From Salegentibacter mishustinae (GTDB lineage: Bacteria; Bacteroidota; Bacteroidia; Flavobacteriales; Flavobacteriaceae): a stretch of 64,000 nucleotides of DNA. Below are positions 1 through 64,000 of the stretch, in pieces. The stretch covers positions 124,001 to 188,000 of the forward strand of contig NZ_LLKN01000003.1 of NCBI RefSeq assembly GCF_002900095.1, written 5' to 3'. The translations under genes were made by a program, and so were the position numbers. The notes beneath the pieces were generated by a model, which had not been told where the DNA came from, ran no database searches, and saw only the letters and a program-made list of their open reading frames with translations. How positions within the stretch are numbered: position 1 is the first letter of the stretch; every line of letters starts with the position of its first letter.

Positions 1-1
1 C

Positions 2-505
2 GCTGCTGATACTTTTGAAAAAGACGATGTAGAATTAAATAGATTAAGAGAGCATTTCTTAACTATTGGAATGGCAAAAGTATCTACCTCTGCACACGAA
101 GCATTTGATTTAAATCTTCTTCAAAAAGGAAAAGATATCGTAGTGGTAAATCAGGAAAGACAACTCACTATCGCTAAGAAACACGCTTTATTGATGGCTG
201 AGAATGGATATACCAAACCAATTGCTCGAAAAGATATTAAAGTTCTTGGAAAACAAGCTTTAGGAGCTTTCTTAGTAGGAACCGATCAAATGAATGCCGG
301 TAAATATATTAGTGACCACGATAAAAAGATAGCTAATAAACTAGCCTATGTGATGGCCGGTGGTGATCTATCTGAACCACAAATGGTAAGCGAACAATAC
401 TTGTTAGATCTGGAAAGAGAAGCTTTCCTTTCCCTAACAGGAGAACGCAAAACCCTGGAAAGACTTCAGCATATGTTGAAGAAAGGGAAACCGCTTCGTA
501 ACTAA
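2..505 (+). CDS. 3-hydroxyacyl-CoA dehydrogenase/enoyl-CoA hydratase, C-terminal part (partial)
   Basis: The reading frame is open to the left edge, so the gene begins outside the window and only the last ~168 residues are seen; the first internal ATG at 71 is not the real start. The visible part matches the helical C-terminal region of the large FadB-like multifunctional beta-oxidation proteins of Bacteroidota, ending in the usual ERLQHMLKKGKPLRN tail. The full protein would hydrate enoyl-CoA and oxidise 3-hydroxyacyl-CoA in the cytoplasm. The following thiolase (942) and acyl-CoA dehydrogenase (2573), on the same strand, complete the beta-oxidation cycle and support the call. The catalytic NAD-binding and crotonase domains cannot be checked here. 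Confidence 0.85.
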   Translation, partial: AADTFEKDDVELNRLREHFLTIGMAKVSTSAHEAFDLNLLQKGKDIVVVNQERQLTIAKKHALLMAENGYTKPIARKDIKVLGKQALGAFLVGTDQMNAGKYISDHDKKIANKLAYVMAGGDLSEPQMVSEQYLLDLEREAFLSLTGERKTLERLQHMLKKGKPLRN

Positions 506-514
506 ATAGTATAG

Positions 515-530
515 TGTATAATGTAGATTG
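515..530. repeat. Left arm of imperfect inverted repeat flanking the four-helix-bundle gene
   Basis: TGTATAATGTAGATTG here pairs with the reverse complement of 912-927 (TGTATAATGTATATTG), 15 of 16 positions identical. The two arms sit just outside the four-helix-bundle gene at 553-900 and inside the gap between two beta-oxidation genes, which suggests the boundary of an inserted unit. AT-richness lowers the weight of the match. Confidence 0.45.
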
Positions 531-552
531 TATACTGTAATCCAAAGATGCT

Positions 553-900
553 ATGAATTATTTTAAAGAGTTAAAAGTTTGGCAAAAAGCTATCGATTTG
601 GTCACTGAGATTTATACAAAAAGTCAGGAGTTTCCAAAAGAAGAGCTTTACGGATTGACTTCTCAGATTAGAAGATCTGCAGTTTCAATTCCTTCAAACA
701 TAGCAGAAGGTTGCGGCAGAAAAACTAATAAGGATTTTGTTAACTTCTTGGGAATATCTCTTGGATCGGCATTCGAATTAGAAACGCAGTTGATAATTGC
801 AAAAAATTTAAATTTTATGAATTCAGATGATTTTAAAATTCTAGAAAATGAAATTCATCATATTCAGAATATGATTATCAAATTACAATCAACATTATAA
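553..900 (+). CDS. Four helix bundle protein (S23 / bAvd-like family)
   Basis: A 115-residue protein with the hallmark pattern of the 23S rRNA-intervening-sequence (S23) four-helix family: FKELKVWQKAIDLV at the N-terminus, then YGLTSQIRRSAVSIPSNIAEG and a GSAFELETQL stretch. Family members are small, often pentameric helical bundles; some lie in 23S rRNA intervening sequences and others resemble the Avd accessory protein of diversity-generating retroelements. Their cellular role is not established. This copy is far from any rRNA and splits a fad operon, and it is bounded by a 16-base imperfect inverted repeat. No reverse transcriptase or template repeat is nearby. Identification is firm; function is unknown. 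Confidence 0.85.
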   Translation: MNYFKELKVWQKAIDLVTEIYTKSQEFPKEELYGLTSQIRRSAVSIPSNIAEGCGRKTNKDFVNFLGISLGSAFELETQLIIAKNLNFMNSDDFKILENEIHHIQNMIIKLQSTL

Positions 901-911
901 CTAGATAATTT

Positions 912-927
912 CAATATACATTATACA
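912..927. repeat. Right arm of imperfect inverted repeat
   Basis: CAATATACATTATACA is the partner of the arm at 515-530. It lies 15 bases before the thiolase start codon, so if the unit is an insertion it also supplied the thiolase leader. Confidence 0.45.
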
Positions 928-941
928 AAATACAATATACA

Positions 942-2132
942 ATGAATAAGACAGCATACATAGTAAAAGCATACAGAACGGCTGTGGGGAAAGCTCCCCG
1001 TGGTGTGTTCAGGTTTAAGCGTCCAGATGATCTGGCTGCCGAAACCATAGAATATATGATGAAGCAATTACCCGATTTTGATAAAACCAGGATCGATGAT
1101 GTAATTGTAGGGAATGCGATGCCAGAAGCAGAGCAAGGCCTTAACGTGGGACGTTTAATCTCATTAATGAGTTTAGACACCGATAAGGTTCCCGGGATGA
1201 CGGTTAACCGTTATTGCGCTTCAGGACTAGAAACCATTGCGATTGCTTCAGCAAAAATCCAAAGTGGAATGGCCGATTGCATTATTGCGGGTGGAGCAGA
1301 AAGTATGAGCTATATCCCAATGGGCGGTTACAAACCGGTTCCTAATTACAATGCAGCCAAAGAAGGCCATGAAGACTATTACTGGGGAATGGGTCTTACA
1401 GCAGAAGCCGTAGCTGAGAAGTACAAAGTTTCACGTGAAGATCAGGATGAATTTGCTTTCAATTCTCATCAAAAAGCTCTAAAAGCGCAAAAGGAAGACC
1501 GTTTTCAGGACCAGATCGCGCCAATAGATGTTGAAGAAACATTTGTGAATAAAGACGGTAAGAAACAAACTAAAACCTATACTGTGAACAAAGATGAAGG
1601 TCCACGTGCCGATACTTCTAAGGAAGTATTAGGAAAACTAAGACCTGTGTTTGCCGAAGGCGGGAGCGTAACTGCGGGGAACTCATCACAAATGAGTGAT
1701 GGTGCTGCCTTTGTAATGGTGATGAGTGAAGAAATGGTAAAAGAATTTAATCTTGAACCAATCGCCAGAATGGTAAGCTACGCACCGGTAGGTATAGATC
1801 CTAAAATTATGGGTATAGGACCAGTTCACGCAATTCCAAAAGCTTTAAAACAAGCTGGGTTAAAGCAGGATGATATGCAACTTATAGAACTTAACGAAGC
1901 CTTTGCTTCACAATCTCTTGCGGTGATCAGAGAACTTGGCTTAAATCCCGAAACCTTAAATCCAAATGGAGGTGCTATTTCAATGGGGCACCCGCTGGGC
2001 TGTACTGGAGCAAAACTTTCGGTGCAAATCTTTGATGAAATGCGTAAACGCAATTTAAAAGATAAATACGCCATGGTAACCATGTGTGTAGGAACCGGAC
2101 AAGGAGCTGCTGGGATCTATGAAGTATTTTAA
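942..2132 (+). CDS. fadA: Acetyl-CoA C-acyltransferase (3-ketoacyl-CoA thiolase)
   Basis: This 396-residue protein is a full-length thiolase that cleaves 3-ketoacyl-CoA with CoA to release acetyl-CoA, the last step of the beta-oxidation cycle. The acyl-accepting Cys is at residue 92 in NRYCASGLETI, the His motif is in GGAISMGHPLGCTGA, and the second catalytic Cys is in MCVGTGQGAAG near the end. NEAFA and the C-terminal GIYEVF agree with FadA-type enzymes. It follows the FadB-like gene after the inserted four-helix gene and precedes an acyl-CoA dehydrogenase, so the three probably form one transcription unit. A biosynthetic acetoacetyl-CoA thiolase is less likely from the context. Confidence 0.93.
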   Translation: MNKTAYIVKAYRTAVGKAPRGVFRFKRPDDLAAETIEYMMKQLPDFDKTRIDDVIVGNAMPEAEQGLNVGRLISLMSLDTDKVPGMTVNRYCASGLETIAIASAKIQSGMADCIIAGGAESMSYIPMGGYKPVPNYNAAKEGHEDYYWGMGLTAEAVAEKYKVSREDQDEFAFNSHQKALKAQKEDRFQDQIAPIDVEETFVNKDGKKQTKTYTVNKDEGPRADTSKEVLGKLRPVFAEGGSVTAGNSSQMSDGAAFVMVMSEEMVKEFNLEPIARMVSYAPVGIDPKIMGIGPVHAIPKALKQAGLKQDDMQLIELNEAFASQSLAVIRELGLNPETLNPNGGAISMGHPLGCTGAKLSVQIFDEMRKRNLKDKYAMVTMCVGTGQGAAGIYEVF

Positions 2133-2156
2133 ATGTTGAATTTTAAATGAATTAAG

Positions 2157-2522
2157 TTGAAAAGTGAGAATATTATAGTAGACAAAACCTTTAAGTTTTC
2201 ACTTGATATCATCTCACTTTTCAAAAAACTTCAACAGGAACGAGAGTTTATAATTTCAAAACAATTATTAAAATCTGCGACAAGTATTGGCGCTAATGTA
2301 GAAGAAGCAACTGCGGCACAATCAAAGCGAGATTTTGTAAGTAAAATGTCAATCGCTTCCAAGGAAGCCAGAGAGACAAAATACTGGCTAAGACTTTTAG
2401 AAGATTCAGAAATAACAAAAATTGAAGTTTCAAATCATTTAAATGAAATCACACATATAATAAACATCATAACTAAAATTATCATTACAGCTCAAAAAAA
2501 CATTAATAACACTGAATTATAA
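2157..2522 (+). CDS. Four helix bundle protein, second subgroup
   Basis: This 121-residue protein belongs to the S23-like four-helix family but to a different subgroup from the copy at 553: FKFSLDIISLFKKL, SKQLLKSATSIGANVEEA and KRDFVSKMSIASKEARET are typical. An in-frame TGA at 2148 leaves TTG at 2157 as the likely start, only 24 bases after the thiolase stop. The flanks contain TTGAATT/ATGAATTA motifs in opposite orientation (2135-2155 and about 2540-2565), weaker than the repeat around the first copy. It interrupts the same fad gene run. Its function is unknown; there is no rRNA or retroelement nearby. Confidence 0.8.
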   Translation: MKSENIIVDKTFKFSLDIISLFKKLQQEREFIISKQLLKSATSIGANVEEATAAQSKRDFVSKMSIASKEARETKYWLRLLEDSEITKIEVSNHLNEITHIINIITKIIITAQKNINNTEL

Positions 2523-2572
2523 AAGCTAGGTAAATCATTTAAATTTTATAATTCATAATTCAAAATAATAGA

Positions 2573-4387
2573 ATGGAAACAACAGAAAATAAAAAAGAAC
2601 TTCTACGCGGTGGGCAATTCCTTGTTAAGGAAATCAAAGCGGAAGATGTATTTACTCCTGAAGATTTTAATGAGGAGCAAAAAATGATGCGTGATTCGGT
2701 TAAAGAATTTGTAGATCGTGAAGTTTGGCCGAAGAAAGAAGAATTTGAAAAGAAAAACTACGCGCTTACCGAAGAGGTAATGACCAAAGCTGGAGAACTT
2801 GGTTTTCTTGGCGTAGCAGTTCCTGAAAAGTACGACGGACTTGGAATGGGGTTTGTGTCAACAATGTTGGTTTGTGATTATATCTCAGGAGCTTCTGGCT
2901 CTATTGCAACCGCTTTTGGTGCACATACTGGAATTGGAACATTACCAATCTTGCTTTATGGAAATGAAGAGCAACGTAAAAAGTATATTCCGAAGTTAGC
3001 AACAGGAGAATGGTTCGGCGCTTATTGCCTTACCGAACCGGGAGCCGGAAGTGATGCAAATTCAGGGAAAACAAAAGCTGAACTTACCGAAGACGGAAAA
3101 AGTTATAAAATAAACGGACAAAAGATGTGGATCTCCAATGCGGGATTTGCAAGTGTTTTTATCGTTTTTGCCCGTATCCAGGATGATAAAAATATCACCG
3201 GATTTATCGTGGAATACGATAAAGAGAATCCAAACGGGATTACTTTTGGTGAAGAAGAGAAAAAGCTGGGGATCCACGCTTCTTCTACCCGCCAGGTATT
3301 TTTTAATGATACTGTAGTTTCTACTGAAAATATGCTTTCAGAAAGAGGAAACGGATTTAAGATCGCTATGAATGCGCTAAACGTAGGCCGTATTAAACTG
3401 GCTGCAGCATCTTTAGAAGCACAACGTCGAGTAACCGATGTAGCGGTCAAATACGCGAATGACAGAGTTCAGTTTAAAACACCGATTGCAAAGTTTGGAG
3501 CTATAAAATCTAAACTTGCTGAGATGGCTACTTCAGCTTATGTTGGAGAAGCCGCTTGTTATCGAGCTGCAAAAAACATTGACGATCGAATTAATCTTCG
3601 TTTAGAGGCTGGAGAATCGCATTCTGATGCTGAATTAAAGACTTTTGAAGAATACGCGATAGAATGTTCTATTTTGAAAGTAGCTTGTTCTGAGGATGTT
3701 CAAAATTGTAGTGACGAAGGTATCCAGGTTTTAGGAGGAATGGGCTTCTCTGCCGATACTCCAATGGAATCTGCCTGGAGAGATGCCAGAATTGCCAGAA
3801 TTTACGAAGGCACCAACGAGATTAACAGAATGTTAGCCGTTGGAATGCTTATTAAAAAAGCGATGAAAGGCCACGTAGATCTTTTAGGACCGGCACAAGC
3901 TGTTGGGGAAGAACTTACCGGAATTCCTTCTATGGACAAGCCAGATTTTAATGAATTGTTCGCTGAAGAAAAGGAAATGATCAAAAAACTGAAAAAGGTT
4001 TTCTTGATGGTAGCCGGTAGTGCAGTTCAAAAATTTGGTCAGGACCTGGAAGAGCACCAGCAATTGCTTCTTGCTGCTTCAGATATTCTTATCGAAGCTT
4101 ATATGGCTGAATCTGGAATTTTAAGAGCTGAGAAGAATGTAAAACGTTTTGGTGAAGATGCTCAAAAAGAGCAAATCGCCATGGCGAAATTATATCTATA
4201 CCACGCCGTAGATACCGTAAACCAGAAAGCCAAAGAGGGAATTGCTTCTTTTGCTGAGGGTGACGAGCAACGTATGATGTTAATGGGACTTAAGCGTTTT
4301 ACCAAGTACGACAGAATGCCAAATGTGGTAGAGTTAAGAAACACTATTGCTGAAAAACTTACTTCAGAAAATAAATATTGTTTCTAA
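2573..4387 (+). CDS. Acyl-CoA dehydrogenase with extended C-terminus
   Basis: This FAD enzyme introduces the first double bond in acyl-CoA during beta-oxidation. At 604 residues it is about 200 longer than the short-chain enzymes, as in the VLCAD/ACAD9-like proteins common in Bacteroidota. The N-terminal helical domain starts near residue 35, the signature YCLTEPGAGSDANS lies near residue 153, and the catalytic glutamate is probably that of RIYEGTNEINRM near residue 415. The extra C-terminal part (about residues 440-604) is helical. It is the third gene of the fad run and is followed by a strong terminator. Electron transfer flavoprotein genes are not in the window. Confidence 0.93.
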   Translation: METTENKKELLRGGQFLVKEIKAEDVFTPEDFNEEQKMMRDSVKEFVDREVWPKKEEFEKKNYALTEEVMTKAGELGFLGVAVPEKYDGLGMGFVSTMLVCDYISGASGSIATAFGAHTGIGTLPILLYGNEEQRKKYIPKLATGEWFGAYCLTEPGAGSDANSGKTKAELTEDGKSYKINGQKMWISNAGFASVFIVFARIQDDKNITGFIVEYDKENPNGITFGEEEKKLGIHASSTRQVFFNDTVVSTENMLSERGNGFKIAMNALNVGRIKLAAASLEAQRRVTDVAVKYANDRVQFKTPIAKFGAIKSKLAEMATSAYVGEAACYRAAKNIDDRINLRLEAGESHSDAELKTFEEYAIECSILKVACSEDVQNCSDEGIQVLGGMGFSADTPMESAWRDARIARIYEGTNEINRMLAVGMLIKKAMKGHVDLLGPAQAVGEELTGIPSMDKPDFNELFAEEKEMIKKLKKVFLMVAGSAVQKFGQDLEEHQQLLLAASDILIEAYMAESGILRAEKNVKRFGEDAQKEQIAMAKLYLYHAVDTVNQKAKEGIASFAEGDEQRMMLMGLKRFTKYDRMPNVVELRNTIAEKLTSENKYCF

Positions 4388-4413
4388 ATTTCTGATAAAT
4401 CTATTTTAAAAAA

Positions 4414-4441
4414 GGCCGTCAAATTTAGACGGTCTTTTTTT
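4414..4441 (+). terminator. Rho-independent terminator after the acyl-CoA dehydrogenase
   Basis: GGCCGTC pairs with GACGGTC across a seven-base loop (one G-U pair) and is followed by a run of seven or more T. It closes the beta-oxidation unit. Confidence 0.8.
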
Positions 4442-4501
4442 ATTCCTTAATTTTAAAACTATTCCAATTAAAAATTTTAGAATAGACTTGAATAAATAGG
4501 T

Positions 4502-6274
4502 ATGAACAACCAAATGAGATTGTTATTTTTAAGTTTCAGCATATTTTTGCTTCCACTTTCGGTTCTTGCATTTCAACAAGATTCTATAAGTACTGATAAT
4601 ACGCTTCCTTCTGAAGAGAAAATAGATGAACAAAACCAGTCTAACTATCTTCCAAATAGCTTAAAAGATTATAATGTAGCTTATTACCAGCTCACAAGGT
4701 TAAATAATCCTTTAGGCTTACCGCCTAATAAATTTAACTTACAAACACCACAGGCTACCCTGGAGCACTTCGTGATTAGTTGTAGGAATAAAAATTTTAA
4801 AGAAGCCGCCTATGCTTTAAACTTCAATTTGTTTCCTGATAATATTACTGAAGAAGAGGCGATTAATGTTGCGCAAAAATTATATTTTGTGATGGATCAA
4901 CGGGTGGCGATTAATTGGGATGGGCTATCAGACCGTCCAGATGGCCAGGTAGATATAAGAACCACTACCAACCAGGCGGTAGCGGGAAAACCAAGAAGAA
5001 GTGTGGTTTTTGGTGAAGCTCAAATTGAAACCCGTGATATAATTTTTAGGTTACAAAGAGTAAAATACCAGGATTATGGAGCTTTTTGGTTAATTTCTGC
5101 AAATACCGTAGAGAATACAGAAGAGTTATATCAGGTTTATGGTCCAACATTCTTAGACCGGTATATGCCTACCTGGTCGCAGGCAAAAATAGGCACAGTT
5201 CCTTTATGGAAACCGGTTTTAACATTTTTGCTTCTAATAGTGTCTTACATTCTGGGAAAAGTAGTTATTCTATTAATTAGAAGAATTGCCCAATCATTTG
5301 ATAGACCAATAATTATGGCTTTATCTAAAAAATTGGGTGTTCCGGCTGCCTTAGCTACTGGAGTGCTTTTTTTCTATATTAGTCTCAACGAACTTATCTC
5401 TTATTCCGGTGCTTACTCAAGTACCATCTATGCTATTTTACTGGCAATTGTAATTGCATCGGGCACCTGGTTTTTTATGCGCATCTTAGATTTTGCCATG
5501 CGTTATGTTGCCGAGCATAAAATTGGTGATGTTACTTCAGAAAACAGTCACGAATCTCGTCAACTTTTTACGTATTTATCGGTTGCCCGGAGAATTCTAA
5601 CCTTTACCGTGGTGATTATTGGTACTTCTATTATCCTTTCTCAATTCAGGTCTATGGAAAAACTCGGGGTTTCCATGCTGGCTTCTGCAGGATTGGCTAC
5701 AATAATCTTAGGTATTGCAGCGCAAAGTACTTTGGGAAATATTATTGCCGGAGTTCAAATTGCGCTTACAAAACCGGCAAGAATTGGTGATACTGTTCTT
5801 ATTGAAGGTCGTTGGGGTTATGTTGAAGATATTCGCTTTACCTATATGATCGTAAGAACCTGGGATCTTAGGAGATTAATTGTTCCCTTAAAAACTGTAA
5901 TTTCTGATACCTTCGAAAACCTCTCTATTACCAGCCCGCATTCTTTAAATGAAATTGAACTTTACGTAGATTACCGGGTAGATGTAGATAAACTTAGGGC
6001 CAAATTTAAAGAGCTGCTGGAAGCTTCAGAAGATTGGGACGAAGAACATCCGCCAATCATTCAGGTAACAGAAATGACCGAAAAATCTTTAAAAGTACGA
6101 GCTATTTGCAGCGCCAGTACAGCAGTTATTGCCTGGGATCTTCATTGTAGATTAAGAGAGCAAATGGTGGCTTATATAAAAGAATTAGAAGAAGGTATTT
6201 ATTTTACGCGCTCCAGGGTAGAATTAAAGGAATCTCATTTTAATTCCAAAAAAATCAAAAAGTCGGATAAATAA
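4502..6274 (+). CDS. Mechanosensitive ion channel family protein (MscS), large form
   Basis: A 590-residue member of the MscS family, which opens under membrane tension to release solutes on osmotic downshock. It has a signal peptide (residues 1-23), a periplasmic region to about residue 230, membrane segments near 237-258, 280-298, 309-330 and 364-382, and then the pore helix and beta domain: LASAGLATIILGIAAQSTLG, KPARIGDTVLIEGRWGYVED and RRLIVPLKTVISDTFENLS. The long soluble N-terminus separates it from the compact E. coli MscS. Its stop is only seven bases before a second, shorter MscS gene, so the two are probably co-transcribed. Confidence 0.92.
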   Translation: MNNQMRLLFLSFSIFLLPLSVLAFQQDSISTDNTLPSEEKIDEQNQSNYLPNSLKDYNVAYYQLTRLNNPLGLPPNKFNLQTPQATLEHFVISCRNKNFKEAAYALNFNLFPDNITEEEAINVAQKLYFVMDQRVAINWDGLSDRPDGQVDIRTTTNQAVAGKPRRSVVFGEAQIETRDIIFRLQRVKYQDYGAFWLISANTVENTEELYQVYGPTFLDRYMPTWSQAKIGTVPLWKPVLTFLLLIVSYILGKVVILLIRRIAQSFDRPIIMALSKKLGVPAALATGVLFFYISLNELISYSGAYSSTIYAILLAIVIASGTWFFMRILDFAMRYVAEHKIGDVTSENSHESRQLFTYLSVARRILTFTVVIIGTSIILSQFRSMEKLGVSMLASAGLATIILGIAAQSTLGNIIAGVQIALTKPARIGDTVLIEGRWGYVEDIRFTYMIVRTWDLRRLIVPLKTVISDTFENLSITSPHSLNEIELYVDYRVDVDKLRAKFKELLEASEDWDEEHPPIIQVTEMTEKSLKVRAICSASTAVIAWDLHCRLREQMVAYIKELEEGIYFTRSRVELKESHFNSKKIKKSDK

Positions 6275-6281
6275 TTAATTT

Positions 6282-7322
6282 ATGACCTCAGATCCTTTAT
6301 TGTTCAGATATATTCTTGCTGGCGTAATTACACTTCTTATAAGCTTTTTTATAGCTTTTTATATCCTAAAAAAAATAGGCAAGGATCCAAAAAACATCTT
6401 GCCGGGGAACTTCGCACAAAGGGTTTGGATTCCACTTTTAATCTTTCTGGCTGCGCTAATTTTAAAAGTAGCGCTGCTAAGTAAGATCTTTATATATGAA
6501 TATACTTATAACATTCTTCAACCCATTAGTACGCTAGGGCTAATCCTCAGCGCCACCTGGTTAATTATTATCACGCTTAAGATTTTAAAAAACCGAATGC
6601 TGAAAAAGTATGATGTAAATACTTCAGATAATTTAAAGGCCAGGAAAATCTATACTCAGTTCAATATCCTGGAAAATATTATCATTTTTATCATTATAAT
6701 TCTTGCGATAGGCATTGCTTTAATGAGTTTTGAAAGTATACGTTCTGTAGGGGTTAGTGTGTTGACTTCAGCAGGGATTGCAGGAATTATTATAGGATTT
6801 TCGGCTCAAAAAGCTATTGGGACTTTACTTGCCGGAATTCAAATTGCCTTTACTCAACCTATAAGACTGCAAGATGCCGTTATTGTTGAAGGCGAATGGG
6901 GCTGGATCGAAGAAATTACGCTCACTTATGTGGTAATAAAAGTATGGGACAAAAGGAGACTCGTAGTGCCGTCTACTTATTTTATTGAAACTCCTTTTCA
7001 AAACTGGACTAAAAATTCTGCCGATCTTTTGGGAACGGTTTTTCTCTATACAGATTACACCGTGCCGGTAGATAAGATCAGGGAAGAACTGGACAGACTG
7101 CTTGAAATTACTCCACTTTGGGATAAACAGGCTAAAGTAGTACAGGTTACCGATGCAACTGATAGGTCTATGGAAATAAGGATTTTGGTGAGCGCCAAAG
7201 ATTCCCCTACCGCTTTTGATCTACGCGTATTTATTAGGGAGAAACTCATAGATTTTCTCAAAGAGAATTATCCGGAGAGTCTCCCTAAAAGTCGCGTTAC
7301 GATCAATGAATCGAAAACTTAG
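6282..7322 (+). CDS. Mechanosensitive ion channel family protein (MscS), short form
   Basis: This 346-residue MscS paralogue has no long N-terminal domain. Membrane segments lie near residues 8-28, 46-68, 76-98 and 130-150, then the pore/beta domain with TSAGIAGIIIGFSAQKAIGT, QPIRLQDAVIVEGEWGWIEE and RRLVVPSTYFIETPFQNW. The core clearly resembles that of the upstream gene, so the pair looks like a tandem duplication with divergence of the N-termini. The stop codon overlaps the stop of the convergent GH15 gene by four bases, with no room for a terminator between them. Confidence 0.92.
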   Translation: MTSDPLLFRYILAGVITLLISFFIAFYILKKIGKDPKNILPGNFAQRVWIPLLIFLAALILKVALLSKIFIYEYTYNILQPISTLGLILSATWLIIITLKILKNRMLKKYDVNTSDNLKARKIYTQFNILENIIIFIIIILAIGIALMSFESIRSVGVSVLTSAGIAGIIIGFSAQKAIGTLLAGIQIAFTQPIRLQDAVIVEGEWGWIEEITLTYVVIKVWDKRRLVVPSTYFIETPFQNWTKNSADLLGTVFLYTDYTVPVDKIREELDRLLEITPLWDKQAKVVQVTDATDRSMEIRILVSAKDSPTAFDLRVFIREKLIDFLKENYPESLPKSRVTINESKT

Positions 7323-9118
7323 AATTCGCTAAGCCAGCTTTCTTCAGAAGATGTTCCTATACTAAAATTAGCAGCGGTTTCTATTAAGGCTAAATGCGAA
7401 TATGCCTGCGGAAAATTACCCAGTAATCTCTTGGTTTCAAAGTCAATATCTTCACTAAACAATCCTAAATGATTGCTATAAGAAAGCAATTGATCGAACA
7501 TTTTCCTGGCTTTCTTCTTCTCTCCTATTTTAAAAAGACTGTCTATTAACCAAAAAGTACAAATAGTAAAAGAAGATGTTGGTTCGCCAAAATCATCTTT
7601 ATTCTTATAACGATACATTAGCCCGTCTTTGCACAATTCCCTTTCAGTTGCCTGAACGGTGCTCACAAACCTTGGGTCCTTAGCCTCAATAAATCCATAT
7701 TGCTCCATCAGCAAAGTGGAAGCATCTAAATCTTTAGAACCGTATGATTGAGTATAGGCCTGTACTTCTTCATTCCAACCATTTTTATAAATGTCATTGT
7801 AAATTTCGGCACGTAAAGATTTCCAATGCGTATCGTTAATACCCATTCTTAAAACCTCTCCAATCTTAATTGCACGGTCTATGGCCACCCAGCATAATAG
7901 TTTTGAAAATACAAAGTGACGGTCTTCGGTACGTAATTCCCAAATTCCCTTATCAGGCTTTTGCCAGTTTTCTTCAACAATACTCACTATTCCGCGCACT
8001 ACCGTCCAAAGTTCTTCAGAATTCTCTAAAGAGGTTTCAAATTGATTGAATTGCTGATAGATCACCTCCATCAAAATTCCGTAGATATCATTTTGCTTCT
8101 GAATATATGCAGCGTTCCCGGTTCTTACCGGATGCGAATCTTTGTAACCAGATAAATGATCTAAAATATGTTCGGTAAGTTCTTTTTCCCCATTAATACC
8201 GTACATAATCTGGATTTTTTCATCCTTGTCAGGTATAATATCTATAATAAACTGAAGAAAATCTTTAGCCGATTTTATATGGCCAAGGCCTGCCATTACT
8301 TTAATTACCATAGAGGCATCTCGAATCCAGCAGAAACGATAATCCCAGTTTCTTTCTTCTCCAATAGTTTCGGGCAACGAAGTGGTAGCTGCGGCTAAAA
8401 CTGCCCCAGATTTTTTATAACTAAGGCACTTTAACACCAAAGCACTCCGCATTATTTCATTTTCATAATGGGTATAACGGGTAGTTTTCGCGCTCCAATT
8501 CATCCAATAGGTCTTGGTGCGCTGAAATTTTAAATAAGAACGATCTAAAGATTGCGTAATAAGCTTTTCGTGATAACCAACCAGGCAATAAGCGTTGCCG
8601 GTTAATTCGATTTCATTTTGCTCCAAAATATCGTTTAGGTCTAAACTGGAGTAAAAGAAAAGGGAATCGTATTTACCTTCTTTGGTATAGCTTTTAATAT
8701 AATTTCCTTTATGATCGTTGTATGTTTTCTCACGAGAAAAATCTAAACGAGGATCGTATTTTATTTTGAATTTAGGCTTACCACTAATTAAACGGATAAA
8801 TCTAACCACATCTGGTGGTGCGTAATAAGATCCGTCTTCTCGTGGATAACGTGGCATAAAGTCTATAACCTGAAAAGAATTTTCGCCGTCAGTAAATTCA
8901 GTATTCAAAATATTGGTTTCCCACAGATATTCCTGGGTAATTTTATAGGAATCGTCTACAATAAACTCAAAACTTCCGCCTTGTTTTTCATCCAGGAGCT
9001 TTGCAAAAACAGCTGATGAAGCAAAATTTGGCAAACAACACCAATCTAGTGAACCGGTTTTTGATATTAAAGCAGCACTCTTACAATTTCCTATGATTCC
9101 GTAATCTAAATTCTCCAT
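7319..9118 (-). CDS. Glycoside hydrolase family 15 protein (glucoamylase/trehalase-like)
   Basis: This 599-residue protein has the N-terminal beta-sandwich of GH15 enzymes (DYGIIGNCKSAALISKTGSL, then DWCCLPNFASSAVFA) and an (alpha/alpha)6 barrel from about residue 220, with the substrate-site motif RNWDYRFCWIRDAS near residues 256-269. GH15 covers glucoamylases, glucodextranases and some trehalases. No signal peptide is seen, so it should act in the cytoplasm. It is divergent from the trehalose-phosphate synthase/phosphatase gene 96 bases away, which makes a trehalase or trehalose-recycling role more attractive than starch breakdown; this is inference from context. Confidence 0.88.
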   Translation of the reverse strand: MENLDYGIIGNCKSAALISKTGSLDWCCLPNFASSAVFAKLLDEKQGGSFEFIVDDSYKITQEYLWETNILNTEFTDGENSFQVIDFMPRYPREDGSYYAPPDVVRFIRLISGKPKFKIKYDPRLDFSREKTYNDHKGNYIKSYTKEGKYDSLFFYSSLDLNDILEQNEIELTGNAYCLVGYHEKLITQSLDRSYLKFQRTKTYWMNWSAKTTRYTHYENEIMRSALVLKCLSYKKSGAVLAAATTSLPETIGEERNWDYRFCWIRDASMVIKVMAGLGHIKSAKDFLQFIIDIIPDKDEKIQIMYGINGEKELTEHILDHLSGYKDSHPVRTGNAAYIQKQNDIYGILMEVIYQQFNQFETSLENSEELWTVVRGIVSIVEENWQKPDKGIWELRTEDRHFVFSKLLCWVAIDRAIKIGEVLRMGINDTHWKSLRAEIYNDIYKNGWNEEVQAYTQSYGSKDLDASTLLMEQYGFIEAKDPRFVSTVQATERELCKDGLMYRYKNKDDFGEPTSSFTICTFWLIDSLFKIGEKKKARKMFDQLLSYSNHLGLFSEDIDFETKRLLGNFPQAYSHLALIETAANFSIGTSSEESWLSEF

Positions 9119-9214
9119 ATACTCTTAAAATTCTTTAAAAAGACTTGTAGTGTAAAATGATTTTCGGAAATTTAATAAAAATCAATTTCGCAACAACAGC
9201 ATTCACATATAATT

Positions 9215-11428
9215 ATGAGTAAAACGATAATAATTTCCAACCGATTACCATTACAAATTAGCTTAGAAGATAGCAACCTGGAAGTCACGCCTAGTGTAGG
9301 AGGACTTGCAACCGGCTTAAAATCATTCCATAAGGATGGTGATAGTATTTGGATTGGTTGGAGCGGACTTACTGAAGAAGAAATTCCAGAAAATCTATTA
9401 GATGATGTTAAAGAAAAAGCCCGTAAAGAAGATTGTGTTGCTGTAAATCTTAGTGAAGAAGAAATTGATGGCTTTTATTATGGATTTAGTAATCGTACCA
9501 TCTGGCCACTTTTCCATTATTTTATGGAATATACCGAAGCCGATAAAGATCACTGGGAAACCTATAAAAGTGTAAATAGAAAATATGCAGATGAGGTACT
9601 AAAACATTATGAAGATGGCGATCACATTTGGGTTCACGATTATCAATTGCTTTTAGTTCCAAATATGATTAGGGAAAAACAACCCGAAGCAATTATCGGA
9701 TTTTTCAACCACATCCCCTTTCCTTCGTATGAAGTTTTTAGAACATTGCCCTGGCGTGATGAAGTTTTGGAAGGCGTACTCGGTGCCGATCTAATTGGTT
9801 TTCATACCTACGATTACGAAAGGCACTTTTTAAGTTCTGTAAGTCGAATCCTGCGTCACCAGGTAAATTTCAATGAAATTACGTTGCCGGAAAGGATTGT
9901 AAAGGTAGACTCTTTTCCTATGGGAATAGATTACAACAAGTTTGAAGCTGCCGCTCAAAATCATTTTAAAAATACCGAAGAACAGCGAACAGAATTACAG
10001 CGCAGGTTGGATCACCATTCAAATGAAACGCCTGAAGCAAAACTTATTTTAAGTATAGACCGTTTAGATTATACTAAAGGAATCGCCAACCGAATTCGTG
10101 CTTTTGAATATTTTCTTGATAACCATCCAGAATTCATTGAAAAAGTAAGATTGGTGATGCTTGCCGTACCATCAAGATCCAACGTTCCACAGTATCAACG
10201 ATTAAAAAGGGAAATAGATGAACTGGTAGGTAGAATAAACGGTAAGTTCTCTACGGTAAGCTGGACGCCTATCTGGTATTTTTACCGCTCTATGCCCTTT
10301 GAAAATTTAATTGACCTCTATACTAGCTGTGATATTGCCCTATTAACACCAATAAGAGATGGAATGAACCTGGTGGCTAAAGAATTTGTAGCCACAAGAA
10401 TAAATCAAACCGGGGTGCTCATATTAAGCGAAATGGCCGGTGCGGCACACGAAATGAATGAAGCCTTAATTATCAATCCGAATAATTTTGAGCAAATTTC
10501 ACAAACTTTGATCCAGGCAATAGAAATGCCGATAGAAGAGCAGCAACAACGTAATAAAACGCTTCAGAAGCGATTAAAACGCTATAGCGTAGAAAAATGG
10601 GCAAATGATTTCATGAAAGCCCTGCATAATACAAGTCAGGATCGTGATGCATTTAAAGCTACCAGGATTTCCTCAAAAGTTTCAGGAGAGATTCTGGAGA
10701 AATTTAAAAATGCGAAAAACAGAATTCTATTTCTTGATTATGATGGAACTCTGGTGAATTTCACTGATAAACCCGAAAAAGCAAAACCAGACCAGGAATT
10801 AATTGATTTAGTCCACAAATTAAATCAATCAGAAAATACAGATGTAGTTCTTATTAGCGGTAGAGATAAAGACACCCTTGGTTCCTGGTGGCAGGAAATT
10901 CCTGTAGAACTTATTTCTGAACACGGAGTTTGGATGCGCCAAAAAGATAGTGAATGGGAACTTTCTGAAAATGTAAATAACGATTGGATGAGCGCGGTAA
11001 GGCCGGTAATTGAAACCTTTGTTGATAGAACGCCAGGTACGTTTATAGAGGATAAGAATTATTCCCTGGCCTGGCATTACAGAAAAGCCGATCCAGAACT
11101 TGGGGAAATTAGAGCCAATGAACTTTCTAATGTTTTAAAGGAATTGATCTCCAACCGCGGACTTAGTGTTCTTGAAGGAAATAAAGTACTGGAAATAAAA
11201 AGTAGCGGAGTAAATAAAGGAAAAGCTTCTAATAAAAAACTGGTAGGTAAGGATTACGATTTTATTTTTGCTATTGGTGATGACTGGACAGATGAATATA
11301 TGTTTGAAGAACTCCCTGAAGAGTCTTTCACCGTTAAAGTTGGAATGAAAAAAACCAGTGCCCGCTATTATATAGAAGACACTTCTAAAGTGAGAGATAT
11401 TCTAAAGGATTTCGCTGAAAATTCTTAA
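9215..11428 (+). CDS. otsAB: Bifunctional trehalose-6-phosphate synthase/phosphatase
   Basis: This 737-residue fusion makes trehalose from UDP-glucose and glucose 6-phosphate in two steps. Residues 1-470 form a GT20 synthase domain (IIISNRLPLQISLED, WVHDYQLLLVPNMIR, DRLDYTKGIANRI, TPIRDGMNLVAKEFVA). Residues about 500-737 are a HAD-type phosphatase with the nucleophile motif DYDGT near 508-512 and GDDWTDEYMF near the end. Trehalose is a compatible solute and stress protectant, which fits the neighbouring MscS channels and YtxH protein. It is divergent from the GH15 gene, so synthesis and breakdown may share a control region at 9119-9214. Confidence 0.95.
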   Translation: MSKTIIISNRLPLQISLEDSNLEVTPSVGGLATGLKSFHKDGDSIWIGWSGLTEEEIPENLLDDVKEKARKEDCVAVNLSEEEIDGFYYGFSNRTIWPLFHYFMEYTEADKDHWETYKSVNRKYADEVLKHYEDGDHIWVHDYQLLLVPNMIREKQPEAIIGFFNHIPFPSYEVFRTLPWRDEVLEGVLGADLIGFHTYDYERHFLSSVSRILRHQVNFNEITLPERIVKVDSFPMGIDYNKFEAAAQNHFKNTEEQRTELQRRLDHHSNETPEAKLILSIDRLDYTKGIANRIRAFEYFLDNHPEFIEKVRLVMLAVPSRSNVPQYQRLKREIDELVGRINGKFSTVSWTPIWYFYRSMPFENLIDLYTSCDIALLTPIRDGMNLVAKEFVATRINQTGVLILSEMAGAAHEMNEALIINPNNFEQISQTLIQAIEMPIEEQQQRNKTLQKRLKRYSVEKWANDFMKALHNTSQDRDAFKATRISSKVSGEILEKFKNAKNRILFLDYDGTLVNFTDKPEKAKPDQELIDLVHKLNQSENTDVVLISGRDKDTLGSWWQEIPVELISEHGVWMRQKDSEWELSENVNNDWMSAVRPVIETFVDRTPGTFIEDKNYSLAWHYRKADPELGEIRANELSNVLKELISNRGLSVLEGNKVLEIKSSGVNKGKASNKKLVGKDYDFIFAIGDDWTDEYMFEELPEESFTVKVGMKKTSARYYIEDTSKVRDILKDFAENS

Positions 11429-11568
11429 GAGCTGAAATTGTTAAAATCCTTGACATTTTTCAGTAAAGTTTATGCATAACTTAACTCCAAAAATATGGCA
11501 GGCACTGCATTATCATCTAATTTTACATTAAACAATATTACGAACCAAAACTAAAAAAACTTAGATCG

Positions 11569-11856
11569 ATGAAATCAGGAAAAATGTTATTAGGATTAAT
11601 ATCAGGAGCAGCTGCTGGAGCAGCATTAGGACTATTATTTGCCCCTAAAAAAGGGAAAGATACAAGGAAGGCGATTTCAGATTCAAGCAATGAAGCTATA
11701 GAAGGAACAAAAGGAAAATTCAATGAATTTTCTGATTCTTTAAGTCATAAAGTTGATGCCTTGAAAAACAAAACTAAAGCCAGTCTTTCAAATTCTAAAG
11801 CTGACCAAAAAGCTCACGAAGCAAAAGCTGAAATTCATAATATGAAAGCAAGCTAA
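11569..11856 (+). CDS. YtxH domain-containing stress protein
   Basis: A 95-residue protein with an N-terminal glycine/alanine-rich hydrophobic helix (MLLGLISGAAAGAALGLLFA) followed by PKKGKDTRKAI and a long charged, probably coiled helix. This is the YtxH/general stress pattern. It is predicted to sit in or on the inner membrane with its tail in the cytoplasm. Molecular function is unknown for the family; stress induction is known for Bacillus relatives. It stands alone between the trehalose gene and a strong terminator. Confidence 0.85.
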   Translation: MKSGKMLLGLISGAAAGAALGLLFAPKKGKDTRKAISDSSNEAIEGTKGKFNEFSDSLSHKVDALKNKTKASLSNSKADQKAHEAKAEIHNMKAS

Positions 11857-11880
11857 ATTTTAATTAGAATACAATATAAG

Positions 11881-11909
11881 ATCCCGGCATAATTGCCGGG
11901 ATTTTTTTG
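11881..11909 (+). terminator. Rho-independent terminator after the YtxH gene
   Basis: ATCCCGGCA pairs perfectly with TGCCGGGAT across a four-base loop, followed by seven T. Confidence 0.9.
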
Positions 11910-11990
11910 TTTAGAACCTTAGCAAAATCGCAATAATTTGTGATATCACAGAAACTTTGGGTATTTTAGAAGCTTAAACCACATTTTTAT

Positions 11991-13340
11991 ATGATTAAAA
12001 ATATATCCACTCTTGCCCTACTCCTTTTTTCAGGATTAATTTTTCAACAAACAAATGCACAAACAGATCAGCGTATCTATAAAATTATCGATAAGGTTTC
12101 AGCAGATAGTATTGAAGCCGATATACGCAAACTTGCAGGTTTTGGTACCAGGAATACCTTTAGCGATACAGTATCTGATACCCGGGGAATTGGCGCAGCG
12201 CGAAGATGGATAAAATCTGAATTCGATTATCTTTCTAAAAACTGCGATAATTGTCTTGATGTTTTTTATCAAAAAGACTTTGTAACTACAGAAGATGGGG
12301 AGCGTATTCCGCACGATGCCTGGGTAGTGAATGTTGTAGCTGTTCAAAAAGGAACCAAATACCCTAACCGGTATATAATTATGAGTGGCGATATAGATTC
12401 ACGCGCCAGCAACACAATGGATTTTAAAACCGATGCTCCCGGCGCTAACGACAATGCCAGCGGTATGGCCGGTGCTATGGAAGCCGCCAGGGTTTTATCT
12501 CAATATGAGTTTGAAAGCAGTATGGTCTATGTTGGACTCTCTGGAGAAGAACAAGGTTTGTTTGGCGGAAAAGGATTGGCCGAATATGCTAAAGAAAACA
12601 ACTGGGAGATTATTGGAGTTTTAAATAATGATATGATCGGAAATATTGAAGGAGTAGACGGCGTAATTGACAACCGTACTTTCAGAATATTCTCAGAACC
12701 GGTTCCACCAAATGAAACCGATAGAGAACGAACTATGCGCAGGTTTTACGGCGGTGAAGTAGACGGTATTTCGCGTCAGCTTGCTCGCTATGTTCATAAA
12801 ACTACTGAAACCTATATGCCAGAGATGAACCCGATGATGATTTATCGTTTAGATAGGTTTGGTCGTGGTGGGCACCATCGTCCGTTTAACGATCTTGGTT
12901 TTGCAGGAATTAGGATTATGGAAGCTCACGAAAATTATAACCGACAACACCAGGATATTCGCACCGAAGATGGTATTGAATATGGCGATGTGGTAGAAGC
13001 TGTGAATTTTGATTATGCTGAAAAACTTACCGCGGTAAACGCGATAAACATGGCGAGTCTCGCCTGGGCGCCTCCAGCTCCAAAAAATGTTGAAATAGGT
13101 GGAGTTGTAGAACCTTCAGCAAAACTAAGATGGGACAAAGTTGAAGGCGATATTGCCGGTTATAAGATTTATTGGAGAGAAACTACCGAAGCACAATGGC
13201 AATATTCCCGTTTTGTAGGAAATGTAAATGAATTTACGCTAGAAGGTATTGTCATAGACAATTACTTTTTTGGTGTTGCAGCAGTAGGAAAAGATGGCCA
13301 CGAAAGTGTAGTGGTTTTTCCTTCAGGAGTTTTTAGGTAG
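11991..13340 (+). CDS. Secreted M28-family metallopeptidase with C-terminal fibronectin-like domain
   Basis: This 449-residue protein has a Sec signal peptide (cleavage near residue 23, after NAQ) and an M28 zinc aminopeptidase domain: APGANDNASGMAGAMEAARV (bridging Asp), GLSGEEQGLFGGKGLAE (Glu-Glu pair), LNNDMIGNIEG and a late His region ENYNRQHQDIRTE. Residues about 365-449 resemble a fibronectin type III module (PPAPKNVEIGG, LRWDKVEGDIAGYKIYWRE). The first zinc ligand, normally the His of an HxDS motif, is Asp here (GDIDS, residue 134). It probably acts in the periplasm or outside the cell on peptides. It stands alone with its own upstream region. Confidence 0.85.
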   Translation: MIKNISTLALLLFSGLIFQQTNAQTDQRIYKIIDKVSADSIEADIRKLAGFGTRNTFSDTVSDTRGIGAARRWIKSEFDYLSKNCDNCLDVFYQKDFVTTEDGERIPHDAWVVNVVAVQKGTKYPNRYIIMSGDIDSRASNTMDFKTDAPGANDNASGMAGAMEAARVLSQYEFESSMVYVGLSGEEQGLFGGKGLAEYAKENNWEIIGVLNNDMIGNIEGVDGVIDNRTFRIFSEPVPPNETDRERTMRRFYGGEVDGISRQLARYVHKTTETYMPEMNPMMIYRLDRFGRGGHHRPFNDLGFAGIRIMEAHENYNRQHQDIRTEDGIEYGDVVEAVNFDYAEKLTAVNAINMASLAWAPPAPKNVEIGGVVEPSAKLRWDKVEGDIAGYKIYWRETTEAQWQYSRFVGNVNEFTLEGIVIDNYFFGVAAVGKDGHESVVVFPSGVFR

Positions 13341-13395
13341 AACAAAAAATAGCGAATAGAACGAAGAAATATCTATACTCTTCAGCAAAAGATTT

Positions 13396-13432
13396 AAAAG
13401 ACTCTGAAATTAAAATTATTCCAGGGTCTTTT
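13396..13432. terminator. Bidirectional terminator between the M28 peptidase and tex
   Basis: AAAAGACTCTG pairs with CAGGGTCTTTT (one G-U pair), with T-rich sequence on both strands. It sits directly after the stop codon of the minus-strand tex gene and can serve both convergent genes. Confidence 0.7.
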
Positions 13433-15559
13433 TTAATCTACTAAAGAAAGCTGAACACGTTTTTTCTCTTCATCTACCGAGAGTACGGTAACTTCCAATT
13501 CCTGATTTAACTTTACCACGGCATTTACATCGCTAATAAATTCATTGGCGAGTTTAGAGATATGTATTAGTCCGCTTTCTTTAATTCCTATATCCACAAA
13601 ACAGCCAAAATTGGTAATGTTGTTCACTATACCCGGTAGTTTCATGCCCGGTTTAAGATCGCCTATGGTTTTTACAGTAGGATCAAAATTAAAAGGCTTT
13701 TTCTTCGCCCTGGGATCGGCACCCGGCTTTTTCAATTCTTCCAGAATATCTTTTAAGCTGGGTAAACCCAGGTCTCCCGATATATAATCTTCAGGATTAA
13801 TTCTCTCCAGAATTTGTTTGTTCCCAATAAGCGCTTCAGGCTTAAGACCATTATTTTTAGCCATTTTTTCGACTACAAAATAACTTTCAGGATGCACAGC
13901 AGAATTATCTAAAGGGTTGTCAGCATTTCTAATTCTTAAAAACCCGGCAGATTGCTCAAAGGCCTTAGCTCCAAGTCTAGGCACTTTCAATAATTCTTTT
14001 CGGCTACCAAATCGTTCATTTTCTTTTCTATAATCTAAAATGTTTTGAGCTAATCCCGGCCCTATTCCAGAAACATAAGAAAGTAATTCCTTACTCGCGG
14101 TATTTAAATTAACCCCAATTTTATTTACACATCGCATGACCACCACATCTAACTTTTCTTTTAATTTAACCTGGTCTACTTCGTGTTGGTACTGCCCTAC
14201 TCCTATAGATTTAGGATCTATTTTCACCAATTCCGCAAGCGGATCGCTTAATCTTCTTCCTATGGAAACAGCGCCCCGAACAGTTACATCATAATTAGGA
14301 AATTCTTCCCTTGCTATCTTAGAGGCTGAATATACAGATGCACCCGCTTCATTAACCGTAAAAACCGAAACTTCTTTTGGCAGATAAACTTTCTTAATGA
14401 ATTCCTCCGTTTCCCTGGCAGCAGTTCCGTTTCCTATCGCAATGGCTTGAATCTTATAAGCATTTACCAGGCTTTTAATCTTTGCTGAAGCCGCATCTGT
14501 CTTCCGTTGCGGTGGATGTGGAAATATGGCTTCGTTATACAATAAGTTTCCCTGCTCGTCTAAACAAACCACTTTACAACCAGATTTGAAACCCGGGTCT
14601 ATGGCAAGAATACGTTTGCTGCCCAATGGCGCTTCCATTAACAGTTGCTCCAGGTTAGAAGCAAAAACTGCGATCGCATCTTCATCAGCCTTTTCTTTAG
14701 CTTCACTAAGGAATTCGGTAGCAAAAGATTTCTTTAATAACCTGGTAAAGGCATCTTCAATCGAGGCCTTTAGATATTTTATTCCGGAAAAATCCGGATT
14801 TTTTATTACTGATTTTTCAATAAGCTGCAATGCTTCATTTTTATCAACTTCCATCTTCACTTTTATAATTCCGAGCTTTTCGGCACGGTGAATAGCCAGA
14901 AATCTATGCGATGGAATTCTATTTAGTGATTCTTCCCATTTTTCGAACTGCGCGAATTTTGCGGCCTCAGGATGTTCGTCCTCAGTTTTCACCCACTTTG
15001 TACTTAGTTGGGCCTTACGAGCATATAATCTCCTTAGCGAATTTCTAACATAAGTGTTCTCATTTATCCATTCAGCAATAATATGGCCTGCGCCGGTAAA
15101 AGCTTCAGCCCTGGTCTTTACTTGTTCAGAAAGAAATTGTTTGGCTGATTGCTCGATATTTTGAGCGTTTTGTGCCATTAAAATTTTGGCAAGGGGCTCT
15201 AAACCGACTTGACGAGCGGTATCGGCTTTTGTTTTTCGCTTCTTCTTATAGGGTAAATAAAGATCCTCAACTTCGGTTAAAGTTGTAGCTTTTTCAATTT
15301 TTCCAGCTAAAACATCGGTTAATGCATCCTGCTCCTTTATTGATTTAAGAACCGCAGCCTTTCGCTTTTCAAGTTCATTAAAAGTTGTAAGCAATTGCGA
15401 AATCTTTTCTACAGCAACTTCATTTAAATTTCCTGTAGCTTCTTTTCGATATCGGGAAATAAAAGGAATTGTAGCATCGGCCTCTAGAAGTGCTATAGTA
15501 TTTTGTATGCTCTTGGCAGGTAATTGCGCGCGGGATTGTATATAGTCCTGTACTTTCAA
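13433..15559 (-). CDS. tex: Tex-family RNA-binding transcription accessory protein
   Basis: This 708-residue protein has the full Tex architecture: an N-terminal helical region (TEVEDLYLPYKKKRKTKA), a YqgF/RNase H-like domain (RILAIDPGFKSGCKVVCLD), helix-hairpin-helix motifs (LLSYVSGIGPGLAQNILDYR) and a C-terminal S1 RNA-binding domain (LPGIVNNITNFGCFVDIGI) at about residues 635-705. Tex proteins bind nucleic acids and affect transcription and translation fidelity; the exact role is not settled. It lies 65 bases downstream of the App1-like gene on the same strand and may be co-transcribed with it. Confidence 0.95.
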   Translation of the reverse strand: MKVQDYIQSRAQLPAKSIQNTIALLEADATIPFISRYRKEATGNLNEVAVEKISQLLTTFNELEKRKAAVLKSIKEQDALTDVLAGKIEKATTLTEVEDLYLPYKKKRKTKADTARQVGLEPLAKILMAQNAQNIEQSAKQFLSEQVKTRAEAFTGAGHIIAEWINENTYVRNSLRRLYARKAQLSTKWVKTEDEHPEAAKFAQFEKWEESLNRIPSHRFLAIHRAEKLGIIKVKMEVDKNEALQLIEKSVIKNPDFSGIKYLKASIEDAFTRLLKKSFATEFLSEAKEKADEDAIAVFASNLEQLLMEAPLGSKRILAIDPGFKSGCKVVCLDEQGNLLYNEAIFPHPPQRKTDAASAKIKSLVNAYKIQAIAIGNGTAARETEEFIKKVYLPKEVSVFTVNEAGASVYSASKIAREEFPNYDVTVRGAVSIGRRLSDPLAELVKIDPKSIGVGQYQHEVDQVKLKEKLDVVVMRCVNKIGVNLNTASKELLSYVSGIGPGLAQNILDYRKENERFGSRKELLKVPRLGAKAFEQSAGFLRIRNADNPLDNSAVHPESYFVVEKMAKNNGLKPEALIGNKQILERINPEDYISGDLGLPSLKDILEELKKPGADPRAKKKPFNFDPTVKTIGDLKPGMKLPGIVNNITNFGCFVDIGIKESGLIHISKLANEFISDVNAVVKLNQELEVTVLSVDEEKKRVQLSLVD

Positions 15560-15624
15560 ATAATGGGATTTCAGATTAAGATATTCTTCGACTTAAATTT
15601 CAGCGAATATAGGGTTCAGAATTC

Positions 15625-16590
15625 TCAAATAATCCCTTCTTCACGTGAATGTTCTATGGCCTTATGGCTATGTTTAAAGTAACAAACGCTAACGCCAAGA
15701 CTTTCAATGTTTTTTAAAATTGTTGTTATTTCAGATTTCTTCTTTTTACCAGTTTGCCTAATATAAATCGCTTTTAAGCTTTTAGGGAAAATCTTGCAGA
15801 TACGCTCGTAAATATCGGCGTCCTTTTGGGAATCGTCTCCAATAAGTACATAAGGGATATTTGGGTAGAACGAAATTATATCTTTAATCTTTTCAAATTT
15901 ATGATCGTGGCTTCCACGGCCGGTAAAGAGAAAATCTGAAATTCCAGTTTTAATTTTTTTTAGTTTTATTACCGCTTTTGGTAATTCGTGTATCTTAGCA
16001 AATTCATTTATAAATTCATACAAATTCCATTCGCTGCTGGAAACGTAAAAAAAGCTATTTGAAGCATGCTCTGAATCCTGGCCGGCCCTGCTTAGCTGTT
16101 TATAATGTTCAACTACATCTTCAAATATCTTACGCTTATTGATGTTTTTAGAAAGCATCACATATAGCTTTTTAAAGACGCTATTGCTGTGGGAAATTAA
16201 AAAAGTATCGTCAATATCTGAAATGATCCCATATTTAGAAGGGTGTGGCTTTAAAAATTCTCCCTTTTCTATCATTCCAAAATCTTTAATATTGCAACTC
16301 ACTTCATATTCGTGCCAGCCACTTTTTAATTCTTTAGAAAATGGAATAGAAAACCTAAAATAGCCGTCGTCCAAAGTCTTAGTGGTAACCTCAATGTCTT
16401 TAAACTTTAACGTGATCTCCCTGTTTTTTAATGGACTAATGCGGAACATGTGAATAATGGCCACTGCATGTTTAAGTCCACTTCTATCCATCCTATACTT
16501 ATCTGGCGCCCAGGATTTAAACAAATGACCATATACATTAAGTTCCTGGTCATTAACATAACCACGATAAAGTTTTAGATCTAATTTCAA
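15625..16590 (-). CDS. App1-family (DUF2183) phosphatidate phosphatase-like protein
   Basis: A 321-residue protein with a beta-rich N-terminal part and a HAD-type C-terminal domain starting at the DxDxT motif YGIISDIDDTFLISHS near residue 125. Later motifs YVSSSEWNLYEF and PYVLIGDDSQKDADIYERI are those of the App1/DUF2183 family. The yeast founder is a Mg-dependent phosphatidate phosphatase; bacterial members are largely uncharacterised. No signal peptide is seen. It is divergent, by 67 bases, from a diacylglycerol-kinase-like gene, which would catalyse the opposite reaction on lipid substrates. Confidence 0.85.
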   Translation of the reverse strand: MKLDLKLYRGYVNDQELNVYGHLFKSWAPDKYRMDRSGLKHAVAIIHMFRISPLKNREITLKFKDIEVTTKTLDDGYFRFSIPFSKELKSGWHEYEVSCNIKDFGMIEKGEFLKPHPSKYGIISDIDDTFLISHSNSVFKKLYVMLSKNINKRKIFEDVVEHYKQLSRAGQDSEHASNSFFYVSSSEWNLYEFINEFAKIHELPKAVIKLKKIKTGISDFLFTGRGSHDHKFEKIKDIISFYPNIPYVLIGDDSQKDADIYERICKIFPKSLKAIYIRQTGKKKKSEITTILKNIESLGVSVCYFKHSHKAIEHSREEGII

Positions 16591-16657
16591 AATTTTAGAT
16601 TTTTATTGAATTTTTCTAATCCCAAAATAATTAAATTTAAGAACATTTTGAAGCTAT

Positions 16658-17536
16658 ATGGAAGAAATACAGAAGGTTTTACTTATTGTAAATCCCATTT
16701 CGGGAGGGATTAATAAAGAAAATATCATTCAAAACGTTGAGGCAGAGGTAAAAAAGATTAATGCCGAGTTAACTACTTACAAAACAACGGGTGAAAATGA
16801 TCGCAAAAAAATTCAAAACCGGGTTGATGAATGTGCTTTTGATCGCATTTTAATAGCCGGTGGCGATGGAACTATAAAACTGGTTGCCGAAGCATTAATG
16901 GATGATAAAACTCCAATTGCCATCATCCCGGCTGGTTCGGCAAACGGGCTTGCGCTTAATTTGGGAATCCCCAAAAACCTTAAAGACCAAATAAGCATTG
17001 CCCTTGGCAATTCCATTACCCAAATGGATATGCTGGAAATCAATGATGAACTTTGTTTACACATAGGAGACCTTGGACTAAATGCTGAATTGATTAAAAA
17101 CTACGAACATTCCCGGATTAGAGGAAAAATGGGATACCTTCTTCAAACTATTCCAACCCTCTGGTATAGCAAATATCCTTTTGAATTTGAAGTGAAACTC
17201 GAAAATAGAAGTTTTACTAAACAGGGAATTCTTTTAGCATTTGCCAATGCTAAAAAATATGGAACCGGCGCCAACGTGAATCCTAAAGGAAAAATTGATG
17301 ATGGGGTTTTTGAAATTCTTTTATTTAAAAATTTTGATACGTTGGAGATTCTAAAAACCCTTCGTAACGAAACAGACGTGAACTCTGAATTTGTTGAGAT
17401 AATTCCTGCTAAAGAAGCCAGGGTTTTCTGTAAAAAACCGGTAGCATTCCAGATTGATGGTGAATATCTCGGAGAAAAAGAAGAGATTTCTGTCAAAATT
17501 TCTCCTAAAAAATTACCGATAATGACCTCCAGGTAG
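16658..17536 (+). CDS. Diacylglycerol kinase family lipid kinase (YegS/BmrU-like)
   Basis: This 292-residue protein has the DAGK catalytic domain: LLIVNPISGGINKENI at the N-terminus, the nucleotide-binding motif IAGGDGTIKLVAEAL near residues 67-81, and IIPAGSANGLALNLGIP after it. The C-terminal half is the usual beta-sandwich of YegS-like kinases, ending in the conserved FQIDGEYLGEKEEISVKISP. It phosphorylates a lipid or long-chain base in the inner membrane face; the exact substrate cannot be read from sequence. The divergent App1-like phosphatase suggests a kinase/phosphatase pair acting on phosphatidate. Confidence 0.9.
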   Translation: MEEIQKVLLIVNPISGGINKENIIQNVEAEVKKINAELTTYKTTGENDRKKIQNRVDECAFDRILIAGGDGTIKLVAEALMDDKTPIAIIPAGSANGLALNLGIPKNLKDQISIALGNSITQMDMLEINDELCLHIGDLGLNAELIKNYEHSRIRGKMGYLLQTIPTLWYSKYPFEFEVKLENRSFTKQGILLAFANAKKYGTGANVNPKGKIDDGVFEILLFKNFDTLEILKTLRNETDVNSEFVEIIPAKEARVFCKKPVAFQIDGEYLGEKEEISVKISPKKLPIMTSR

Positions 17537-17719
17537 CCATAAATTAAATATTTATTAACAAATTCTAAAAAATACCTGGCTTATAAATTAAGAAAGATTT
17601 TTGATGCATTTATATTACTGAATTTCAGTATATTAAGCCTGAATTAGGATTTGACAACAGGAATTCTGGTATATCAAAAACCTGAATATTATTAGTTAAT
17701 GTTAAGCTTTTTATAAACA

Positions 17720-17733
17720 CGAAAACGTTTGCG
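17720..17733. promoter_or_regulatory. Candidate LacI-type operator upstream of the SusC gene
   Basis: CGAAAACGTTTGCG is a near-palindrome around a central CG, the shape of LacI/GalR-family operators (AAACGTTT core). It lies about 90 bases before the SusC start in a 286-base intergenic stretch that otherwise shows only AT-rich sequence. No LacI-type regulator is in the window. Confidence 0.35.
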
Positions 17734-17822
17734 TTTAAAAGGATTTCTATAATTAGCATAATTTTTTACTAAATTAGGACTTCAACTTAATGGTTTAATT
17801 AATCAACTGTAAAATTAAATTT

Positions 17823-20800
17823 ATGAAACATGGATTACTCAAAATTGGTTTGTTTCTAAGTGCTATTTTCTGTTTTGGATTTACCCAGGCACAGGAAACA
17901 GTAACGGGAACGGTAACCGATGGGGAAATGCCTCTGCCAGGAGTGAACGTTGTTGTGAAGGGAACTTCTAATGGTACCGTTACAGATTTTGACGGGAACT
18001 ATTCCTTAAACAATGTTCCAACAGATGGGGTATTGGTATTTAGCTTTGTAGGCTATGCCCAACAAGAAATTCCGGTAAACGGAAGAACAACAATTGATGC
18101 AACAATGGCAGAAGATGCCGCTGCATTAAGCGAGGTTGTAGTTATTGGTTATGGAAATGTTGAAAAGCGGGATGCTACCGGAGCAGTATCTACAGTTTCC
18201 TCTGAAGACTTTAATCAAGGTGTAATTTCTTCACCTGAAGAATTGATACAGGGAAAAACTGCAGGTTTACAGGTTACGGCATCTAGCGGAGAACCGGGAG
18301 CGGGTGTTAACATTCGTATTCGAGGAACAACATCGGTTAGAGGTGGTAACAATCCCTTATTTGTTGTAGATGGCGTGCCTTTGGCCGGAAACGAAGTTTC
18401 TGCAGGAGGTGGTGATGTAGGTTTTGGAGAATCGAGCTCGAAAAACCCATTAAACTTCCTTAATCCATCAGATATTGAAAGTATAAGTGTTCTTAAAGAT
18501 GCTTCGGCAACCGCCATTTATGGTTCCAGAGGAGCCAATGGTGTGGTAATTATTACTACTAAAGATGGTCGTGGAGATCAAGGAAGAATAAATTATAGTA
18601 CTAATCTTGGTATTGCAACTCCAGCTAATGAATTTGATCTTCTAGATAGAGAGGAGTTTTTAGATGCTGCTGAAAGTTATGGTGGTAACAGAGAAGACCT
18701 TGATTTTGGAGGAGATACAAACTGGCAAGATGAAATTACCCGATCAGCATTTTCGCAAATTCATAACCTGTCTTATTCTAACTCATATACTGGCGGAAAC
18801 TATAGAGTATCTGGGAACTATACAAACCAAAATGGTATTATAGAAAATACATCTATGGAGCGATTAACTGGAAGGCTAAATTTAACTCATAGACTTTTTG
18901 ATGATAAATTGAGATTAAATCTTCAATCAACAATTGCCAGGGTAAATGATGAACGTGCGGCTATTTCTGATAACGCCGGTGCACAGGGAGATTTATTAGG
19001 TACAGCTTACTTTGCCAATCCTACTTATCCATCAGATCCTGAGTTTACACCTGGAGGAGATTTTATAAATCCTCTAGCCTTATTGAAGTATTACCAGGAT
19101 GAAACTGAAACCGATAGAGTTTTAATTAATTTATCTGCCGATTACAAAATTCTACCGGAACTCAGTGCTAAAGTTGCTCTAGGCTATGATGAGTCTAATT
19201 CATATCGTGGGTCAGCTATTTCGGGAGATATTGCGGGTGTAGGTTCTGGTGTCCCAGGAAATGGTAGAGGGAATATTAATGAGATTAATACTACCAATCG
19301 TTTAATGGAGATCACATTTAACTATGAAAAAGAATTTGAAAATTCCAAGTTTACAGCACTAGCTGGTTATTCTTTTCAGGATTTTAACCGTTCAGGTGTG
19401 AATGTTAGCGGTTTTGGATTCTCTACAGGGGATATGGATGCCATGATAGAAGAACTTCAGGACGGTAGAGATGCCATTGAAGGATCTATAAATGGATCTT
19501 ATCAACAATATGGCTACACCGGAGATGACGTTTTTGTAAATAGACTCTTTCCAGAAATCACTACGGATAATGTGGCTGGCCCCTCTGGAATTACTACTAG
19601 TGCTATTGCAGGAGATACTTTTGACACTACTGATGAATTACAATCGTTCTTTACCAGGTTAAATTATGATCTGGCTGGTAAATATTTGTTCACAGCAACA
19701 TTAAGAGCTGATGGTTCTACAAGATTTGGCGGAAATAATAAATATGGATATTTCCCATCAGGAGCTTTTGCCTGGCAAATGGGTGATGAAGATTTTATTC
19801 CCGAAGCTTTTTCTACTTTAAAGCTTAGATTAGGTTATGGTGTAACCGGTAATCAAGAAATTCCTTATAACCAGTATCAACAACGTGAGAGATGGGCCGG
19901 TTTCGGAGTCAACAATGGTGGAGGTATAGATGCACCTGGTACTACTTTGGTTTCATTTGCAAATCCAGATTTACAATGGGAAGAAACAAGTCAAACCAAC
20001 ATTGGTCTTGATTATGGTTTTATGAATGACAGGTTAAGTGGTTCCTTAGATTTCTATTATAAAAATACCACCGACCTTTTGATTCAGATATTTTCCGCTC
20101 AACCTTCTCCTCAACCTTTTGTTTTCCAGAATCTAGATGCAAATGTTATCAATAAAGGAATTGAGTTTGCTATTGATTATAATATTATTCAACAGGAAGA
20201 TTTATTCTGGAACTTCGGCTTCAACATCGCATATAACGACAACATGGTTGAAGATTTCGATGGAGTTATCGATACCGGTGGAATTAGTGGACAGGGATTA
20301 ACAGGAGCTTTTGCGCAACGTTTAGTTGGAGGGCAACCATTATTCTCCTATTATTTGAGAGAGTTTGCAGGATTTGATGAAACTGGACAGTCTATATATC
20401 CGAATGGAGATGTTCAGGAGTTTGTAGGAAAAAGCGCCTTACCAACGACTAACCTTGGTATTTCTACCAGTGTTGAGTATATGAATTGGGATTTATCTGC
20501 ATTTCTTACAGGGCAATTTGGCCACTACATATATAATAACACTGAGAACGCTTTCTTTACAGCAGGTGCAATTGGAAATGGCAGGAACGTGACCCAAAGT
20601 GTAATTGGCAATGGTGAATCTAATCTTAACGCACCCGATGTTTCAACACGCTTCCTTGAAAAAGGAGATTTCTTAAGAATGCAAAACCTTACTTTAGGTT
20701 ATAATTTTGACATTCAAGAAGAAAGTTTATTCAATTCACTAAGATTATCGTTAACTGGACAAAACCTTTTTGTAATCACAGATTATACAGGTCTTGATCC

Positions 20801-20909
20801 AGAGGTAGATACTAACAAAGCACTAAACAATGTTCCTTCGGCAGGTATAGATTATACCGCATACCCGAGACCAACAACAGTGACTTTTGGTTTAAATGCA
20901 TCATTTTAA
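17823..20909 (+). CDS. SusC/RagA-family TonB-linked outer membrane protein
   Basis: This 1028-residue protein has a signal peptide (cleavage near residue 23, after TQA), a carboxypeptidase-like regulatory domain (residues about 25-100, VTGTVTDGEMPLPGVNVVVK), a TonB box-like SEVVVIGYG, a plug domain (IRIRGTTSVRGGNNPLFVVD, YGSRGANGVVIITTK) and a 22-strand barrel ending in aromatic VTFGLNASF. SusC proteins import oligomers across the outer membrane with energy from TonB. The SusD partner starts ten bases downstream. No glycoside hydrolase or lyase is linked, so the substrate is not evident; the following genes encode FG-GAP proteins and a haloperoxidase-like enzyme. Confidence 0.96.
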   Translation: MKHGLLKIGLFLSAIFCFGFTQAQETVTGTVTDGEMPLPGVNVVVKGTSNGTVTDFDGNYSLNNVPTDGVLVFSFVGYAQQEIPVNGRTTIDATMAEDAAALSEVVVIGYGNVEKRDATGAVSTVSSEDFNQGVISSPEELIQGKTAGLQVTASSGEPGAGVNIRIRGTTSVRGGNNPLFVVDGVPLAGNEVSAGGGDVGFGESSSKNPLNFLNPSDIESISVLKDASATAIYGSRGANGVVIITTKDGRGDQGRINYSTNLGIATPANEFDLLDREEFLDAAESYGGNREDLDFGGDTNWQDEITRSAFSQIHNLSYSNSYTGGNYRVSGNYTNQNGIIENTSMERLTGRLNLTHRLFDDKLRLNLQSTIARVNDERAAISDNAGAQGDLLGTAYFANPTYPSDPEFTPGGDFINPLALLKYYQDETETDRVLINLSADYKILPELSAKVALGYDESNSYRGSAISGDIAGVGSGVPGNGRGNINEINTTNRLMEITFNYEKEFENSKFTALAGYSFQDFNRSGVNVSGFGFSTGDMDAMIEELQDGRDAIEGSINGSYQQYGYTGDDVFVNRLFPEITTDNVAGPSGITTSAIAGDTFDTTDELQSFFTRLNYDLAGKYLFTATLRADGSTRFGGNNKYGYFPSGAFAWQMGDEDFIPEAFSTLKLRLGYGVTGNQEIPYNQYQQRERWAGFGVNNGGGIDAPGTTLVSFANPDLQWEETSQTNIGLDYGFMNDRLSGSLDFYYKNTTDLLIQIFSAQPSPQPFVFQNLDANVINKGIEFAIDYNIIQQEDLFWNFGFNIAYNDNMVEDFDGVIDTGGISGQGLTGAFAQRLVGGQPLFSYYLREFAGFDETGQSIYPNGDVQEFVGKSALPTTNLGISTSVEYMNWDLSAFLTGQFGHYIYNNTENAFFTAGAIGNGRNVTQSVIGNGESNLNAPDVSTRFLEKGDFLRMQNLTLGYNFDIQEESLFNSLRLSLTGQNLFVITDYTGLDPEVDTNKALNNVPSAGIDYTAYPRPTTVTFGLNASF

Positions 20910-20918
20910 AAAAGTATT

Positions 20919-22508
20919 ATGAAAAGGAGTATTTTAAAGATAACACTAGCTACTTTAGGAGTTCTAAGTATTGCGTCTTGTACCGATCTTGAACTAGAAG
21001 ATACCGATTCGGTAACCCGTGAATCTACTGATGGTGGATTCGACGGTGTGAGTAATGTAGAAGGCTCAATAAATAACGCATATAACACTATTCAGGGGCA
21101 TTTACAAACTCAGGAAAACTTGTATGCTTTACAGGAGGCTACATCAGATGAACTATTAATTCCAACCCGCGGAACAGACTGGGGAGATAATGGTGTATGG
21201 AGAACACTACATCAACATAATTGGGATGCAACCCATCCCTTCATTTTAAATACCTGGAATAATTTTAATTCAAGTGTATTTTCACTAACTGAAATTATTG
21301 AGACCTCAGATGCAAGTGCAGCCCAAGTTGCAGAAGCAAAGGTTCTTAGAGCTTTTAGCATGTATTGGATCATAGATTTGTTCGGACAGGTTCCATTTAG
21401 AGGTGTAAATGAAGGACCAGATGTAAACCCAATGGTGATGTCTCGCTCGGAAGCCTTTAATTTTGCAATGAAAGATCTTCAGGAAGCCTTACCAGAACTG
21501 CCATCAAATGGTCCTGGAGCAAACACTAATCGAGCTTCTAAAGCTTTAGCTAATTTTTTATTAGCTAAAATGTACCTTAATAAGCATATTTATCTAGGTA
21601 CAGGAAGTCCGGCTACTGAGGATATGAATCAGGTGATAGACCATGTTGATGCAATTTCAGCAGATGGGTTCGCCCTTCAAAGTGGGTTCTTTCAAATTTT
21701 TGAGCCAGATGTAGATGTATCTGACACCGAAATAATTTTCAGAACTAACTATGGTGCAGATGCCAGAATGTGGAGTACGTTGCATTATAATCAAGGTACA
21801 CCAGGACAGCCGCCAGGAGGTTGGAACGGTTTTACAACTTTGGCCGAATTTTATGATTTATTTGAAGGTGATCCCCAGGTTAATGTACCAGACTCAGGAC
21901 AGGAGGAACGCAGAGGCTTTGTGCCTACTTCTGGTAACAATGCACAGGCAGGTGATTTAGATGAAGATGGAGATGGTTTTGAAGATGGTTCTTATATCGG
22001 CTACGGTTTTCTTATAAACCAACAATATGATTTAGATGGTTCTGAATTGACAGATAGAACGGGTAATCCTTTAGCGTTTACCAAAGAACTTCCAGCACTT
22101 GTTGGTAACAACGAAAGAACAGGAATAAGGTTATTAAAGTATCACCCTTCTGATGGTGCTTATCCTGGAAATTTAATCGTATTCCGATATGCTGACGCTC
22201 ATCTTATGAAGGCTGAAGCTATTCACAGAGGTGGCACATCAGGCGAATCAGCTATAGGATTGATCAACGAATTACGTGAACTAAGGGAAGCAACTCCCTT
22301 GGCTAGCATAACCGATCAAGATATATTAGATGAGCGAGGACGTGAATTATATATGGAGTTTACACGACGCCAGGATCAAATTAGATTCGGTACTTATACC
22401 AGTACGTGGTCGTTTAAGGATAATACAGAAGCCTTTAGAGTTCTATTTCCAATACCATCAACGGCACTTACTTCTAATCCTAACTTAGTACAGAACGAAG
22501 GTTATTAA
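20919..22508 (+). CDS. SusD/RagB-family nutrient-binding outer membrane lipoprotein
   Basis: A 529-residue lipoprotein with signal peptide and lipobox SIASC (Cys 21), then an acidic stretch as is common for surface lipoproteins of this phylum. The helical SusD fold is indicated by the N-terminal NAYNTIQGHLQTQENLYALQ, AEAKVLRAFSMYWIIDLFGQ with the conserved PF, and the C-terminal part ADAHLMKAEAIHRGG and ILDERGRELYMEFTRRQDQI, ending PNLVQNEGY. It caps the SusC pore and binds the ligand. It shares a transcript with the SusC gene and is followed by a hairpin that may reduce but not stop read-through into the next genes. Confidence 0.95.
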   Translation: MKRSILKITLATLGVLSIASCTDLELEDTDSVTRESTDGGFDGVSNVEGSINNAYNTIQGHLQTQENLYALQEATSDELLIPTRGTDWGDNGVWRTLHQHNWDATHPFILNTWNNFNSSVFSLTEIIETSDASAAQVAEAKVLRAFSMYWIIDLFGQVPFRGVNEGPDVNPMVMSRSEAFNFAMKDLQEALPELPSNGPGANTNRASKALANFLLAKMYLNKHIYLGTGSPATEDMNQVIDHVDAISADGFALQSGFFQIFEPDVDVSDTEIIFRTNYGADARMWSTLHYNQGTPGQPPGGWNGFTTLAEFYDLFEGDPQVNVPDSGQEERRGFVPTSGNNAQAGDLDEDGDGFEDGSYIGYGFLINQQYDLDGSELTDRTGNPLAFTKELPALVGNNERTGIRLLKYHPSDGAYPGNLIVFRYADAHLMKAEAIHRGGTSGESAIGLINELRELREATPLASITDQDILDERGRELYMEFTRRQDQIRFGTYTSTWSFKDNTEAFRVLFPIPSTALTSNPNLVQNEGY

Positions 22509-22527
22509 TAACTTGAATTAGTTTTAT

Positions 22528-22573
22528 AAAAGAGGCTATTAATGCATTGCATTATTAGTCTCTTTTCTTTTTA
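22528..22573 (+). terminator. Hairpin terminator after the SusD gene
   Basis: AAAAGAGGCTATTAATGC pairs with GCATTATTAGTCTCTTTT (16 of 18 positions pair canonically, one further G-U pair), with a three-base loop and then CTTTTTAT. It could attenuate expression of the FG-GAP genes relative to SusCD. Confidence 0.7.
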
Positions 22574-22646
22574 TATACCTAAACTATTCTTAAAATTTGC
22601 TTAAATTGCTAGGCGATAAGCCCATATCAAAATATGCATTAGCTTA

Positions 22647-25600
22647 ATGAAATTAAACCTCCACTTCCCTACTTCTTCAGCTTTCATTTTAATACTTATT
22701 AACTTGTTTTTTATCTCCTGTACAAACGATAAGCAGGAAAAAGAACTACAGGACAAAGAAGTAAATAAAGATGCCTTATTTGTAAAAATGCACTCTGAAG
22801 AAACAGGAATAGAATTTGAAAATACTATTACCAATACTAAAGAATTCAACATCTTTAGGTATCGAAATTTCTATAATGGTGCCGGTGTAGGTATTGGTGA
22901 TATCAATAATGATGGACTACCGGATATTTACTTAACCTCAAATCTTGGTAAAAATAAACTTTACCTGAATAAAGGTGATTTTCAATTTGAAGATATCACG
23001 CTTAGTTCAGGCACATCAGGAACAAAAAACTGGAGCACCGGAGTTAGCTTCGTAGACATTAACCACGACGGATTTCTAGATATCTATGTTAGCAATGCCG
23101 GAAATATTGAAGGGGCAGATCGTAAAAATGAACTTTTTATAAATAATGGAGATCTTACATTCACTGAAGACGCCGCTTCTTATAATTTAGATGAAAACGG
23201 ATTTACCACCCACGCCGCGTTTTTTGATTATGACGGGGATGGCGATCTTGATGTATACATCCTCAACAATAGCTTTATCCCGGTTTCCAGCCTTAGTTTT
23301 AATAATAAACGTGATCTTAGAAGTGAAGACTGGGACCTACCGGAAATTTTTAAAGGCGGTGGTGATAAATTACTACGTAATGATGACGAGAAATTTACCG
23401 ATGTTAGTGAAGAAGCAGGAATTTACGGAAGCTTAATAGGTTTTGGGCTCGGAGTTACCGTAGGTGATGTAAATAACGATCAATTACCCGATCTTTATAT
23501 TTCGAATGATTTTTATGAGCGGGATTACCTTTATATAAATAACGGCGATGGCACTTTTAATGAAGACATTAAAAACCGGGTTTCACACCTTAGTCTTTCT
23601 TCTATGGGTGCAGATATGGCCGACATTAACAACGATGCTCAACCAGAGATCTTTGTGACCGATATGCTTCCGGAAAGCGATAAACGACTTAAAGAAACTA
23701 CAGATTTTGAGCGATTTGACATCTATAAACTTAAAGAAAGTAGGGATTTCTATCACCAGTTTATGCAGAACACCTTACAGCTAAATACCGGAGAAAATTC
23801 GTTCTCTGAAATCGCATTTCAAAGCGGTGTAGCACAAACAGACTGGAGTTGGGGCGCCCTACTTTTTGATATGGATAATGACGGCTTCAAAGATATTTAT
23901 GTGAGTAACGGTATCTACCACGACCTTACTAACCAGGATTTTATGGATTTCTTTGCTAACGATATTCTTCAGGAAATGGTTCTTACCGGTAAGAAAAAAG
24001 AATTTGATTCCATTCTAAGTGAAATGCCCAGCAATCCTATTCCCAATTATGCTTTTCAGAATAAACAAGATCTAACATTTGATGATAAAACTAAAGATTG
24101 GGGTCTACAGGAACCCAGCTTCTCTAACGGCTCAGCCTATGCCGACCTTGATAATGATGGCGATCTCGACCTCGTGGTAAACAATGTAAACCAGGAAATC
24201 TTTATTTACAAAAATAGATCTTCAGAAAAATTGGGGAATAGTTATTTAAAATTAAAACTTCGAGGGAAAGATAAAAACACGTTTGCCATTGGCAGTAAGG
24301 CACTACTCTACCTCAATAATCAAGTCATTTCCCAGGAATTGATTCCTACGAGAGGTTTTCAGTCTTCAATAGATTACAGCTTAACATTTGGCCTGGGAAA
24401 AGCAGAAAAAATAGATTCCCTCAGGATTATCTGGCCAGATAGATCAACCCAGCTTGTTGAAAATCCTAAGATCAATACAACCTTAGAGTTTAATCAGGCT
24501 GAAGCTAATTCAACCTATAAGCCACAAAAAAATAATATAAAACCTGTATTTTCTGAAGTAAACGCAAACTTTAAAGCACACACAGAGAATAACTATATAG
24601 ATTACGATTACGAAGGGCTTATCTCAAAAATGTTGTCCCGGGAAGGTCCTGCATTAGCTGTGGCAGATGTTAACGGAGATGGAAACGAAGACTTATACTT
24701 AGGAGGCGCAAAAGGCCAGGCTGGCGTTCTTTATTTACAGGATAATTCTGGAAACTTCAGCGAAAAAAGTCTCAAAATTTTTACCTCAAATAAAAATTTT
24801 GAAGACACCTATGCCGTTTTTGCTGATGTAAATGGCGACAATAAACCAGACTTAATAGTAGGTTCAGGCGGGAATGAAGCAAACGCAGATAAAGAAGTAT
24901 TTCGTAATAGAATTTATATAAATCAGGGAAATGGTAATTTTAGAACTTCAGAATACCAGCTGCCTAATTCCGCTCAAAATACTTCTGTAATCGCGCCTTA
25001 TGATTTTGATGATGACGGCGATACCGATCTATTTATAGGAACCAGAAGTGTTCCGGGAATTTTTGGAATTAACCCAAAACATCTATTATTAGAAAATGAT
25101 GGAAAAGGAAGTTTTAAAGATGTGACCGACGGGAAAGCTTATATTCTTAACGATCTGGGAATGATCACCGATGCCGCCTGGAGCGACACCAACAAGGATG
25201 ATAAAAAAGATCTCGTGCTAACGGGCGACTGGATGGCGCCTAAAATTCTTTTAAACAATGGAAGTTCCTTTAAACTGGCAAATAATAATCTAGACGAAAT
25301 TTCCGGAGCCTGGACAGCACTTTCAGTTTTCGATATAAACAAAGATGAAAACCCTGATTTTATTTTAGGAAATCGAGGTACTAACTCGTTTTATCAAACT
25401 TCATCCGAAAACCCGGTTAAAGTTTATATTAACGATTTTGACAATAATGGCACAATAGAGCAAATTTTCACCAGAAATATTGATGGCAAGGATGTTCCTA
25501 TTCATTTAAGACGGGAATTGGCCGGACAAATATCCGCAATCAAAAAGCAGAATTTAAAATTTTCAGAATATGCCACAAAATCTATTCAAGAGCTCTTTTC

Positions 25601-26021
25601 TACTGAGTTTGTTGAAAATTCCATCGTAAAAGAAATAACAACATTTAAAAGTCTATTAGCCTTAAGTGATTCTAAAGGAAATTATGAGTTTAAAGAACTT
25701 CCCGCTGAAGCACAATTTTCCAGCATTCACGCGATTGAACATTTAATCACTAAAGATGAAAATAACTATTTCCTGCTCGCCGGAAACGATTATGACTTAA
25801 AACCTCAATTTTCCCGTTTAGACGCAAACAAGGGACTTCTGCTTAAAGTTGACAACAAGGGGGATATGGAAATCATTCCAGCAGAAAAATCGGGATTTTC
25901 AATTGATGGCGAAGTAAAGTATATCCGGAAAATTTCAAATAAAAATGGAGAAATTTTCATTCTGGTAGCCATAAATAATCAGGAACCAAAAATCTTTAAG
26001 TTCGATGAAAAAGCTCTTTAA
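22647..26021 (+). CDS. FG-GAP/VCBS repeat lipoprotein with ASPIC/UnbV domain (CRTAC1-like), copy 1
   Basis: A 1124-residue lipoprotein: signal peptide, lipobox FISC, charged stretch after the Cys. Many FG-GAP/VCBS repeats carry calcium-type loops of the form DxNxDGxxDIY (DINNDGLPDIYL, DINHDGFLDIYVSN, DYDGDGDLDVYI), predicting one or two beta-propellers. An ASPIC/UnbV-like segment lies at about residues 530-620 (FAIGSKALLYL, LIPTRGFQSSIDYSL, IDSLRIIWPDRS), followed by a second set of repeats. The family binds calcium and mediates adhesion or ligand binding in eukaryotic CRTAC1; the bacterial role is unknown. It overlaps the next gene by 17 bases, so the two copies are translated from one message. 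Confidence 0.9.
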   Translation: MKLNLHFPTSSAFILILINLFFISCTNDKQEKELQDKEVNKDALFVKMHSEETGIEFENTITNTKEFNIFRYRNFYNGAGVGIGDINNDGLPDIYLTSNLGKNKLYLNKGDFQFEDITLSSGTSGTKNWSTGVSFVDINHDGFLDIYVSNAGNIEGADRKNELFINNGDLTFTEDAASYNLDENGFTTHAAFFDYDGDGDLDVYILNNSFIPVSSLSFNNKRDLRSEDWDLPEIFKGGGDKLLRNDDEKFTDVSEEAGIYGSLIGFGLGVTVGDVNNDQLPDLYISNDFYERDYLYINNGDGTFNEDIKNRVSHLSLSSMGADMADINNDAQPEIFVTDMLPESDKRLKETTDFERFDIYKLKESRDFYHQFMQNTLQLNTGENSFSEIAFQSGVAQTDWSWGALLFDMDNDGFKDIYVSNGIYHDLTNQDFMDFFANDILQEMVLTGKKKEFDSILSEMPSNPIPNYAFQNKQDLTFDDKTKDWGLQEPSFSNGSAYADLDNDGDLDLVVNNVNQEIFIYKNRSSEKLGNSYLKLKLRGKDKNTFAIGSKALLYLNNQVISQELIPTRGFQSSIDYSLTFGLGKAEKIDSLRIIWPDRSTQLVENPKINTTLEFNQAEANSTYKPQKNNIKPVFSEVNANFKAHTENNYIDYDYEGLISKMLSREGPALAVADVNGDGNEDLYLGGAKGQAGVLYLQDNSGNFSEKSLKIFTSNKNFEDTYAVFADVNGDNKPDLIVGSGGNEANADKEVFRNRIYINQGNGNFRTSEYQLPNSAQNTSVIAPYDFDDDGDTDLFIGTRSVPGIFGINPKHLLLENDGKGSFKDVTDGKAYILNDLGMITDAAWSDTNKDDKKDLVLTGDWMAPKILLNNGSSFKLANNNLDEISGAWTALSVFDINKDENPDFILGNRGTNSFYQTSSENPVKVYINDFDNNGTIEQIFTRNIDGKDVPIHLRRELAGQISAIKKQNLKFSEYATKSIQELFSTEFVENSIVKEITTFKSLLALSDSKGNYEFKELPAEAQFSSIHAIEHLITKDENNYFLLAGNDYDLKPQFSRLDANKGLLLKVDNKGDMEIIPAEKSGFSIDGEVKYIRKISNKNGEIFILVAINNQEPKIFKFDEKAL

Positions 26022-29000
26022 CCTGATATTTTTAATGATCTTTTTCGCTTCCTGTGAAAAAGAAAAAACACGGGAGGATTTTCTCTTTGAAAAACTTCCG
26101 GCAGAAACTACAGGCTTAAATTTTAGCAACGAGCTTACAGAAACCAATGCGCTTAATATTTTAGATTATTTGTACTACTACAATGGCGGTGGTGTTGCCG
26201 TTGGAGATGTTGATAACAATGGGTTACCCGATATTTACCTTACCGGAAACCAGGTGAAAAACAAGCTTTTTCTCAATAAGGGAAATATGCAATTTGAAGA
26301 TCTTACGGAAAAGGCTGGCGTGGCAGGAAGATCAGACTGGAATACCGGTGTGGTTATGGCCGATGTGAATGCCGATGGTTTTCTGGATATCTATGTATGT
26401 GCCGTGTCTGGAATCAACGGTTTAAACGGAAAAAATGAATTGTTCATCAATAACGGCGATGGTACATTTACTGAAAAAGCCGAAGAGTTCGGACTAGATT
26501 TTCAGAATTATTCTTCTACCGCTGCTTTTTTCGATTTTGATAACGATGGCGATTTAGATATGTACCTCCTAAACCACGCCGTACACACCGTAAATACTTA
26601 TGGCCCGGCTGATATTCGGAATAAACGCATTGCAGAAAGTGGCGATAAATTGTTAAGAAATGACGACGGAAAATTTACAGATATAAGCGAAGAAGCCGGC
26701 GTTTATGGAGGTGCAAATGGTTATGGTCTTGGCCTGGCTACCGCCGATTTTAATAATGATGGCTTTACCGATATTTATGTAAGTAACGATTTTCACGAAG
26801 ACGACTATTACTATTTAAATAACGGCGACGGTACCTTTACCGAAACGCTAAAATCTAAATTTGGGCATGTGAGTCGGTTTTCTATGGGAAATGATGCGGC
26901 CGATGTGAATAATGATGGTTTTATAGATATGATGACGCTGGATATGCTTCCTGAAGATGAAAAAGTTTTAAAAGCATCTGTAGGTGACGATCCCCGAGAC
27001 CTGGATAAACTGAAAACCGAAGAACTTGGGTATCATAACCAGTATACCAGGAATATGCTTCATATTAACCAACGGGGAGAATATTTTCAGGAAACCGGAC
27101 TTCTAAATGGCGTAGCGGCAACAGATTGGAGTTGGGCTCCCCTATTCGCCGATTTTGATCAGGATGGGTTTCAGGATCTTTTTATCGCAACCGGAATTCC
27201 AAAACGCCCTAACGACCTGGATTATATTAAATACGTTTCCAGTAACCAGATCCGGAATAAAATAAATAATACTCGCCTGGTAGATAACGAAGCCCTTGAT
27301 AGAATGCCTTCTGGAAAGGTGCATAATTATGTTTTTAAAGGTTCTGAAAGTCTTGATTTTAAAGATCAATCGGGCAAATGGATTGCACGCGATTCTGTGA
27401 TCTCTACGGGAATCGCTTATGCCGATCTAGACAATGACGGAGATTTGGATATTGTGAGTAATAATATTGATGCTAATGCGAGTATTTACGAAAATCAATC
27501 TGATTCCACTTCGGCTTACTTACAATTATCATTTAAGCTAATTAATAAAAATACATTCGGGATTGGCACAAAAGTAATTGCCTGGCAGGATGGCAAAATG
27601 CAAACCCGTCAACTCTATAATTCTAAGGGATTTCAATCTTCTTCACAACCTATTATTCATTTCGGATTTAAGAAGAATAAGAAACTAGATTCCCTGTTAA
27701 TTATTTGGCCAGACAATACTTTTCAGAAACAAACAGGAGTTGTTTTAAATCAGCATTTAAAAATTAGCCCAAATCAGAATCTTGAGAAAATTGATTATAA
27801 AAGACTTTTTCCTGCTCCAAAACCCTGGTTTGAAAAAATAGATTCTTTACCGGGTATCAATTTCAATCACCGGGAAAACAGGTATACCGACTTTGATCGC
27901 CAAAAATTGATTCCTTATCAAATTTCAGATCGAGGCCCAGCGGTTGCAGTTGGAGATTTAAATGCTGATGGCCTGGAGGATATTTACTTCGGAAATTCAA
28001 AATTTGAACCGGCAGAAATCTATTTTCAACAAAAGAATTTCTTTAAAAAACAGGATCTAAAATTATTAAAAGCAGATGAAAAAACTGAAAATACCTCTGC
28101 AGTTATTGCGAATTTCAATAATGATAGCGGCAATGAACTTTTTGTTACTTCGGGCGGTGGTGAATTTTATGGCGAGGCGGATGCTTTACTGGATAGACTT
28201 TATGCATTTGAAAAGGCGGAACTAACGGCTAAAGAATTGCCTGAATATTTCGAAAATACTTCAGTAGCGAAATTAAGTGATATTGATGGTGATGGGGATC
28301 TAGACATTTTTGTAGGCGGAGCGGCAGTTTCTAACGATTTTGGAAAACTTCCATCCTCCTATTTGCTTATTAATGAAGACGGAAATTTTAAGATTCAGAA
28401 GAATGCAGAATTAGAAAACTTAGGAATGGTAACTAACGCTATTTGGACCGATTTTGATAAAGATGGCCGGGAAGATCTTATCGTAATTGGCGAATGGATG
28501 TCACCTCAATTTTTCAGAAATAATAAGGGAAAATTAGAGAATATTTCAGGAAAAATACTGGATAAAAAACTAAATGGCCTTTGGCAAAGCATCGTTCCGT
28601 TTGATATAAATAATGACGGTGAAATGGATTATTTGCTGGGAAATTGGGGACTGAACACAAAATTCGCTGCCTCAGCAGAGTTTCCGCTAAAAATGTTTTA
28701 TTCAGATTTCGACAATAACGGAAGCACAGAAACAATTGTAGCTTATGCAAAAAATAAAAAATATTATCCTGCAAACGGGCTTGATGAACTTGTGGGACAA
28801 CTTTCTTATTTACGCAAGAAATTCCCGGCTTATAAGGATTTTGCCGGAAAATCTATTGAAAATATTTTCGATAAAGAAGTTTTAGAAAAAGCTAAAGTAC
28901 TGGAAGTACACACAATGGCTTCCGGATATTTGCTAAATAAGGATGGAAAGTTTACTTTTAGGGCGTTTAAAAATGCCTTACAGGTTGCACCTATTTTGGC

Positions 29001-29271
29001 ATTTTTAAAAGCAGATTTTGATAAAGATAATCAGGAAGAAGTATTGGTAGCGGGGAATTATTTTGGAGTAACACCTTATCACGGCAGATTTGATGCCCTG
29101 GCAGGAAACATTATTACAAATAAAGGCGAAATTCTGGAGGGCGTTGAAATTGGCTTAAATTTGACGCAAAAAAGTGTAAGAAACTTAGACATTGTATCTT
29201 TCAGGGGCAATGATTATCTTATGGTAAGCCTAAATAACGGCAAACCAGAATTCTATAAATTAAAGGATTAA
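26005..29271 (+). CDS. FG-GAP/VCBS repeat lipoprotein with ASPIC/UnbV domain (CRTAC1-like), copy 2
   Basis: This 1088-residue lipoprotein (lipobox FASC) has the same plan as the gene before it: N-terminal FG-GAP repeats (DVDNNGLPDIYLTGN, DVNADGFLDIYVCA, DFDNDGDLDMYLLN), an ASPIC/UnbV-like segment near residues 515-590 (GIGTKVIAWQDGKM, LLIIWPDNTFQ) and more repeats to the end. The two proteins align along their whole length and are clear paralogues from tandem duplication, yet differ at many positions. The start codon lies inside copy 1 and the stop abuts the haloperoxidase start with no gap, indicating tight translational coupling. Probable location is the outer membrane or cell surface. Confidence 0.9.
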   Translation: MKKLFNLIFLMIFFASCEKEKTREDFLFEKLPAETTGLNFSNELTETNALNILDYLYYYNGGGVAVGDVDNNGLPDIYLTGNQVKNKLFLNKGNMQFEDLTEKAGVAGRSDWNTGVVMADVNADGFLDIYVCAVSGINGLNGKNELFINNGDGTFTEKAEEFGLDFQNYSSTAAFFDFDNDGDLDMYLLNHAVHTVNTYGPADIRNKRIAESGDKLLRNDDGKFTDISEEAGVYGGANGYGLGLATADFNNDGFTDIYVSNDFHEDDYYYLNNGDGTFTETLKSKFGHVSRFSMGNDAADVNNDGFIDMMTLDMLPEDEKVLKASVGDDPRDLDKLKTEELGYHNQYTRNMLHINQRGEYFQETGLLNGVAATDWSWAPLFADFDQDGFQDLFIATGIPKRPNDLDYIKYVSSNQIRNKINNTRLVDNEALDRMPSGKVHNYVFKGSESLDFKDQSGKWIARDSVISTGIAYADLDNDGDLDIVSNNIDANASIYENQSDSTSAYLQLSFKLINKNTFGIGTKVIAWQDGKMQTRQLYNSKGFQSSSQPIIHFGFKKNKKLDSLLIIWPDNTFQKQTGVVLNQHLKISPNQNLEKIDYKRLFPAPKPWFEKIDSLPGINFNHRENRYTDFDRQKLIPYQISDRGPAVAVGDLNADGLEDIYFGNSKFEPAEIYFQQKNFFKKQDLKLLKADEKTENTSAVIANFNNDSGNELFVTSGGGEFYGEADALLDRLYAFEKAELTAKELPEYFENTSVAKLSDIDGDGDLDIFVGGAAVSNDFGKLPSSYLLINEDGNFKIQKNAELENLGMVTNAIWTDFDKDGREDLIVIGEWMSPQFFRNNKGKLENISGKILDKKLNGLWQSIVPFDINNDGEMDYLLGNWGLNTKFAASAEFPLKMFYSDFDNNGSTETIVAYAKNKKYYPANGLDELVGQLSYLRKKFPAYKDFAGKSIENIFDKEVLEKAKVLEVHTMASGYLLNKDGKFTFRAFKNALQVAPILAFLKADFDKDNQEEVLVAGNYFGVTPYHGRFDALAGNIITNKGEILEGVEIGLNLTQKSVRNLDIVSFRGNDYLMVSLNNGKPEFYKLKD

Positions 29272-30606
29272 ATGAAGAAATTACTTTATATAATTATTTG
29301 TACTGTTGTCTTCAGTTCCTGTACTAAGGAAGAAAAACCTATTATAATTTCTGCTGAAAATTATCATCAAACCGTTGATAAGATCACAGATATTATGGTA
29401 CATGATATTTTTTCACCTCCGGTAGCCAGCCGAATATATGCTTATTCCAATCTGGCCGCCTACCAAATTATAAGGCAGGAGAATAAAGATTTAATTGATC
29501 TAACTTCAAATTTCGAAGAACTACAACCAATTCCAAAAGCTGATTCTATCACTAAGGTAAACCTTAAGCTTGCAGCACTGGTTGCCCAAATGGAGATAGG
29601 AAAAAAATTGATCTTTTCTGAAGAATTACTTACCTCCTACCGTGACAGTCTTTATACTTCCTGGAAAAAAACCAATGAGGAAGAATTCAATACCTCAAAA
29701 GAATACGGATTGGAAGTTGCGCAGCATCTTTCGAAATGGATAGATAAAGATAATTATAAAGAAACGCGTACTATGCCTAAATACTCTGTGTATAGTGACG
29801 ACCCGGGACGCTGGCAACCTACGCCGCCTTCCTATATGGATGGAATTGAGCCACACTGGCCAAAAATTAGACCTTTTACACTAGATTCTGCTTCCCAATT
29901 TAAACCGGCACCTCACCCCGAATTCTCCCTTGAAGAAGGCACTGCATTTTATGATGAACTTATTGAAGTTTATGAAATAAACAAAAAAATGGAGGAAGAA
30001 GGAGATGAAGCTGAAGAAGTTAAAATTGCTCAGTTTTGGGATTGCAATCCTTATGTCTCTACTCAACGTGGTCATCTAATGTTTGCCACAAAAAAGATAA
30101 CTCCCGGAGGCCACTGGATGGGTATTTGCAAAATAGCCTCAAAAAAAGCCGATCTTGATTTCGCTCAAAGTTCTTACGCATACACGGCCACGGCCATCGC
30201 CCTTGCGGACGGATTTATAAGTTGCTGGGAGGAAAAATACAGTAGTAACTTGGTAAGACCTGAAACCTTGATTAATAAGTACGTAGATGAAAATTGGAAA
30301 CCCGTTTTACAAACTCCGCCATTCCCGGAATATTCCAGCGGGCATTCAGTTGTATCAGGTGCAGCTTCTATAGTGCTTACCAAAATTTTTGGAGAAGAAT
30401 TTAGTTTTGAAGACGATACTGAAGTAAAATATGGGTTACCGGTAAGATCTTTTAAATCTTTCTCTCACGCTGCCAGCGAGGCTGCTGTAAGTAGGTTGTA
30501 TGGCGGTATACATTACCGTGCTGCTATAGAAAATGGCCTTGTTCAAGGGAAAAATCTGGGCAACCACGTGGTAAAAGACCTCAACCTACAACCCCTCACC
30601 TACTAA
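29272..30606 (+). CDS. Vanadium-dependent haloperoxidase/PAP2-fold lipoprotein
   Basis: A 444-residue lipoprotein (lipobox FSSC) with the three phosphate/vanadate-binding motifs of the PAP2-haloperoxidase superfamily: KYSSNLVRP (K-x6-RP, about residues 322-330), YSSGHSV with the acid/base His at 358, and SRLYGGIH (SR-x5-H, residues 407-414). The spacing and the PFPEYSSGHS context match bacterial vanadium haloperoxidases more than membrane PAP2 enzymes. It would oxidise halide with hydrogen peroxide, or act as an acid phosphatase, outside the cytoplasm. Halide preference cannot be read. It starts directly at the end of the second FG-GAP gene. Confidence 0.85.
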   Translation: MKKLLYIIICTVVFSSCTKEEKPIIISAENYHQTVDKITDIMVHDIFSPPVASRIYAYSNLAAYQIIRQENKDLIDLTSNFEELQPIPKADSITKVNLKLAALVAQMEIGKKLIFSEELLTSYRDSLYTSWKKTNEEEFNTSKEYGLEVAQHLSKWIDKDNYKETRTMPKYSVYSDDPGRWQPTPPSYMDGIEPHWPKIRPFTLDSASQFKPAPHPEFSLEEGTAFYDELIEVYEINKKMEEEGDEAEEVKIAQFWDCNPYVSTQRGHLMFATKKITPGGHWMGICKIASKKADLDFAQSSYAYTATAIALADGFISCWEEKYSSNLVRPETLINKYVDENWKPVLQTPPFPEYSSGHSVVSGAASIVLTKIFGEEFSFEDDTEVKYGLPVRSFKSFSHAASEAAVSRLYGGIHYRAAIENGLVQGKNLGNHVVKDLNLQPLTY

Positions 30607-30610
30607 GTAA

Positions 30611-31513
30611 ATGTCAAAAAAAAATTGGCTGTTCATCCTTATAGGTATACTTGTGCTTTTTTTGCTCTGGTATTTTGCAATTAAGGATAGGGATTATGCA
30701 ATTCATTTTGAAACTAAAGCAATTCCAGGCGAAATAGCCTATAGGTTGGATGTACCTCGATTTAATGATTTGGAGATTAAGAACACAGCGATTAAAGCTG
30801 ACTTTTCTAATGTAGTACAAGACGCAAAATTAGGTGATGAATCCTACGACCTTAATTGGGTTATTAGCAAAAAGAATGATTCTGTTTATAAGGTAAAAGT
30901 CAATATTAAGAATCAAGACCATTCCCTAAAAGATCGTTTTTTATTGCTAATGGAGCAAAACGATTTCCAAAAGGAAATGAAAGAAGAAATTCAGTTTTTT
31001 AAAGAAGCACTCAATGCCCATCGCGAACTATATTCTGTAAAAATCAAAGGAAAAACCTCTTCTCCTGAAAATATTTGTGCTTGTATTGATGCTAAAAGTA
31101 GCGTTGAGCAGAAAGCCTTTGAGATGATGAAAACTATAGATATATTATCTGGTTATATTCTTAACAATAAATTAGAAACCCGCGGCAGGCCCAGGATACT
31201 AATTGACTCCTGGGATCAAACCACTAAACAAATCAGTTTTAATTTTTGTTTTCCTATCGCTAAAATGGAAACATATCCGGCACATCCCATTATTAAGATC
31301 AAAAATATCCCTGCGGAAAAAACCTTAAAAGCCAGTTTTTACGGAAATTATATGTTTTCCCATTATGCCTGGTTGCATTTAATAGATTATGCTGAAAAAA
31401 ATAATATTGCAGTGAAAATGGAGAATATCCTGGAGGTTTTTCAGAATAATCCCCAAATGGGAGGAGATGAATCGCAATGGCAGGCAGACATATACCTTCC
31501 TATTGCCGAATAA
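30611..31513 (+). CDS. Membrane-anchored protein with GyrI-like effector-binding domain
   Basis: This 300-residue protein has one N-terminal membrane helix (WLFILIGILVLFLLWYFAI, residues 5-23) and an outward-facing body. The middle resembles an SRPBCC-type beta sheet. The last ~150 residues look like a GyrI-like/effector-binding domain: ETRGRPRILIDSWD, ISFNFCFPIA, LKASFYGNYMFSHYAWLHLI and a final WQADIYLPIAE, the usual pattern of that fold. Such domains bind small hydrophobic molecules. There is no DNA-binding domain. It starts four bases after the haloperoxidase stop and ends the plus-strand block. Family assignment is moderate and function unknown. Confidence 0.6.
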   Translation: MSKKNWLFILIGILVLFLLWYFAIKDRDYAIHFETKAIPGEIAYRLDVPRFNDLEIKNTAIKADFSNVVQDAKLGDESYDLNWVISKKNDSVYKVKVNIKNQDHSLKDRFLLLMEQNDFQKEMKEEIQFFKEALNAHRELYSVKIKGKTSSPENICACIDAKSSVEQKAFEMMKTIDILSGYILNNKLETRGRPRILIDSWDQTTKQISFNFCFPIAKMETYPAHPIIKIKNIPAEKTLKASFYGNYMFSHYAWLHLIDYAEKNNIAVKMENILEVFQNNPQMGGDESQWQADIYLPIAE

Positions 31514-31554
31514 GAACACAAAGAAAAGGTACGCTAAACTCTGATTTTAAAAAA

Positions 31555-31592
31555 GCAAAAAGCCCTCAAAGAATGAAACTGTGAGGGCTTAA
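31555..31592 (-). terminator. Terminator for the minus-strand GMC dehydrogenase operon
   Basis: AAGCCCTCA (31560-31568) pairs with TGAGGGCTT (31582-31590). Read on the minus strand the hairpin is followed by TTTTGCTTTTTT, so it mainly ends transcription coming from the dehydrogenase genes; the plus side has only a weak T run. Confidence 0.75.
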
Positions 31593-31626
31593 TTATTCGT
31601 AATGAGATTTAAGTTTTAAATAATGA

Positions 31627-32271
31627 TTAAAGAGACATAGCTTTACCTCCGCCCAATTCGTCTAATGGTCCGCAAGGGATATACTCACCGGGAACCGGAT
31701 CGTACCACATAACATTTTCACCAATTTCTTCACTGGTTTTATAAGCCCATATTCCCATATTACGTACTTCCTGCAAATATGCCAGGGAACCTGCATCTGC
31801 GTCTAAAGTAACTTTTAAATCCCTATCCTGTGGATCTTGAGTTTCGGTATTTCGCTTTGCAATCTCATCCATTTCAGCAGGAGAAGCCTTTAGGTATTTA
31901 GCCACCATTTGTTCATATTCCTCAGGACTTCCTTCTCCCTCTTCTTTATCAAATTCATTCTTAAATGCTCTTGAAAATGCATCTGCAGATTGTTTGAACT
32001 TTTCCTGTCTTTCCTTAGAAGCTACTTCTTGAATGTAGGAATCTATAAATTCTGCAATATTTAGATCTTCGGCTCCGGGAGTTTCAGTTTTTGGAATAAT
32101 TACCTCTAAAATCTGTTTTAACGCAAAACCATTTGATGCACTTAAAAATGTAGGCTCCCAGTTATAAGTAGGCTCATTTTTACAGCTTTGTAAAAGGTTT
32201 AAGGTAGTTGGGCCTACAATAATGGCCCCCGCTCCAAGTCCTATGTTTCTTAATGCCTGTCTTCTGTTCAT
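31627..32271 (-). CDS. Gluconate 2-dehydrogenase subunit 3 family protein, Tat lipoprotein
   Basis: The chosen start at 32271 gives a 214-residue protein beginning MNRRQALRNIGLGAGAIIVG, a twin-arginine signal, with a lipobox-like LLQSC; an upstream start at 32316 would overlap the preceding gene and bury the signal. The rest (NGFALKQILEVIIPKTETPG, EFIDSYIQEVASKERQE) is typical of subunit 3 of membrane-linked FAD sugar dehydrogenases. The small subunit escorts the catalytic GMC subunit through Tat and anchors it. The GMC gene ends ten bases upstream, so the two form one operon and one complex, probably periplasmic. Confidence 0.9.
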   Translation of the reverse strand: MNRRQALRNIGLGAGAIIVGPTTLNLLQSCKNEPTYNWEPTFLSASNGFALKQILEVIIPKTETPGAEDLNIAEFIDSYIQEVASKERQEKFKQSADAFSRAFKNEFDKEEGEGSPEEYEQMVAKYLKASPAEMDEIAKRNTETQDPQDRDLKVTLDADAGSLAYLQEVRNMGIWAYKTSEEIGENVMWYDPVPGEYIPCGPLDELGGGKAMSL

Positions 32272-32281
32272 AACTCTAATT

Positions 32282-33985
32282 TTAAGCGTTAGATTTTTTG
32301 AAATTTTTTGAAGCATGGTCTGCTGCTCTTGCCGTCATAGCCATATAGGTTAAAGATGGATTTTGGCAGCCTGCAGAGGTCATAAAAGCCCCATCAGTTA
32401 CATAAACATTTTTAACTGCATGCACCTGATTATTACCATTTAAAACCGATGTTTTTGGATCTCTTCCCATTCGGGCGGTTCCCATTTCGTGAATTCCAAG
32501 GCCCGGAGCACCAATATCATCATAGCCCTGTACATCTTTAAACCCGCCTTTTTCCAGCATCTCTACTGCCTGTGCTACCATATCTTCTCTCATTTTAAGT
32601 TCATTTTCCTTGAACTCTGCATCAAAAGTTACGGTTGGTAAGCCCCATTCATCGGTTTTATTATAATCCAGGGTCATTTTATTTTCGTGGTAAGGTAAGG
32701 TCTCTCCAAAGCCCATTAAGCCCATAGTCCAGCCGCCAGGTTTAACAATAGCTTCTTTTAATTCCTTTCCATAAGATGCTTCGGCAATACTTTCACTCCA
32801 ATCTCCACGACCGGCACCTCCCTGGTAACCATAACCACGAATAAAACCAAGGTTACCGCTTCCGTTTATATTCCTAAATCGGGGTAAATAGATCCCATTA
32901 GGTTTTCTTCCTTTATAATATTGATCTTTAAAACCATCATATTTTCCAGAAGCACCAGCTTTAAAGTGGTGGTCCATTACATTATGTCCTAATTCTCCAC
33001 TATCGTTACCCATTCCGTTTTCAAATCGATCAGATTTTGATTGCATCAGGATACTTGTAGAAGCAATGGCAGAAGCACAAAGGAAAATTACATTAGCTTT
33101 AAATTCTATTTTTTCTTTAGTTTCAGCATCAATTATTTTTACTCCGGTAGCCAATTTGGTTTCAGGATCGTAAACTACTTCGTGAACTACTGAATTTGGC
33201 CTTAAGGTCATATTACCAGTACGCTCGGCAGCAGGTAATGTAGAAGAATTACTGCTAAAATAGCCTCCGTAAGGACACCCGCGAATACATCTATTTCTAA
33301 ACTGACAATTTGAACGCCCTTCAAATTTTTTATCGCCTGTAATATGCGCCACACGTCCCGCAGTTAAAACACGTCCGTCCGTAAAATTCTCGGCCATACT
33401 TTTTTTAAGGTGATCTTCCACACAATTTAAAGGCATCTGCGGTAGAAACTTCCCATCTGGCAACTGGCTTAAACCAAGATTCTCACCACTTACCCCGATA
33501 AAAGATTCTACATAATCATACCACGGAGCAATGTCTCTATAACGAATTGGCCAATCTACACCATGACCATCGGTTTTATTTGCAGTAAAATCCAGATCGC
33601 TTAAACGGTAGCTGTGCCTTCCCCACATAATAGATCTTCCGCCTACGTGGTATCCACGCATCCAGTCAAATCTTTTGGTTTCATTATAGGGATGCTTTAT
33701 ATCGTCTACAAACCAATGCGCACTAGCCTTATTCGTAGTATAACCTGTACGGGATTGTTTTTGCTGGCGTTTTTCTTCTTCACGCGTTAATTGTCCTTTG
33801 AACTTATAATCCCAGGGATCATCGTTCATGGTAGGATAATCTTCTATATGTTTAACCATACGCCCACGTTCCAGAACGAGGGTTTTAAATCCTTTCTCAC
33901 TAAGCTCTTTCGCGGCCCAACCGCCGCTAATTCCTGTACCTACGACTATAGCATCATAAGTGTCATTTTCATAATAATTGCTCAC
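32282..33985 (-). CDS. GMC-family FAD sugar dehydrogenase, catalytic subunit (glucoside 3-dehydrogenase-like)
   Basis: This 567-residue flavoprotein starts with the FAD-binding motif YDAIVVGTGISGGWAAKELS and ends with VTDGAFMTSAGCQNPSLTYM, both typical of GMC oxidoreductases; the probable catalytic His is in GIHEMGTARMG. A CX5CX3C set (CQFRNRCIRGCPYGG) could hold an iron-sulfur centre as in FAD-dependent hexose dehydrogenases. It lacks its own signal, as expected if it is carried by the Tat signal of the adjacent small subunit. In this context (3-keto-disaccharide hydrolase, TIM barrels, Gfo/Idh) oxidation of the C3 hydroxyl of a glycoside is the best guess; other sugars or alcohols remain possible. 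No cytochrome partner gene is adjacent. Confidence 0.88.
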   Translation of the reverse strand: MSNYYENDTYDAIVVGTGISGGWAAKELSEKGFKTLVLERGRMVKHIEDYPTMNDDPWDYKFKGQLTREEEKRQQKQSRTGYTTNKASAHWFVDDIKHPYNETKRFDWMRGYHVGGRSIMWGRHSYRLSDLDFTANKTDGHGVDWPIRYRDIAPWYDYVESFIGVSGENLGLSQLPDGKFLPQMPLNCVEDHLKKSMAENFTDGRVLTAGRVAHITGDKKFEGRSNCQFRNRCIRGCPYGGYFSSNSSTLPAAERTGNMTLRPNSVVHEVVYDPETKLATGVKIIDAETKEKIEFKANVIFLCASAIASTSILMQSKSDRFENGMGNDSGELGHNVMDHHFKAGASGKYDGFKDQYYKGRKPNGIYLPRFRNINGSGNLGFIRGYGYQGGAGRGDWSESIAEASYGKELKEAIVKPGGWTMGLMGFGETLPYHENKMTLDYNKTDEWGLPTVTFDAEFKENELKMREDMVAQAVEMLEKGGFKDVQGYDDIGAPGLGIHEMGTARMGRDPKTSVLNGNNQVHAVKNVYVTDGAFMTSAGCQNPSLTYMAMTARAADHASKNFKKSNA

Positions 33986-34048
33986 TGTCTTGTAGTTAAT
34001 TAATAATTTAGTTAATCGAATCCTCCCAAATATATAAATTTAAGGTTA

Positions 34049-34056
34049 TAATTTTG
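34049..34056 (+). promoter_or_regulatory. Candidate -7 promoter box for the sugar-isomerase operon
   Basis: TAATTTTG fits the Bacteroidota -7 consensus TAnnTTTG and lies about 80 bases before the start at 34135, in the divergent region shared with the GMC dehydrogenase operon. No clear -33 box was found. Confidence 0.35.
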
Positions 34057-34134
34057 CTTCTTTAAAAAAAAGTATACTTTTAAGATTCTAAAAAAATCGG
34101 AACATCACATTCTAGCAACTTTTAAATCTATTTT

Positions 34135-35148
34135 ATGAAAATTACACCAACCAGATTTTTTCCCTTTTCACTTCTCCTTTTTTTATTTCTCGGAATTTAT
34201 TCCTGTAAAGACCAAAAATCAGAAAAAGACAATATTGAAACTGCAGAAGTTGAAACCGAAGCAAATGCGGAGCCTTTCTTTAAACTTTCTCTCGCTCAAT
34301 GGTCTCTTAATAAACCAATATTTGCAGGTGATTTAGATCCTATGGATTTTGCTGAAAGGGCAAATGAAATGGGTTTTGAAGGAATTGAATATGTTAGTTC
34401 TTTTTATGCTGAAAAAATTAAAAAAGCAGAAAATCCGGAAGAAGCTATGCAGAAGGTTCTGGATACTTTAAAAGCTAAAAGTGAAGAGTTTAATGTAGAA
34501 AATGTTTTAATTATGGTAGATGGGGAAGGTGAACTAGCCAGCCCTGATAAAGCAGAACGTGAGAAAGCCGTTGAAAATCATAAAAAATGGGTAGATGCTG
34601 CCAGTTTTTTGGGAGCTCACTCTATACGCGTAAATCTTTTTGGAAGTGAAGAGCCGGAAGAGTGGAAAACTTCAGCTACCGAAGGTTTAAAAGCTCTTAG
34701 TGAATATGCAGCTGAAAAAAATGTAAATGTTCTTGTAGAAAATCACGGTTACCTTTCTTCCAATGCTGAATTACTGGTAGAAGTAATTAAAGATGTAAAT
34801 ATGGAAAATTGTGGTACCCTACCCGACTTTGGAAATTTCTGTCTTAAAAGAGAAGGTGGAGAACGTTGGGAAGCCAAGTGTATTGCGGAGTATCCAAAAT
34901 ACCAGGGAATAGAAGAAATGATGCCTTATGCAAAAGCTGTAAGCGCTAAATCTTATGCTTTTAACGAAGAAGGAGAAGAAACTACATTAGATTATAAAAG
35001 AATCCTTAAAATTGTACAGGATGCAGGTTATACCGGTTTTGTGGGTGTAGAATATGAAGGTGAAGATTTATCCCCTGAAGAAGGCATTAAGGCCACCAAA
35101 GAACTTTTAATAGAAGTTGGCAGCGAGCTAAACACTAACAATAACTAA
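34135..35148 (+). CDS. Sugar phosphate isomerase/epimerase-like TIM-barrel lipoprotein
   Basis: A 337-residue protein with a lipoprotein signal (GIYSC lipobox near residue 23) and an AP-endonuclease-2/xylose-isomerase-like TIM barrel: LSLAQWSLNKPIF, FEGIEYVSSFYAE, VNVLVENHGYLSSN and GFVGVEYEGEDLSPEEG at the end. Conserved Glu, His and Asp residues point to a metal site. Being lipid-anchored, it should act outside the cytoplasm, unlike the related cytoplasmic protein at 37576. It begins a four-gene plus-strand run. A role as keto-sugar isomerase, hydratase or lyase is inferred from the cluster; the precise reaction is unknown. Confidence 0.82.
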   Translation: MKITPTRFFPFSLLLFLFLGIYSCKDQKSEKDNIETAEVETEANAEPFFKLSLAQWSLNKPIFAGDLDPMDFAERANEMGFEGIEYVSSFYAEKIKKAENPEEAMQKVLDTLKAKSEEFNVENVLIMVDGEGELASPDKAEREKAVENHKKWVDAASFLGAHSIRVNLFGSEEPEEWKTSATEGLKALSEYAAEKNVNVLVENHGYLSSNAELLVEVIKDVNMENCGTLPDFGNFCLKREGGERWEAKCIAEYPKYQGIEEMMPYAKAVSAKSYAFNEEGEETTLDYKRILKIVQDAGYTGFVGVEYEGEDLSPEEGIKATKELLIEVGSELNTNNN

Positions 35149-35166
35149 GAGAAGCCAGAGTAGATA

Positions 35167-36402
35167 ATGAAAAGTTTAACCAGATTTCAACTATCAACCA
35201 TGATGTTCCTCGAATTCTTTATTTGGGGCGGATGGTTTGTAACTTTAGGAACATTTTTAGGACAAAATTTAAGTGCCACCGGTGCCCAAACCGGGATGGC
35301 CTTTTCTACACAATCCTGGGGAGCAATTATCGCTCCCTTTATTATTGGTCTCATTGCTGACCGCTTTTTTAATGCTGAACGCATTTTAGGGTTTCTTCAC
35401 CTTGTAGGAGCGGTTTTGCTTTATATGATGTTTCAATCGGAAGATTTTACTAATTTCTATCCTTTCGTTTTAGGCTATATGATTCTTTATATGCCTACCC
35501 TGGCATTGGTAAATTCCATTTCCTTTTACCAAATGACAGATCCTTCTAAACAATTTTCCAGCATCAGGGTTTTTGGAACTTTAGGGTGGATTGTTTCTGG
35601 AGTGGTAATTAGCCTGGTATTTGGCTGGGATTCTGCTATGGCGAGAGAAGAAGGAATGTTAAAATATACGTTTTTAATGGCTGCCGTTGCTTCTGCAGTT
35701 TTAGGTTTATTTAGTTTTACTTTACCTAAAACCCCGCCAAGCAGTAAAGGCGAGAAAGTAACCTTATCTGATATTTTAGGCCTGGAAGCACTTGCTTTAC
35801 TTAAAGGTAGAAACTTTTTGATGTTCTTTATTTCATCGGTTTTAATTTGTATTCCTTTGGCTTTTTATTACCAAAATGCCAACCCATTTCTTTCTGAAGT
35901 GGGAATGAAAGATCCTACTTTTATGATGTCTATAGGGCAAATCTCTGAAGCACTTTTCCTTTTATTACTTCCTTTCTTTTTTAAGAAATTCGGCTTTAAA
36001 ATTACTTTACTGGCTGGGATGTTAGCCTGGGTACTTCGGTATTTACTATTTGCTTATGGTAATGCAGGCGAGTTAGTTTATATGCTAATCCTTGGAATTG
36101 CACTTCATGGAATTTGTTACGACTTTTTCTTTGTTTCCGGGCAAATCTATACCGATTCTAAAGCGGGACCAAAAATTAAAAGTGCGGCTCAGGGCTTAAT
36201 TACTCTCGCTACTTATGGTGTGGGAATGTTGATTGGTTTCTGGGTAGCAGGACAAATCAGTGACCTTTATTTAAATGCAGATGGTACACACGACTGGCAA
36301 CAAATATGGATAGTTCCGGCAGGTTTCGCCTTTGTGGTAATGATAATATTTGCTATTTTCTTCAAAAATGAAGATATCGCGAAAAAGGATATTGAAATAT
36401 AA
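35167..36402 (+). CDS. MFS nucleoside/sugar:H+ symporter family permease
   Basis: This 411-residue inner-membrane protein has about twelve predicted helices and the sequence features of the Nuc_H_symport family (MMFLEFFIWGGWFVTLGTFLG at the N-terminus; SSIRVFGTLGWIVSGVVISL; GIALHGICYDFFFVSGQIYT). Members in Bacteroidota are usually named nucleoside permease but often sit in sugar clusters. Here it lies 18 bases after the TIM-barrel lipoprotein and 21 before a Gfo/Idh dehydrogenase, so it probably imports the oxidised or cleaved sugar made in the periplasm rather than a nucleoside. Confidence 0.88.
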   Translation: MKSLTRFQLSTMMFLEFFIWGGWFVTLGTFLGQNLSATGAQTGMAFSTQSWGAIIAPFIIGLIADRFFNAERILGFLHLVGAVLLYMMFQSEDFTNFYPFVLGYMILYMPTLALVNSISFYQMTDPSKQFSSIRVFGTLGWIVSGVVISLVFGWDSAMAREEGMLKYTFLMAAVASAVLGLFSFTLPKTPPSSKGEKVTLSDILGLEALALLKGRNFLMFFISSVLICIPLAFYYQNANPFLSEVGMKDPTFMMSIGQISEALFLLLLPFFFKKFGFKITLLAGMLAWVLRYLLFAYGNAGELVYMLILGIALHGICYDFFFVSGQIYTDSKAGPKIKSAAQGLITLATYGVGMLIGFWVAGQISDLYLNADGTHDWQQIWIVPAGFAFVVMIIFAIFFKNEDIAKKDIEI

Positions 36403-36423
36403 CCAAGCAAAAGATTAAAAATT

Positions 36424-37563
36424 ATGGGTAAAAAGATAAAATTAGGAGTATTAGGCGGCGGCGGTGATTCCCTCATCGGGATCTTACACCGGGTAGCCTC
36501 TTCTATGTTTGATAAATTTGAATTTGTTGGTGGGGTTTTTAATCCCGATCACGAAGAGAGTAAAAAATTCGCTCAGGAATTAGGTATTGGAACCGATAGG
36601 GTTTATAAAGACCTGGATCATTTAATTGCTGAAGAAGCAAAATTGCCGGAAGATCAGCGCATAAAAGTCGTTTCTATACTTACGCCAAACTTCCTGCATT
36701 TTCCTATGGCAAAGCAGCTCCTGGAAAATGGCTTTAATGTCATTTGTGAAAAACCAATGACCACTTCTTACGAAGAAGCCAAAATTCTTGAAGATACTCT
36801 CAATAAATCAAAAACCATCTTTGCGGTAACTTATACTTATACCGGTTACCCTATGATTCGCCAAATGAAAGAAATGATCGCTGCAGGCGAGATTGGTGAA
36901 ATCCAAAAGATAGACGTGCAATATTACCAGGGCTGGATAAATCCTATTATTCACGATAAAGATGAAAGAAACAGTATTTGGCGTCTTGATCCCGAAAAAG
37001 GAGGCATCAGTTGTTGTATTGGTGATATTGGTACGCACGCTTTTGATATGATAGAATATGTTTCAGGTCTGGAAGTAAAAGAACTTTTAGCCGATCTAAA
37101 CTATGTATATTCAGATAATAAGATGGATGTAGATGGTACTGTGCTGCTGCGCTTTTCAGAATATGTAAAAGGAGTACTTAGATCGAGCCAGATCGCTACC
37201 GGAGAAGAAAATAATTTTGCGGTAAAGATCTACGGAAAAAAAGCCGGCTTAAAATGGGAGCAGGAAAACCCGAATTACCTTTACAAACTAGAAGACGGGC
37301 AACCTATGAAAGTTTTAAAACCCGGGCACGAATATAATTCGGCGCTTTCCTTAGACGGAACAAAATTGCCCCCGGGACATCCAGAGGGTATTTTCGATTC
37401 TATGGGAAATATCTACAAAGGAGTTGCTAAAGCAATTAATGGTGAAAAATATCATCCCGCAGAATTCCCTACTATGAAAGATGGAATACGCGGAATGAAC
37501 TTTATTGAAAAAGTAGTAGACTCTCACGCCAAAGGAAATGTTTGGGTAAAATTAGACGCATAA
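36424..37563 (+). CDS. Gfo/Idh/MocA-family NAD(P)-dependent sugar oxidoreductase
   Basis: A 379-residue cytoplasmic protein with an N-terminal Rossmann fold (KLGVLGGGGDSLIGILHRVA), the signature CEKPMTTSYEEA near residue 109, and the substrate-domain motif CIGDIGTHAFDMIEYVSG near residues 200-216, the usual Lys, Asp and His positions of Gfo/Idh/MocA enzymes. It interconverts a sugar hydroxyl and a keto group. In this cluster it may reduce an imported 3-keto-sugar or oxidise a glycoside at C3 in the cytoplasm. It starts 21 bases after the permease and precedes a TIM-barrel gene by 12 bases. Confidence 0.92.
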   Translation: MGKKIKLGVLGGGGDSLIGILHRVASSMFDKFEFVGGVFNPDHEESKKFAQELGIGTDRVYKDLDHLIAEEAKLPEDQRIKVVSILTPNFLHFPMAKQLLENGFNVICEKPMTTSYEEAKILEDTLNKSKTIFAVTYTYTGYPMIRQMKEMIAAGEIGEIQKIDVQYYQGWINPIIHDKDERNSIWRLDPEKGGISCCIGDIGTHAFDMIEYVSGLEVKELLADLNYVYSDNKMDVDGTVLLRFSEYVKGVLRSSQIATGEENNFAVKIYGKKAGLKWEQENPNYLYKLEDGQPMKVLKPGHEYNSALSLDGTKLPPGHPEGIFDSMGNIYKGVAKAINGEKYHPAEFPTMKDGIRGMNFIEKVVDSHAKGNVWVKLDA

Positions 37564-37575
37564 AATTTTAGTAAA

Positions 37576-38631
37576 ATGAAAACGATAAAAGGACCTGCGG
37601 TTTATTTAGCACAATTTATGGATACCAAAGCGCCATTTAATAGTTTGGATGGTTTGTGCAAATGGGCGTCAGATTTAGGCTATAAAGGAATACAAATTCC
37701 AACCTGGGAATCGGCTTTAATAGATCTAAAAAAAGCCGGTGAAAATAAAGATTACTGCCAGGAAATTAAAGGAAAAGTAGAGTCGTACGGATTAGTAGTT
37801 ACTGAGCTTTGTACTCATTTGCAAGGTCAGCTTGTGGCAGTGCATTCGGCTTACGATACTATGTTCGATAATTTCGCGCCTAATGAAGTTAAAGGCAATC
37901 CAAAAGCGAGAACTGAATGGGCCGTAGAGCAAATGAAAAGTGCAGCCCGTGCCAGTAGGCATTTTGGCTTAGATGTACACGGTACTTTTAGTGGCTCGCT
38001 GCTTTGGCATACCGCACATCCCTGGCCGCAAAGACCGGAGGGTCTTGTAGAAATGGGATTCCAGGAACTCGCAAAACGCTGGACGCCTATTTTAAACGAA
38101 TTCGATGAACAGGGTGTAGATGTTTGCTACGAAGTGCACCCGGGAGAAGATCTTCATGATGGGGTTACTTTTGAACGTTTCCTGGAAGCAACTAATAATC
38201 ATAAGCGAGTAAATTTATTGTATGATCCCAGCCACTTCGTGCTGCAACAATTAGACTATATTTCTTATATAGATCACTACCACGAATTCATAAAAATGTT
38301 CCACGTAAAAGATGCCGAATTTAATCCTACCGGGAAAAAAGGTTCTTTTGGTGGTTATGGAGACTGGATAGATCGCGCCGGGCGATATAGACATCCCGGA
38401 GACGGTCAGGTAGATTTTAAAACTATATTTTCTAAGTTAACCGAATATGGTTGCGATGTTTGGGCAGTTCTGGAATGGGAATGCTGTATTAAATCACCAG
38501 ACCAGGGAGCCCGCGAAGGCGCACCTTTTATCCAAAGTCATATTATTGAAGCTACCGAAAAGAAATTTGATGATTTTGCTGGAAGTGAAATAGATGAACA
38601 AAAACTAAAACGAATCTTAGGAATTAACTAA
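37576..38631 (+). CDS. Sugar phosphate isomerase/epimerase-like TIM-barrel protein, cytoplasmic
   Basis: This 351-residue protein lacks a signal peptide. It has the xylose-isomerase-like TIM-barrel motifs YKGIQIPTWESALID, VTELCTHLQGQLVAVH, VCYEVHPGEDLHDG, NLLYDPSHFVLQQLDY, FHVKDAEFNPTGKKG and VLEWECCIKSP, with His and Glu/Asp residues placed to bind a divalent metal. Such proteins often accompany Gfo/Idh dehydrogenases in Bacteroidota sugar clusters and act on keto-sugars. It is the last gene of the tight plus-strand run and is followed by 196 non-coding bases that hold a dispersed repeat. Confidence 0.88.
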   Translation: MKTIKGPAVYLAQFMDTKAPFNSLDGLCKWASDLGYKGIQIPTWESALIDLKKAGENKDYCQEIKGKVESYGLVVTELCTHLQGQLVAVHSAYDTMFDNFAPNEVKGNPKARTEWAVEQMKSAARASRHFGLDVHGTFSGSLLWHTAHPWPQRPEGLVEMGFQELAKRWTPILNEFDEQGVDVCYEVHPGEDLHDGVTFERFLEATNNHKRVNLLYDPSHFVLQQLDYISYIDHYHEFIKMFHVKDAEFNPTGKKGSFGGYGDWIDRAGRYRHPGDGQVDFKTIFSKLTEYGCDVWAVLEWECCIKSPDQGAREGAPFIQSHIIEATEKKFDDFAGSEIDEQKLKRILGIN

Positions 38632-38659
38632 TATATTCAGAGTAAACTACTTCGGTACA

Positions 38660-38741
38660 AGCTCACGAAACATTATTATTGAAATATATAATTTGATTTC
38701 GAAGCAAGCCTCGGAGCATTCAATCTCGATTATCGAGTAAA
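38660..38741 (+). repeat. Dispersed intergenic repeat, copy A
   Basis: The copy runs from about 38660 to the palindrome CTCGATTATCGAG at 38725-38737, followed by TAAAA. It shares ATTTCGAAGCAAGCCTCGGA-type sequence with copy B (39755) and the upstream portion with copy C (43210). Six-base arms CTCGAT/ATCGAG surround one central T. A separate small hairpin, CCAGCA-TAG-TGCTGG, follows at 38743-38757. Confidence 0.65.
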
Positions 38742-38827
38742 ACCAGCATAGTGCTGGACGTAAGATCACGATTAAATTAATAATTACACGTGATAAATTC
38801 CCGCTAAAGGGTAAAAAAGAAAAGTAA

Positions 38828-39586
38828 ATGAAGAAAAATATTTTAATTTTAGTAACTGCTGCAGTAATAGCTTCCGCCTGTAAATCTGATAAAAAAGAAA
38901 ATAAAGCAGATGAAACCAGTACTGCTCAAGATACTACCGCAATGGCCATTAGCGAAGATAATTGGAACAAACTATTTAACGGCGAAAACCTTGAAGGTTG
39001 GAAAGCTTTTAACGCTGATTCAATTTCAGACCAATGGCAGGTAAAAGATAGTGTTATTGCTTTTACTCCGGCTGAAGGTGACCGTGAAGGTACTGAAAAC
39101 CTTATTTCAGAAAAAACCTATACTAATTTTGAACTTTCCCTGGAGTGGAAAATTTCAGAAGGAGGAAATAGCGGAATTATGTGGGGAGTTCAGGAAAGTG
39201 AAGAGTTTTCTGAGCCTTACTTAACCGGGCCTGAAATTCAAATTTTAGATAATAAATTACATCCAGATGCTAAAAACGGTGAAGTTAGACAGGCCGGCGC
39301 ACTTTACGATATGATGCCGCCAAGCGAAGATAAAACCCGTAATGCCGGAGAATGGAACAAAACAGTAATACGAATTAATCATAAAACCAATAAAGGTTCA
39401 GTTCGCTTAAACGGAACTCTAATCAATGAATTCCCGGTTCATGGAGAAGAATGGAGTAAATTGGTAGAAAACTCGAAGTTTAAAGACTGGGAAGATTTCG
39501 GGAAAAATAGAGAAGGCCATATTGCATTGCAAGACCACAGTGACGAAGTGTGGTTTAGAAATATTAAAATAAGGGAATTGGAATAA
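38828..39586 (+). CDS. 3-keto-disaccharide hydrolase domain (DUF1080) lipoprotein
   Basis: A 252-residue lipoprotein (lipobox IASAC) whose body, from about residue 45, is the jelly-roll DUF1080 domain now named 3-keto-disaccharide hydrolase: NLEGWKAFNADSISDQWQV, LISEKTYTNFELSLEWKI, GNSGIMWGVQ, GPEIQILDNKLHPDAK, GALYDMMPPSED, NEFPVHGEEWSKL and HIALQDHSDEVWFRNIKI. The fold resembles concanavalin-type sandwiches; family members cleave glycosides after oxidation at C3. Lipid anchoring puts it in the periplasm with the GMC dehydrogenase. It lies in the same direction as the TIM-barrel/Gfo/Idh run but after a 196-base gap and may have its own promoter. Confidence 0.92.
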   Translation: MKKNILILVTAAVIASACKSDKKENKADETSTAQDTTAMAISEDNWNKLFNGENLEGWKAFNADSISDQWQVKDSVIAFTPAEGDREGTENLISEKTYTNFELSLEWKISEGGNSGIMWGVQESEEFSEPYLTGPEIQILDNKLHPDAKNGEVRQAGALYDMMPPSEDKTRNAGEWNKTVIRINHKTNKGSVRLNGTLINEFPVHGEEWSKLVENSKFKDWEDFGKNREGHIALQDHSDEVWFRNIKIRELE

Positions 39587-39608
39587 ACCTGATTCCTATT
39601 TTATAAAT

Positions 39609-39671
39609 AAGCTGATTAAAAATCAGGGGATATCGTCAAAATATTTTCTGATTTTTTAATCGGCTTTTTTG
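39609..39671 (+). terminator. Long-stem terminator after the DUF1080 gene
   Basis: AAGCTGATTAAAAATCAG pairs with CTGATTTTTTAATCGGCTT (one G-U pair and one bulge) around a loop of about 21 bases, followed by a T run. It closes the sugar island. Confidence 0.75.
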
Positions 39672-39751
39672 TTTTGGTACTTGCGCTAAACAATTTGTAC
39701 ATTTAATAAAATACCTCGCGGCATGTCCATGTCGCATTAAATCGAAAGATT

Positions 39752-39803
39752 TTTAGATTTCGAGGCAAGTCTCGGAAAATTAAACCTCGATTATCGAGTA
39801 AAA
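39752..39803 (+). repeat. Dispersed intergenic repeat, copy B
   Basis: TAGATTTCGAGGCAAGTCTCGG is similar to copy A, then the same palindrome CTCGATTATCGAG at 39786-39798 and TAAAAAA. The palindrome ends 13 bases before the ATG at 39812, so it lies in the ribosome-binding region of the hydrolase-OsmC gene. Confidence 0.65.
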
Positions 39804-39811
39804 AATAAGCT

Positions 39812-41023
39812 ATGAGAACTGAAAAAGTAAATTTCAAAAATAAGAATGGGGATGATTTATCGGGTTACCTGGAACTTCCATTAAACCAGGATCCTCATAA
39901 TTTTGTTCTTTTTGCCCATTGTTTTACCTGCAATAAAAATTTCTTTGCCGCTAAAAATATAAGTCGAACTTTAGCACAAAACGGCTATGGGGTTTTACGT
40001 TTCGATTTTACTGGATTGGGAGAAAGTGAAGGTGATTTTGCTGACAGTAATTTTTCTGGAAATATCCAGGATCTTCTAGCTGCAGCCACTTACCTTGAAG
40101 AAGAATTTAAAGCTCCCAGCCTGCTCATTGGACATTCCCTTGGTGGCGCCGCTGTTTTATTTGCTGCTAAGGAATTGGAATCGGTTAAAGCGGTTACAAC
40201 TATTGCCGCCCCATCTACTACTGCCCATGTTCAGCATTTAATTGAAAATAACGTAGACGAGATCGAAAAAAATGGAGAAGCAAAGGTGAATATTGGTGGA
40301 AGAAGTTTTAAAATCAAAAAGCAGTTTCTAGATGATATTGACAAGCATGAATTAAAACCTTACCTAAGTGAACTTAGAAAGTCACTTTTAATAATGCATT
40401 CGCCTCATGATAAAATTGTAAGTATTAAAAATGCCGAAGAATTATACATAGCGGCAAGACATCCTAAAAGTTTTGTTTCTTTAGATGGAGCGGAACACCT
40501 ATTAGCTGCTGAGGGAGATGCTACTTATGCCGGCAACGTAATTGCTACCTGGGCTTCTCGATACTTAACAATTCCGAATAAAGAAATTCCTGAGTCTAAT
40601 GCGGATGTGGTAGCAGGATTGGAAAAAGAAGATGCTTTTACTACAAGAATGAAAGCCGGAAATCATACTTTCCTTGCCGATGAACCTATAAGCGCCGGTG
40701 GAAAAGACTACGGCCCTACTCCATACCAGTTTTTATCCTCGGGGCTGGCTTCCTGCACGTCTATGACGCTTCAAATGTATGCTAAACGTAAAAAATGGCC
40801 ATTGAAAGATGTGGAAACGCATGTTTATTACTCAAGAGAACATGAAAAAGACTGTGAGGACTGCGAAAATTCCAACTCTAAAATTGATACATTTAAAAGA
40901 GAGATCAAACTCTATGGCGATCTGGATGAAAAACAGAAAAAACGATTGCTAGAAATTGCAGACCGATGCCCTGTTCATAAAAGTTTAACTTCAGCAACAA
41001 ACATAAAAACCAAATTAATCTAG
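39812..41023 (+). CDS. Alpha/beta hydrolase-OsmC fusion protein
   Basis: This 403-residue cytoplasmic protein joins an alpha/beta hydrolase (residues 1-250; nucleophile Ser 109 in GHSLGGAA, FDFTGLGESEGDF before it, HSPHDKIVS and the late His in GAEHLLAAEG) to an OsmC domain (about 265-403). The two peroxidatic cysteines of OsmC are present at 315 (LASCTSMTL) and 386 (RCPVHKSL). OsmC/Ohr proteins reduce organic hydroperoxides; the hydrolase may release substrate from esters. The fusion is found in many bacteria. A Cu/Zn superoxide dismutase and an ECF sigma factor follow, which fits an oxidative-stress neighbourhood. Confidence 0.92.
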   Translation: MRTEKVNFKNKNGDDLSGYLELPLNQDPHNFVLFAHCFTCNKNFFAAKNISRTLAQNGYGVLRFDFTGLGESEGDFADSNFSGNIQDLLAAATYLEEEFKAPSLLIGHSLGGAAVLFAAKELESVKAVTTIAAPSTTAHVQHLIENNVDEIEKNGEAKVNIGGRSFKIKKQFLDDIDKHELKPYLSELRKSLLIMHSPHDKIVSIKNAEELYIAARHPKSFVSLDGAEHLLAAEGDATYAGNVIATWASRYLTIPNKEIPESNADVVAGLEKEDAFTTRMKAGNHTFLADEPISAGGKDYGPTPYQFLSSGLASCTSMTLQMYAKRKKWPLKDVETHVYYSREHEKDCEDCENSNSKIDTFKREIKLYGDLDEKQKKRLLEIADRCPVHKSLTSATNIKTKLI

Positions 41024-41121
41024 ACTGAAACCCGGTGTTTGTTAACCTATCCTTAAATCTTTGGCTATACAATGGGATACGATTAATTTAGTAATGTTAA
41101 ATCTAAAAACCAATCCAGATT

Positions 41122-41721
41122 ATGAAACGAATAAGTTTATCACTAGTATTTTGCGCCTCATTATTTATAATAGGTTGTAAAAACGACAAAAAAGAAAACG
41201 ATACTGAAAATGCTGCCGAAACAGAAATGAATTCTGAGATGGACAACAGTATGGAAAAAGAAGAAGAAACTAAAGAGATCACGGTTTCTTTAGAACCAAA
41301 AAGCGGAAGCGATCTTGGTGGAGAAGTAACTTTTACTCAAGAAGATGGCGAAGTTACCATGGAAGCTACAATTACAGGTTTAGCTGAAGGACAGCACGCG
41401 ATCCATATTCACCAGAAAGCAGATTGCTCTGCTGAAGATGGAACTTCTGCCGGTGGTCACTGGAATCCAACTAACGAAAAACACGGTAAATGGGGCGATG
41501 CTGAAGGTTATCATAAAGGTGATATTGGAAACTTTGAAGTTGATGCCAATGGAGAAGGAACTGTTAGTATGACTACCGATGAATGGTGTATAGGTTGTGA
41601 CGATGAAAACAAAAATATTGTTGGAAAAGCTATAATTGTACACGATGGTGTAGACGATTATACTTCTCAACCTTCTGGTGCAGCAGGTACTAGAGTTGGA
41701 TGTGGAGTTATAAAAATGTAA
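41122..41721 (+). CDS. sodC: Cu/Zn superoxide dismutase family lipoprotein
   Basis: A 199-residue lipoprotein (lipobox IIGC, Cys 19) with an acidic linker to about residue 55 and a Cu/Zn SOD domain. Metal ligands are visible in GQHAIHIHQKADC (HxH), GGHWNPTNEKHGKWG and YHKGDIGNFEVD, and the copper His in IIVHDGVDDY; the disulfide Cys pair is ADC and VGCGVIKM. An extra DEWCIGCDDEN loop carries two further cysteines and is unusual. It would dismutate superoxide in the periplasm or at the outer membrane. It stands alone and ends in a strong terminator. Confidence 0.92.
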   Translation: MKRISLSLVFCASLFIIGCKNDKKENDTENAAETEMNSEMDNSMEKEEETKEITVSLEPKSGSDLGGEVTFTQEDGEVTMEATITGLAEGQHAIHIHQKADCSAEDGTSAGGHWNPTNEKHGKWGDAEGYHKGDIGNFEVDANGEGTVSMTTDEWCIGCDDENKNIVGKAIIVHDGVDDYTSQPSGAAGTRVGCGVIKM

Positions 41722-41743
41722 CCTATATCACATAAGTTTTAAT

Positions 41744-41777
41744 AAAAAGCGGCTAAATGCCGCTTTTTATTTTTTTC
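41744..41777 (+). terminator. Rho-independent terminator after sodC
   Basis: AAAAAGCGGC pairs with GCCGCTTTTT across a five-base loop, then a T-rich tail. Confidence 0.9.
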
Positions 41778-41823
41778 AAGGAAGAGATTTACATACTTTT
41801 ACTGTGCAAGCCACAACTTCTTT

Positions 41824-42354
41824 ATGCAACAAGACGCTTTAATTTTAGAACTTCAAAATGGTAACGAACGTGCCTTTGAACGTATTTACCATTTGTATTC
41901 AGAAAGCACCTACGGAATTATTTATAGTATAATTAGAGACGAAAAGATTGCAGAAGAAGTGCTGCAAGATGTGTTCTTAAAAATTTGGGACAAAGCACCA
42001 AGCTATAATTCTGATAAAGGCCGATTTTTCACCTGGATCTTAAATATTGCCCGGAATGCTTCTATTGATAAAATAAGATCAAAAGATTTTAAAAACGACC
42101 AACAAAACCTTAAGACCGATAACTTCGTAGATATATTAGAGGCTAAAACTAATTTCTCTGAAGCTGTAGATGCAATAGGACTCAAAAAATATATTGATGC
42201 CTTAAAGCCGGTTTGTAAAAAATTAATAGACTACCTCTTTTTTAAAGGCTATACGCAAAAGGAAACTTCAGAAGAATTAGACATGCCGCTGGGAACTGTA
42301 AAAACTCGGAATAGAATTTGTATCGATAAATTAAGAGCAATGGTAATTAAGTAA
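41824..42354 (+). CDS. ECF-type RNA polymerase sigma factor
   Basis: A 176-residue sigma-70 family protein of the extracytoplasmic-function class. Region 2 is seen in NGNERAFERIYHLYSES, EVLQDVFLKIWDKAPSY and GRFFTWILNIARNASIDKIR; region 4 in LFFKGYTQKETSEELDMPLG followed by TVKTRNRICIDKLRAM. Its stop overlaps the start of a membrane anti-sigma factor (TAATG), so the pair is translationally coupled. RskA-type partners hold the sigma factor inactive until a cell-envelope signal. Target promoters are not evident, but the neighbouring SOD and OsmC genes are possible members of the regulon. Confidence 0.93.
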   Translation: MQQDALILELQNGNERAFERIYHLYSESTYGIIYSIIRDEKIAEEVLQDVFLKIWDKAPSYNSDKGRFFTWILNIARNASIDKIRSKDFKNDQQNLKTDNFVDILEAKTNFSEAVDAIGLKKYIDALKPVCKKLIDYLFFKGYTQKETSEELDMPLGTVKTRNRICIDKLRAMVIK

Positions 42355-43157
42355 TGGATATTCAAAAGTACATATCGTCTGGAATTCTTGAACTGTATGT
42401 TTATGGAGCGCTTTCTGAACAGGAAAGTCGTGAGGTGAGCCGTGTGCTTAAAAAATATCCTGAAGTTAAAACCGAAGTAGAAGAAATAGAAAAAGCATTA
42501 CTTACACTTTCAGCTGCTACAGCTCCTAATAATACAGAGCATTTAATTGCTTCAATAAAAGAAAAATTAAGCAAGCCAACTGCAACTACCGCTCCGGTAG
42601 CGACTCCGGTAAGAACCATAAACTGGATCACTTATTCGGGTTGGGCAGCAAGTTTATTATTGCTTATTGGCCTTTTCATTTTCTTTAACCGAACCAATGA
42701 CTTAAGAGAAGACTTGCAAGCTGCGAATGCCAGAAATGTTCAAATGGAAGAACAAATCGCAAACGCACGTGAAGATGCTGAAAAGGCAGAAGAATTACTA
42801 GCGGTTATAAGAGATAGAAACGTGCAGCGAATCCCGCTAAAAGGTCAGCAGGTAGCTCCTGAAGCCTTCGCTTCTGTCTATTGGAATACAGAAGAGAATA
42901 CCGCTTATATAGACGCAAAAGATCTACCCGAACCGCCTAGAGGAAAAGTTTACCAGGTTTGGTCACTTACTATGCAACCTCTTACTCCTACCAGCATAGG
43001 TTTGCTGGCTGATTTTGAAGCCGATGATAATAAGGTTTTCAGTCTTGAAAACCAGAACCAGTCTGAAGCATTTGGAATTACCTTAGAACCTGAAGGTGGT
43101 AGTGAAACTCCAACAATGGACCAGTTATACGTTTTAGGATCTGTAGCTGCACCCTAA
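42354..43157 (+). CDS. Anti-sigma factor, RskA-type
   Basis: This 267-residue protein has a cytoplasmic N-terminal region (IQKYISSGILELYVYGALSE, like a zinc-less anti-sigma domain), one membrane helix at about residues 84-106 (YSGWAASLLLLIGLFIFF), a coiled-coil segment (LREDLQAANARNVQMEEQIA) and a C-terminal RskA domain (EAFASVYWNTEENTAYIDAK, LPEPPRGKVYQVWSLTM, AFGITLEPEGGSETPT). It would bind the sigma factor encoded just upstream and sense conditions in the periplasm. It overlaps the sigma gene by one base. Confidence 0.92.
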   Translation: MDIQKYISSGILELYVYGALSEQESREVSRVLKKYPEVKTEVEEIEKALLTLSAATAPNNTEHLIASIKEKLSKPTATTAPVATPVRTINWITYSGWAASLLLLIGLFIFFNRTNDLREDLQAANARNVQMEEQIANAREDAEKAEELLAVIRDRNVQRIPLKGQQVAPEAFASVYWNTEENTAYIDAKDLPEPPRGKVYQVWSLTMQPLTPTSIGLLADFEADDNKVFSLENQNQSEAFGITLEPEGGSETPTMDQLYVLGSVAAP

Positions 43158-43502
43158 TAATTACCTAAACACAGATAAGTTGCTGCGCTAGCAAATTTGA
43201 AAGAAAACAACTTCAGAGCAAGCACATCAGAGAAATTATTTAGAAATATAATTTTGATTTCGAAAAAAGACCGCTTGGATTCGCACGGGCCACGGAATAT
43301 TTTAATTTCGATTTTCGAGTAAAAGATGAAGGTCTGCCATAATAATTATAGCAAACCTTCACATAACCAACCAAAAAAATAAAATTCGGAAAACCAGGGG
43401 GCTAATAAAAACGAATCTGCTTTTAGTTACCCAACTTTTCATAGATATTTACGTAAAAATTAGGCCCGCGGTTTTTATTTGCGCCAATTTTAACTTTTAG
43501 GT
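43158..43502. repeat. 345-base intergenic stretch holding dispersed repeat copy C
   Basis: Between the anti-sigma gene and the convergent LytTR regulator no ORF is credible. About 43210-43325 aligns with copy A (CTTCAGAGCAAGCACATCAG, then GAAATATAATTTTGATTTCG) and ends in a decayed palindrome TTCGATTTTCGAG (43307-43319) plus TAAAA. It is followed by a hairpin, GAAGGT (43328-43333) with ACCTTC (43355-43360), lacking a clear T run. The final 140 bases show nothing recognisable. Confidence 0.55.
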
Positions 43503-44258
43503 CTAGGAAATCCAGTTTTTGAAGTCTCGCACTCGCTCCCGACTAACAATAAGCTGAAATTCATTAAAAGCCTTCACTTTAATCTCCAGGCGACTATTGG
43601 TGTAGCTAATAATATCTTCTATACAGTCAATGTTTACAATAGATTTTCGATTAATTCTGAAGAATTTCTCAGGGTCCAATTCCTTTTCTAAATTTTCGAG
43701 CGAAACATCTACCGGGTAATTTCTCCCTGAAGTAGTAGTTAGATACGATGCCTTATTTTCAGAATAAAAACAGCAAATCTCGTTAGCAGGGATAATTTTT
43801 AGATGTTGGCCAACCTGAATCGTGAAACGGGTTTTATAATCTGGTTTACTTCCTGTTTCAAGAATTTTTCTAAAGGCGTTAAAATCTATTTGTGGTGAAT
43901 TTTTGAGGTATTTTTCTTTAAATTTTGCCACTGCATTTGCTAATTCTTCCTCATCTATAGGCTTTAATAAGTAATCAACACTATTCAGCTTAAAGGCTTT
44001 TAGAGCATATTCATCGTAAGCCGTGGTAAAAATAACAGCGCTATTGATTTCTACCTTTTCAAAAATTTCAAAGGAAATGCCATCACTTAGTTGAATGTCC
44101 AGGAAAATAAGGTCTGGATGATCATTAGAATTAAACCAATTCACAGCTTCAGCTACAGAATGCAACATAGTCTCAGTTTCTATATTTAGCCTGGAGAGCA
44201 TTCGTTGCAGCCTTCTTGCAGCAGGCTTTTCATCTTCGATAATTATAACTTTGGTCAC
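43503..44258 (-). CDS. LytTR-type response regulator
   Basis: A 251-residue cytoplasmic regulator with an N-terminal receiver domain (KVIIIEDEKPAARRL, phospho-acceptor Asp 54 in IFLDIQLSDG, FTTAYDEYALKAFK, YLLKPIDEEEL) and a C-terminal LytTR DNA-binding domain (about residues 145-251: HLKIIPANEICCFYSENKAS, RFFRINRKSIVNIDCIED). It probably receives phosphate from the His_kinase protein at 44597-45922, from which it is separated by a 2TM gene in the same operon. Its DNA targets are unknown. Confidence 0.93.
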   Translation of the reverse strand: MTKVIIIEDEKPAARRLQRMLSRLNIETETMLHSVAEAVNWFNSNDHPDLIFLDIQLSDGISFEIFEKVEINSAVIFTTAYDEYALKAFKLNSVDYLLKPIDEEELANAVAKFKEKYLKNSPQIDFNAFRKILETGSKPDYKTRFTIQVGQHLKIIPANEICCFYSENKASYLTTTSGRNYPVDVSLENLEKELDPEKFFRINRKSIVNIDCIEDIISYTNSRLEIKVKAFNEFQLIVSRERVRDFKNWIS

Positions 44259-44282
44259 AATAAGTTTTATAGGTTTATTATT

Positions 44283-44597
44283 CTATTTCCAGATCTTCTT
44301 TTTATCCTGATCCATTATTTCCTTGATTTTACGTTCTTCCCATTTCTTACCGAATATAAAATTAGGTCCGAAAACACTGGCCCAATGAGCAAACAATCCT
44401 ATACCCCAGAAAAAGATGGTACTATAATTCGATAAATTGGATAAGCCGTTTATAAATCCTTCATCTTGAGTGGTCACAACAAAAATGGCAATATTTACAA
44501 ATAAATAAACTACCAGGTGAACATAAAAGCCTTTAATATCCTTTACCCTTTTTTGAGCTGATTTATAACTAAAATTTTCTTTATAATTCGTTTTCAT
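44283..44597 (-). CDS. 2TM domain-containing protein
   Basis: This 104-residue protein consists of one 2TM domain: AQKRVKDIKGFYVHLVVYLF, a second helix at FFWGIGLFAHWASVFG, and a charged C-terminal tail KKWEERKIKEIMDQD. It is clearly related to the C-terminal ~100 residues of the upstream histidine kinase (same RVK-[ED]-[MI]-K-x-FY start and EWEERKIQEIMNKD end). Its start codon overlaps the kinase stop by one base. The 2TM domain is common near LytTR two-component genes in Flavobacteriia; its function is unknown, perhaps signal sensing or partner binding. Confidence 0.9.
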   Translation of the reverse strand: MKTNYKENFSYKSAQKRVKDIKGFYVHLVVYLFVNIAIFVVTTQDEGFINGLSNLSNYSTIFFWGIGLFAHWASVFGPNFIFGKKWEERKIKEIMDQDKKKIWK

Positions 44598-45922
44598 TAT
44601 TTCCAGGATTTTGTTTTTAGTTTATCCTTATTCATTATTTCCTGAATCTTGCGCTCTTCCCACTCTGAACCATATCCAAATACTGAGAAACCATGAATTG
44701 TTACACCAATCCCCCATCCAAATAACGGGAACCAGAACCATTGGAAGCCCCAGTATGTGCTATAATTTATAAAAATTAAAAATGGGATCACCACGCAATA
44801 AGAGATCAAATTCCCATAAAATTCTTTCATCTCTTTTACTCTTTGCTTTGCTTTAAAATAAGCATTTTCCTCATTGATTTCGTTTGTTTCCATAATTGAT
44901 ATTTGTTTGGTTAATACTGGAATTTTTACTCTAAAAGTTTCTTCAGTTTGATCTATTAGTACTTTTCTCTGAGTAATCTCATTGTACCGATTTACAATAT
45001 TTTGTAAACCCACGCCTTTTCTATTACTCAGTACTTCTTTTTTCTGATAATTGTTCTCGACTACGAGAAATTCGTCTTGTTCATAAATTTTTATCTTGAG
45101 GGGACGATTTTCACTTACAATATTATGCTTAATGGTATTTTCTAAAAGCAGCTGGAGGGAAAGAGGTACCACCTTAGCTTCCTCATTTGAAATTTCTTCG
45201 GGTATTTCAAATTCAATACTGTTTTCGAAACGCATTTTCAATAATTTCATATACGTACTGGCAAATTTCAATTCTTCCTCGAGACTCACTAACTCTTTAT
45301 TTTTTTGCTCCAGAACATAGCGATAAATTTTAGACAAGCCGGTTGTAAATCGTTGCGCCTGGTCTGGATTCTCATCTATAAGTGAAGCCAACACATTGAG
45401 ACTATTAAATAAAAAGTGCGGATCTAATTGATTTTTAAGTGCATCAAATTTTGCGGAAGCTGCCCCGGCAATTATTTTTTGCTCTTTTACTTTCTTTTCC
45501 TGTAAAGCTTTATAGAAATAAATAAGATGAAAAAACAGGGAAATAATGGTAGTAAATAGCAGCGGAAACAAGTATGTATACATTTTTTCGTTTGCTAAAA
45601 ACTCTTGCAGCGGCACGCCTTCGTAGACCACATAATGCAGGACCCGACAAAGGAAAAATCCTATTAAAGTTAAAACTACAGCTCCAAAAGCTCCTAAAAT
45701 CACCTTTTTTAAGGTGGCCTTTTCCCAGGTTATTTTTGCACCAAACCACCAGAAGTAACTGCCGTTAATGAAAGTGAGAATAAAACTATAAGCGAAAAAG
45801 AGAAACCAGGTTTCGAAACTCATAAATTTTTCCAGCTCAAAACCTCCAAAAACCAATTCTAAAGCAATAATGAGAATGGTGATCGCAAGACTAATTTTTA
45901 ATATTTTCAGAAAAAATTTCAT
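44597..45922 (-). CDS. LytS-like sensor histidine kinase with C-terminal 2TM domain
   Basis: A 441-residue inner-membrane kinase. Four helices lie in residues 1-140 (about 10-22, 38-60, 73-95, 117-136), then a His_kinase domain with phospho-acceptor His 169 in NQLDPHFLFNSLNVLASL, an N-box at ENTIKHN (261-267) and a G-box at RKGVGLQNIVNRY. The usual protein would end near residue 340. Here the frame continues into a complete 2TM domain (351-441) that begins right after Met 344 (METNEINEENAYFKAKQR), like the start of a free 2TM gene. It looks like a gene fusion, or Met 344 (44893) may also be used as an internal start. It phosphorylates the LytTR regulator downstream. Confidence 0.9.
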   Translation of the reverse strand: MKFFLKILKISLAITILIIALELVFGGFELEKFMSFETWFLFFAYSFILTFINGSYFWWFGAKITWEKATLKKVILGAFGAVVLTLIGFFLCRVLHYVVYEGVPLQEFLANEKMYTYLFPLLFTTIISLFFHLIYFYKALQEKKVKEQKIIAGAASAKFDALKNQLDPHFLFNSLNVLASLIDENPDQAQRFTTGLSKIYRYVLEQKNKELVSLEEELKFASTYMKLLKMRFENSIEFEIPEEISNEEAKVVPLSLQLLLENTIKHNIVSENRPLKIKIYEQDEFLVVENNYQKKEVLSNRKGVGLQNIVNRYNEITQRKVLIDQTEETFRVKIPVLTKQISIMETNEINEENAYFKAKQRVKEMKEFYGNLISYCVVIPFLIFINYSTYWGFQWFWFPLFGWGIGVTIHGFSVFGYGSEWEERKIQEIMNKDKLKTKSWK

Positions 45923-46113
45923 CGATTTTTATTTACAGAGCTAAGATGCGTGAAAGTAGTCTTCATTACTAATTAATATTTCTGAATTGTAGAAAAACGA
46001 AACTGAACCGTTAAATTCTTTAGAACCGATTTAAACTGCTTACGAAAAACTCTGGTTTAAATTTTCCTTAACATATAAATCAATAATTTAGAAGCTTAAC
46101 CAATACCTAAATT

Positions 46114-46548
46114 ATGAATATTTTTGAAGCTTTACGCCAGGAACATGAAATACAGCGAAACCTGGTCGCCAAACTGGTAGAAACCCACGGCGATACTCAG
46201 GAGCGCAAAAAGATCTTTGAGCAATTAAAACACGAATTGAAGATTCACGCTGATGCGGAAGAAAGGCATTTTTATATCCCACTGATCAAGAAAGACCTTA
46301 CCCAGGAAAAGGCCAGACATAGCGTTGCAGAGCATCACGAGATGGATGAACTTATAGAGCAACTGGAAGATACAGAAATGGACGCTTCAAACTGGCTAAA
46401 GATAGCCAAGGAGCTTGAACATAAGGTAATTCATCATTTAGATGAAGAAGAACAGGAAGTTTTTCAAATGGCAGGGAAAGCATTAACCGATAACCAAAAG
46501 ACTTCGCTTGCTTCAGACTATAATAAGGAAATTAAGAAAATGAGGTAA
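46114..46548 (+). CDS. Hemerythrin HHE domain protein
   Basis: A 144-residue helical protein with the histidine/carboxylate pattern of hemerythrin-like HHE domains: ALRQEHEIQRNLV, IHADAEERHFYIPL, VAEHHEMDELIEQ and HKVIHHLDEEEQEVFQMA. These ligands would hold a di-iron centre that binds oxygen or senses iron, oxygen or nitric oxide. The C-terminus is lysine-rich. It is a lone gene between the kinase operon and the NDH-2 gene, with which it is convergent and shares a terminator. Confidence 0.9.
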   Translation: MNIFEALRQEHEIQRNLVAKLVETHGDTQERKKIFEQLKHELKIHADAEERHFYIPLIKKDLTQEKARHSVAEHHEMDELIEQLEDTEMDASNWLKIAKELEHKVIHHLDEEEQEVFQMAGKALTDNQKTSLASDYNKEIKKMR

Positions 46549-46598
46549 TTCTAAAGAGTTTGACTCTAAACTTGATTGAGAGTGACATTTTTAAAAGC

Positions 46599-46639
46599 AA
46601 AAAAGCAGTAAGCGAGAGATTCACTTAACTGCTTTTTTT
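46599..46639. terminator. Bidirectional terminator between hemerythrin and NDH-2 genes
   Basis: AAAAAAGCAGTAAG pairs with CTTAACTGCTTTTTT (single bulged A) around an eleven-base loop, with A and T runs on both sides. Confidence 0.85.
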
Positions 46640-46656
46640 TCTGCTATATCCCGTTC

Positions 46657-47964
46657 TTATATCTCTTCTTTATCTACTTTCATTTGGTTTTCATAACCTT
46701 TAAACGGTCTGATAATTAGCCTTGCCGCTTTATCATAATTCCAGTAGTTATAAAGCCAGTTAAAGAAGGTGACCAATCGGTTTCTAAACCCAATTAGGAA
46801 CCAAAGGTGCACAAACATCCAGATAAACCAGGCGAAAAATCCGCCAAAGGAACCTTTATCCAGGTCTACCACTGCCCGGTTTCTTCCTACCGTGGCCATA
46901 GTTCCTTTATCTTTATATTTAAAAGGTTCAAGCTTTTTACCTTCTACGATATTCATAATATTTTTGGCCAAATGTTTCCCCTGTTGAATTGCCGGTTGGG
47001 CAACCATTGGATGCCCTTTAGGGTAATCTTCGGTTTGCATTAGGGCAATATCACCAATGGCGAAAATATTTTCATAACCATTAATTTGGTTAAAAGCGTT
47101 TACTTCATACCTATTGGCCTTCTCCACCATTGCTTCTGCTTTTAAACCTTTTACCGGCGCACCGGTTACACCGGCTGCCCAAATAAAGGTTTCGGTTTTA
47201 AGCGCAAGATCGGTGTTGGTTGTTACCAAATGACCGTCATACTCTTCAACCATAGTATTTAAGTGAATTTTCACCCCTAGCTCTTCCAAAAACTCCTGGG
47301 CTCTTTTTGAAGATTTTTCACTCATTGGAGGCAGCACTCTATCCAAACCTTCCAAAAGATGAATATTCATCTCATTTGGATTAATATCAGGGTAATCGTT
47401 TGGAACAATATGGTTTTTGAGTTCGGCAATAGCACCACTAAGCTCTACACCAGTTGGCCCCGCTCCCACTAAAACAAAGTTTAATAGTGCTTTTCTTAAT
47501 TCGGGATCATCGGTAATTACAGCTTGTTCTAAATTTTCCAGTATCAAACTACGAATATTCAATGCCTGCGGCACGGTTTTCATCCACATGCCGTTCTTTT
47601 CAATACTTTTATTTCCGAAGAAATTAGTCTTAGAACCGGTTGCAATCACCAGGTAATCGTAGATCAAATCTCCAATAGAGGTTTCAATCAAGCTTTTTTC
47701 GGGATTTATAGATTTCACCTCGGCCATTCTAAAAAGACATTTCTTACTATTACGTGTAATTTTACGCATAGGATAAGCGATAGAGTCTGGCTCCAGCCCA
47801 GAGGTTGAAACCTGGTAAAGTAAAGGCTGAAAGGTATGATAGTTATGACGGTCTAAAATTACAGTTTGGACATCTTCGCCAAGCAACTTTCTCACTATCG
47901 CCATTCCCGCAAAACCGCCACCAATAATAACGACTCTCGGTAAATTTGTTCTTGGAATATTCAT
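46657..47964 (-). CDS. Type II NADH dehydrogenase-like FAD oxidoreductase (NDH-2)
   Basis: This 435-residue flavoprotein has two dinucleotide-binding motifs, VVIIGGGFAGMAIVRKLL at the N-terminus (FAD) and LVGAGPTGVELSGAIAEL near residue 165 (NADH), and the FAD-closing NIFAIGDIALMQ. Its C-terminal part carries a membrane-binding hydrophobic segment (FFAWFIWMFVHLWFLIGFRN) as in the non-pumping NADH:quinone oxidoreductases. It passes electrons from NADH to menaquinone without moving protons. Upstream of its start lies copy D of the dispersed repeat. Confidence 0.9.
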   Translation of the reverse strand: MNIPRTNLPRVVIIGGGFAGMAIVRKLLGEDVQTVILDRHNYHTFQPLLYQVSTSGLEPDSIAYPMRKITRNSKKCLFRMAEVKSINPEKSLIETSIGDLIYDYLVIATGSKTNFFGNKSIEKNGMWMKTVPQALNIRSLILENLEQAVITDDPELRKALLNFVLVGAGPTGVELSGAIAELKNHIVPNDYPDINPNEMNIHLLEGLDRVLPPMSEKSSKRAQEFLEELGVKIHLNTMVEEYDGHLVTTNTDLALKTETFIWAAGVTGAPVKGLKAEAMVEKANRYEVNAFNQINGYENIFAIGDIALMQTEDYPKGHPMVAQPAIQQGKHLAKNIMNIVEGKKLEPFKYKDKGTMATVGRNRAVVDLDKGSFGGFFAWFIWMFVHLWFLIGFRNRLVTFFNWLYNYWNYDKAARLIIRPFKGYENQMKVDKEEI

Positions 47965-47972
47965 AAGCTTGA

Positions 47973-48000
47973 TTTTACTCGATAATCGAGATTTAGAATA
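47973..48000 (-). repeat. Dispersed intergenic repeat, copy D
   Basis: On the minus strand this reads ATTCTAAATCTCGATTATCG, then AGTAAAA, the same as the right part of copy A. The perfect palindrome CTCGATTATCGAG occupies 47978-47990 and ends 13 bases before the NDH-2 start codon (47964), the same spacing as copy B before its gene. Confidence 0.65.
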
Positions 48001-48183
48001 CGTTAAACTTCAATTTAATGTGCAGTATTCCTTTTTAATAATCAATCCCCGATTTAAAGGATTTTATCCAAATTTAAGTTTTCTCCTGCTTTGCCTGAAA
48101 AAATAAGGGCGCATTAACGATACTTTATACTTTTTTGTAACATTGCAAGCACTTGCGCTACATATAAGTGCTAACCAACTATT

Positions 48184-48678
48184 GTGAATAAGGAATTAGA
48201 ACATCAGTTTGTAACCAACCTGGAAAAGCACCAGAACATTGCGCATAAGATTTGCCGAATCTATACGAACGATCAGGATTCGCACAACGATCTTTTTCAG
48301 GAAATTACCATTCAGCTCTGGAAAGCTTACCCAAAATTTAGAGGCGAAGCAAAGTTTAGCACCTGGATGTATCGTGTTGCACTAAATACTGCAATTACTT
48401 TATACCGAAAGAAAAAGAGAAGTATACCGACTCAGGATTTTGATACAGTAGATTTTAAGATAAAGGCAGAGGAATATGACGATGAAACTGAGCAGCAATT
48501 AAAAGTGATGTATTCTGCAATTCAGGAATTAAATGATATTGAAAAGGCCCTTGTTTTTTTATATCTCGAAGATAAAAATTACAGGGACATTTCTGAAACC
48601 CTTGGTATTACTGAAGTAAATGCAAGAGTGAAGATGAATAGGGTAAAAACAAAATTAAAGAACATTTTAAATCCTTAG
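48184..48678 (+). CDS. Sigma-70 family RNA polymerase sigma factor (ECF-like)
   Basis: A 164-residue sigma factor with region 2 (NDLFQEITIQLWKAYPKFRG, AKFSTWMYRVALNTAITLYR) and region 4 (LVFLYLEDKNYRDISETLGI, TEVNARVKMNRVKTKLKNIL). The start is GTG at 48184; no ATG gives a full region 2. A gene for a four-helix membrane protein follows after six bases, in the position of an anti-sigma factor. The sequence differs clearly from the sigma factor at 41824, so the two regulate different responses. The trigger is unknown. Confidence 0.92.
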   Translation: MNKELEHQFVTNLEKHQNIAHKICRIYTNDQDSHNDLFQEITIQLWKAYPKFRGEAKFSTWMYRVALNTAITLYRKKKRSIPTQDFDTVDFKIKAEEYDDETEQQLKVMYSAIQELNDIEKALVFLYLEDKNYRDISETLGITEVNARVKMNRVKTKLKNILNP

Positions 48679-48684
48679 TGAATA

Positions 48685-49323
48685 ATGGATGGATTGGATT
48701 TATTAAAAAAAGACTGGAAAAAACGAGAAGCTAGCCTTCCGCATCTTTCCTACGACCAAATTTACCAAATGCTATGGAAGCGCTCGTCTTCTATAGTAAA
48801 GTGGATTTTTGTAATTAGTATTATTGAATTTTTATTCTGGGGAGTCATAAACATTTTTATGGCCGATCACGAATATTGGGAAGAAATGGAACAAATTCAC
48901 CTAAAAGAATTTACCGTGGCCACCTATGTAATTAATTATGCCATTACCTTTTTCTTTATCTATTGTTTTTATAAGAATTACCGAAAAATATCTGCTACAG
49001 ATAATGCGGCCGAATTGATGAAAAACATTTTACGCACCAAGAAAACCGTTAAATATTATATAGGCTATATTTTAATTTCCACTGCCCTGGTAGCTTTGAT
49101 CTACACCTATTTTATGATGGATTATCACACATCTAGCACTGTGGTAGATGATATGGAGAAATATAGTTTTACTCCTCTACAGTGGTTAATGTTTGCGGGA
49201 ATTATGATTGGTGGTCTCGCTGTTTTTCTTGGATTAATATGGTTATTTTACCGCGTGGTCTACGGAATTTTACTAAGAAGATTGAATAGAAACTATAAAG
49301 AACTCAAGAAGTTGGAGATTTAG
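48685..49323 (+). CDS. Four-helix membrane protein coupled to a sigma factor
   Basis: This 212-residue protein has no recognised domain. The first ~35 residues are charged and cytoplasmic (LLKKDWKKREASLPHLSYDQ), followed by membrane helices near 38-58, 79-99, 121-142 and 164-190, and a basic tail (LLRRLNRNYKELKKLEI). It lies six bases after the sigma-factor gene and probably works with it, as an anti-sigma or sensor protein, but it lacks RskA or ZAS features. Similar small membrane proteins follow sigma genes in other Flavobacteriia, as far as recalled. Confidence 0.75.
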   Translation: MDGLDLLKKDWKKREASLPHLSYDQIYQMLWKRSSSIVKWIFVISIIEFLFWGVINIFMADHEYWEEMEQIHLKEFTVATYVINYAITFFFIYCFYKNYRKISATDNAAELMKNILRTKKTVKYYIGYILISTALVALIYTYFMMDYHTSSTVVDDMEKYSFTPLQWLMFAGIMIGGLAVFLGLIWLFYRVVYGILLRRLNRNYKELKKLEI

Positions 49324-49344
49324 AAATATCGCGCTCCTATAAAT

Positions 49345-49387
49345 AAAAAATGGCTGTTTGAAATTCTATCAAACAGCCATTTTTTTA
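49345..49387. terminator. Bidirectional terminator
   Basis: AAAAAATGGCTGTTTG pairs perfectly with CAAACAGCCATTTTTT across a nine-base loop; it serves the membrane protein gene and the convergent lpd gene. Confidence 0.92.
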
Positions 49388-49406
49388 TAAGTTATTTTAA
49401 AACCGC

Positions 49407-50813
49407 CTATACGTGAAGTGCACGGTTATCGGTAGCAGCAAGAGCAGCTTCCTTAACGGCTTCAGCGTAAGTTGGATGTGCATGGCTCATTCTGGCTATA
49501 TCTTCTGCAGATGCTCTGTATTCCATTGCAGTAACAGCTTCAGCAATAAGATCGGCAGTACGAGCACCAATCATATGAACGCCTAAAACCTCATCAGTCT
49601 TTTCATCGGCAAGGATCTTTACAAATCCGTCTGTATCTCCACTTGCTCTGGAACGTCCAAGAGCACGCATTGGGAATTTCCCTTCTTTATATTTAACACC
49701 ATCTTCTTTAAGTTGTTCTTCGGTTTTTCCTACCGAAGCAACTTCAGGCCAGGTATAAACAACACCTGGAATTAGGTTATAATCAATATGTGGTTTTTGT
49801 CCGGCGATAGTTTCAGCAACAAAAGTCCCTTCTTCTTCGGCTTTATGAGCCAGCATCACGCCTTTTACCACATCACCAATAGCATAAATGTTATCTGTAT
49901 TGGTTTGTAGATGTTCGTTCACCTCAATTCTACCTTTGTTATCAACTTTTACTCCCGCAGCATCAGCATTTAAACCATCGGTAAAAGGTTTACGTCCTAC
50001 AGAAACAAGACAGTAATCTGCCTTTATTTCAATTTCTTTATCCTTTTTATCGTCGGCTTTTATAATGATTTCATCGCCATTACGCTCTACAGATTTCACT
50101 TTGGTAGAAGTATGGAATTTTACACCTTGTTTCTTAAGCACCTTTTGAAGTTCTTTTGAAAGTGCAGCATCCATGGTAGGAATAATGCGGTCTAAAAATT
50201 CAACAACCGTAACCTCAGCTCCTAAACGACGGTAAACCTGACCTAATTCCAGGCCAATTACACCACCGCCAATTACGACCATGTGTTTAGGAATTTCCTT
50301 TAATTTTAAAGCTTCAGTAGAAGTAATTACTCTTTCTTTATCCAACTCGATAAACGGAAGGTTGGCCGGCTTTGAACCTGTAGCGATAATTGTTTTCGCC
50401 GCTTCAATGGTTTCTGTTTCACCATCGTTTTTTTCAATATTGATGTGGGTTTTATCTTTAAAAGATCCTACGCCTTCAAAAACATCAATCTTATTTTTAT
50501 CCATCAGGAACTTCACTCCATCGCAAGTTTGACTTACTACTGAAGATTTACGCTCCATCATTTTCTCAAGGTTTACTTTCACCTCTCCCGGAATATCTAT
50601 TCCGTGTTCTTCAAAATGTTTTACGGCATCGTGGTAATGGTGAGAGGAATCAAGTAAAGCTTTACTTGGAATACAACCAACATTAAGGCAGGTTCCTCCT
50701 AAAGTTGAATATTTTTCTATGATAGCAGTTTTCATTCCCAGTTGCGCGCAGCGTATAGCGGCCACATATCCTCCAGGGCCAGAACCTATAACTGCAACAT
50801 CATATTTACTCAT
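49407..50813 (-). CDS. lpd: Dihydrolipoyl dehydrogenase
   Basis: A 468-residue flavoprotein from the start at 50813 (MSKYDVAVIGSGPGGYVAAI); a longer frame to 50876 adds a non-conserved 21-residue hydrophobic leader and is rejected. The redox disulfide is in GGTCLNVGCIPSKALL, the NAD motif in VVIGGGVIGLELGQVYRRLG, and the catalytic His-Glu pair in HAHPTYAEAVKEAAL. It reoxidises lipoamide in 2-oxoacid dehydrogenase complexes and glycine cleavage. No E1 or E2 genes are adjacent. It ends in a shared bidirectional terminator. Confidence 0.95.
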   Translation of the reverse strand: MSKYDVAVIGSGPGGYVAAIRCAQLGMKTAIIEKYSTLGGTCLNVGCIPSKALLDSSHHYHDAVKHFEEHGIDIPGEVKVNLEKMMERKSSVVSQTCDGVKFLMDKNKIDVFEGVGSFKDKTHINIEKNDGETETIEAAKTIIATGSKPANLPFIELDKERVITSTEALKLKEIPKHMVVIGGGVIGLELGQVYRRLGAEVTVVEFLDRIIPTMDAALSKELQKVLKKQGVKFHTSTKVKSVERNGDEIIIKADDKKDKEIEIKADYCLVSVGRKPFTDGLNADAAGVKVDNKGRIEVNEHLQTNTDNIYAIGDVVKGVMLAHKAEEEGTFVAETIAGQKPHIDYNLIPGVVYTWPEVASVGKTEEQLKEDGVKYKEGKFPMRALGRSRASGDTDGFVKILADEKTDEVLGVHMIGARTADLIAEAVTAMEYRASAEDIARMSHAHPTYAEAVKEAALAATDNRALHV

Positions 50814-50901
50814 AATTTTGTTTTTTGTGTTGATTTTTGAACAAAGTAAACACAAAAGTACAACTATTCGTGGCAATGACCAATGTGGAAAAAATTATGC
50901 T

Positions 50902-51097
50902 TTAGGCTTTAACATAAACTGTTTTCTTATTAACAAACTCCGTCATTCCATCTTTTGCTAGCTCGCGGCCATAGCCAGATCGCTTATTTACACCAAACGG
51001 AAGCCGGGGATCTGATTTTACAAGTTCATTAACGAAATAGGCACTGTCACTAACCCTGCCCGCCATTTGTGAAAACCGTAGTTCCCAGTCCGAATTT
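50902..51097 (-). pseudogene. Remnant of an aldehyde (succinate-semialdehyde) dehydrogenase gene
   Basis: On the minus strand the last 54 codons before the stop at 50902 encode a typical aldehyde dehydrogenase C-terminus (VKSDPRLPFGVNKRSGYGRE, then LAKDGMTEFVNKKTVYVKA), close to NAD-dependent succinate-semialdehyde dehydrogenases. Just upstream, in another frame, KFGLGTTVFTN matches the GLGASVWT motif that normally lies a few tens of residues earlier; the region between is shortened and stops intervene. The rest of the ~450-residue gene is missing: the Lrp gene begins at 51148. So only the 3' end survives, by deletion plus frameshift. Confidence 0.85.
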
Positions 51098-51147
51098 TAA
51101 TTTCACTGAAAGTTTAAATTTTAAAACAGGGCTGTTTATCTAATGAA

Positions 51148-51606
51148 TTATAACGGCACAGCAGTTGTACTTTTAACCGGTGAAATTATAAAAGTACTCT
51201 GGGTACTTCCAATATGGTCAAGATTGGTGAGTTTAGTTACCATAAATTCTCGATAGGCTTCCATATCTTTTACCAGCACTTTCAAAATATAATCATACTC
51301 ACCACTAACGTGATAACATTCCAGAACTTCAGAAAGCTTTGCGACCTCAGCTTCAAACTTCGTTAGGTAAGACCTGGAATGCTGGATAAGTTTTATCTGA
51401 CAAAAAACCATAAAATTCTTTTCAACCTTTTCGGGAGAAATAAGAGCCACGTAGTTTGAAATAACTTCTTCACGCTCCAGGCGTTTGATTCTCTCAAAAA
51501 CTGCTGTTACCGAAAGCTCCAGCTTGTTAGAAATTTCTTTATTGGTCATTTTACTGTCCTGTTGCAAGTGTTTTAAGATTTGAAGATCTTTTTGGTCTAA
51601 TTTCAT
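51148..51606 (-). CDS. Lrp/AsnC-family transcriptional regulator
   Basis: A 152-residue regulator with an N-terminal winged helix (LDQKDLQILKHLQQDSKMTN, KEISNKLELSVTAVFERIKR) and a C-terminal RAM domain (VFCQIKLIQHSRSYLTKFE, VLECYHVSGEYDYILKVLV). Lrp proteins form oligomers and respond to amino acids. It is divergent from a PLP-dependent sulfur amino-acid lyase gene 157 bases away, which it probably controls, as in similar Lrp-metabolic gene pairs. The 157-base AT-rich gap would hold the operator, but no clear palindrome was picked out. Confidence 0.93.
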   Translation of the reverse strand: MKLDQKDLQILKHLQQDSKMTNKEISNKLELSVTAVFERIKRLEREEVISNYVALISPEKVEKNFMVFCQIKLIQHSRSYLTKFEAEVAKLSEVLECYHVSGEYDYILKVLVKDMEAYREFMVTKLTNLDHIGSTQSTFIISPVKSTTAVPL

Positions 51607-51763
51607 ACTGAAAATTTTTCTAAGCTGAATTTACTGACGCCGAAATATAGATTATAATTCTAATAAATAGAATTTATATAGTTTTATTTACTGAATATAA
51701 TACATCTAATTGACTTTCATTCTTTTTAGGCTTAATTTTATGTAAACTTAAAATTCAGTAAAG

Positions 51764-52966
51764 ATGAAATATAAACCTGCTGATAATATTCAGGATCTTC
51801 AATATTTTGGAGAATATGGAGGTGTAAATCCTTCCATCTCCGATTCCTCTACCTATACGTTTCTTTCGGCAAAAACAATGTTCGATACCTTTGAAGGAAA
51901 TGCAGAAGGCTGCTATCTCTATTCGAGGCATTCCTCGCCTTCAAATTTATATTTGGGCGAAGCGCTTGCAGCAATGGAAGGAACCGAAACCGCAAATGTT
52001 GCTGCAAGTGGGATGGCCGCTATTACTTCCACCCTGCTCCATTTATGCCAGGCTGGCGATCATATTGTTTCCAGCCGAACCGTGTACGGTGGAACCTATG
52101 CTTTTTTGAAGAATTTTATCCCGAAGTTTAATATTCAAACTTCCTTTGTAGATATCACCAATCTGGAACAGGTTGAAGCAGCGATCACCAAAGACACCAA
52201 AGTCCTATACTGCGAATCTGTAAGCAACCCCTTGCTGGAAGTTGCAGATATAGAAGCATTGGCTAAAATCGCGAAAAAACATCAACTTATTATTGTAGTA
52301 GATAACACCTTCTCCCCTCTTTCCATAAGCCCGAAAGAATTGGGTGCCGATGTGGTAATTCATAGTTTAACCAAATTCATTAACGGAAGCAGCGATACGG
52401 TTGGCGGTGTAACCTGCGGCAGCCAGGATTTTATCAACGCACTTCGTAGTGTGAATGATGGCGCTAATATGCTATTAGGCCCCACGATGGATAGTATGCG
52501 AGCGGCTTCGGTTTTAAAGAACTTAAGAACACTACACATTAGGATTAAACAACATAGCAAAAATGCCATGTTCCTGGCCGAGAAATTTCAGCAAGATGGT
52601 TTAAGAACAGTTTATCCAGGTTTAAAAAATCATCCGGGCCATGAAACCTTTAAAAGAATGATGAATCAAGATTATGGGTTTGGAGGTTTATTGACCATAG
52701 ATGTTGGCAGCCTGGAAAAAGCCAATGAATTGATGGAACTTATGCAGGAGAAAAACCTGGGTTACCTAGCGGTAAGTTTAGGTTTTTACAAAACACTTTT
52801 TAGTGCACCCGGTAGTTCTACTTCTTCGGAAATCCCCATAGAAGAACAGGAAAAAATGGGCTTAAGCAATGGTTTAATTCGTTTTTCTATTGGTTTGGAT
52901 AACGATATAGAACGCACTTATAAAATGATGAAATCCTGTATGCAGGAAGTAGGAGTTTTCAAATAA
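51764..52966 (+). CDS. Cys/Met metabolism PLP-dependent enzyme (methionine gamma-lyase-like)
   Basis: This 400-residue enzyme belongs to the trans-sulfuration family: YSRHSSPSNLYLGEALAAME, ANVAASGMAAITSTLLHLC, VVDNTFSPLSISPKELGADV and the PLP lysine at residue 204 in VIHSLTKFINGSSDTVGG. Family members include methionine gamma-lyase, cystathionine gamma-synthase and gamma-lyase and O-acetylhomoserine sulfhydrylase. The linked divergent Lrp regulator and absence of biosynthetic neighbours favour a catabolic lyase releasing methanethiol and ammonia or similar products, but the substrate cannot be settled from motifs alone. Confidence 0.88.
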   Translation: MKYKPADNIQDLQYFGEYGGVNPSISDSSTYTFLSAKTMFDTFEGNAEGCYLYSRHSSPSNLYLGEALAAMEGTETANVAASGMAAITSTLLHLCQAGDHIVSSRTVYGGTYAFLKNFIPKFNIQTSFVDITNLEQVEAAITKDTKVLYCESVSNPLLEVADIEALAKIAKKHQLIIVVDNTFSPLSISPKELGADVVIHSLTKFINGSSDTVGGVTCGSQDFINALRSVNDGANMLLGPTMDSMRAASVLKNLRTLHIRIKQHSKNAMFLAEKFQQDGLRTVYPGLKNHPGHETFKRMMNQDYGFGGLLTIDVGSLEKANELMELMQEKNLGYLAVSLGFYKTLFSAPGSSTSSEIPIEEQEKMGLSNGLIRFSIGLDNDIERTYKMMKSCMQEVGVFK

Positions 52967-53069
52967 AGACAAGCTTAATCATACTTAAAAATAGTTCGGA
53001 TTTAAGGTCTAATTTATGGACAGTATTTCCGAACTTCTTCTTTTTTGTATATTCACAAAAAATAAAACT

Positions 53070-53651
53070 TTGAAAAAACTACTACTCCCCCTATTACTTG
53101 CATTTTTTAGTCTGAGCGCTTTTTCACAAACCCAAAATGAAGTTCGCCTCTATTTTGGAATAACGGATAGCAAATTATTAAGAGGTGAAGAAATCGCCGG
53201 TGGTGGCAGTTCTGATATTGAAAATTCTTATGAATTTGGATTTCGATATTTGCTCGAAGTGACCGATAATTTAGCTCTGGAAACAGGACTTAACTACTGG
53301 AAAGGCGATGTAGTAATTAATTCTGCGCTCCCCAGGCCGGGCGAAACTTCTAGCTCGCAAGAATTGCAAACTACTTCAATTCCTATTTTTGCCAATTATA
53401 CTTTTTTAGATTATTTCTTTGTAAATGGTGGTCCTGTGATGGATTTTCAAGGTTCAGAGAGTGAATCTGTAGATCCACAAGCGGGCATTGGTGTAGGCTT
53501 TGGCCTTGGCGCACAATATGCATTTAATAAATTTAATATTTATGTAAATCCCAATTTTAGAAGATATGCGGTAATTCCTTTTGAAGAAGAAGATTACCAT
53601 CAAAAACTTACCAGTTTTGGGGTACAGCTAGGGGTTGGCTATAGGTTCTAA
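53070..53651 (+). CDS. Outer-membrane beta-barrel protein, porin-like
   Basis: From a TTG start at 53070 the product is 193 residues with a clean signal peptide (LKKLLLPLLLAFFSLSAFSQ, initiator read as Met). An ATG at 53016 in the same frame adds 18 residues that do not fit a signal peptide, so the later start is preferred. The mature part has alternating hydrophobic/polar strands typical of small barrels: VRLYFGITDSKLLRG, SYEFGFRYLLEVTDNLALET, GIGVGFGLGAQYAFNKFNIY and a final FGVQLGVGYRF with C-terminal Phe. About eight strands are expected. The role is unknown; it stands alone. Confidence 0.75.
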   Translation: MKKLLLPLLLAFFSLSAFSQTQNEVRLYFGITDSKLLRGEEIAGGGSSDIENSYEFGFRYLLEVTDNLALETGLNYWKGDVVINSALPRPGETSSSQELQTTSIPIFANYTFLDYFFVNGGPVMDFQGSESESVDPQAGIGVGFGLGAQYAFNKFNIYVNPNFRRYAVIPFEEEDYHQKLTSFGVQLGVGYRF

Positions 53652-53785
53652 TTAATTTATAGTTTAATACAAAACTTGCTCATTTTCCTGTAAAATCGTA
53701 AAATTACAAGCGAAAGTGAAAAATTGATTAATATAAATTCAACCAAAACCTTAAAAATAGGTTTCATCATATACTTCATAGCTGA

Positions 53786-55273
53786 ATGGAAAACCAAGAC
53801 CCGTCTCAAACTGAACAAATTCCTACTAATAAAGAACTCGGTATTTGGCCGGCATTAACTCCCGTTTTTGCGCTTATTGCAATGCTTGCTTTTAATGTAT
53901 TTGTGTTTGGAGACGATGCACTAAGTGGTTCCAATCAGTTTGTTTTATTATTGGGTGGCGCTGTCGCTGCTGTTGTGGGCTACTTCAATAATGTGGAATA
54001 CGATAAAATGATAGATGAAGTTGCCGGGAATATTCAAAGTACGGCCGGTGCTATTCTTATTCTTTTAATGGTAGGAGCTCTGGCAGGAACCTGGCTTATT
54101 TCAGGGATTATTCCTACTATGATCTACTACGGATTACAAATATTAAATCCTACTATCTTTTTAGCCGCCTGTGTAATTATTTGTGCCGTGATCTCAGTTG
54201 CCACGGGTAGTAGCTGGACTACTTCAGCAACCGTGGGTATTGCATTAATAGGAATAGCTGAAGCTTTAGGGATCTCGGTAGGGATGACAGCAGGAGCAAT
54301 TCTTTCCGGGGCATATTTCGGAGATAAATTATCACCTTTAAGTGATACTACCAACCTTGCTCCTGCTATGGCGGGAACAGATTTGTTTACACATATTCGC
54401 TATATGACCCTAACTACGGTTCCTACTATTACTATTACACTTATAATCTTCGTTATCATCGGTTTTAATTTAGATACTACAGGAACTACAGACACTTCTG
54501 CCATCCTGGCCTCTATTGAAAAATCGTTTACAATTAGCCCCTGGCTTTTTCTTGTTCCGGCAATAGTAATCGCATTGATTGTTAAAAAAACTTCACCTTT
54601 AATCGCTTTATTACTGGGAACACTTTTGGGTGCAGCCGCTGCCTTATTCTTTCAACCGGGAATTGTAGCGCAAATAGCAGGAACTACAGATCTTAATTTT
54701 ATAAGCGGTTACCGTGGAGTTATGCAGGCAATTACCGTAGATACTGCAATAGAAACCGATAATAAAAACTTGAATGACCTATTTTCTTCAGGAGGAATGG
54801 CGGGAATGCTGGGAACTATCTGGCTAATTATTTGTGCGATGGTTTTTGGCGGAATTATGGAAGCAATTGGTGCCCTGGCTAGAATTAGTAAAGCTTTACT
54901 GAATCTATTCCATACCACCTTTGGTTTATTCGCCAGTACTGTTTTTAGCTGTTTGGCTCTAAACGCTACTGCTTCAGATCAATATTTAGCAATTGTAGTT
55001 CCGGGAAAAATGTTCGCTAAAGCTTACCGCGATAAAGGTCTTGCTCCAGAAAACCTGAGTAGAGCCTTAGAAGATTCGGGAACGGTAACTTCGGTGCTAA
55101 TTCCCTGGAATACCTGTGGTGCATATCACAGCGGTGTTCTTGGTGTTCCTACACTAAGTTACGCGGGCTATGCCTTCTTTAATTATTTAAGTCCGTTTAT
55201 GACCTTACTTTTTGCTGCTTTCGGCATTAAAATCAAGGAATTAAGTCAATCTGCGAAAACTCAAACGGCTTAA
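53786..55273 (+). CDS. nhaC: Na+/H+ antiporter NhaC family protein
   Basis: A 495-residue inner-membrane protein with about eleven predicted helices and NhaC-family signatures: GYFNNVEYDKMIDEVAGNIQ, SVATGSSWTTSATVGIALIG, GAILSGAYFGDKLSPLSDTT and the C-terminal ATASDQYLAIVVPGKMFAKA and LEDSGTVTSVLIPWNTCGA. It expels sodium in exchange for protons, consistent with a marine or saline habitat and with the osmotic genes earlier in the window. Some family members exchange malate/lactate; the sequence does not exclude that. Single gene with its own upstream region. Confidence 0.93.
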   Translation: MENQDPSQTEQIPTNKELGIWPALTPVFALIAMLAFNVFVFGDDALSGSNQFVLLLGGAVAAVVGYFNNVEYDKMIDEVAGNIQSTAGAILILLMVGALAGTWLISGIIPTMIYYGLQILNPTIFLAACVIICAVISVATGSSWTTSATVGIALIGIAEALGISVGMTAGAILSGAYFGDKLSPLSDTTNLAPAMAGTDLFTHIRYMTLTTVPTITITLIIFVIIGFNLDTTGTTDTSAILASIEKSFTISPWLFLVPAIVIALIVKKTSPLIALLLGTLLGAAAALFFQPGIVAQIAGTTDLNFISGYRGVMQAITVDTAIETDNKNLNDLFSSGGMAGMLGTIWLIICAMVFGGIMEAIGALARISKALLNLFHTTFGLFASTVFSCLALNATASDQYLAIVVPGKMFAKAYRDKGLAPENLSRALEDSGTVTSVLIPWNTCGAYHSGVLGVPTLSYAGYAFFNYLSPFMTLLFAAFGIKIKELSQSAKTQTA

Positions 55274-55405
55274 AACTTCAGCAATAATAGGCATTAAAAC
55301 TGTTAAATAGGAGTTTTCTATTCATTTTAGAAAAACCTATAAACAAAACTTATTCTTAGATAGTATTTTAAAATTTCAATAACTTTTTTCAGCGAGAACT
55401 TTCCC

Positions 55406-55413
55406 TAAATTTG
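55406..55413 (+). promoter_or_regulatory. Candidate -7 promoter box for the peroxiredoxin operon
   Basis: TAAATTTG matches the Bacteroidota -7 consensus TAnnTTTG and lies 46 bases before the peroxiredoxin start, an ordinary leader length. Confidence 0.5.
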
Positions 55414-55458
55414 TACTCGAATTACAATAAAAGTTAAACCAATAAAAACAAAATTTAT

Positions 55459-56097
55459 ATGTCATTAGTAGGAAAAAAGTTTCCAAACTTAAGCGTAAAT
55501 GCAATGGATGAAATGGGTGATACATTTCAACTAAATATTTTAGAAGAAGCCCAGAAAAACAAGAAAAAAGTATTGCTATTCTGGTACCCAAAAGATTTCA
55601 CCTTTGTTTGCCCTACAGAATTACACGCTTTCCAAAAAGCAGCTGAAGAATTTGAAAAAAGAAATGTAATGGTAGTTGGAGCTTCTTGTGATACTCCAGA
55701 AGTACATTTTGCCTGGTTAAATACTCCAAAAGATAACGGAGGAATTGAAGGCGTAAAATATCCAATCCTTGCAGATTCTAACAGAAACCTAAGTTCCCGT
55801 CTTGGAATTCTAGATATTACCGGAGAATCTTATGATGAAGAAACCGGAGATGTTACTCTAGAAGGAGACAACGTAACTTACCGTGCTACTTACCTTATTG
55901 ATGAGGAAGGAAAAATCTTCCACGAAGGTGTAAACGATATGCCACTAGGTAGAAACGTAGCAGAATTCTTAAGACTTGTAGATGCTTACACTCACGTACA
56001 GGAAAAAGGTGAGGTTTGTCCTGCAAACTGGGAAGAAGGTAAAGATGCAATGAATGCCGATAGAGACGGAGTTGCTTCTTACCTAAGCTTAAACTAA
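55459..56097 (+). CDS. 2-Cys peroxiredoxin (AhpC/Prx1 type)
   Basis: This 212-residue thioredoxin-fold enzyme reduces hydrogen peroxide and alkyl hydroperoxides. The peroxidatic Cys is residue 51 in FTFVCPTELHAF, and the resolving Cys is 187 in GEVCPANWEEG, so it is a typical 2-Cys protein. GVNDMPLGRNVAEFLRLVDA agrees with the AhpC/Prx1 group. A thioredoxin gene begins 22 bases after its stop and probably supplies reducing power, with DUF6952 and thiol peroxidase genes next in line. Confidence 0.95.
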   Translation: MSLVGKKFPNLSVNAMDEMGDTFQLNILEEAQKNKKKVLLFWYPKDFTFVCPTELHAFQKAAEEFEKRNVMVVGASCDTPEVHFAWLNTPKDNGGIEGVKYPILADSNRNLSSRLGILDITGESYDEETGDVTLEGDNVTYRATYLIDEEGKIFHEGVNDMPLGRNVAEFLRLVDAYTHVQEKGEVCPANWEEGKDAMNADRDGVASYLSLN

Positions 56098-56119
56098 GAA
56101 AAAAGGGAAAGAGATTGTT

Positions 56120-56434
56120 ATGATAAAAGAATTAGAACAAGATAATTTAAACGAAATAGTTTCTGATAACGAAACCGTTGTGGTACAGTATATGGCCGGA
56201 TGGTGCGGTAACTGCCGATTAATGAAGCCTAAATTCAAGAAATTAGCTTCAGAAAATGAGAACGCAACGTTCTTGATGGTAGATGCTGAGAAATATCCGG
56301 AATCCAGAAAACTGGCTAAGGTAGATAACCTACCAACTTTTGCCACTTTCAAAAACGGAAGTTTCGTTAATCAGGTACAAACTAACAAATTTGAACCTCT
56401 AAAAGACCTAGTAAATGAAGTTACCAGTAATTAA
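56120..56434 (+). CDS. Thioredoxin family protein
   Basis: A 104-residue thioredoxin-fold protein with active site WCGNC in QYMAGWCGNCRLMKPKFKK, in place of the classical WCGPC, and the cis-Pro loop VDNLPTFATFKNG. The Asn instead of Pro should change the redox potential. No signal peptide is present, so it acts in the cytoplasm, presumably as electron donor to the peroxiredoxin encoded 22 bases upstream. Its 3' end overlaps the next gene by 20 bases. Confidence 0.92.
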   Translation: MIKELEQDNLNEIVSDNETVVVQYMAGWCGNCRLMKPKFKKLASENENATFLMVDAEKYPESRKLAKVDNLPTFATFKNGSFVNQVQTNKFEPLKDLVNEVTSN

Positions 56435-56663
56435 ACATTTAGCACGCGAGAACGAAGCTCAAAAACTGGAACATACCATAGAAGTACTTGAAAGCTATAC
56501 TGAACATCGTTCGGTAAAAGACGAGGAAATGGATGTGATAGGTGAATTGATCTCGAACTTATGCGGAGCTGTAGAAGTTAAGCATTCTATTGATGGTGGA
56601 ACGCCAGAAAAGGATGCCTGTAACAACTTTATGCAAAAAGTAGTTGGTTCTATAGACCGTTAG
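56415..56663 (+). CDS. DUF6952 family protein
   Basis: An 82-residue protein recognised as DUF6952 by MKLPVIKHLARENEAQKLEH and the pattern TEHRSVKDEEMDVIGELISN, with one Cys in LCGAVEVKHSI and another in KDACNNFMQKVVGSI. It overlaps the thioredoxin gene by 20 bases, so translation is coupled. The function is unknown; constant pairing with a peroxiredoxin and thioredoxin suggests a part in thiol redox control. Confidence 0.8.
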   Translation: MKLPVIKHLARENEAQKLEHTIEVLESYTEHRSVKDEEMDVIGELISNLCGAVEVKHSIDGGTPEKDACNNFMQKVVGSIDR

Positions 56664-56689
56664 GAAATCGCGTTTTTATTATAATTTAT

Positions 56690-56726
56690 AAAGGGCTGTC
56701 TTATATTTAGGCAGCCCTTTGTTTTT
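56690..56726 (+). terminator. Terminator after the DUF6952 gene
   Basis: AAAGGGCTGTC pairs with GGCAGCCCTTT (one G-U pair) across a nine-base loop, followed by GTTTTT. Confidence 0.85.
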
Positions 56727-56794
56727 ATGATAATTTTAGTAAATCCCTAAAACAGATGTTCTAAATTTATCAAACCAATCTAATAGTAATATCC

Positions 56795-57295
56795 ATGTCG
56801 CAAATAACATTAAAAGGTGAAAAAATAAACACCTATGGCAGCTTACCCGAAAAAGGCGAAAGAGCTCCCCATTTTGAACTTATTAAATCTGATCTTAGTA
56901 CCGCAACTTTAAACGATTTTAAAGGAAAGCGGGTTATTTTAAATATCTTCCCCAGTATAGACACCGGGGTGTGTGCAACTTCAGTTAGAAAATTTAATGA
57001 AAAAGCTACCGGTCTGGATAATACCGTGGTACTTTGTATCTCAAGAGATTTACCTTTTGCTCAAAAACGTTTTGTAAATGACGAGGGTTTAGAGAATGTC
57101 ATCAATCTATCAGATTTTAGAGATAGAAACTTCGGAAAAGATTACGGCCTGGAAATTATGGATGGCCCTTTTGAGGCTTTACTTTCCCGTGTTGTAATTG
57201 TATTAGATGAAGAAGGCAACGTGATTCACAGCCAACAAGTTCCTGAAATAGGTGAAGAACCAGATTATCTTTCTGCGCTAAAAACCCTTTTATAA
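56795..57295 (+). CDS. tpx: Thiol peroxidase
   Basis: A 166-residue atypical 2-Cys peroxiredoxin of the Tpx class. The peroxidatic Cys is in SIDTGVCATSVRKFNE near residue 60 and the resolving Cys in VVLCISRDLPFAQKRF near 94, with the Tpx-specific arrangement. It reduces lipid and alkyl hydroperoxides with thioredoxin. It follows the AhpC-type peroxiredoxin operon but after a terminator, so it has separate expression. Its stop overlaps the dgkA start by one base (TAATG). Confidence 0.95.
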   Translation: MSQITLKGEKINTYGSLPEKGERAPHFELIKSDLSTATLNDFKGKRVILNIFPSIDTGVCATSVRKFNEKATGLDNTVVLCISRDLPFAQKRFVNDEGLENVINLSDFRDRNFGKDYGLEIMDGPFEALLSRVVIVLDEEGNVIHSQQVPEIGEEPDYLSALKTLL

Positions 57296-57657
57296 TGCGA
57301 GATAGTTTTCTCGGAAAAAGAATAAGAGGAGGCGGCTATGCTATTAAAGGAGCCTGGTTATTACTAAAACACGAGCAAAGCATACAGGTGCAGTTTGCAC
57401 TGGCAATAATTATGTGTATTGCCGGCTATTTCTTTGAAATTACTAAAACCGAATGGATGTTTCAGTTTGTAGCTATAGGCCTGGTGATGACTGCTGAAGG
57501 TTTGAATTCCGGTTTGGAAGCTATGGCAGATTTTGTACATCCAGATTTTCATAGTAAAATAGGCCATATTAAAGATATTGCGGCAGGAGCGGTTTTTATA
57601 GCAGCTATAATTGCGGTAATTATAGGTGCATTTATTTACTTTCCCTACATTTTTTAA
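57295..57657 (+). CDS. dgkA: Diacylglycerol kinase family protein (DgkA-like)
   Basis: A 120-residue inner-membrane protein with three helices, about residues 34-48, 54-70 and 96-118. The DgkA/undecaprenol kinase signature is seen in GRLKHEQ-like LLLKHEQSIQVQFALA, VMTAEGLNSGLEAMADFV with the catalytic Glu, and HIKDIAAGAVFIAAI. The family phosphorylates diacylglycerol or undecaprenol for lipid and wall recycling; which one cannot be read. It is coupled to tpx by overlapping stop and start codons, a gene pair common in Flavobacteriia. Confidence 0.9.
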   Translation: MRDSFLGKRIRGGGYAIKGAWLLLKHEQSIQVQFALAIIMCIAGYFFEITKTEWMFQFVAIGLVMTAEGLNSGLEAMADFVHPDFHSKIGHIKDIAAGAVFIAAIIAVIIGAFIYFPYIF

Positions 57658-57830
57658 AATAAATTATAGTCTAGCTTTCAGAACCTAAGGCACTTAAATT
57701 CTGAATTATTTTCAGCGCTACTTCTCAAAAAATAATTGCTTAGATTTGAACGTTTAAGCTAATAAAATAACCTCCTCTAAACTGAAGTCAATTTTCTTTA
57801 TTTTAGAAGGGGCTAATTTGTATTTTTGCT

Positions 57831-57838
57831 CAAAATCC
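57831..57838 (+). promoter_or_regulatory. Candidate -7 promoter box for ftsK
   Basis: TATTTTTG fits TAnnTTTG and lies 13 bases before the ATG at 57851. It overlaps the beginning of a longer possible frame (57818), which supports the shorter ftsK start. Confidence 0.45.
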
Positions 57839-57850
57839 TTCAAATCATCT

Positions 57851-60223
57851 ATGGCCAAAAAGAAAACCAGGACTAAAACAAACACCGGGAAAAAGTCGAC
57901 TAAATTTTCCTTCAAACTTAACCGGCAACAAAAGGTAGTTTTAGGTAGTTTTTTAATGTTATTCGGCCTGGCTTTAAGTGTGGCATTCATCTCATTTTTA
58001 TTCAATTGGGAGGTAGACCAAAGCACGCTTGGTGAATTCTCAAATCGCGAAGTAGAAACCAAAAACTGGCTAAGCAAATTTGGCGCTTCAGTTAGTGACT
58101 TTTTTATGTATAAAGGATTTGGCGTTGCTGCTTTTATCTTCTCAATTTTAGTAAGCTACAGCGGATTTCATCTTTTTCTTGGTGTAAAATCTACCAAACT
58201 AAGAGAATCCTGGTTTTGGGGTATTTTAATTATGTTATGGCTAGCTATTTTCTTCGGATTTTTCGCTGTTAACAACCCATTATTAGGCGGAAGAATAGGT
58301 TATGAAATGAATGATTTTCTTCAGGATTATTTAGGTTTCTTCGGTACTATTTTATTAATGCTATTCCTGTTTATTGCCTATTTAAGCTTAAGATTAAAAC
58401 TAACCCCCGAATTGATTGGCGGTTTTGTAAAGTCTAAGAAAGAAAGCCTGAACAAAGAATTTCAATCAAATAAAGAAGAAATTTCAGCTACCGAAGAAGA
58501 AACTGACTGGAAAGAACAAGTTGCCCCAAAACAGGAAAAACCTGCCGAAAAAAATTCCGCAGAAATAAAACTGGAAAAAACACTTCCAAAAGAAGAAACC
58601 CCTACTCCTTCGCCTAAACCTGCAAAGAAAGAAGAGAGCGGCGAAGTGGAAATGGAAGTAGAAACTACCGAAGAAGAGGAAGTAGAAGAAGATAAGATCA
58701 GCAATAAGATCGTTAAAGATTTTGGGGAGTTTGATCCTACTTTAGAATTAAGTAATTATAAATTCCCTACCCTGGAATTGCTCCAGGAATATGGTGGCGG
58801 TATTACGGTAGACCAGGAAGAACTAGAGGAACATAAAAACCGGATTGTAGATACGCTTAAAAATTACAAAATTGAGATCGCGCAAATTAAAGCTACGGTT
58901 GGCCCAACGGTAACCTTATACGAAATTGTACCTGAAGCGGGAATTAGGATCTCAAAAATTAAGAACCTGGAAGACGATATCGCGCTTTCCCTTTCGGCAT
59001 TGGGTATTCGAATTATTGCGCCAATTCCGGGTAAAGGGACTATAGGTATAGAGGTTCCCAATAAAAATTCTACCATTGTTTCTATGCGTTCGGTGATCGC
59101 TTCACCTAAATTCCAGAATGCCGAGATGGAATTACCAATGGCTTTGGGTAAAACTATTTCTAACGAAACCTTTGTGGTAGACCTTGCAAAAATGCCGCAT
59201 ATGCTTATGGCCGGTGCTACAGGCCAGGGTAAATCGGTTGGATTAAATGCTATATTAACTTCATTACTTTACAGCAAGCATCCTGCTGAAGTAAAATTTG
59301 TACTGGTAGATCCTAAAAAAGTAGAGCTTACGCTTTTTAATAAAATTGAACGTCATTATCTCGCAAAACTACCAGATTCAGGTGACGCTATTATTACTGA
59401 TAATACCAAGGTGATTAACACATTGAATTCACTTTGTATTGAAATGGATGATCGTTACGAACTTCTTAAAGACGCGATGGTTCGTAACATTAAAGAATAC
59501 AATGTTAAGTTTAAAGCCAGGAAACTGAACCCGGAAAACGGACATAAATTCCTACCTTATATTGTTCTGGTGGTAGATGAATTTGCCGATTTAATAATGA
59601 CTGCCGGAAAAGAGGTAGAAACCCCTATTGCCCGTTTAGCACAATTAGCCCGTGCAATTGGTATTCACTTAATTATTGCTACCCAAAGACCTTCGGTAAA
59701 CGTAATTACCGGTATTATAAAAGCTAACTTCCCGGCGAGAATTGCCTTTAGGGTAACCTCTAAAATAGATTCCAGAACCATTTTAGATGGCCAGGGAGCC
59801 GATCAGTTAATTGGTCGCGGAGATATGCTTTTCACCCAGGGAAATGAATTAAAGCGTTTACAATGTGCTTTTGTAGACACCCCTGAAGTTGATAAAATAA
59901 CAGAGTTCATAGGTTCTCAAAAAGCTTATCCAGAAGCGCATCAACTTCCTGCCTATGAAGCAGATGATAGTGGCACAGGTGTTGATATAGATGTAAGTGA
60001 AAGAGATAAACTCTTTAGGGAAGCTGCCGAAGTGATCGTTACCGCTCAACAAGGCTCGGCTTCTTTGCTGCAACGTAAACTGAAACTTGGTTACAACCGC
60101 GCCGGTAGGATCATAGATCAATTAGAAGCGGCGGGAATTGTAGGACCTTTTGAAGGAAGTAAAGCCAGGCAGGTTTTAGTTACAGATCTTGCAGCCTTAG
60201 ATCAATTATTAAATGAAGAATAA
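57851..60223 (+). CDS. ftsK: DNA translocase FtsK
   Basis: From 57851 (MAKKKTRTKTNTGKK) the protein has 790 residues. An in-frame ATG at 57818 precedes the likely promoter and adds non-conserved residues. Four or five membrane helices fill residues 25-190, then an acidic, Pro/Glu-rich linker (about 195-290), the motor with Walker A ATGQGKSVGLNAIL near 455-465 and Walker B VLVVDEFADLI, and the C-terminal winged-helix gamma domain (ASLLQRKLKLGYNRAGRIID). FtsK pumps chromosome ends to the septum and activates XerCD recombination at dif. It leads the run ftsK-lolA-lptF-ribB. Confidence 0.96.
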   Translation: MAKKKTRTKTNTGKKSTKFSFKLNRQQKVVLGSFLMLFGLALSVAFISFLFNWEVDQSTLGEFSNREVETKNWLSKFGASVSDFFMYKGFGVAAFIFSILVSYSGFHLFLGVKSTKLRESWFWGILIMLWLAIFFGFFAVNNPLLGGRIGYEMNDFLQDYLGFFGTILLMLFLFIAYLSLRLKLTPELIGGFVKSKKESLNKEFQSNKEEISATEEETDWKEQVAPKQEKPAEKNSAEIKLEKTLPKEETPTPSPKPAKKEESGEVEMEVETTEEEEVEEDKISNKIVKDFGEFDPTLELSNYKFPTLELLQEYGGGITVDQEELEEHKNRIVDTLKNYKIEIAQIKATVGPTVTLYEIVPEAGIRISKIKNLEDDIALSLSALGIRIIAPIPGKGTIGIEVPNKNSTIVSMRSVIASPKFQNAEMELPMALGKTISNETFVVDLAKMPHMLMAGATGQGKSVGLNAILTSLLYSKHPAEVKFVLVDPKKVELTLFNKIERHYLAKLPDSGDAIITDNTKVINTLNSLCIEMDDRYELLKDAMVRNIKEYNVKFKARKLNPENGHKFLPYIVLVVDEFADLIMTAGKEVETPIARLAQLARAIGIHLIIATQRPSVNVITGIIKANFPARIAFRVTSKIDSRTILDGQGADQLIGRGDMLFTQGNELKRLQCAFVDTPEVDKITEFIGSQKAYPEAHQLPAYEADDSGTGVDIDVSERDKLFREAAEVIVTAQQGSASLLQRKLKLGYNRAGRIIDQLEAAGIVGPFEGSKARQVLVTDLAALDQLLNEE

Positions 60224-60239
60224 ACACCTAATTACTAAA

Positions 60240-60881
60240 ATGAAAAAATTAATTTTTATCACGCTCGCTATTTTCACCATAAGCTTGCAGGCACAAAATT
60301 CTAAAAAAGCCGAAAACCTTCTTAATGAAGTTTCTTCTAAGGTTAAAACCTACGATAATATGGTGATCGACTTTAAATATAGTCTTCAAAATAATGCTGC
60401 CAATGTAAACCAGGAAACACGTGGCGATGTTAGCATAAAAGGAGAGAAATATGTATTAAACCTAATGGGAACTACCCAAATGTTTGATGGGAAGAAAGTC
60501 TACACTATAATTCCGGAAGATGAGGAGATTAATATTTCTACCTATGTTGAAGAGGAAGAAAATAATATTACTCCTTCAAAAATGTTTAGCTTTTATGAAG
60601 AAGGTTATAACTACGAAATGGACGTTGTTAAAAATGTAAATGGGCGCAATATTCAATACGTAAAATTAACTCCAAAAGATAGCAATGCCGAGGTTAAGAA
60701 TATTTTATTGGGTATAGATAGCCAAACCAAGCATATTTACAACCTAATCCAAACCCAGGATAACGATACAAAAATTACTATTACTGTAAAAAGCTTTAAA
60801 ACCGACCAGGAGCTGGCTAAAAACCTTTTTACTTTTGAAGAAGCTCGTTACGAAGATTTTTACATTAATAGATTAGACTAA
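60240..60881 (+). CDS. lolA: Outer membrane lipoprotein carrier LolA
   Basis: The start at 60240 (MKKLIFITLAIFTISLQAQ) gives a 213-residue periplasmic protein with a clean signal peptide; an ATG at 60213 would overlap ftsK. The body shows LolA features: KAENLLNEVSSKVKTYDNMV, DFKYSL, QMFDGKKVYTIIPEDEEIN, and a C-terminal sheet ITITVKSFKTDQELAKNLFT. It carries lipoproteins from the inner to the outer membrane, a key step in an organism with as many lipoproteins as seen here. It lies 16 bases after ftsK and one base before the permease gene. Confidence 0.92.
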   Translation: MKKLIFITLAIFTISLQAQNSKKAENLLNEVSSKVKTYDNMVIDFKYSLQNNAANVNQETRGDVSIKGEKYVLNLMGTTQMFDGKKVYTIIPEDEEINISTYVEEEENNITPSKMFSFYEEGYNYEMDVVKNVNGRNIQYVKLTPKDSNAEVKNILLGIDSQTKHIYNLIQTQDNDTKITITVKSFKTDQELAKNLFTFEEARYEDFYINRLD

Positions 60882-60882
60882 G

Positions 60883-62331
60883 TTGAAAATACTAGACCGG
60901 TACATACTCACCAGTTACTTAAAAACATTTTTTTCAGTTTTTATTATTCTTATGTTCATCTTTGTACTCCAAACCATTTGGCTGTACATAGGTGAACTGG
61001 CGGGAAAAGATTTGGATACAGAAATTATTCTAAAATTCCTTCTCTACTTTTCTCCTAAACTGGTGCCACTGGTTCTACCGCTTACCATCCTGCTTACCTC
61101 CATCATGACTTTTGGTAATTTTGCCGAAAATTATGAGTTCGCAGCTATGAAATCTTCGGGGATTTCCCTGCAACGAGCAATGCGTAGCTTAACCGTTTTT
61201 ATTCTATTGGTTAGTGTTACCGCCTTCTTTTTTGCAAATAATGTAATTCCTGCCGCAGAATATAAATCTATAAATCTTCGGAAAAACATTGCCAAATTAA
61301 AACCGGCAATGGCTATTACCGAAGGGGTTTTCAACGATCTTGGAACTATTAATATTAAAGTTGAAGATAAAAGTGGTGATAACGGCCAATATCTTACCGA
61401 TGTGATTATTCATAAGAAAACAAATCGCAGTGGTAATTTTACCGTAATTAAAGCCGAAGAAGGAGAATTGGTAGGAAGTACAGATTCTGATGTGCTTTCG
61501 CTTATTTTGAAAGACGGTAATTATTACGACGAAGTTCAAGCTTCAGATTATTCTAAAAGAAGGAACAAACCTTATCTAAAAAGTTATTTTGATGAATATA
61601 CCATAAACCTGGATTTATCTGATTTTAATAATGTAGACCTGGAAGATGAAAGTTACAGCAATACCCAGGGTATGCTGAATATATCTGAACTGCGCCAGAG
61701 TATAGATTCCTTTGCTACTTCGCATAACGAAAAGAAAAGAGCTTTAACCGAAAATATGTACCAGCGTACAAATTTTGATAATATTGCGGTGAATTTAAAC
61801 CCTTCAGATTCTATTAAGGAAATAGAAAATACCATCCTGGAAGAATACGATACTTATCAGGCGGTGCAAATTGTTAACTTATCGCTTGGCTCTGTAAATG
61901 GAGCACTTTCACACCTTAATATTAAAAAATCTGAATTAAAGAATTCTACCAAGCAACTTAATAAATTCGAGATAGCATTACACGAAAAATATGTTTTAGC
62001 AATAGCCTGTATAGTGCTCTTTTTTGTAGGTGCCCCATTAGGTGCAATTATTAGAAAAGGAGGAATGGGATTACCAATGGTGGTTGCAATTCTACTTTTT
62101 CTAACTTATCACTTTATAGGAATATTTGCTAAAAACAGTGCAGAAGATGGTAGTATTAGTCCGTTTATGGCTACCTGGCTTTCAACACTCATTATGCTTC
62201 CGCTAGGAATCTACCTCACATACCGGGCTACTACAGATCAGGGACTTTTTGCTTTCGACAATATTACCGAACCTATAAGAAAAGCGCTCAAAAAAGCTGG
62301 TATTATTAAGCCGAAAAGAAAAATAGATTAA
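60883..62331 (+). CDS. LptF/LptG-family LPS export permease
   Basis: A 482-residue inner-membrane protein starting at TTG 60883, one base after the lolA stop. The N-terminal helices (KILDRYILTSYLKTFFSVFI, APKLVPLVLPLTILLTSIM-like YFSPKLVPLVLPLTILL) and C-terminal helices (IACIVLFFVGAPLGAIIRKG, LPMVVAILLFLTYHFIGIFA) enclose a large periplasmic beta domain with an insertion at about residues 225-350, longer than in proteobacteria. LptF/G with LptB extract lipopolysaccharide from the inner membrane. The sequence does not separate F from G. It is linked to lolA, both serving the outer membrane. Confidence 0.93.
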   Translation: MKILDRYILTSYLKTFFSVFIILMFIFVLQTIWLYIGELAGKDLDTEIILKFLLYFSPKLVPLVLPLTILLTSIMTFGNFAENYEFAAMKSSGISLQRAMRSLTVFILLVSVTAFFFANNVIPAAEYKSINLRKNIAKLKPAMAITEGVFNDLGTINIKVEDKSGDNGQYLTDVIIHKKTNRSGNFTVIKAEEGELVGSTDSDVLSLILKDGNYYDEVQASDYSKRRNKPYLKSYFDEYTINLDLSDFNNVDLEDESYSNTQGMLNISELRQSIDSFATSHNEKKRALTENMYQRTNFDNIAVNLNPSDSIKEIENTILEEYDTYQAVQIVNLSLGSVNGALSHLNIKKSELKNSTKQLNKFEIALHEKYVLAIACIVLFFVGAPLGAIIRKGGMGLPMVVAILLFLTYHFIGIFAKNSAEDGSISPFMATWLSTLIMLPLGIYLTYRATTDQGLFAFDNITEPIRKALKKAGIIKPKRKID

Positions 62332-62332
62332 A

Positions 62333-62340
62333 TATCTTTG
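62333..62340 (+). promoter_or_regulatory. Candidate -7 promoter box for the riboflavin gene
   Basis: TATCTTTG fits TAnnTTTG exactly and starts two bases after the permease stop codon. The last three bases could be read as a TTG start for the next gene, but a promoter here supports the ATG at 62362 instead. Confidence 0.55.
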
Positions 62341-62361
62341 CAGCCCAAAATAACACACAAC

Positions 62362-63510
62362 ATGGCTCAGGAAACAACTACCCAAAACACCCTTAAGCTT
62401 CACAGCATTCAGGAAGCGATTGATGATATTCGTGCTGGCAAGGTGATTATTGTGGTAGACGATGAAGACAGGGAAAATGAAGGAGATTTTGTTGCCGCTG
62501 CCGAAAAGGTGACTCCGGAAATGATCAATTTTATGGCCACTCATGGCCGCGGACTCATTTGTGCCCCGATTACCGAAGAACGTTGCAAGAACCTGAAATT
62601 GGAGATGATGGTGAGCAACAATACTGATCCTATGGAAACCGGGTTTACCATTTCTGTAGATTTACGCGGCAAAGGTGTTACCACGGGTATTTCAGCTTCA
62701 GATAGAGCTAAAACCATACAGTCTCTCATAGATCCAGAAACCAATCCTACAGATCTTAACCGTCCCGGGCATATCTTCCCGCTTAAAGCAAAAGAAGGTG
62801 GTGTTTTGAGGAGAACCGGTCATACCGAAGCTGCTATAGATTTTGCAAGACTTGCCGGTTTTGAGCCAGCAGGAGTAATTGTAGAGATTATGAATGAGGA
62901 TGGAACTATGGCAAGACTTCCGCAGTTAATGGAAGTAGCTCAGCGATTCGATCTCAAAATTGTTTCTATTGAAGCCCTGGTTGCTTATAGGATGCAACAC
63001 GATTCTTTAATTGAAAAGAAAGAAGATTTTGATCTTGAGACCCGTTTTGGAAAATTTAGATTAAGAGCTTACCGCCAAACTACAAACGGGCAGGTTCATC
63101 TTGCGCTAACCAAAGGAAGCTGGAAAAGCGATGAAGAAATTCTTGTTCGTATGAATTCTACTCTGGTTAATAACGATATTTTGGGAACACTTACCAATGA
63201 TGCCGAAAAGAAACTGGATAATATGTTTAGGGCGGTTAATGAAGAAGGTCGCGGTGCTATTGTTTTTATAAATCCTGCGGTACAATCTTTAAATTTATTA
63301 CCAAGACTTGCCGAGCTTAAAGAACGCCAGAAAAAAGGCGAAGTAAAAGCTCCGCCTATTAATATGGATAATAAAGATTTTGGGATTGGTGCCCAGATTC
63401 TACACGACCTGGAAATTCATAAAATCAAATTGCTTTCTAACACCCAGCAAACAAAACGTGTGGGTATGATTGGCTACGGACTTGAAATTACCCGCTACGT
63501 AAATTATTAA
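62362..63510 (+). CDS. ribB: 3,4-dihydroxy-2-butanone-4-phosphate synthase with degenerate GTP cyclohydrolase II domain
   Basis: This 382-residue protein makes the four-carbon precursor of riboflavin from ribulose 5-phosphate. The DHBP synthase half (residues 10-210) is intact: VDDEDRENEGDFVAAAE, MATHGRGLICAP, RRTGHTEAAIDFARLAG. The C-terminal half aligns with GTP cyclohydrolase II (FDLETRFGKFRLRAYRQ, DFGIGAQILHDLEIHKIKLL, YGLEI), but where active enzymes have the zinc motif CLTGDxFxSxRCDC this protein has STLVNNDILGTLTNDAE (about residues 266-282) with no cysteines, and the RQEGRGIGL segment is FINPAVQSLNLL. This half is probably inactive, like the RibX domains of RibBX proteins. Usual annotation would be ribBA. 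Confidence 0.92.
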   Translation: MAQETTTQNTLKLHSIQEAIDDIRAGKVIIVVDDEDRENEGDFVAAAEKVTPEMINFMATHGRGLICAPITEERCKNLKLEMMVSNNTDPMETGFTISVDLRGKGVTTGISASDRAKTIQSLIDPETNPTDLNRPGHIFPLKAKEGGVLRRTGHTEAAIDFARLAGFEPAGVIVEIMNEDGTMARLPQLMEVAQRFDLKIVSIEALVAYRMQHDSLIEKKEDFDLETRFGKFRLRAYRQTTNGQVHLALTKGSWKSDEEILVRMNSTLVNNDILGTLTNDAEKKLDNMFRAVNEEGRGAIVFINPAVQSLNLLPRLAELKERQKKGEVKAPPINMDNKDFGIGAQILHDLEIHKIKLLSNTQQTKRVGMIGYGLEITRYVNY

Positions 63511-64000
63511 TTCACTTCAATAATTACCTCATCAAGAGGTCGTCGTACTTTTTTAAATTCAGAAAACATATCGTCTTCTGCACGATACCCTACCGGTAAA
63601 GCCAAAACCGATTTTAAATTATGCGCTTCTAAATTTAGAAGTTCATCGTATTTATCGGGTTCAAAGCCTTCCATCGGGCAGGCATCTATTTCTTCGGTAG
63701 CGCAAACGGTTAGTAGCGTTCCTAAACTTAAATAGGCCTGGTTTAGCGCCCATGCGTGTACTTCCTCTTCTGCTTTAGATTCAAAACTATCTACCAGAGA
63801 TTTTTTAAAAGGCTCTAAAACCTCATCGGGGGTTTCCCTTAGGTGTTTTACCCTTTTGAAATATTGTTCAATAAAATCCTTATCAACTTTCTTTTCAATA
63901 CAAATCACTAAAACGTGGGAGGCAGTATTCAACTGCTGCTGATTCCAGGAAGCACTTTTTAACTTTTCCTGAAGTTCTTTGTTACGCACTACTACCATTT
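63507..64000 (-). CDS. Nitroreductase family protein (5' end outside window)
   Basis: The frame remains open to the right edge, so only the C-terminal ~164 residues are present; the family is usually about 210. The visible part has the nitroreductase pattern LQEKLKSASWNQQQLNTASH, WALNQAYLSLGTLLTVCATE, DACPMEGFEPDKYDELL and LALPVGYRAEDD, close to NAD(P)H-dependent FMN oxidoreductases of the NfsB type. Such enzymes form FMN-binding dimers and reduce nitro or quinone compounds. Its stop overlaps the riboflavin gene stop by four bases in convergent orientation; both relate to flavin chemistry, though this may be coincidence. Confidence 0.88.
   Translation of the reverse strand, partial: MVVVRNKELQEKLKSASWNQQQLNTASHVLVICIEKKVDKDFIEQYFKRVKHLRETPDEVLEPFKKSLVDSFESKAEEEVHAWALNQAYLSLGTLLTVCATEEIDACPMEGFEPDKYDELLNLEAHNLKSVLALPVGYRAEDDMFSEFKKVRRPLDEVIIEVN

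Follow-up and report, generated by a model that had tools for sequence, protein, structure and literature searches.

A SusCD, CRTAC1-like and vanadium haloperoxidase gene block in Salegentibacter mishustinae, a candidate module for iodide oxidation at the cell surface

Genes and features of the block

As had been predicted, six open reading frames run between positions 17823 and 31513 on the plus strand of the window (the whole 64,000-nucleotide stretch of Salegentibacter mishustinae DNA analysed here); the palindrome and the hairpins described below are given on the same strand. The first frame (17823-20909) encodes a SusC/RagA-type TonB-linked outer-membrane transporter of 1028 amino acids (TIGR04056, 726 bits) and the second (20919-22508) a SusD-like lipoprotein of 529 amino acids (SusD_RagB match), i.e. 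a SusCD pair by Pfam/NCBIfam. They are followed by two FG-GAP/ASPIC-UnbV (CRTAC1-like) proteins of lipoprotein type, FG1 (22647-26021, 1124 amino acids) and FG2 (26005-29271, 1088 amino acids), by a vanadium haloperoxidase (VHPO) of the Zobellia iodoperoxidase type with a lipoprotein-type N terminus (29272-30606, 444 amino acids) and by a membrane-anchored GyrI-like protein (30611-31513, 300 amino acids). The spacing is as tight as claimed, with FG1 and FG2 overlapping by 17 bases, 0 bases between FG2 and VHPO and 4 bases between VHPO and GyrI. However, the tight operon drawn from it holds safely for FG1-FG2-VHPO-GyrI only and not for SusCD, because the SusD-FG1 gap is 138 bases long and contains a strong terminator/attenuator-like hairpin followed by a T-rich run (22528-22566; z -5.8 over 22515-22590). 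In 39 of 41 such gaps scored, a hairpin of this kind beats all 20 shuffles (for gaps of at least 40 bases, with shuffles that preserved nothing beyond base composition; one genus can supply several of the 41 gaps). It could separate SusCD from the rest of the block, and points part of the way towards the separate transcripts that the original prediction had counted against itself. A second hairpin after GyrI (31560-31590; z -3.0 over 31540-31610) is likely a terminator between convergent genes. Regional GC shows no step at the block, and a scan for sigma-70 promoter and terminator consensus sequences gave no excess over shuffles.

The VHPO carries a PAP2 domain (35 bits against a cut-off of 27.2, Pfam/NCBIfam). 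All seven vanadate ligands are kept (K322, R329, S356, G357, H358, R408 and H414), the K, R, S, G, H, R and H positions being those which we take to be the vanadate-binding residues of the family; they are invariant in 63/63 Flavobacteriaceae loci and present in 55 to 59 of 59 loci, depending on position, in the wider set. At position 320, two residues ahead of the vanadate lysine, the window has E where 57/63 relatives have D. A lipobox-like cysteine, the motif that signals a lipoprotein, was detected with a loose pattern in 62/63 family VHPOs and in 34/59 of the wider set, and by eye in SusD, FG1 and FG2. Residues 1-439 of 444 align (E 1.1e-194, 650 bits) with 4cit/4usz, the crystallised vanadium iodoperoxidase of Zobellia galactanivorans (PMC5064120). 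Thus, the haloperoxidase that had been proposed has a complete vanadate site and is very close to a characterised iodoperoxidase and, judged by this homology, iodide oxidation would be the best supported of the functions originally listed for it, which also included bromide handling, defence against quorum signals and phosphate release. Bromide handling appears less likely, as iodoperoxidase activity was all that the Zobellia enzyme gave when it served as a control in a gel assay (PMC10427571). In locus L053, from a genome called Zobellia-like solely on its enzyme's near-identity to 4cit, that near-identical enzyme lies directly behind three FG genes, and the characterised type of enzyme is thus part of the block.

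FG1 and FG2 each contain FG-GAP_3 and one ASPIC/UnbV domain (Pfam/NCBIfam), which places both in the CRTAC1/ASPIC-UnbV family. Consistent with the calcium-type propellers originally proposed, FG1 has 8 and FG2 12 Dx[DN]x[DN]G motifs. The AlphaFold model of FG2 (pLDDT 92.3) has mouse CRTAC1 as its best match (9etn; Foldseek E 8e-26, TM 0.68 on target). In a FastTree tree of 78 of 131 rows, with some long branches, FG1 clusters with the genes that lie two positions upstream of VHPO in relatives. The FG2 type is the gene next to VHPO in 46 of the 51 family loci with an adjacent FG gene. Of twenty ASPIC proteins chosen as unlinked, 9 passed the length filter; one of them, the own genome's third ASPIC protein (L234), whose gene has no SusCD or VHPO adjoining it, falls beside the FG2 group.

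The GyrI-like protein consists of an N-terminal membrane helix (residues 3-24), an N-terminal domain and a C-terminal GyrI-like small-molecule-binding domain (residues 142-298), the profile match of which is barely above the cut-off (26.4 against 26). Y247, W254, E275 and W290 are invariant in alignment A1.

A LacI-type site and alpha-glucan genes

The start of SusC is preceded, 103 nucleotides upstream, by a LacI-type operator-like palindrome with a central CG (17720-17733) which matches CGAAAACGTTTTCG at 13/14 positions. A longer LacI motif was derived from the window, L036, L059 and L061 and then scored on 28 SusC-upstream regions: sites of at least 11/14 are found in 18/28, including 14/20 of the regions fetched after the motif was set, and are missing in 10/28. 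The 20 later regions were chosen from 26 listed, leaving out G075 and five regions of a diverged block type, so that these counts apply to blocks of the window type. Genome-wide, the palindrome is not enriched (301 sites against 742 for the control, at up to 3 mismatches). A simple palindrome, AAACGNNNNCGTTT, was rejected: it has 9 genome sites against 18 for the reversed control and, among the 28 regions tested, occurs upstream of the window SusC only. A divergent LacI gene lies within the roughly 1.2 kb covered beyond SusC in 12 of the 20 newly fetched regions. The own genome has two LacI genes, neither adjoining the block, and one of them, L289, is 61% identical to the LacI of L061, 63% to L112, 56% to L036, 47% to L059 and 33% to L079. 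A LacI regulator of the L289 type may act at 17720-17733.

In L293-L296, genes for LacI, beta-phosphoglucomutase and GH65 are divergent from the block SusC, and Pfam detects GH13 in the same divergent operon of L294 and L295. GH65 is found within 30 kb of the block SusC in 15/18 genomes having both, and within about 5 kb of the SusC start in 11/18, in a sample of 20 genomes biased by the choice of 11 for their known upstream LacI gene; the distances use SusC starts that are partly estimates. Among seven other block genomes, outside the genus of the window, GH65 lies within 30 kb in five (about 25 kb in G143, about 13-15 kb in G117, G077 and G096, and also in G080) and is unlinked in G100 and G113. 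G148 has no GH65, G031 has GH65 and no block, and in the own genome GH65 is unlinked to the block. Several loci of the diverged block type also have GH97, GH13 or sugar-type MFS genes beside them. The absence of glycoside hydrolases noted originally is true of the six window genes, none of which encodes a carbohydrate-active enzyme (Pfam/NCBIfam), so that the block does not qualify as a polysaccharide utilisation locus, but it does not extend to the surroundings of the block in several relatives. The LacI-type site and the alpha-glucan operon linkage had been missed, and they change the picture of an uptake or surface-modification system first drawn. Since the block lies beside starch-sugar genes in many relatives, its iodine chemistry may be tied to sugar feeding.

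This neighbourhood also argues for a locus for alpha-glucan or glucoside uptake, in which SusCD and the FG proteins, in place of SusE/SusF, would import sugar while VHPO would serve as an accessory guard against competitors or peroxide. We consider this reading doubtful. The own genome carries a separate canonical SusCD-SusE/F alpha-glucan locus (L290) on contig C2, the block being on contig C3, so block SusCD is not needed for alpha-glucan here; the block SusC shares no more than 35% identity with its canonical alpha-glucan counterpart; and none of the scored alpha-glucan or LacI genes is present in the stretch examined in 33/63 family loci.

Conservation of the linkage

The gene immediately upstream of VHPO is of the FG-GAP/ASPIC type in 51/63 Flavobacteriaceae loci and in 33/59 scored loci of other families (60 loci, taken as the best VHPO match per genome, less L178, which has no labelled VHPO frame), as counted with our own ORF calling; in L042 the gene counted is 3268 bases away. 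Compared with the background density of about one ASPIC gene per 0.9 Mb, the linkage is above chance, and the claim that it is conserved in related genomes withstood the counts that could have overturned it. No same-strand FG gene lies directly upstream of VHPO in 12/63 family loci and 26/59 others. The Arenibacter loci L108 and L111 have FG and VHPO separated by a symporter gene on the opposite strand. For L037 and L053, the ORF calling yielded no frame for an FG2 or GyrI relative that tblastn detects. An apparent FG2-VHPO fusion in L122 (a 1400-amino-acid frame) was rejected, as the frame spans an N run in a MAG contig. Chitinophagaceae, among them Puia and a 'palsa' MAG, have FG-VHPO pairs too and come from habitats where iodide should be scarce, and iodide may therefore not be the ancestral halide.

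Within the genus, G031 has the same genes at the flanks and lacks the whole block, i.e. an empty site. A GMC oxidoreductase gene (31627-33985) is retained in G031 despite the absence of the block; as a candidate peroxide source for the unit it is not supported, being near the block in only 13 of 107 partly overlapping loci (the window, L032, nine named Salegentibacter, Salinimicrobium and Zunongwangia loci, L046 and L113). Among the literature matches listed, no title or abstract describes a SusCD-CRTAC1-haloperoxidase-GyrI block, although the key Zobellia and Arenibacter papers may mention it.

Of the pairings in the phylum sample, that of an FG gene with VHPO persists most, which suggests a shared ligand or docking. 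It would suit a VHPO that halogenates or oxidises an organic polymer or peptide bound to the FG proteins; SusCD would then import the product, and the GyrI-like protein would deal with it. GyrI-like domains do bind, and sometimes hydrolyse, reactive aromatic compounds (PMC5684135). Nevertheless, such polymer modification seems unlikely to us: there is no substrate candidate, and GyrI directly follows VHPO in 32/63 Flavobacteriaceae loci against 0/59 loci of other families.

The vanadate site of PAP2-family enzymes binds phosphate. Together with the sugar-linked neighbourhood, this family membership speaks for a phosphatase acting on phosphorylated glucans or other phosphomonoesters, with the block taking up phosphate or phospho-sugars. 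We regard this as quite improbable, given that the only phosphoesterase among annotated recurrent neighbour clusters, the c5 metallophosphatase, lies outside the core, and given the full-length closeness to an enzyme with only iodoperoxidase activity in a gel assay (PMC10427571). Finally, many loci lie in the same chromosomal surroundings, flanked by xylA/xylB/symporter to one side and by c6/c5 to the other, as if the FG-GAP, SusCD and haloperoxidase genes were clustered merely through common ancestry of one locus, but this is very improbable because FG-VHPO adjacency is kept in other families amid different neighbours, two distant SusC types (about 55% against about 30% identity) accompany the pair, and the block is wholly present or wholly absent within one genus.

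A surface iodide-oxidation module and known systems

The reading we favour, to which we give somewhat less than an even chance, is that the block is a halogen-oxidation (iodoperoxidase) module at the cell surface, built on a sugar-controlled SusCD and oxidising iodide with peroxide. SusC and SusD would form a TonB-driven outer-membrane importer for a putative ligand, beside which the large propeller lipoproteins FG1 and FG2, probably calcium-loaded, would sit at the surface and hold the haloperoxidase, its ligand or both. The VHPO lipoprotein would then convert iodide, its likely substrate in this species, to hypoiodous acid or iodine, using peroxide that may come from sugar metabolism or from algal hosts. 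This oxidation would remove peroxide, yield iodine fit for uptake and perhaps harm competitors. In the periplasm, the membrane-anchored GyrI-like protein might bind, and possibly hydrolyse, a small molecule that is reactive or aromatic. Expression of the block would be under a LacI-family regulator of the alpha-glucan/maltose type, and the hairpin after SusD would keep the surface proteins at levels below those of SusCD. Several observations weigh against this reading: in the own genome the block is distant from the alpha-glucan locus and adjoins neither LacI gene, the palindrome lacks genome-wide enrichment and is absent from 10/28 regions, many VHPO genes have no FG gene directly upstream, some FG-VHPO pairs come from habitats where iodide should be scarce, the hairpin could set SusCD apart, and position 320 is E where most relatives have D. 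A bolder version, which we offer as a long shot, is a sugar-induced outer-membrane iodine-capture machine: VHPO would make HOI/I2, the calcium propellers would retain it at the entrance to SusCD, and iodine in oxidised form would pass in alongside alpha-glucan chains or bound within them, much like the starch-iodine complex, making glucan feeding and iodine accumulation one process.

To our knowledge, the enzymes of iodine accumulation and iodide oxidation in marine bacteria are known but no genetically defined uptake machine is, and we know of no partner enzyme assigned to CRTAC1-like proteins next to SusCD genes. The block is a concrete, conserved and testable unit that ties one enzyme to CRTAC1-like proteins and one SusCD and, in many relatives, also includes a sugar regulator. 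If the iodide-oxidation reading is true, alpha-glucan consumption and iodine chemistry would be linked, the need of a marine flavobacterium for glucose and calcium in iodine uptake would be explained, and it would follow that SusCD systems can carry redox enzymes and not polymer-degrading ones only.

The block shares SusC, SusD, downstream lipoproteins and a LacI-type site with LacI-GH65-GH13 SusCD loci, but unlike alpha-glucan loci it has CRTAC1-like propellers and a haloperoxidase in place of SusE/F and amylase. FG2 has the FG-GAP repeats and ASPIC domain of cartilage acidic protein 1 (CRTAC1, mouse 9etn); the FG proteins are about twice as long, with a lipoprotein-type signal and, beyond the ASPIC domain, additional beta structure and motifs of FG-GAP type. 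The C-terminal domain of the GyrI-like protein has the GyrI fold of the drug-binding proteins CtaZ (7zhd) and CTR107 and of lin2189, to which it adds the membrane helix and an extra domain. The Zobellia iodoperoxidase resembles the window VHPO in full-length homology, the seven vanadate ligands and a lipoprotein-type N terminus, and differs in having D, not E, two residues before the vanadate lysine and in its known activity. Lastly, iodine uptake by Arenibacter sp. C-21 depends on glucose, oxygen and calcium, and a peroxide source can drive it in place of sugar; the genome of this strain has at least five homologues of the Zobellia-type haloperoxidase, and the study assigns the uptake to no particular locus (PMC5064120). 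These needs are matched by the sugar control, calcium-type propellers and peroxide-using enzyme proposed for the block.

Conserved linkage of the haloperoxidase block

As originally noted, the window contains six plus-strand genes, all confirmed with their positions: SusC (17823-20909), SusD (20919-22508), two FG-GAP/ASPIC-UnbV (FG) genes, FG1 (22647-26021) and FG2 (26005-29271), a vanadium haloperoxidase (VHPO, 29272-30606) and a GyrI-like gene (30611-31513). The tight spacing from FG1 on was exact, with a 17-base FG1/FG2 overlap and gaps of 0 and 4 bases. Profile searches assigned the first two genes to the SusC/RagA and SusD families, the next two products to FG-GAP plus ASPIC/UnbV and VHPO to the PAP2 fold; the GyrI-like protein scored barely above the cut-off. 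The genome measures 3.8 Mb in five contigs, and the nearest named locus is that of Salegentibacter salarius, with a VHPO 96% identical to the window's.

VHPO relatives, counted at E<=1e-30, are present in 60/149 sampled Flavobacteriaceae genomes and in 74/395 genomes of the phylum sample. We fetched 63 family loci and, outside the family, the best locus from each of 60 genomes (59 scorable; the wider set), and labelled neighbouring called ORFs with profiles. In 51 of the 63 family loci the gene directly preceding VHPO, in the same orientation, is an FG gene (58/63 have one within seven genes); the same holds for 33 of the 59 wider loci (43/59 within seven genes), and the gaps are below 25 bases in 47/51 and 23/33 pairs, respectively. 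ASPIC genes are rare (79 across 20 genomes totalling about 72 Mb; three in the window's genome, two being FG1 and FG2), so an FG neighbour would arise by chance about once in a thousand; the claimed linkage of these families is thus borne out. GyrI stands immediately 3' of VHPO in 32/63 family loci and in 0/59 wider loci (3/59 within seven genes). SusD and SusC were found within seven genes of VHPO in 42/63 and 37/63 family loci; many fetched stretches end too early to cover these two genes in full.

Gene order is retained down to the FG paralogue groups: an FG2-type gene occupies the first upstream position in 46/51 cases and an FG1-type gene the second in 41/42, and when 78 FG proteins are placed on a tree, the position labels require 13 changes, against 44.7 under shuffling. 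The third, unlinked ASPIC protein of the window's genome branches beside the FG2 group. Two FG genes in a row, as in the window, occur in 25/63 family loci and three in 17/63. Overall, the earlier observation is correct, and conservation extends beyond what the sequence alone could tell.

Other genes also occur in and around such blocks. A small lipoprotein-like protein (cluster c8, about 190-205 aa) is flanked by FG genes on both sides wherever it was seen (16 loci, for example L062, L064, L071 and L087:6263-6865), and its representative has no Pfam or NCBIfam match. Cluster c5 (about 1235 aa; L106:3898-7605 and 23 relatives), a calcineurin-like phosphoesterase joined to an Omp85/ShlB-like barrel, is found near the block in many loci. 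In L176, L180 and L184, outside Flavobacteriaceae, GyrI and an unlabelled 674-680-aa protein lie between the FG genes and the haloperoxidase.

The other same-genus genome in the family sample, G031, has no VHPO at E<=1e-30 and no ASPIC genes. Its locus L233 reads, in window direction, M28 peptidase, two small frames absent from the window, a 709-aa protein that we take to be Tex-like, APP1, DAGK, 129 bp, GMC subunit and GMC (DAGK matched by tblastn, 58%; the other flank genes by eye from their N termini). L233 thus has the window's flanks without the block, indicating that the six genes are present or absent as one unit. Convergent with the block, window 31627-37563 encodes a GMC oxidoreductase, a gluconate-2-dehydrogenase subunit-3 protein, a TIM-barrel protein, a nucleoside/sugar H+ symporter and a Gfo/Idh/MocA oxidoreductase, and looks like a sugar-oxidation cluster.

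The haloperoxidase and its neighbours

VHPO residues 1-439 match 4cit/4usz at E 1e-194. Its seven vanadate ligands (K322, R329, S356, G357, H358, R408 and H414) are invariant in 63/63 Flavobacteriaceae loci and retained in 55-59 of 59 wider loci, depending on position. Two residues before the vanadate lysine, residue 320 is glutamate in the window and aspartate in 57/63 relatives, a substitution that could tune halide specificity. The enzyme of locus L053 is near-identical to 4cit and has three FG genes immediately 5'; a GyrI relative 3' of it was detected by tblastn, yet was not recovered as a single open frame and is possibly broken. 4USZ is the vanadium iodoperoxidase of Zobellia galactanivorans (PMC5064120); in a second report the Zobellia enzyme, used as a control, showed iodoperoxidase activity only (PMC10427571), and a third Zobellia iodoperoxidase, vIPO3, is reported to be up-regulated on Ascophyllum versus alginate (PMC9296495).

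FG-GAP repeats bind calcium through Dx[DN]x[DN]G motifs, of which FG1 has 8 and FG2 12. The AlphaFold model of FG2 (62-row alignment, pLDDT 92.3) best matches mouse CRTAC1 (Foldseek E 8e-26, 611 columns). From the domain layout, the matching half ends with the ASPIC domain (519-585); beyond it lies a second, beta-rich half with five further calcium-type motifs, probably another propeller. The GyrI-like model (pLDDT 93.8) starts with a membrane helix (3-24), continues with an N-terminal domain reaching about residue 138 and ends in a GyrI fold (142-298), structurally nearest to CtaZ and CTR107. Hydrolysis of reactive aromatic compounds is reported for some members of the GyrI-like group (PMC5684135).

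Putative control sites and the alpha-glucan connection

A palindrome lies 5' of SusC at 17720-17733. The LacI-type motif ACACGAAAMCGTTTTCGTRA was derived from four loci, and its core was tested afterwards on further regions: matches of at least 11/14 were found in 14/20 regions fetched after the motif was set and in 18/28 overall, 17 of the 18 sites lying 99-132 nt ahead of the SusC start codon. Base-count shuffles reach the motif at 0.7% or less. It is absent from 10/28 SusC-upstream regions, including that of L032, whose flanks resemble named Zunongwangia loci. A LacI-family gene diverges from SusC in 12/20 loci (roughly 1.2 kb beyond SusC covered); four of the 12 are more distant (37-44% to references), and three of these four loci are without the motif. 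Since the palindrome shows no genome-wide enrichment, it is no proof of a regulon in the window's genome. This putative control site is new in this analysis.

Of two LacI genes in the window's genome, one (L289), whose product is 61, 63 and 56% identical to its counterparts in L061, L112 and L036, belongs to a canonical alpha-glucan locus on a different contig from the block (L290, G000:C2:1946000-1965900), ordered GH13 cyclomaltodextrinase, GH65, beta-phosphoglucomutase (bPGM; assigned by resemblance), sugar MFS and LacI, divergent from SusC, SusD, SusE/F and GH13, and with its own palindrome (12/14). In four genomes (G103, G026, G056 and G126) such a LacI-bPGM-GH65 operon is instead divergent from the block's own SusC, with GH13 Pfam-confirmed in two. 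Among the 18 searched genomes having both, 15 carry GH65 no more than 30 kb from the block and 11 within about 5 kb, the choice of genomes being partly biased. Several diverged-type blocks (SusC about 30% identical) have GH13, GH97 or sugar-type MFS genes downstream, and an alpha-glucan or LacI gene was seen in the fetched stretches of 30/63 family loci. The predicted function, uptake or surface modification with propellers and a haloperoxidase, was partly right but missed the link to sugar genes, shown by LacI/GH65/GH13 linkage in relatives.

The gap separating SusD from FG1 contains a 39-base hairpin (22528-22566) with CTTTTTATA behind it, which folds much better than shuffled sequence (z -5.8). 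In 39/41 SusD-FG gaps, hairpin plus T-rich tail beats all 20 shuffles, and the hairpin sequence varies between genera. SusCD probably differs from the surface proteins in the amount produced, or is in part transcribed separately from them; the terminator-like hairpin, seen in the window and 38 further loci, is possibly a general attenuator of SusCD loci.

A proposed surface iodoperoxidase under sugar control

On the best reading, the block encodes an iodoperoxidase that would consume peroxide; the FG proteins, as calcium propellers sitting on SusCD, would hold this enzyme at the cell surface, and SusCD would be under sugar control. Given the separate alpha-glucan locus in the window's genome, the block there may still be controlled by sugar but act in iodine handling, or may take up a different glucoside. 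Retention of the FG-VHPO pair in Chitinophagaceae, including Puia, counts against an iodide-only role.

We found no description of the six-gene combination and its control in the literature searched; the parts are individually known, and the combination and its control are, to that extent, the new element. In Arenibacter C-21, iodine uptake requires glucose, oxygen and calcium, and a peroxide source can replace glucose (PMC5064120). The surface iodoperoxidase reading accounts for these requirements together with the FG-VHPO pairing and the LacI/alpha-glucan link.
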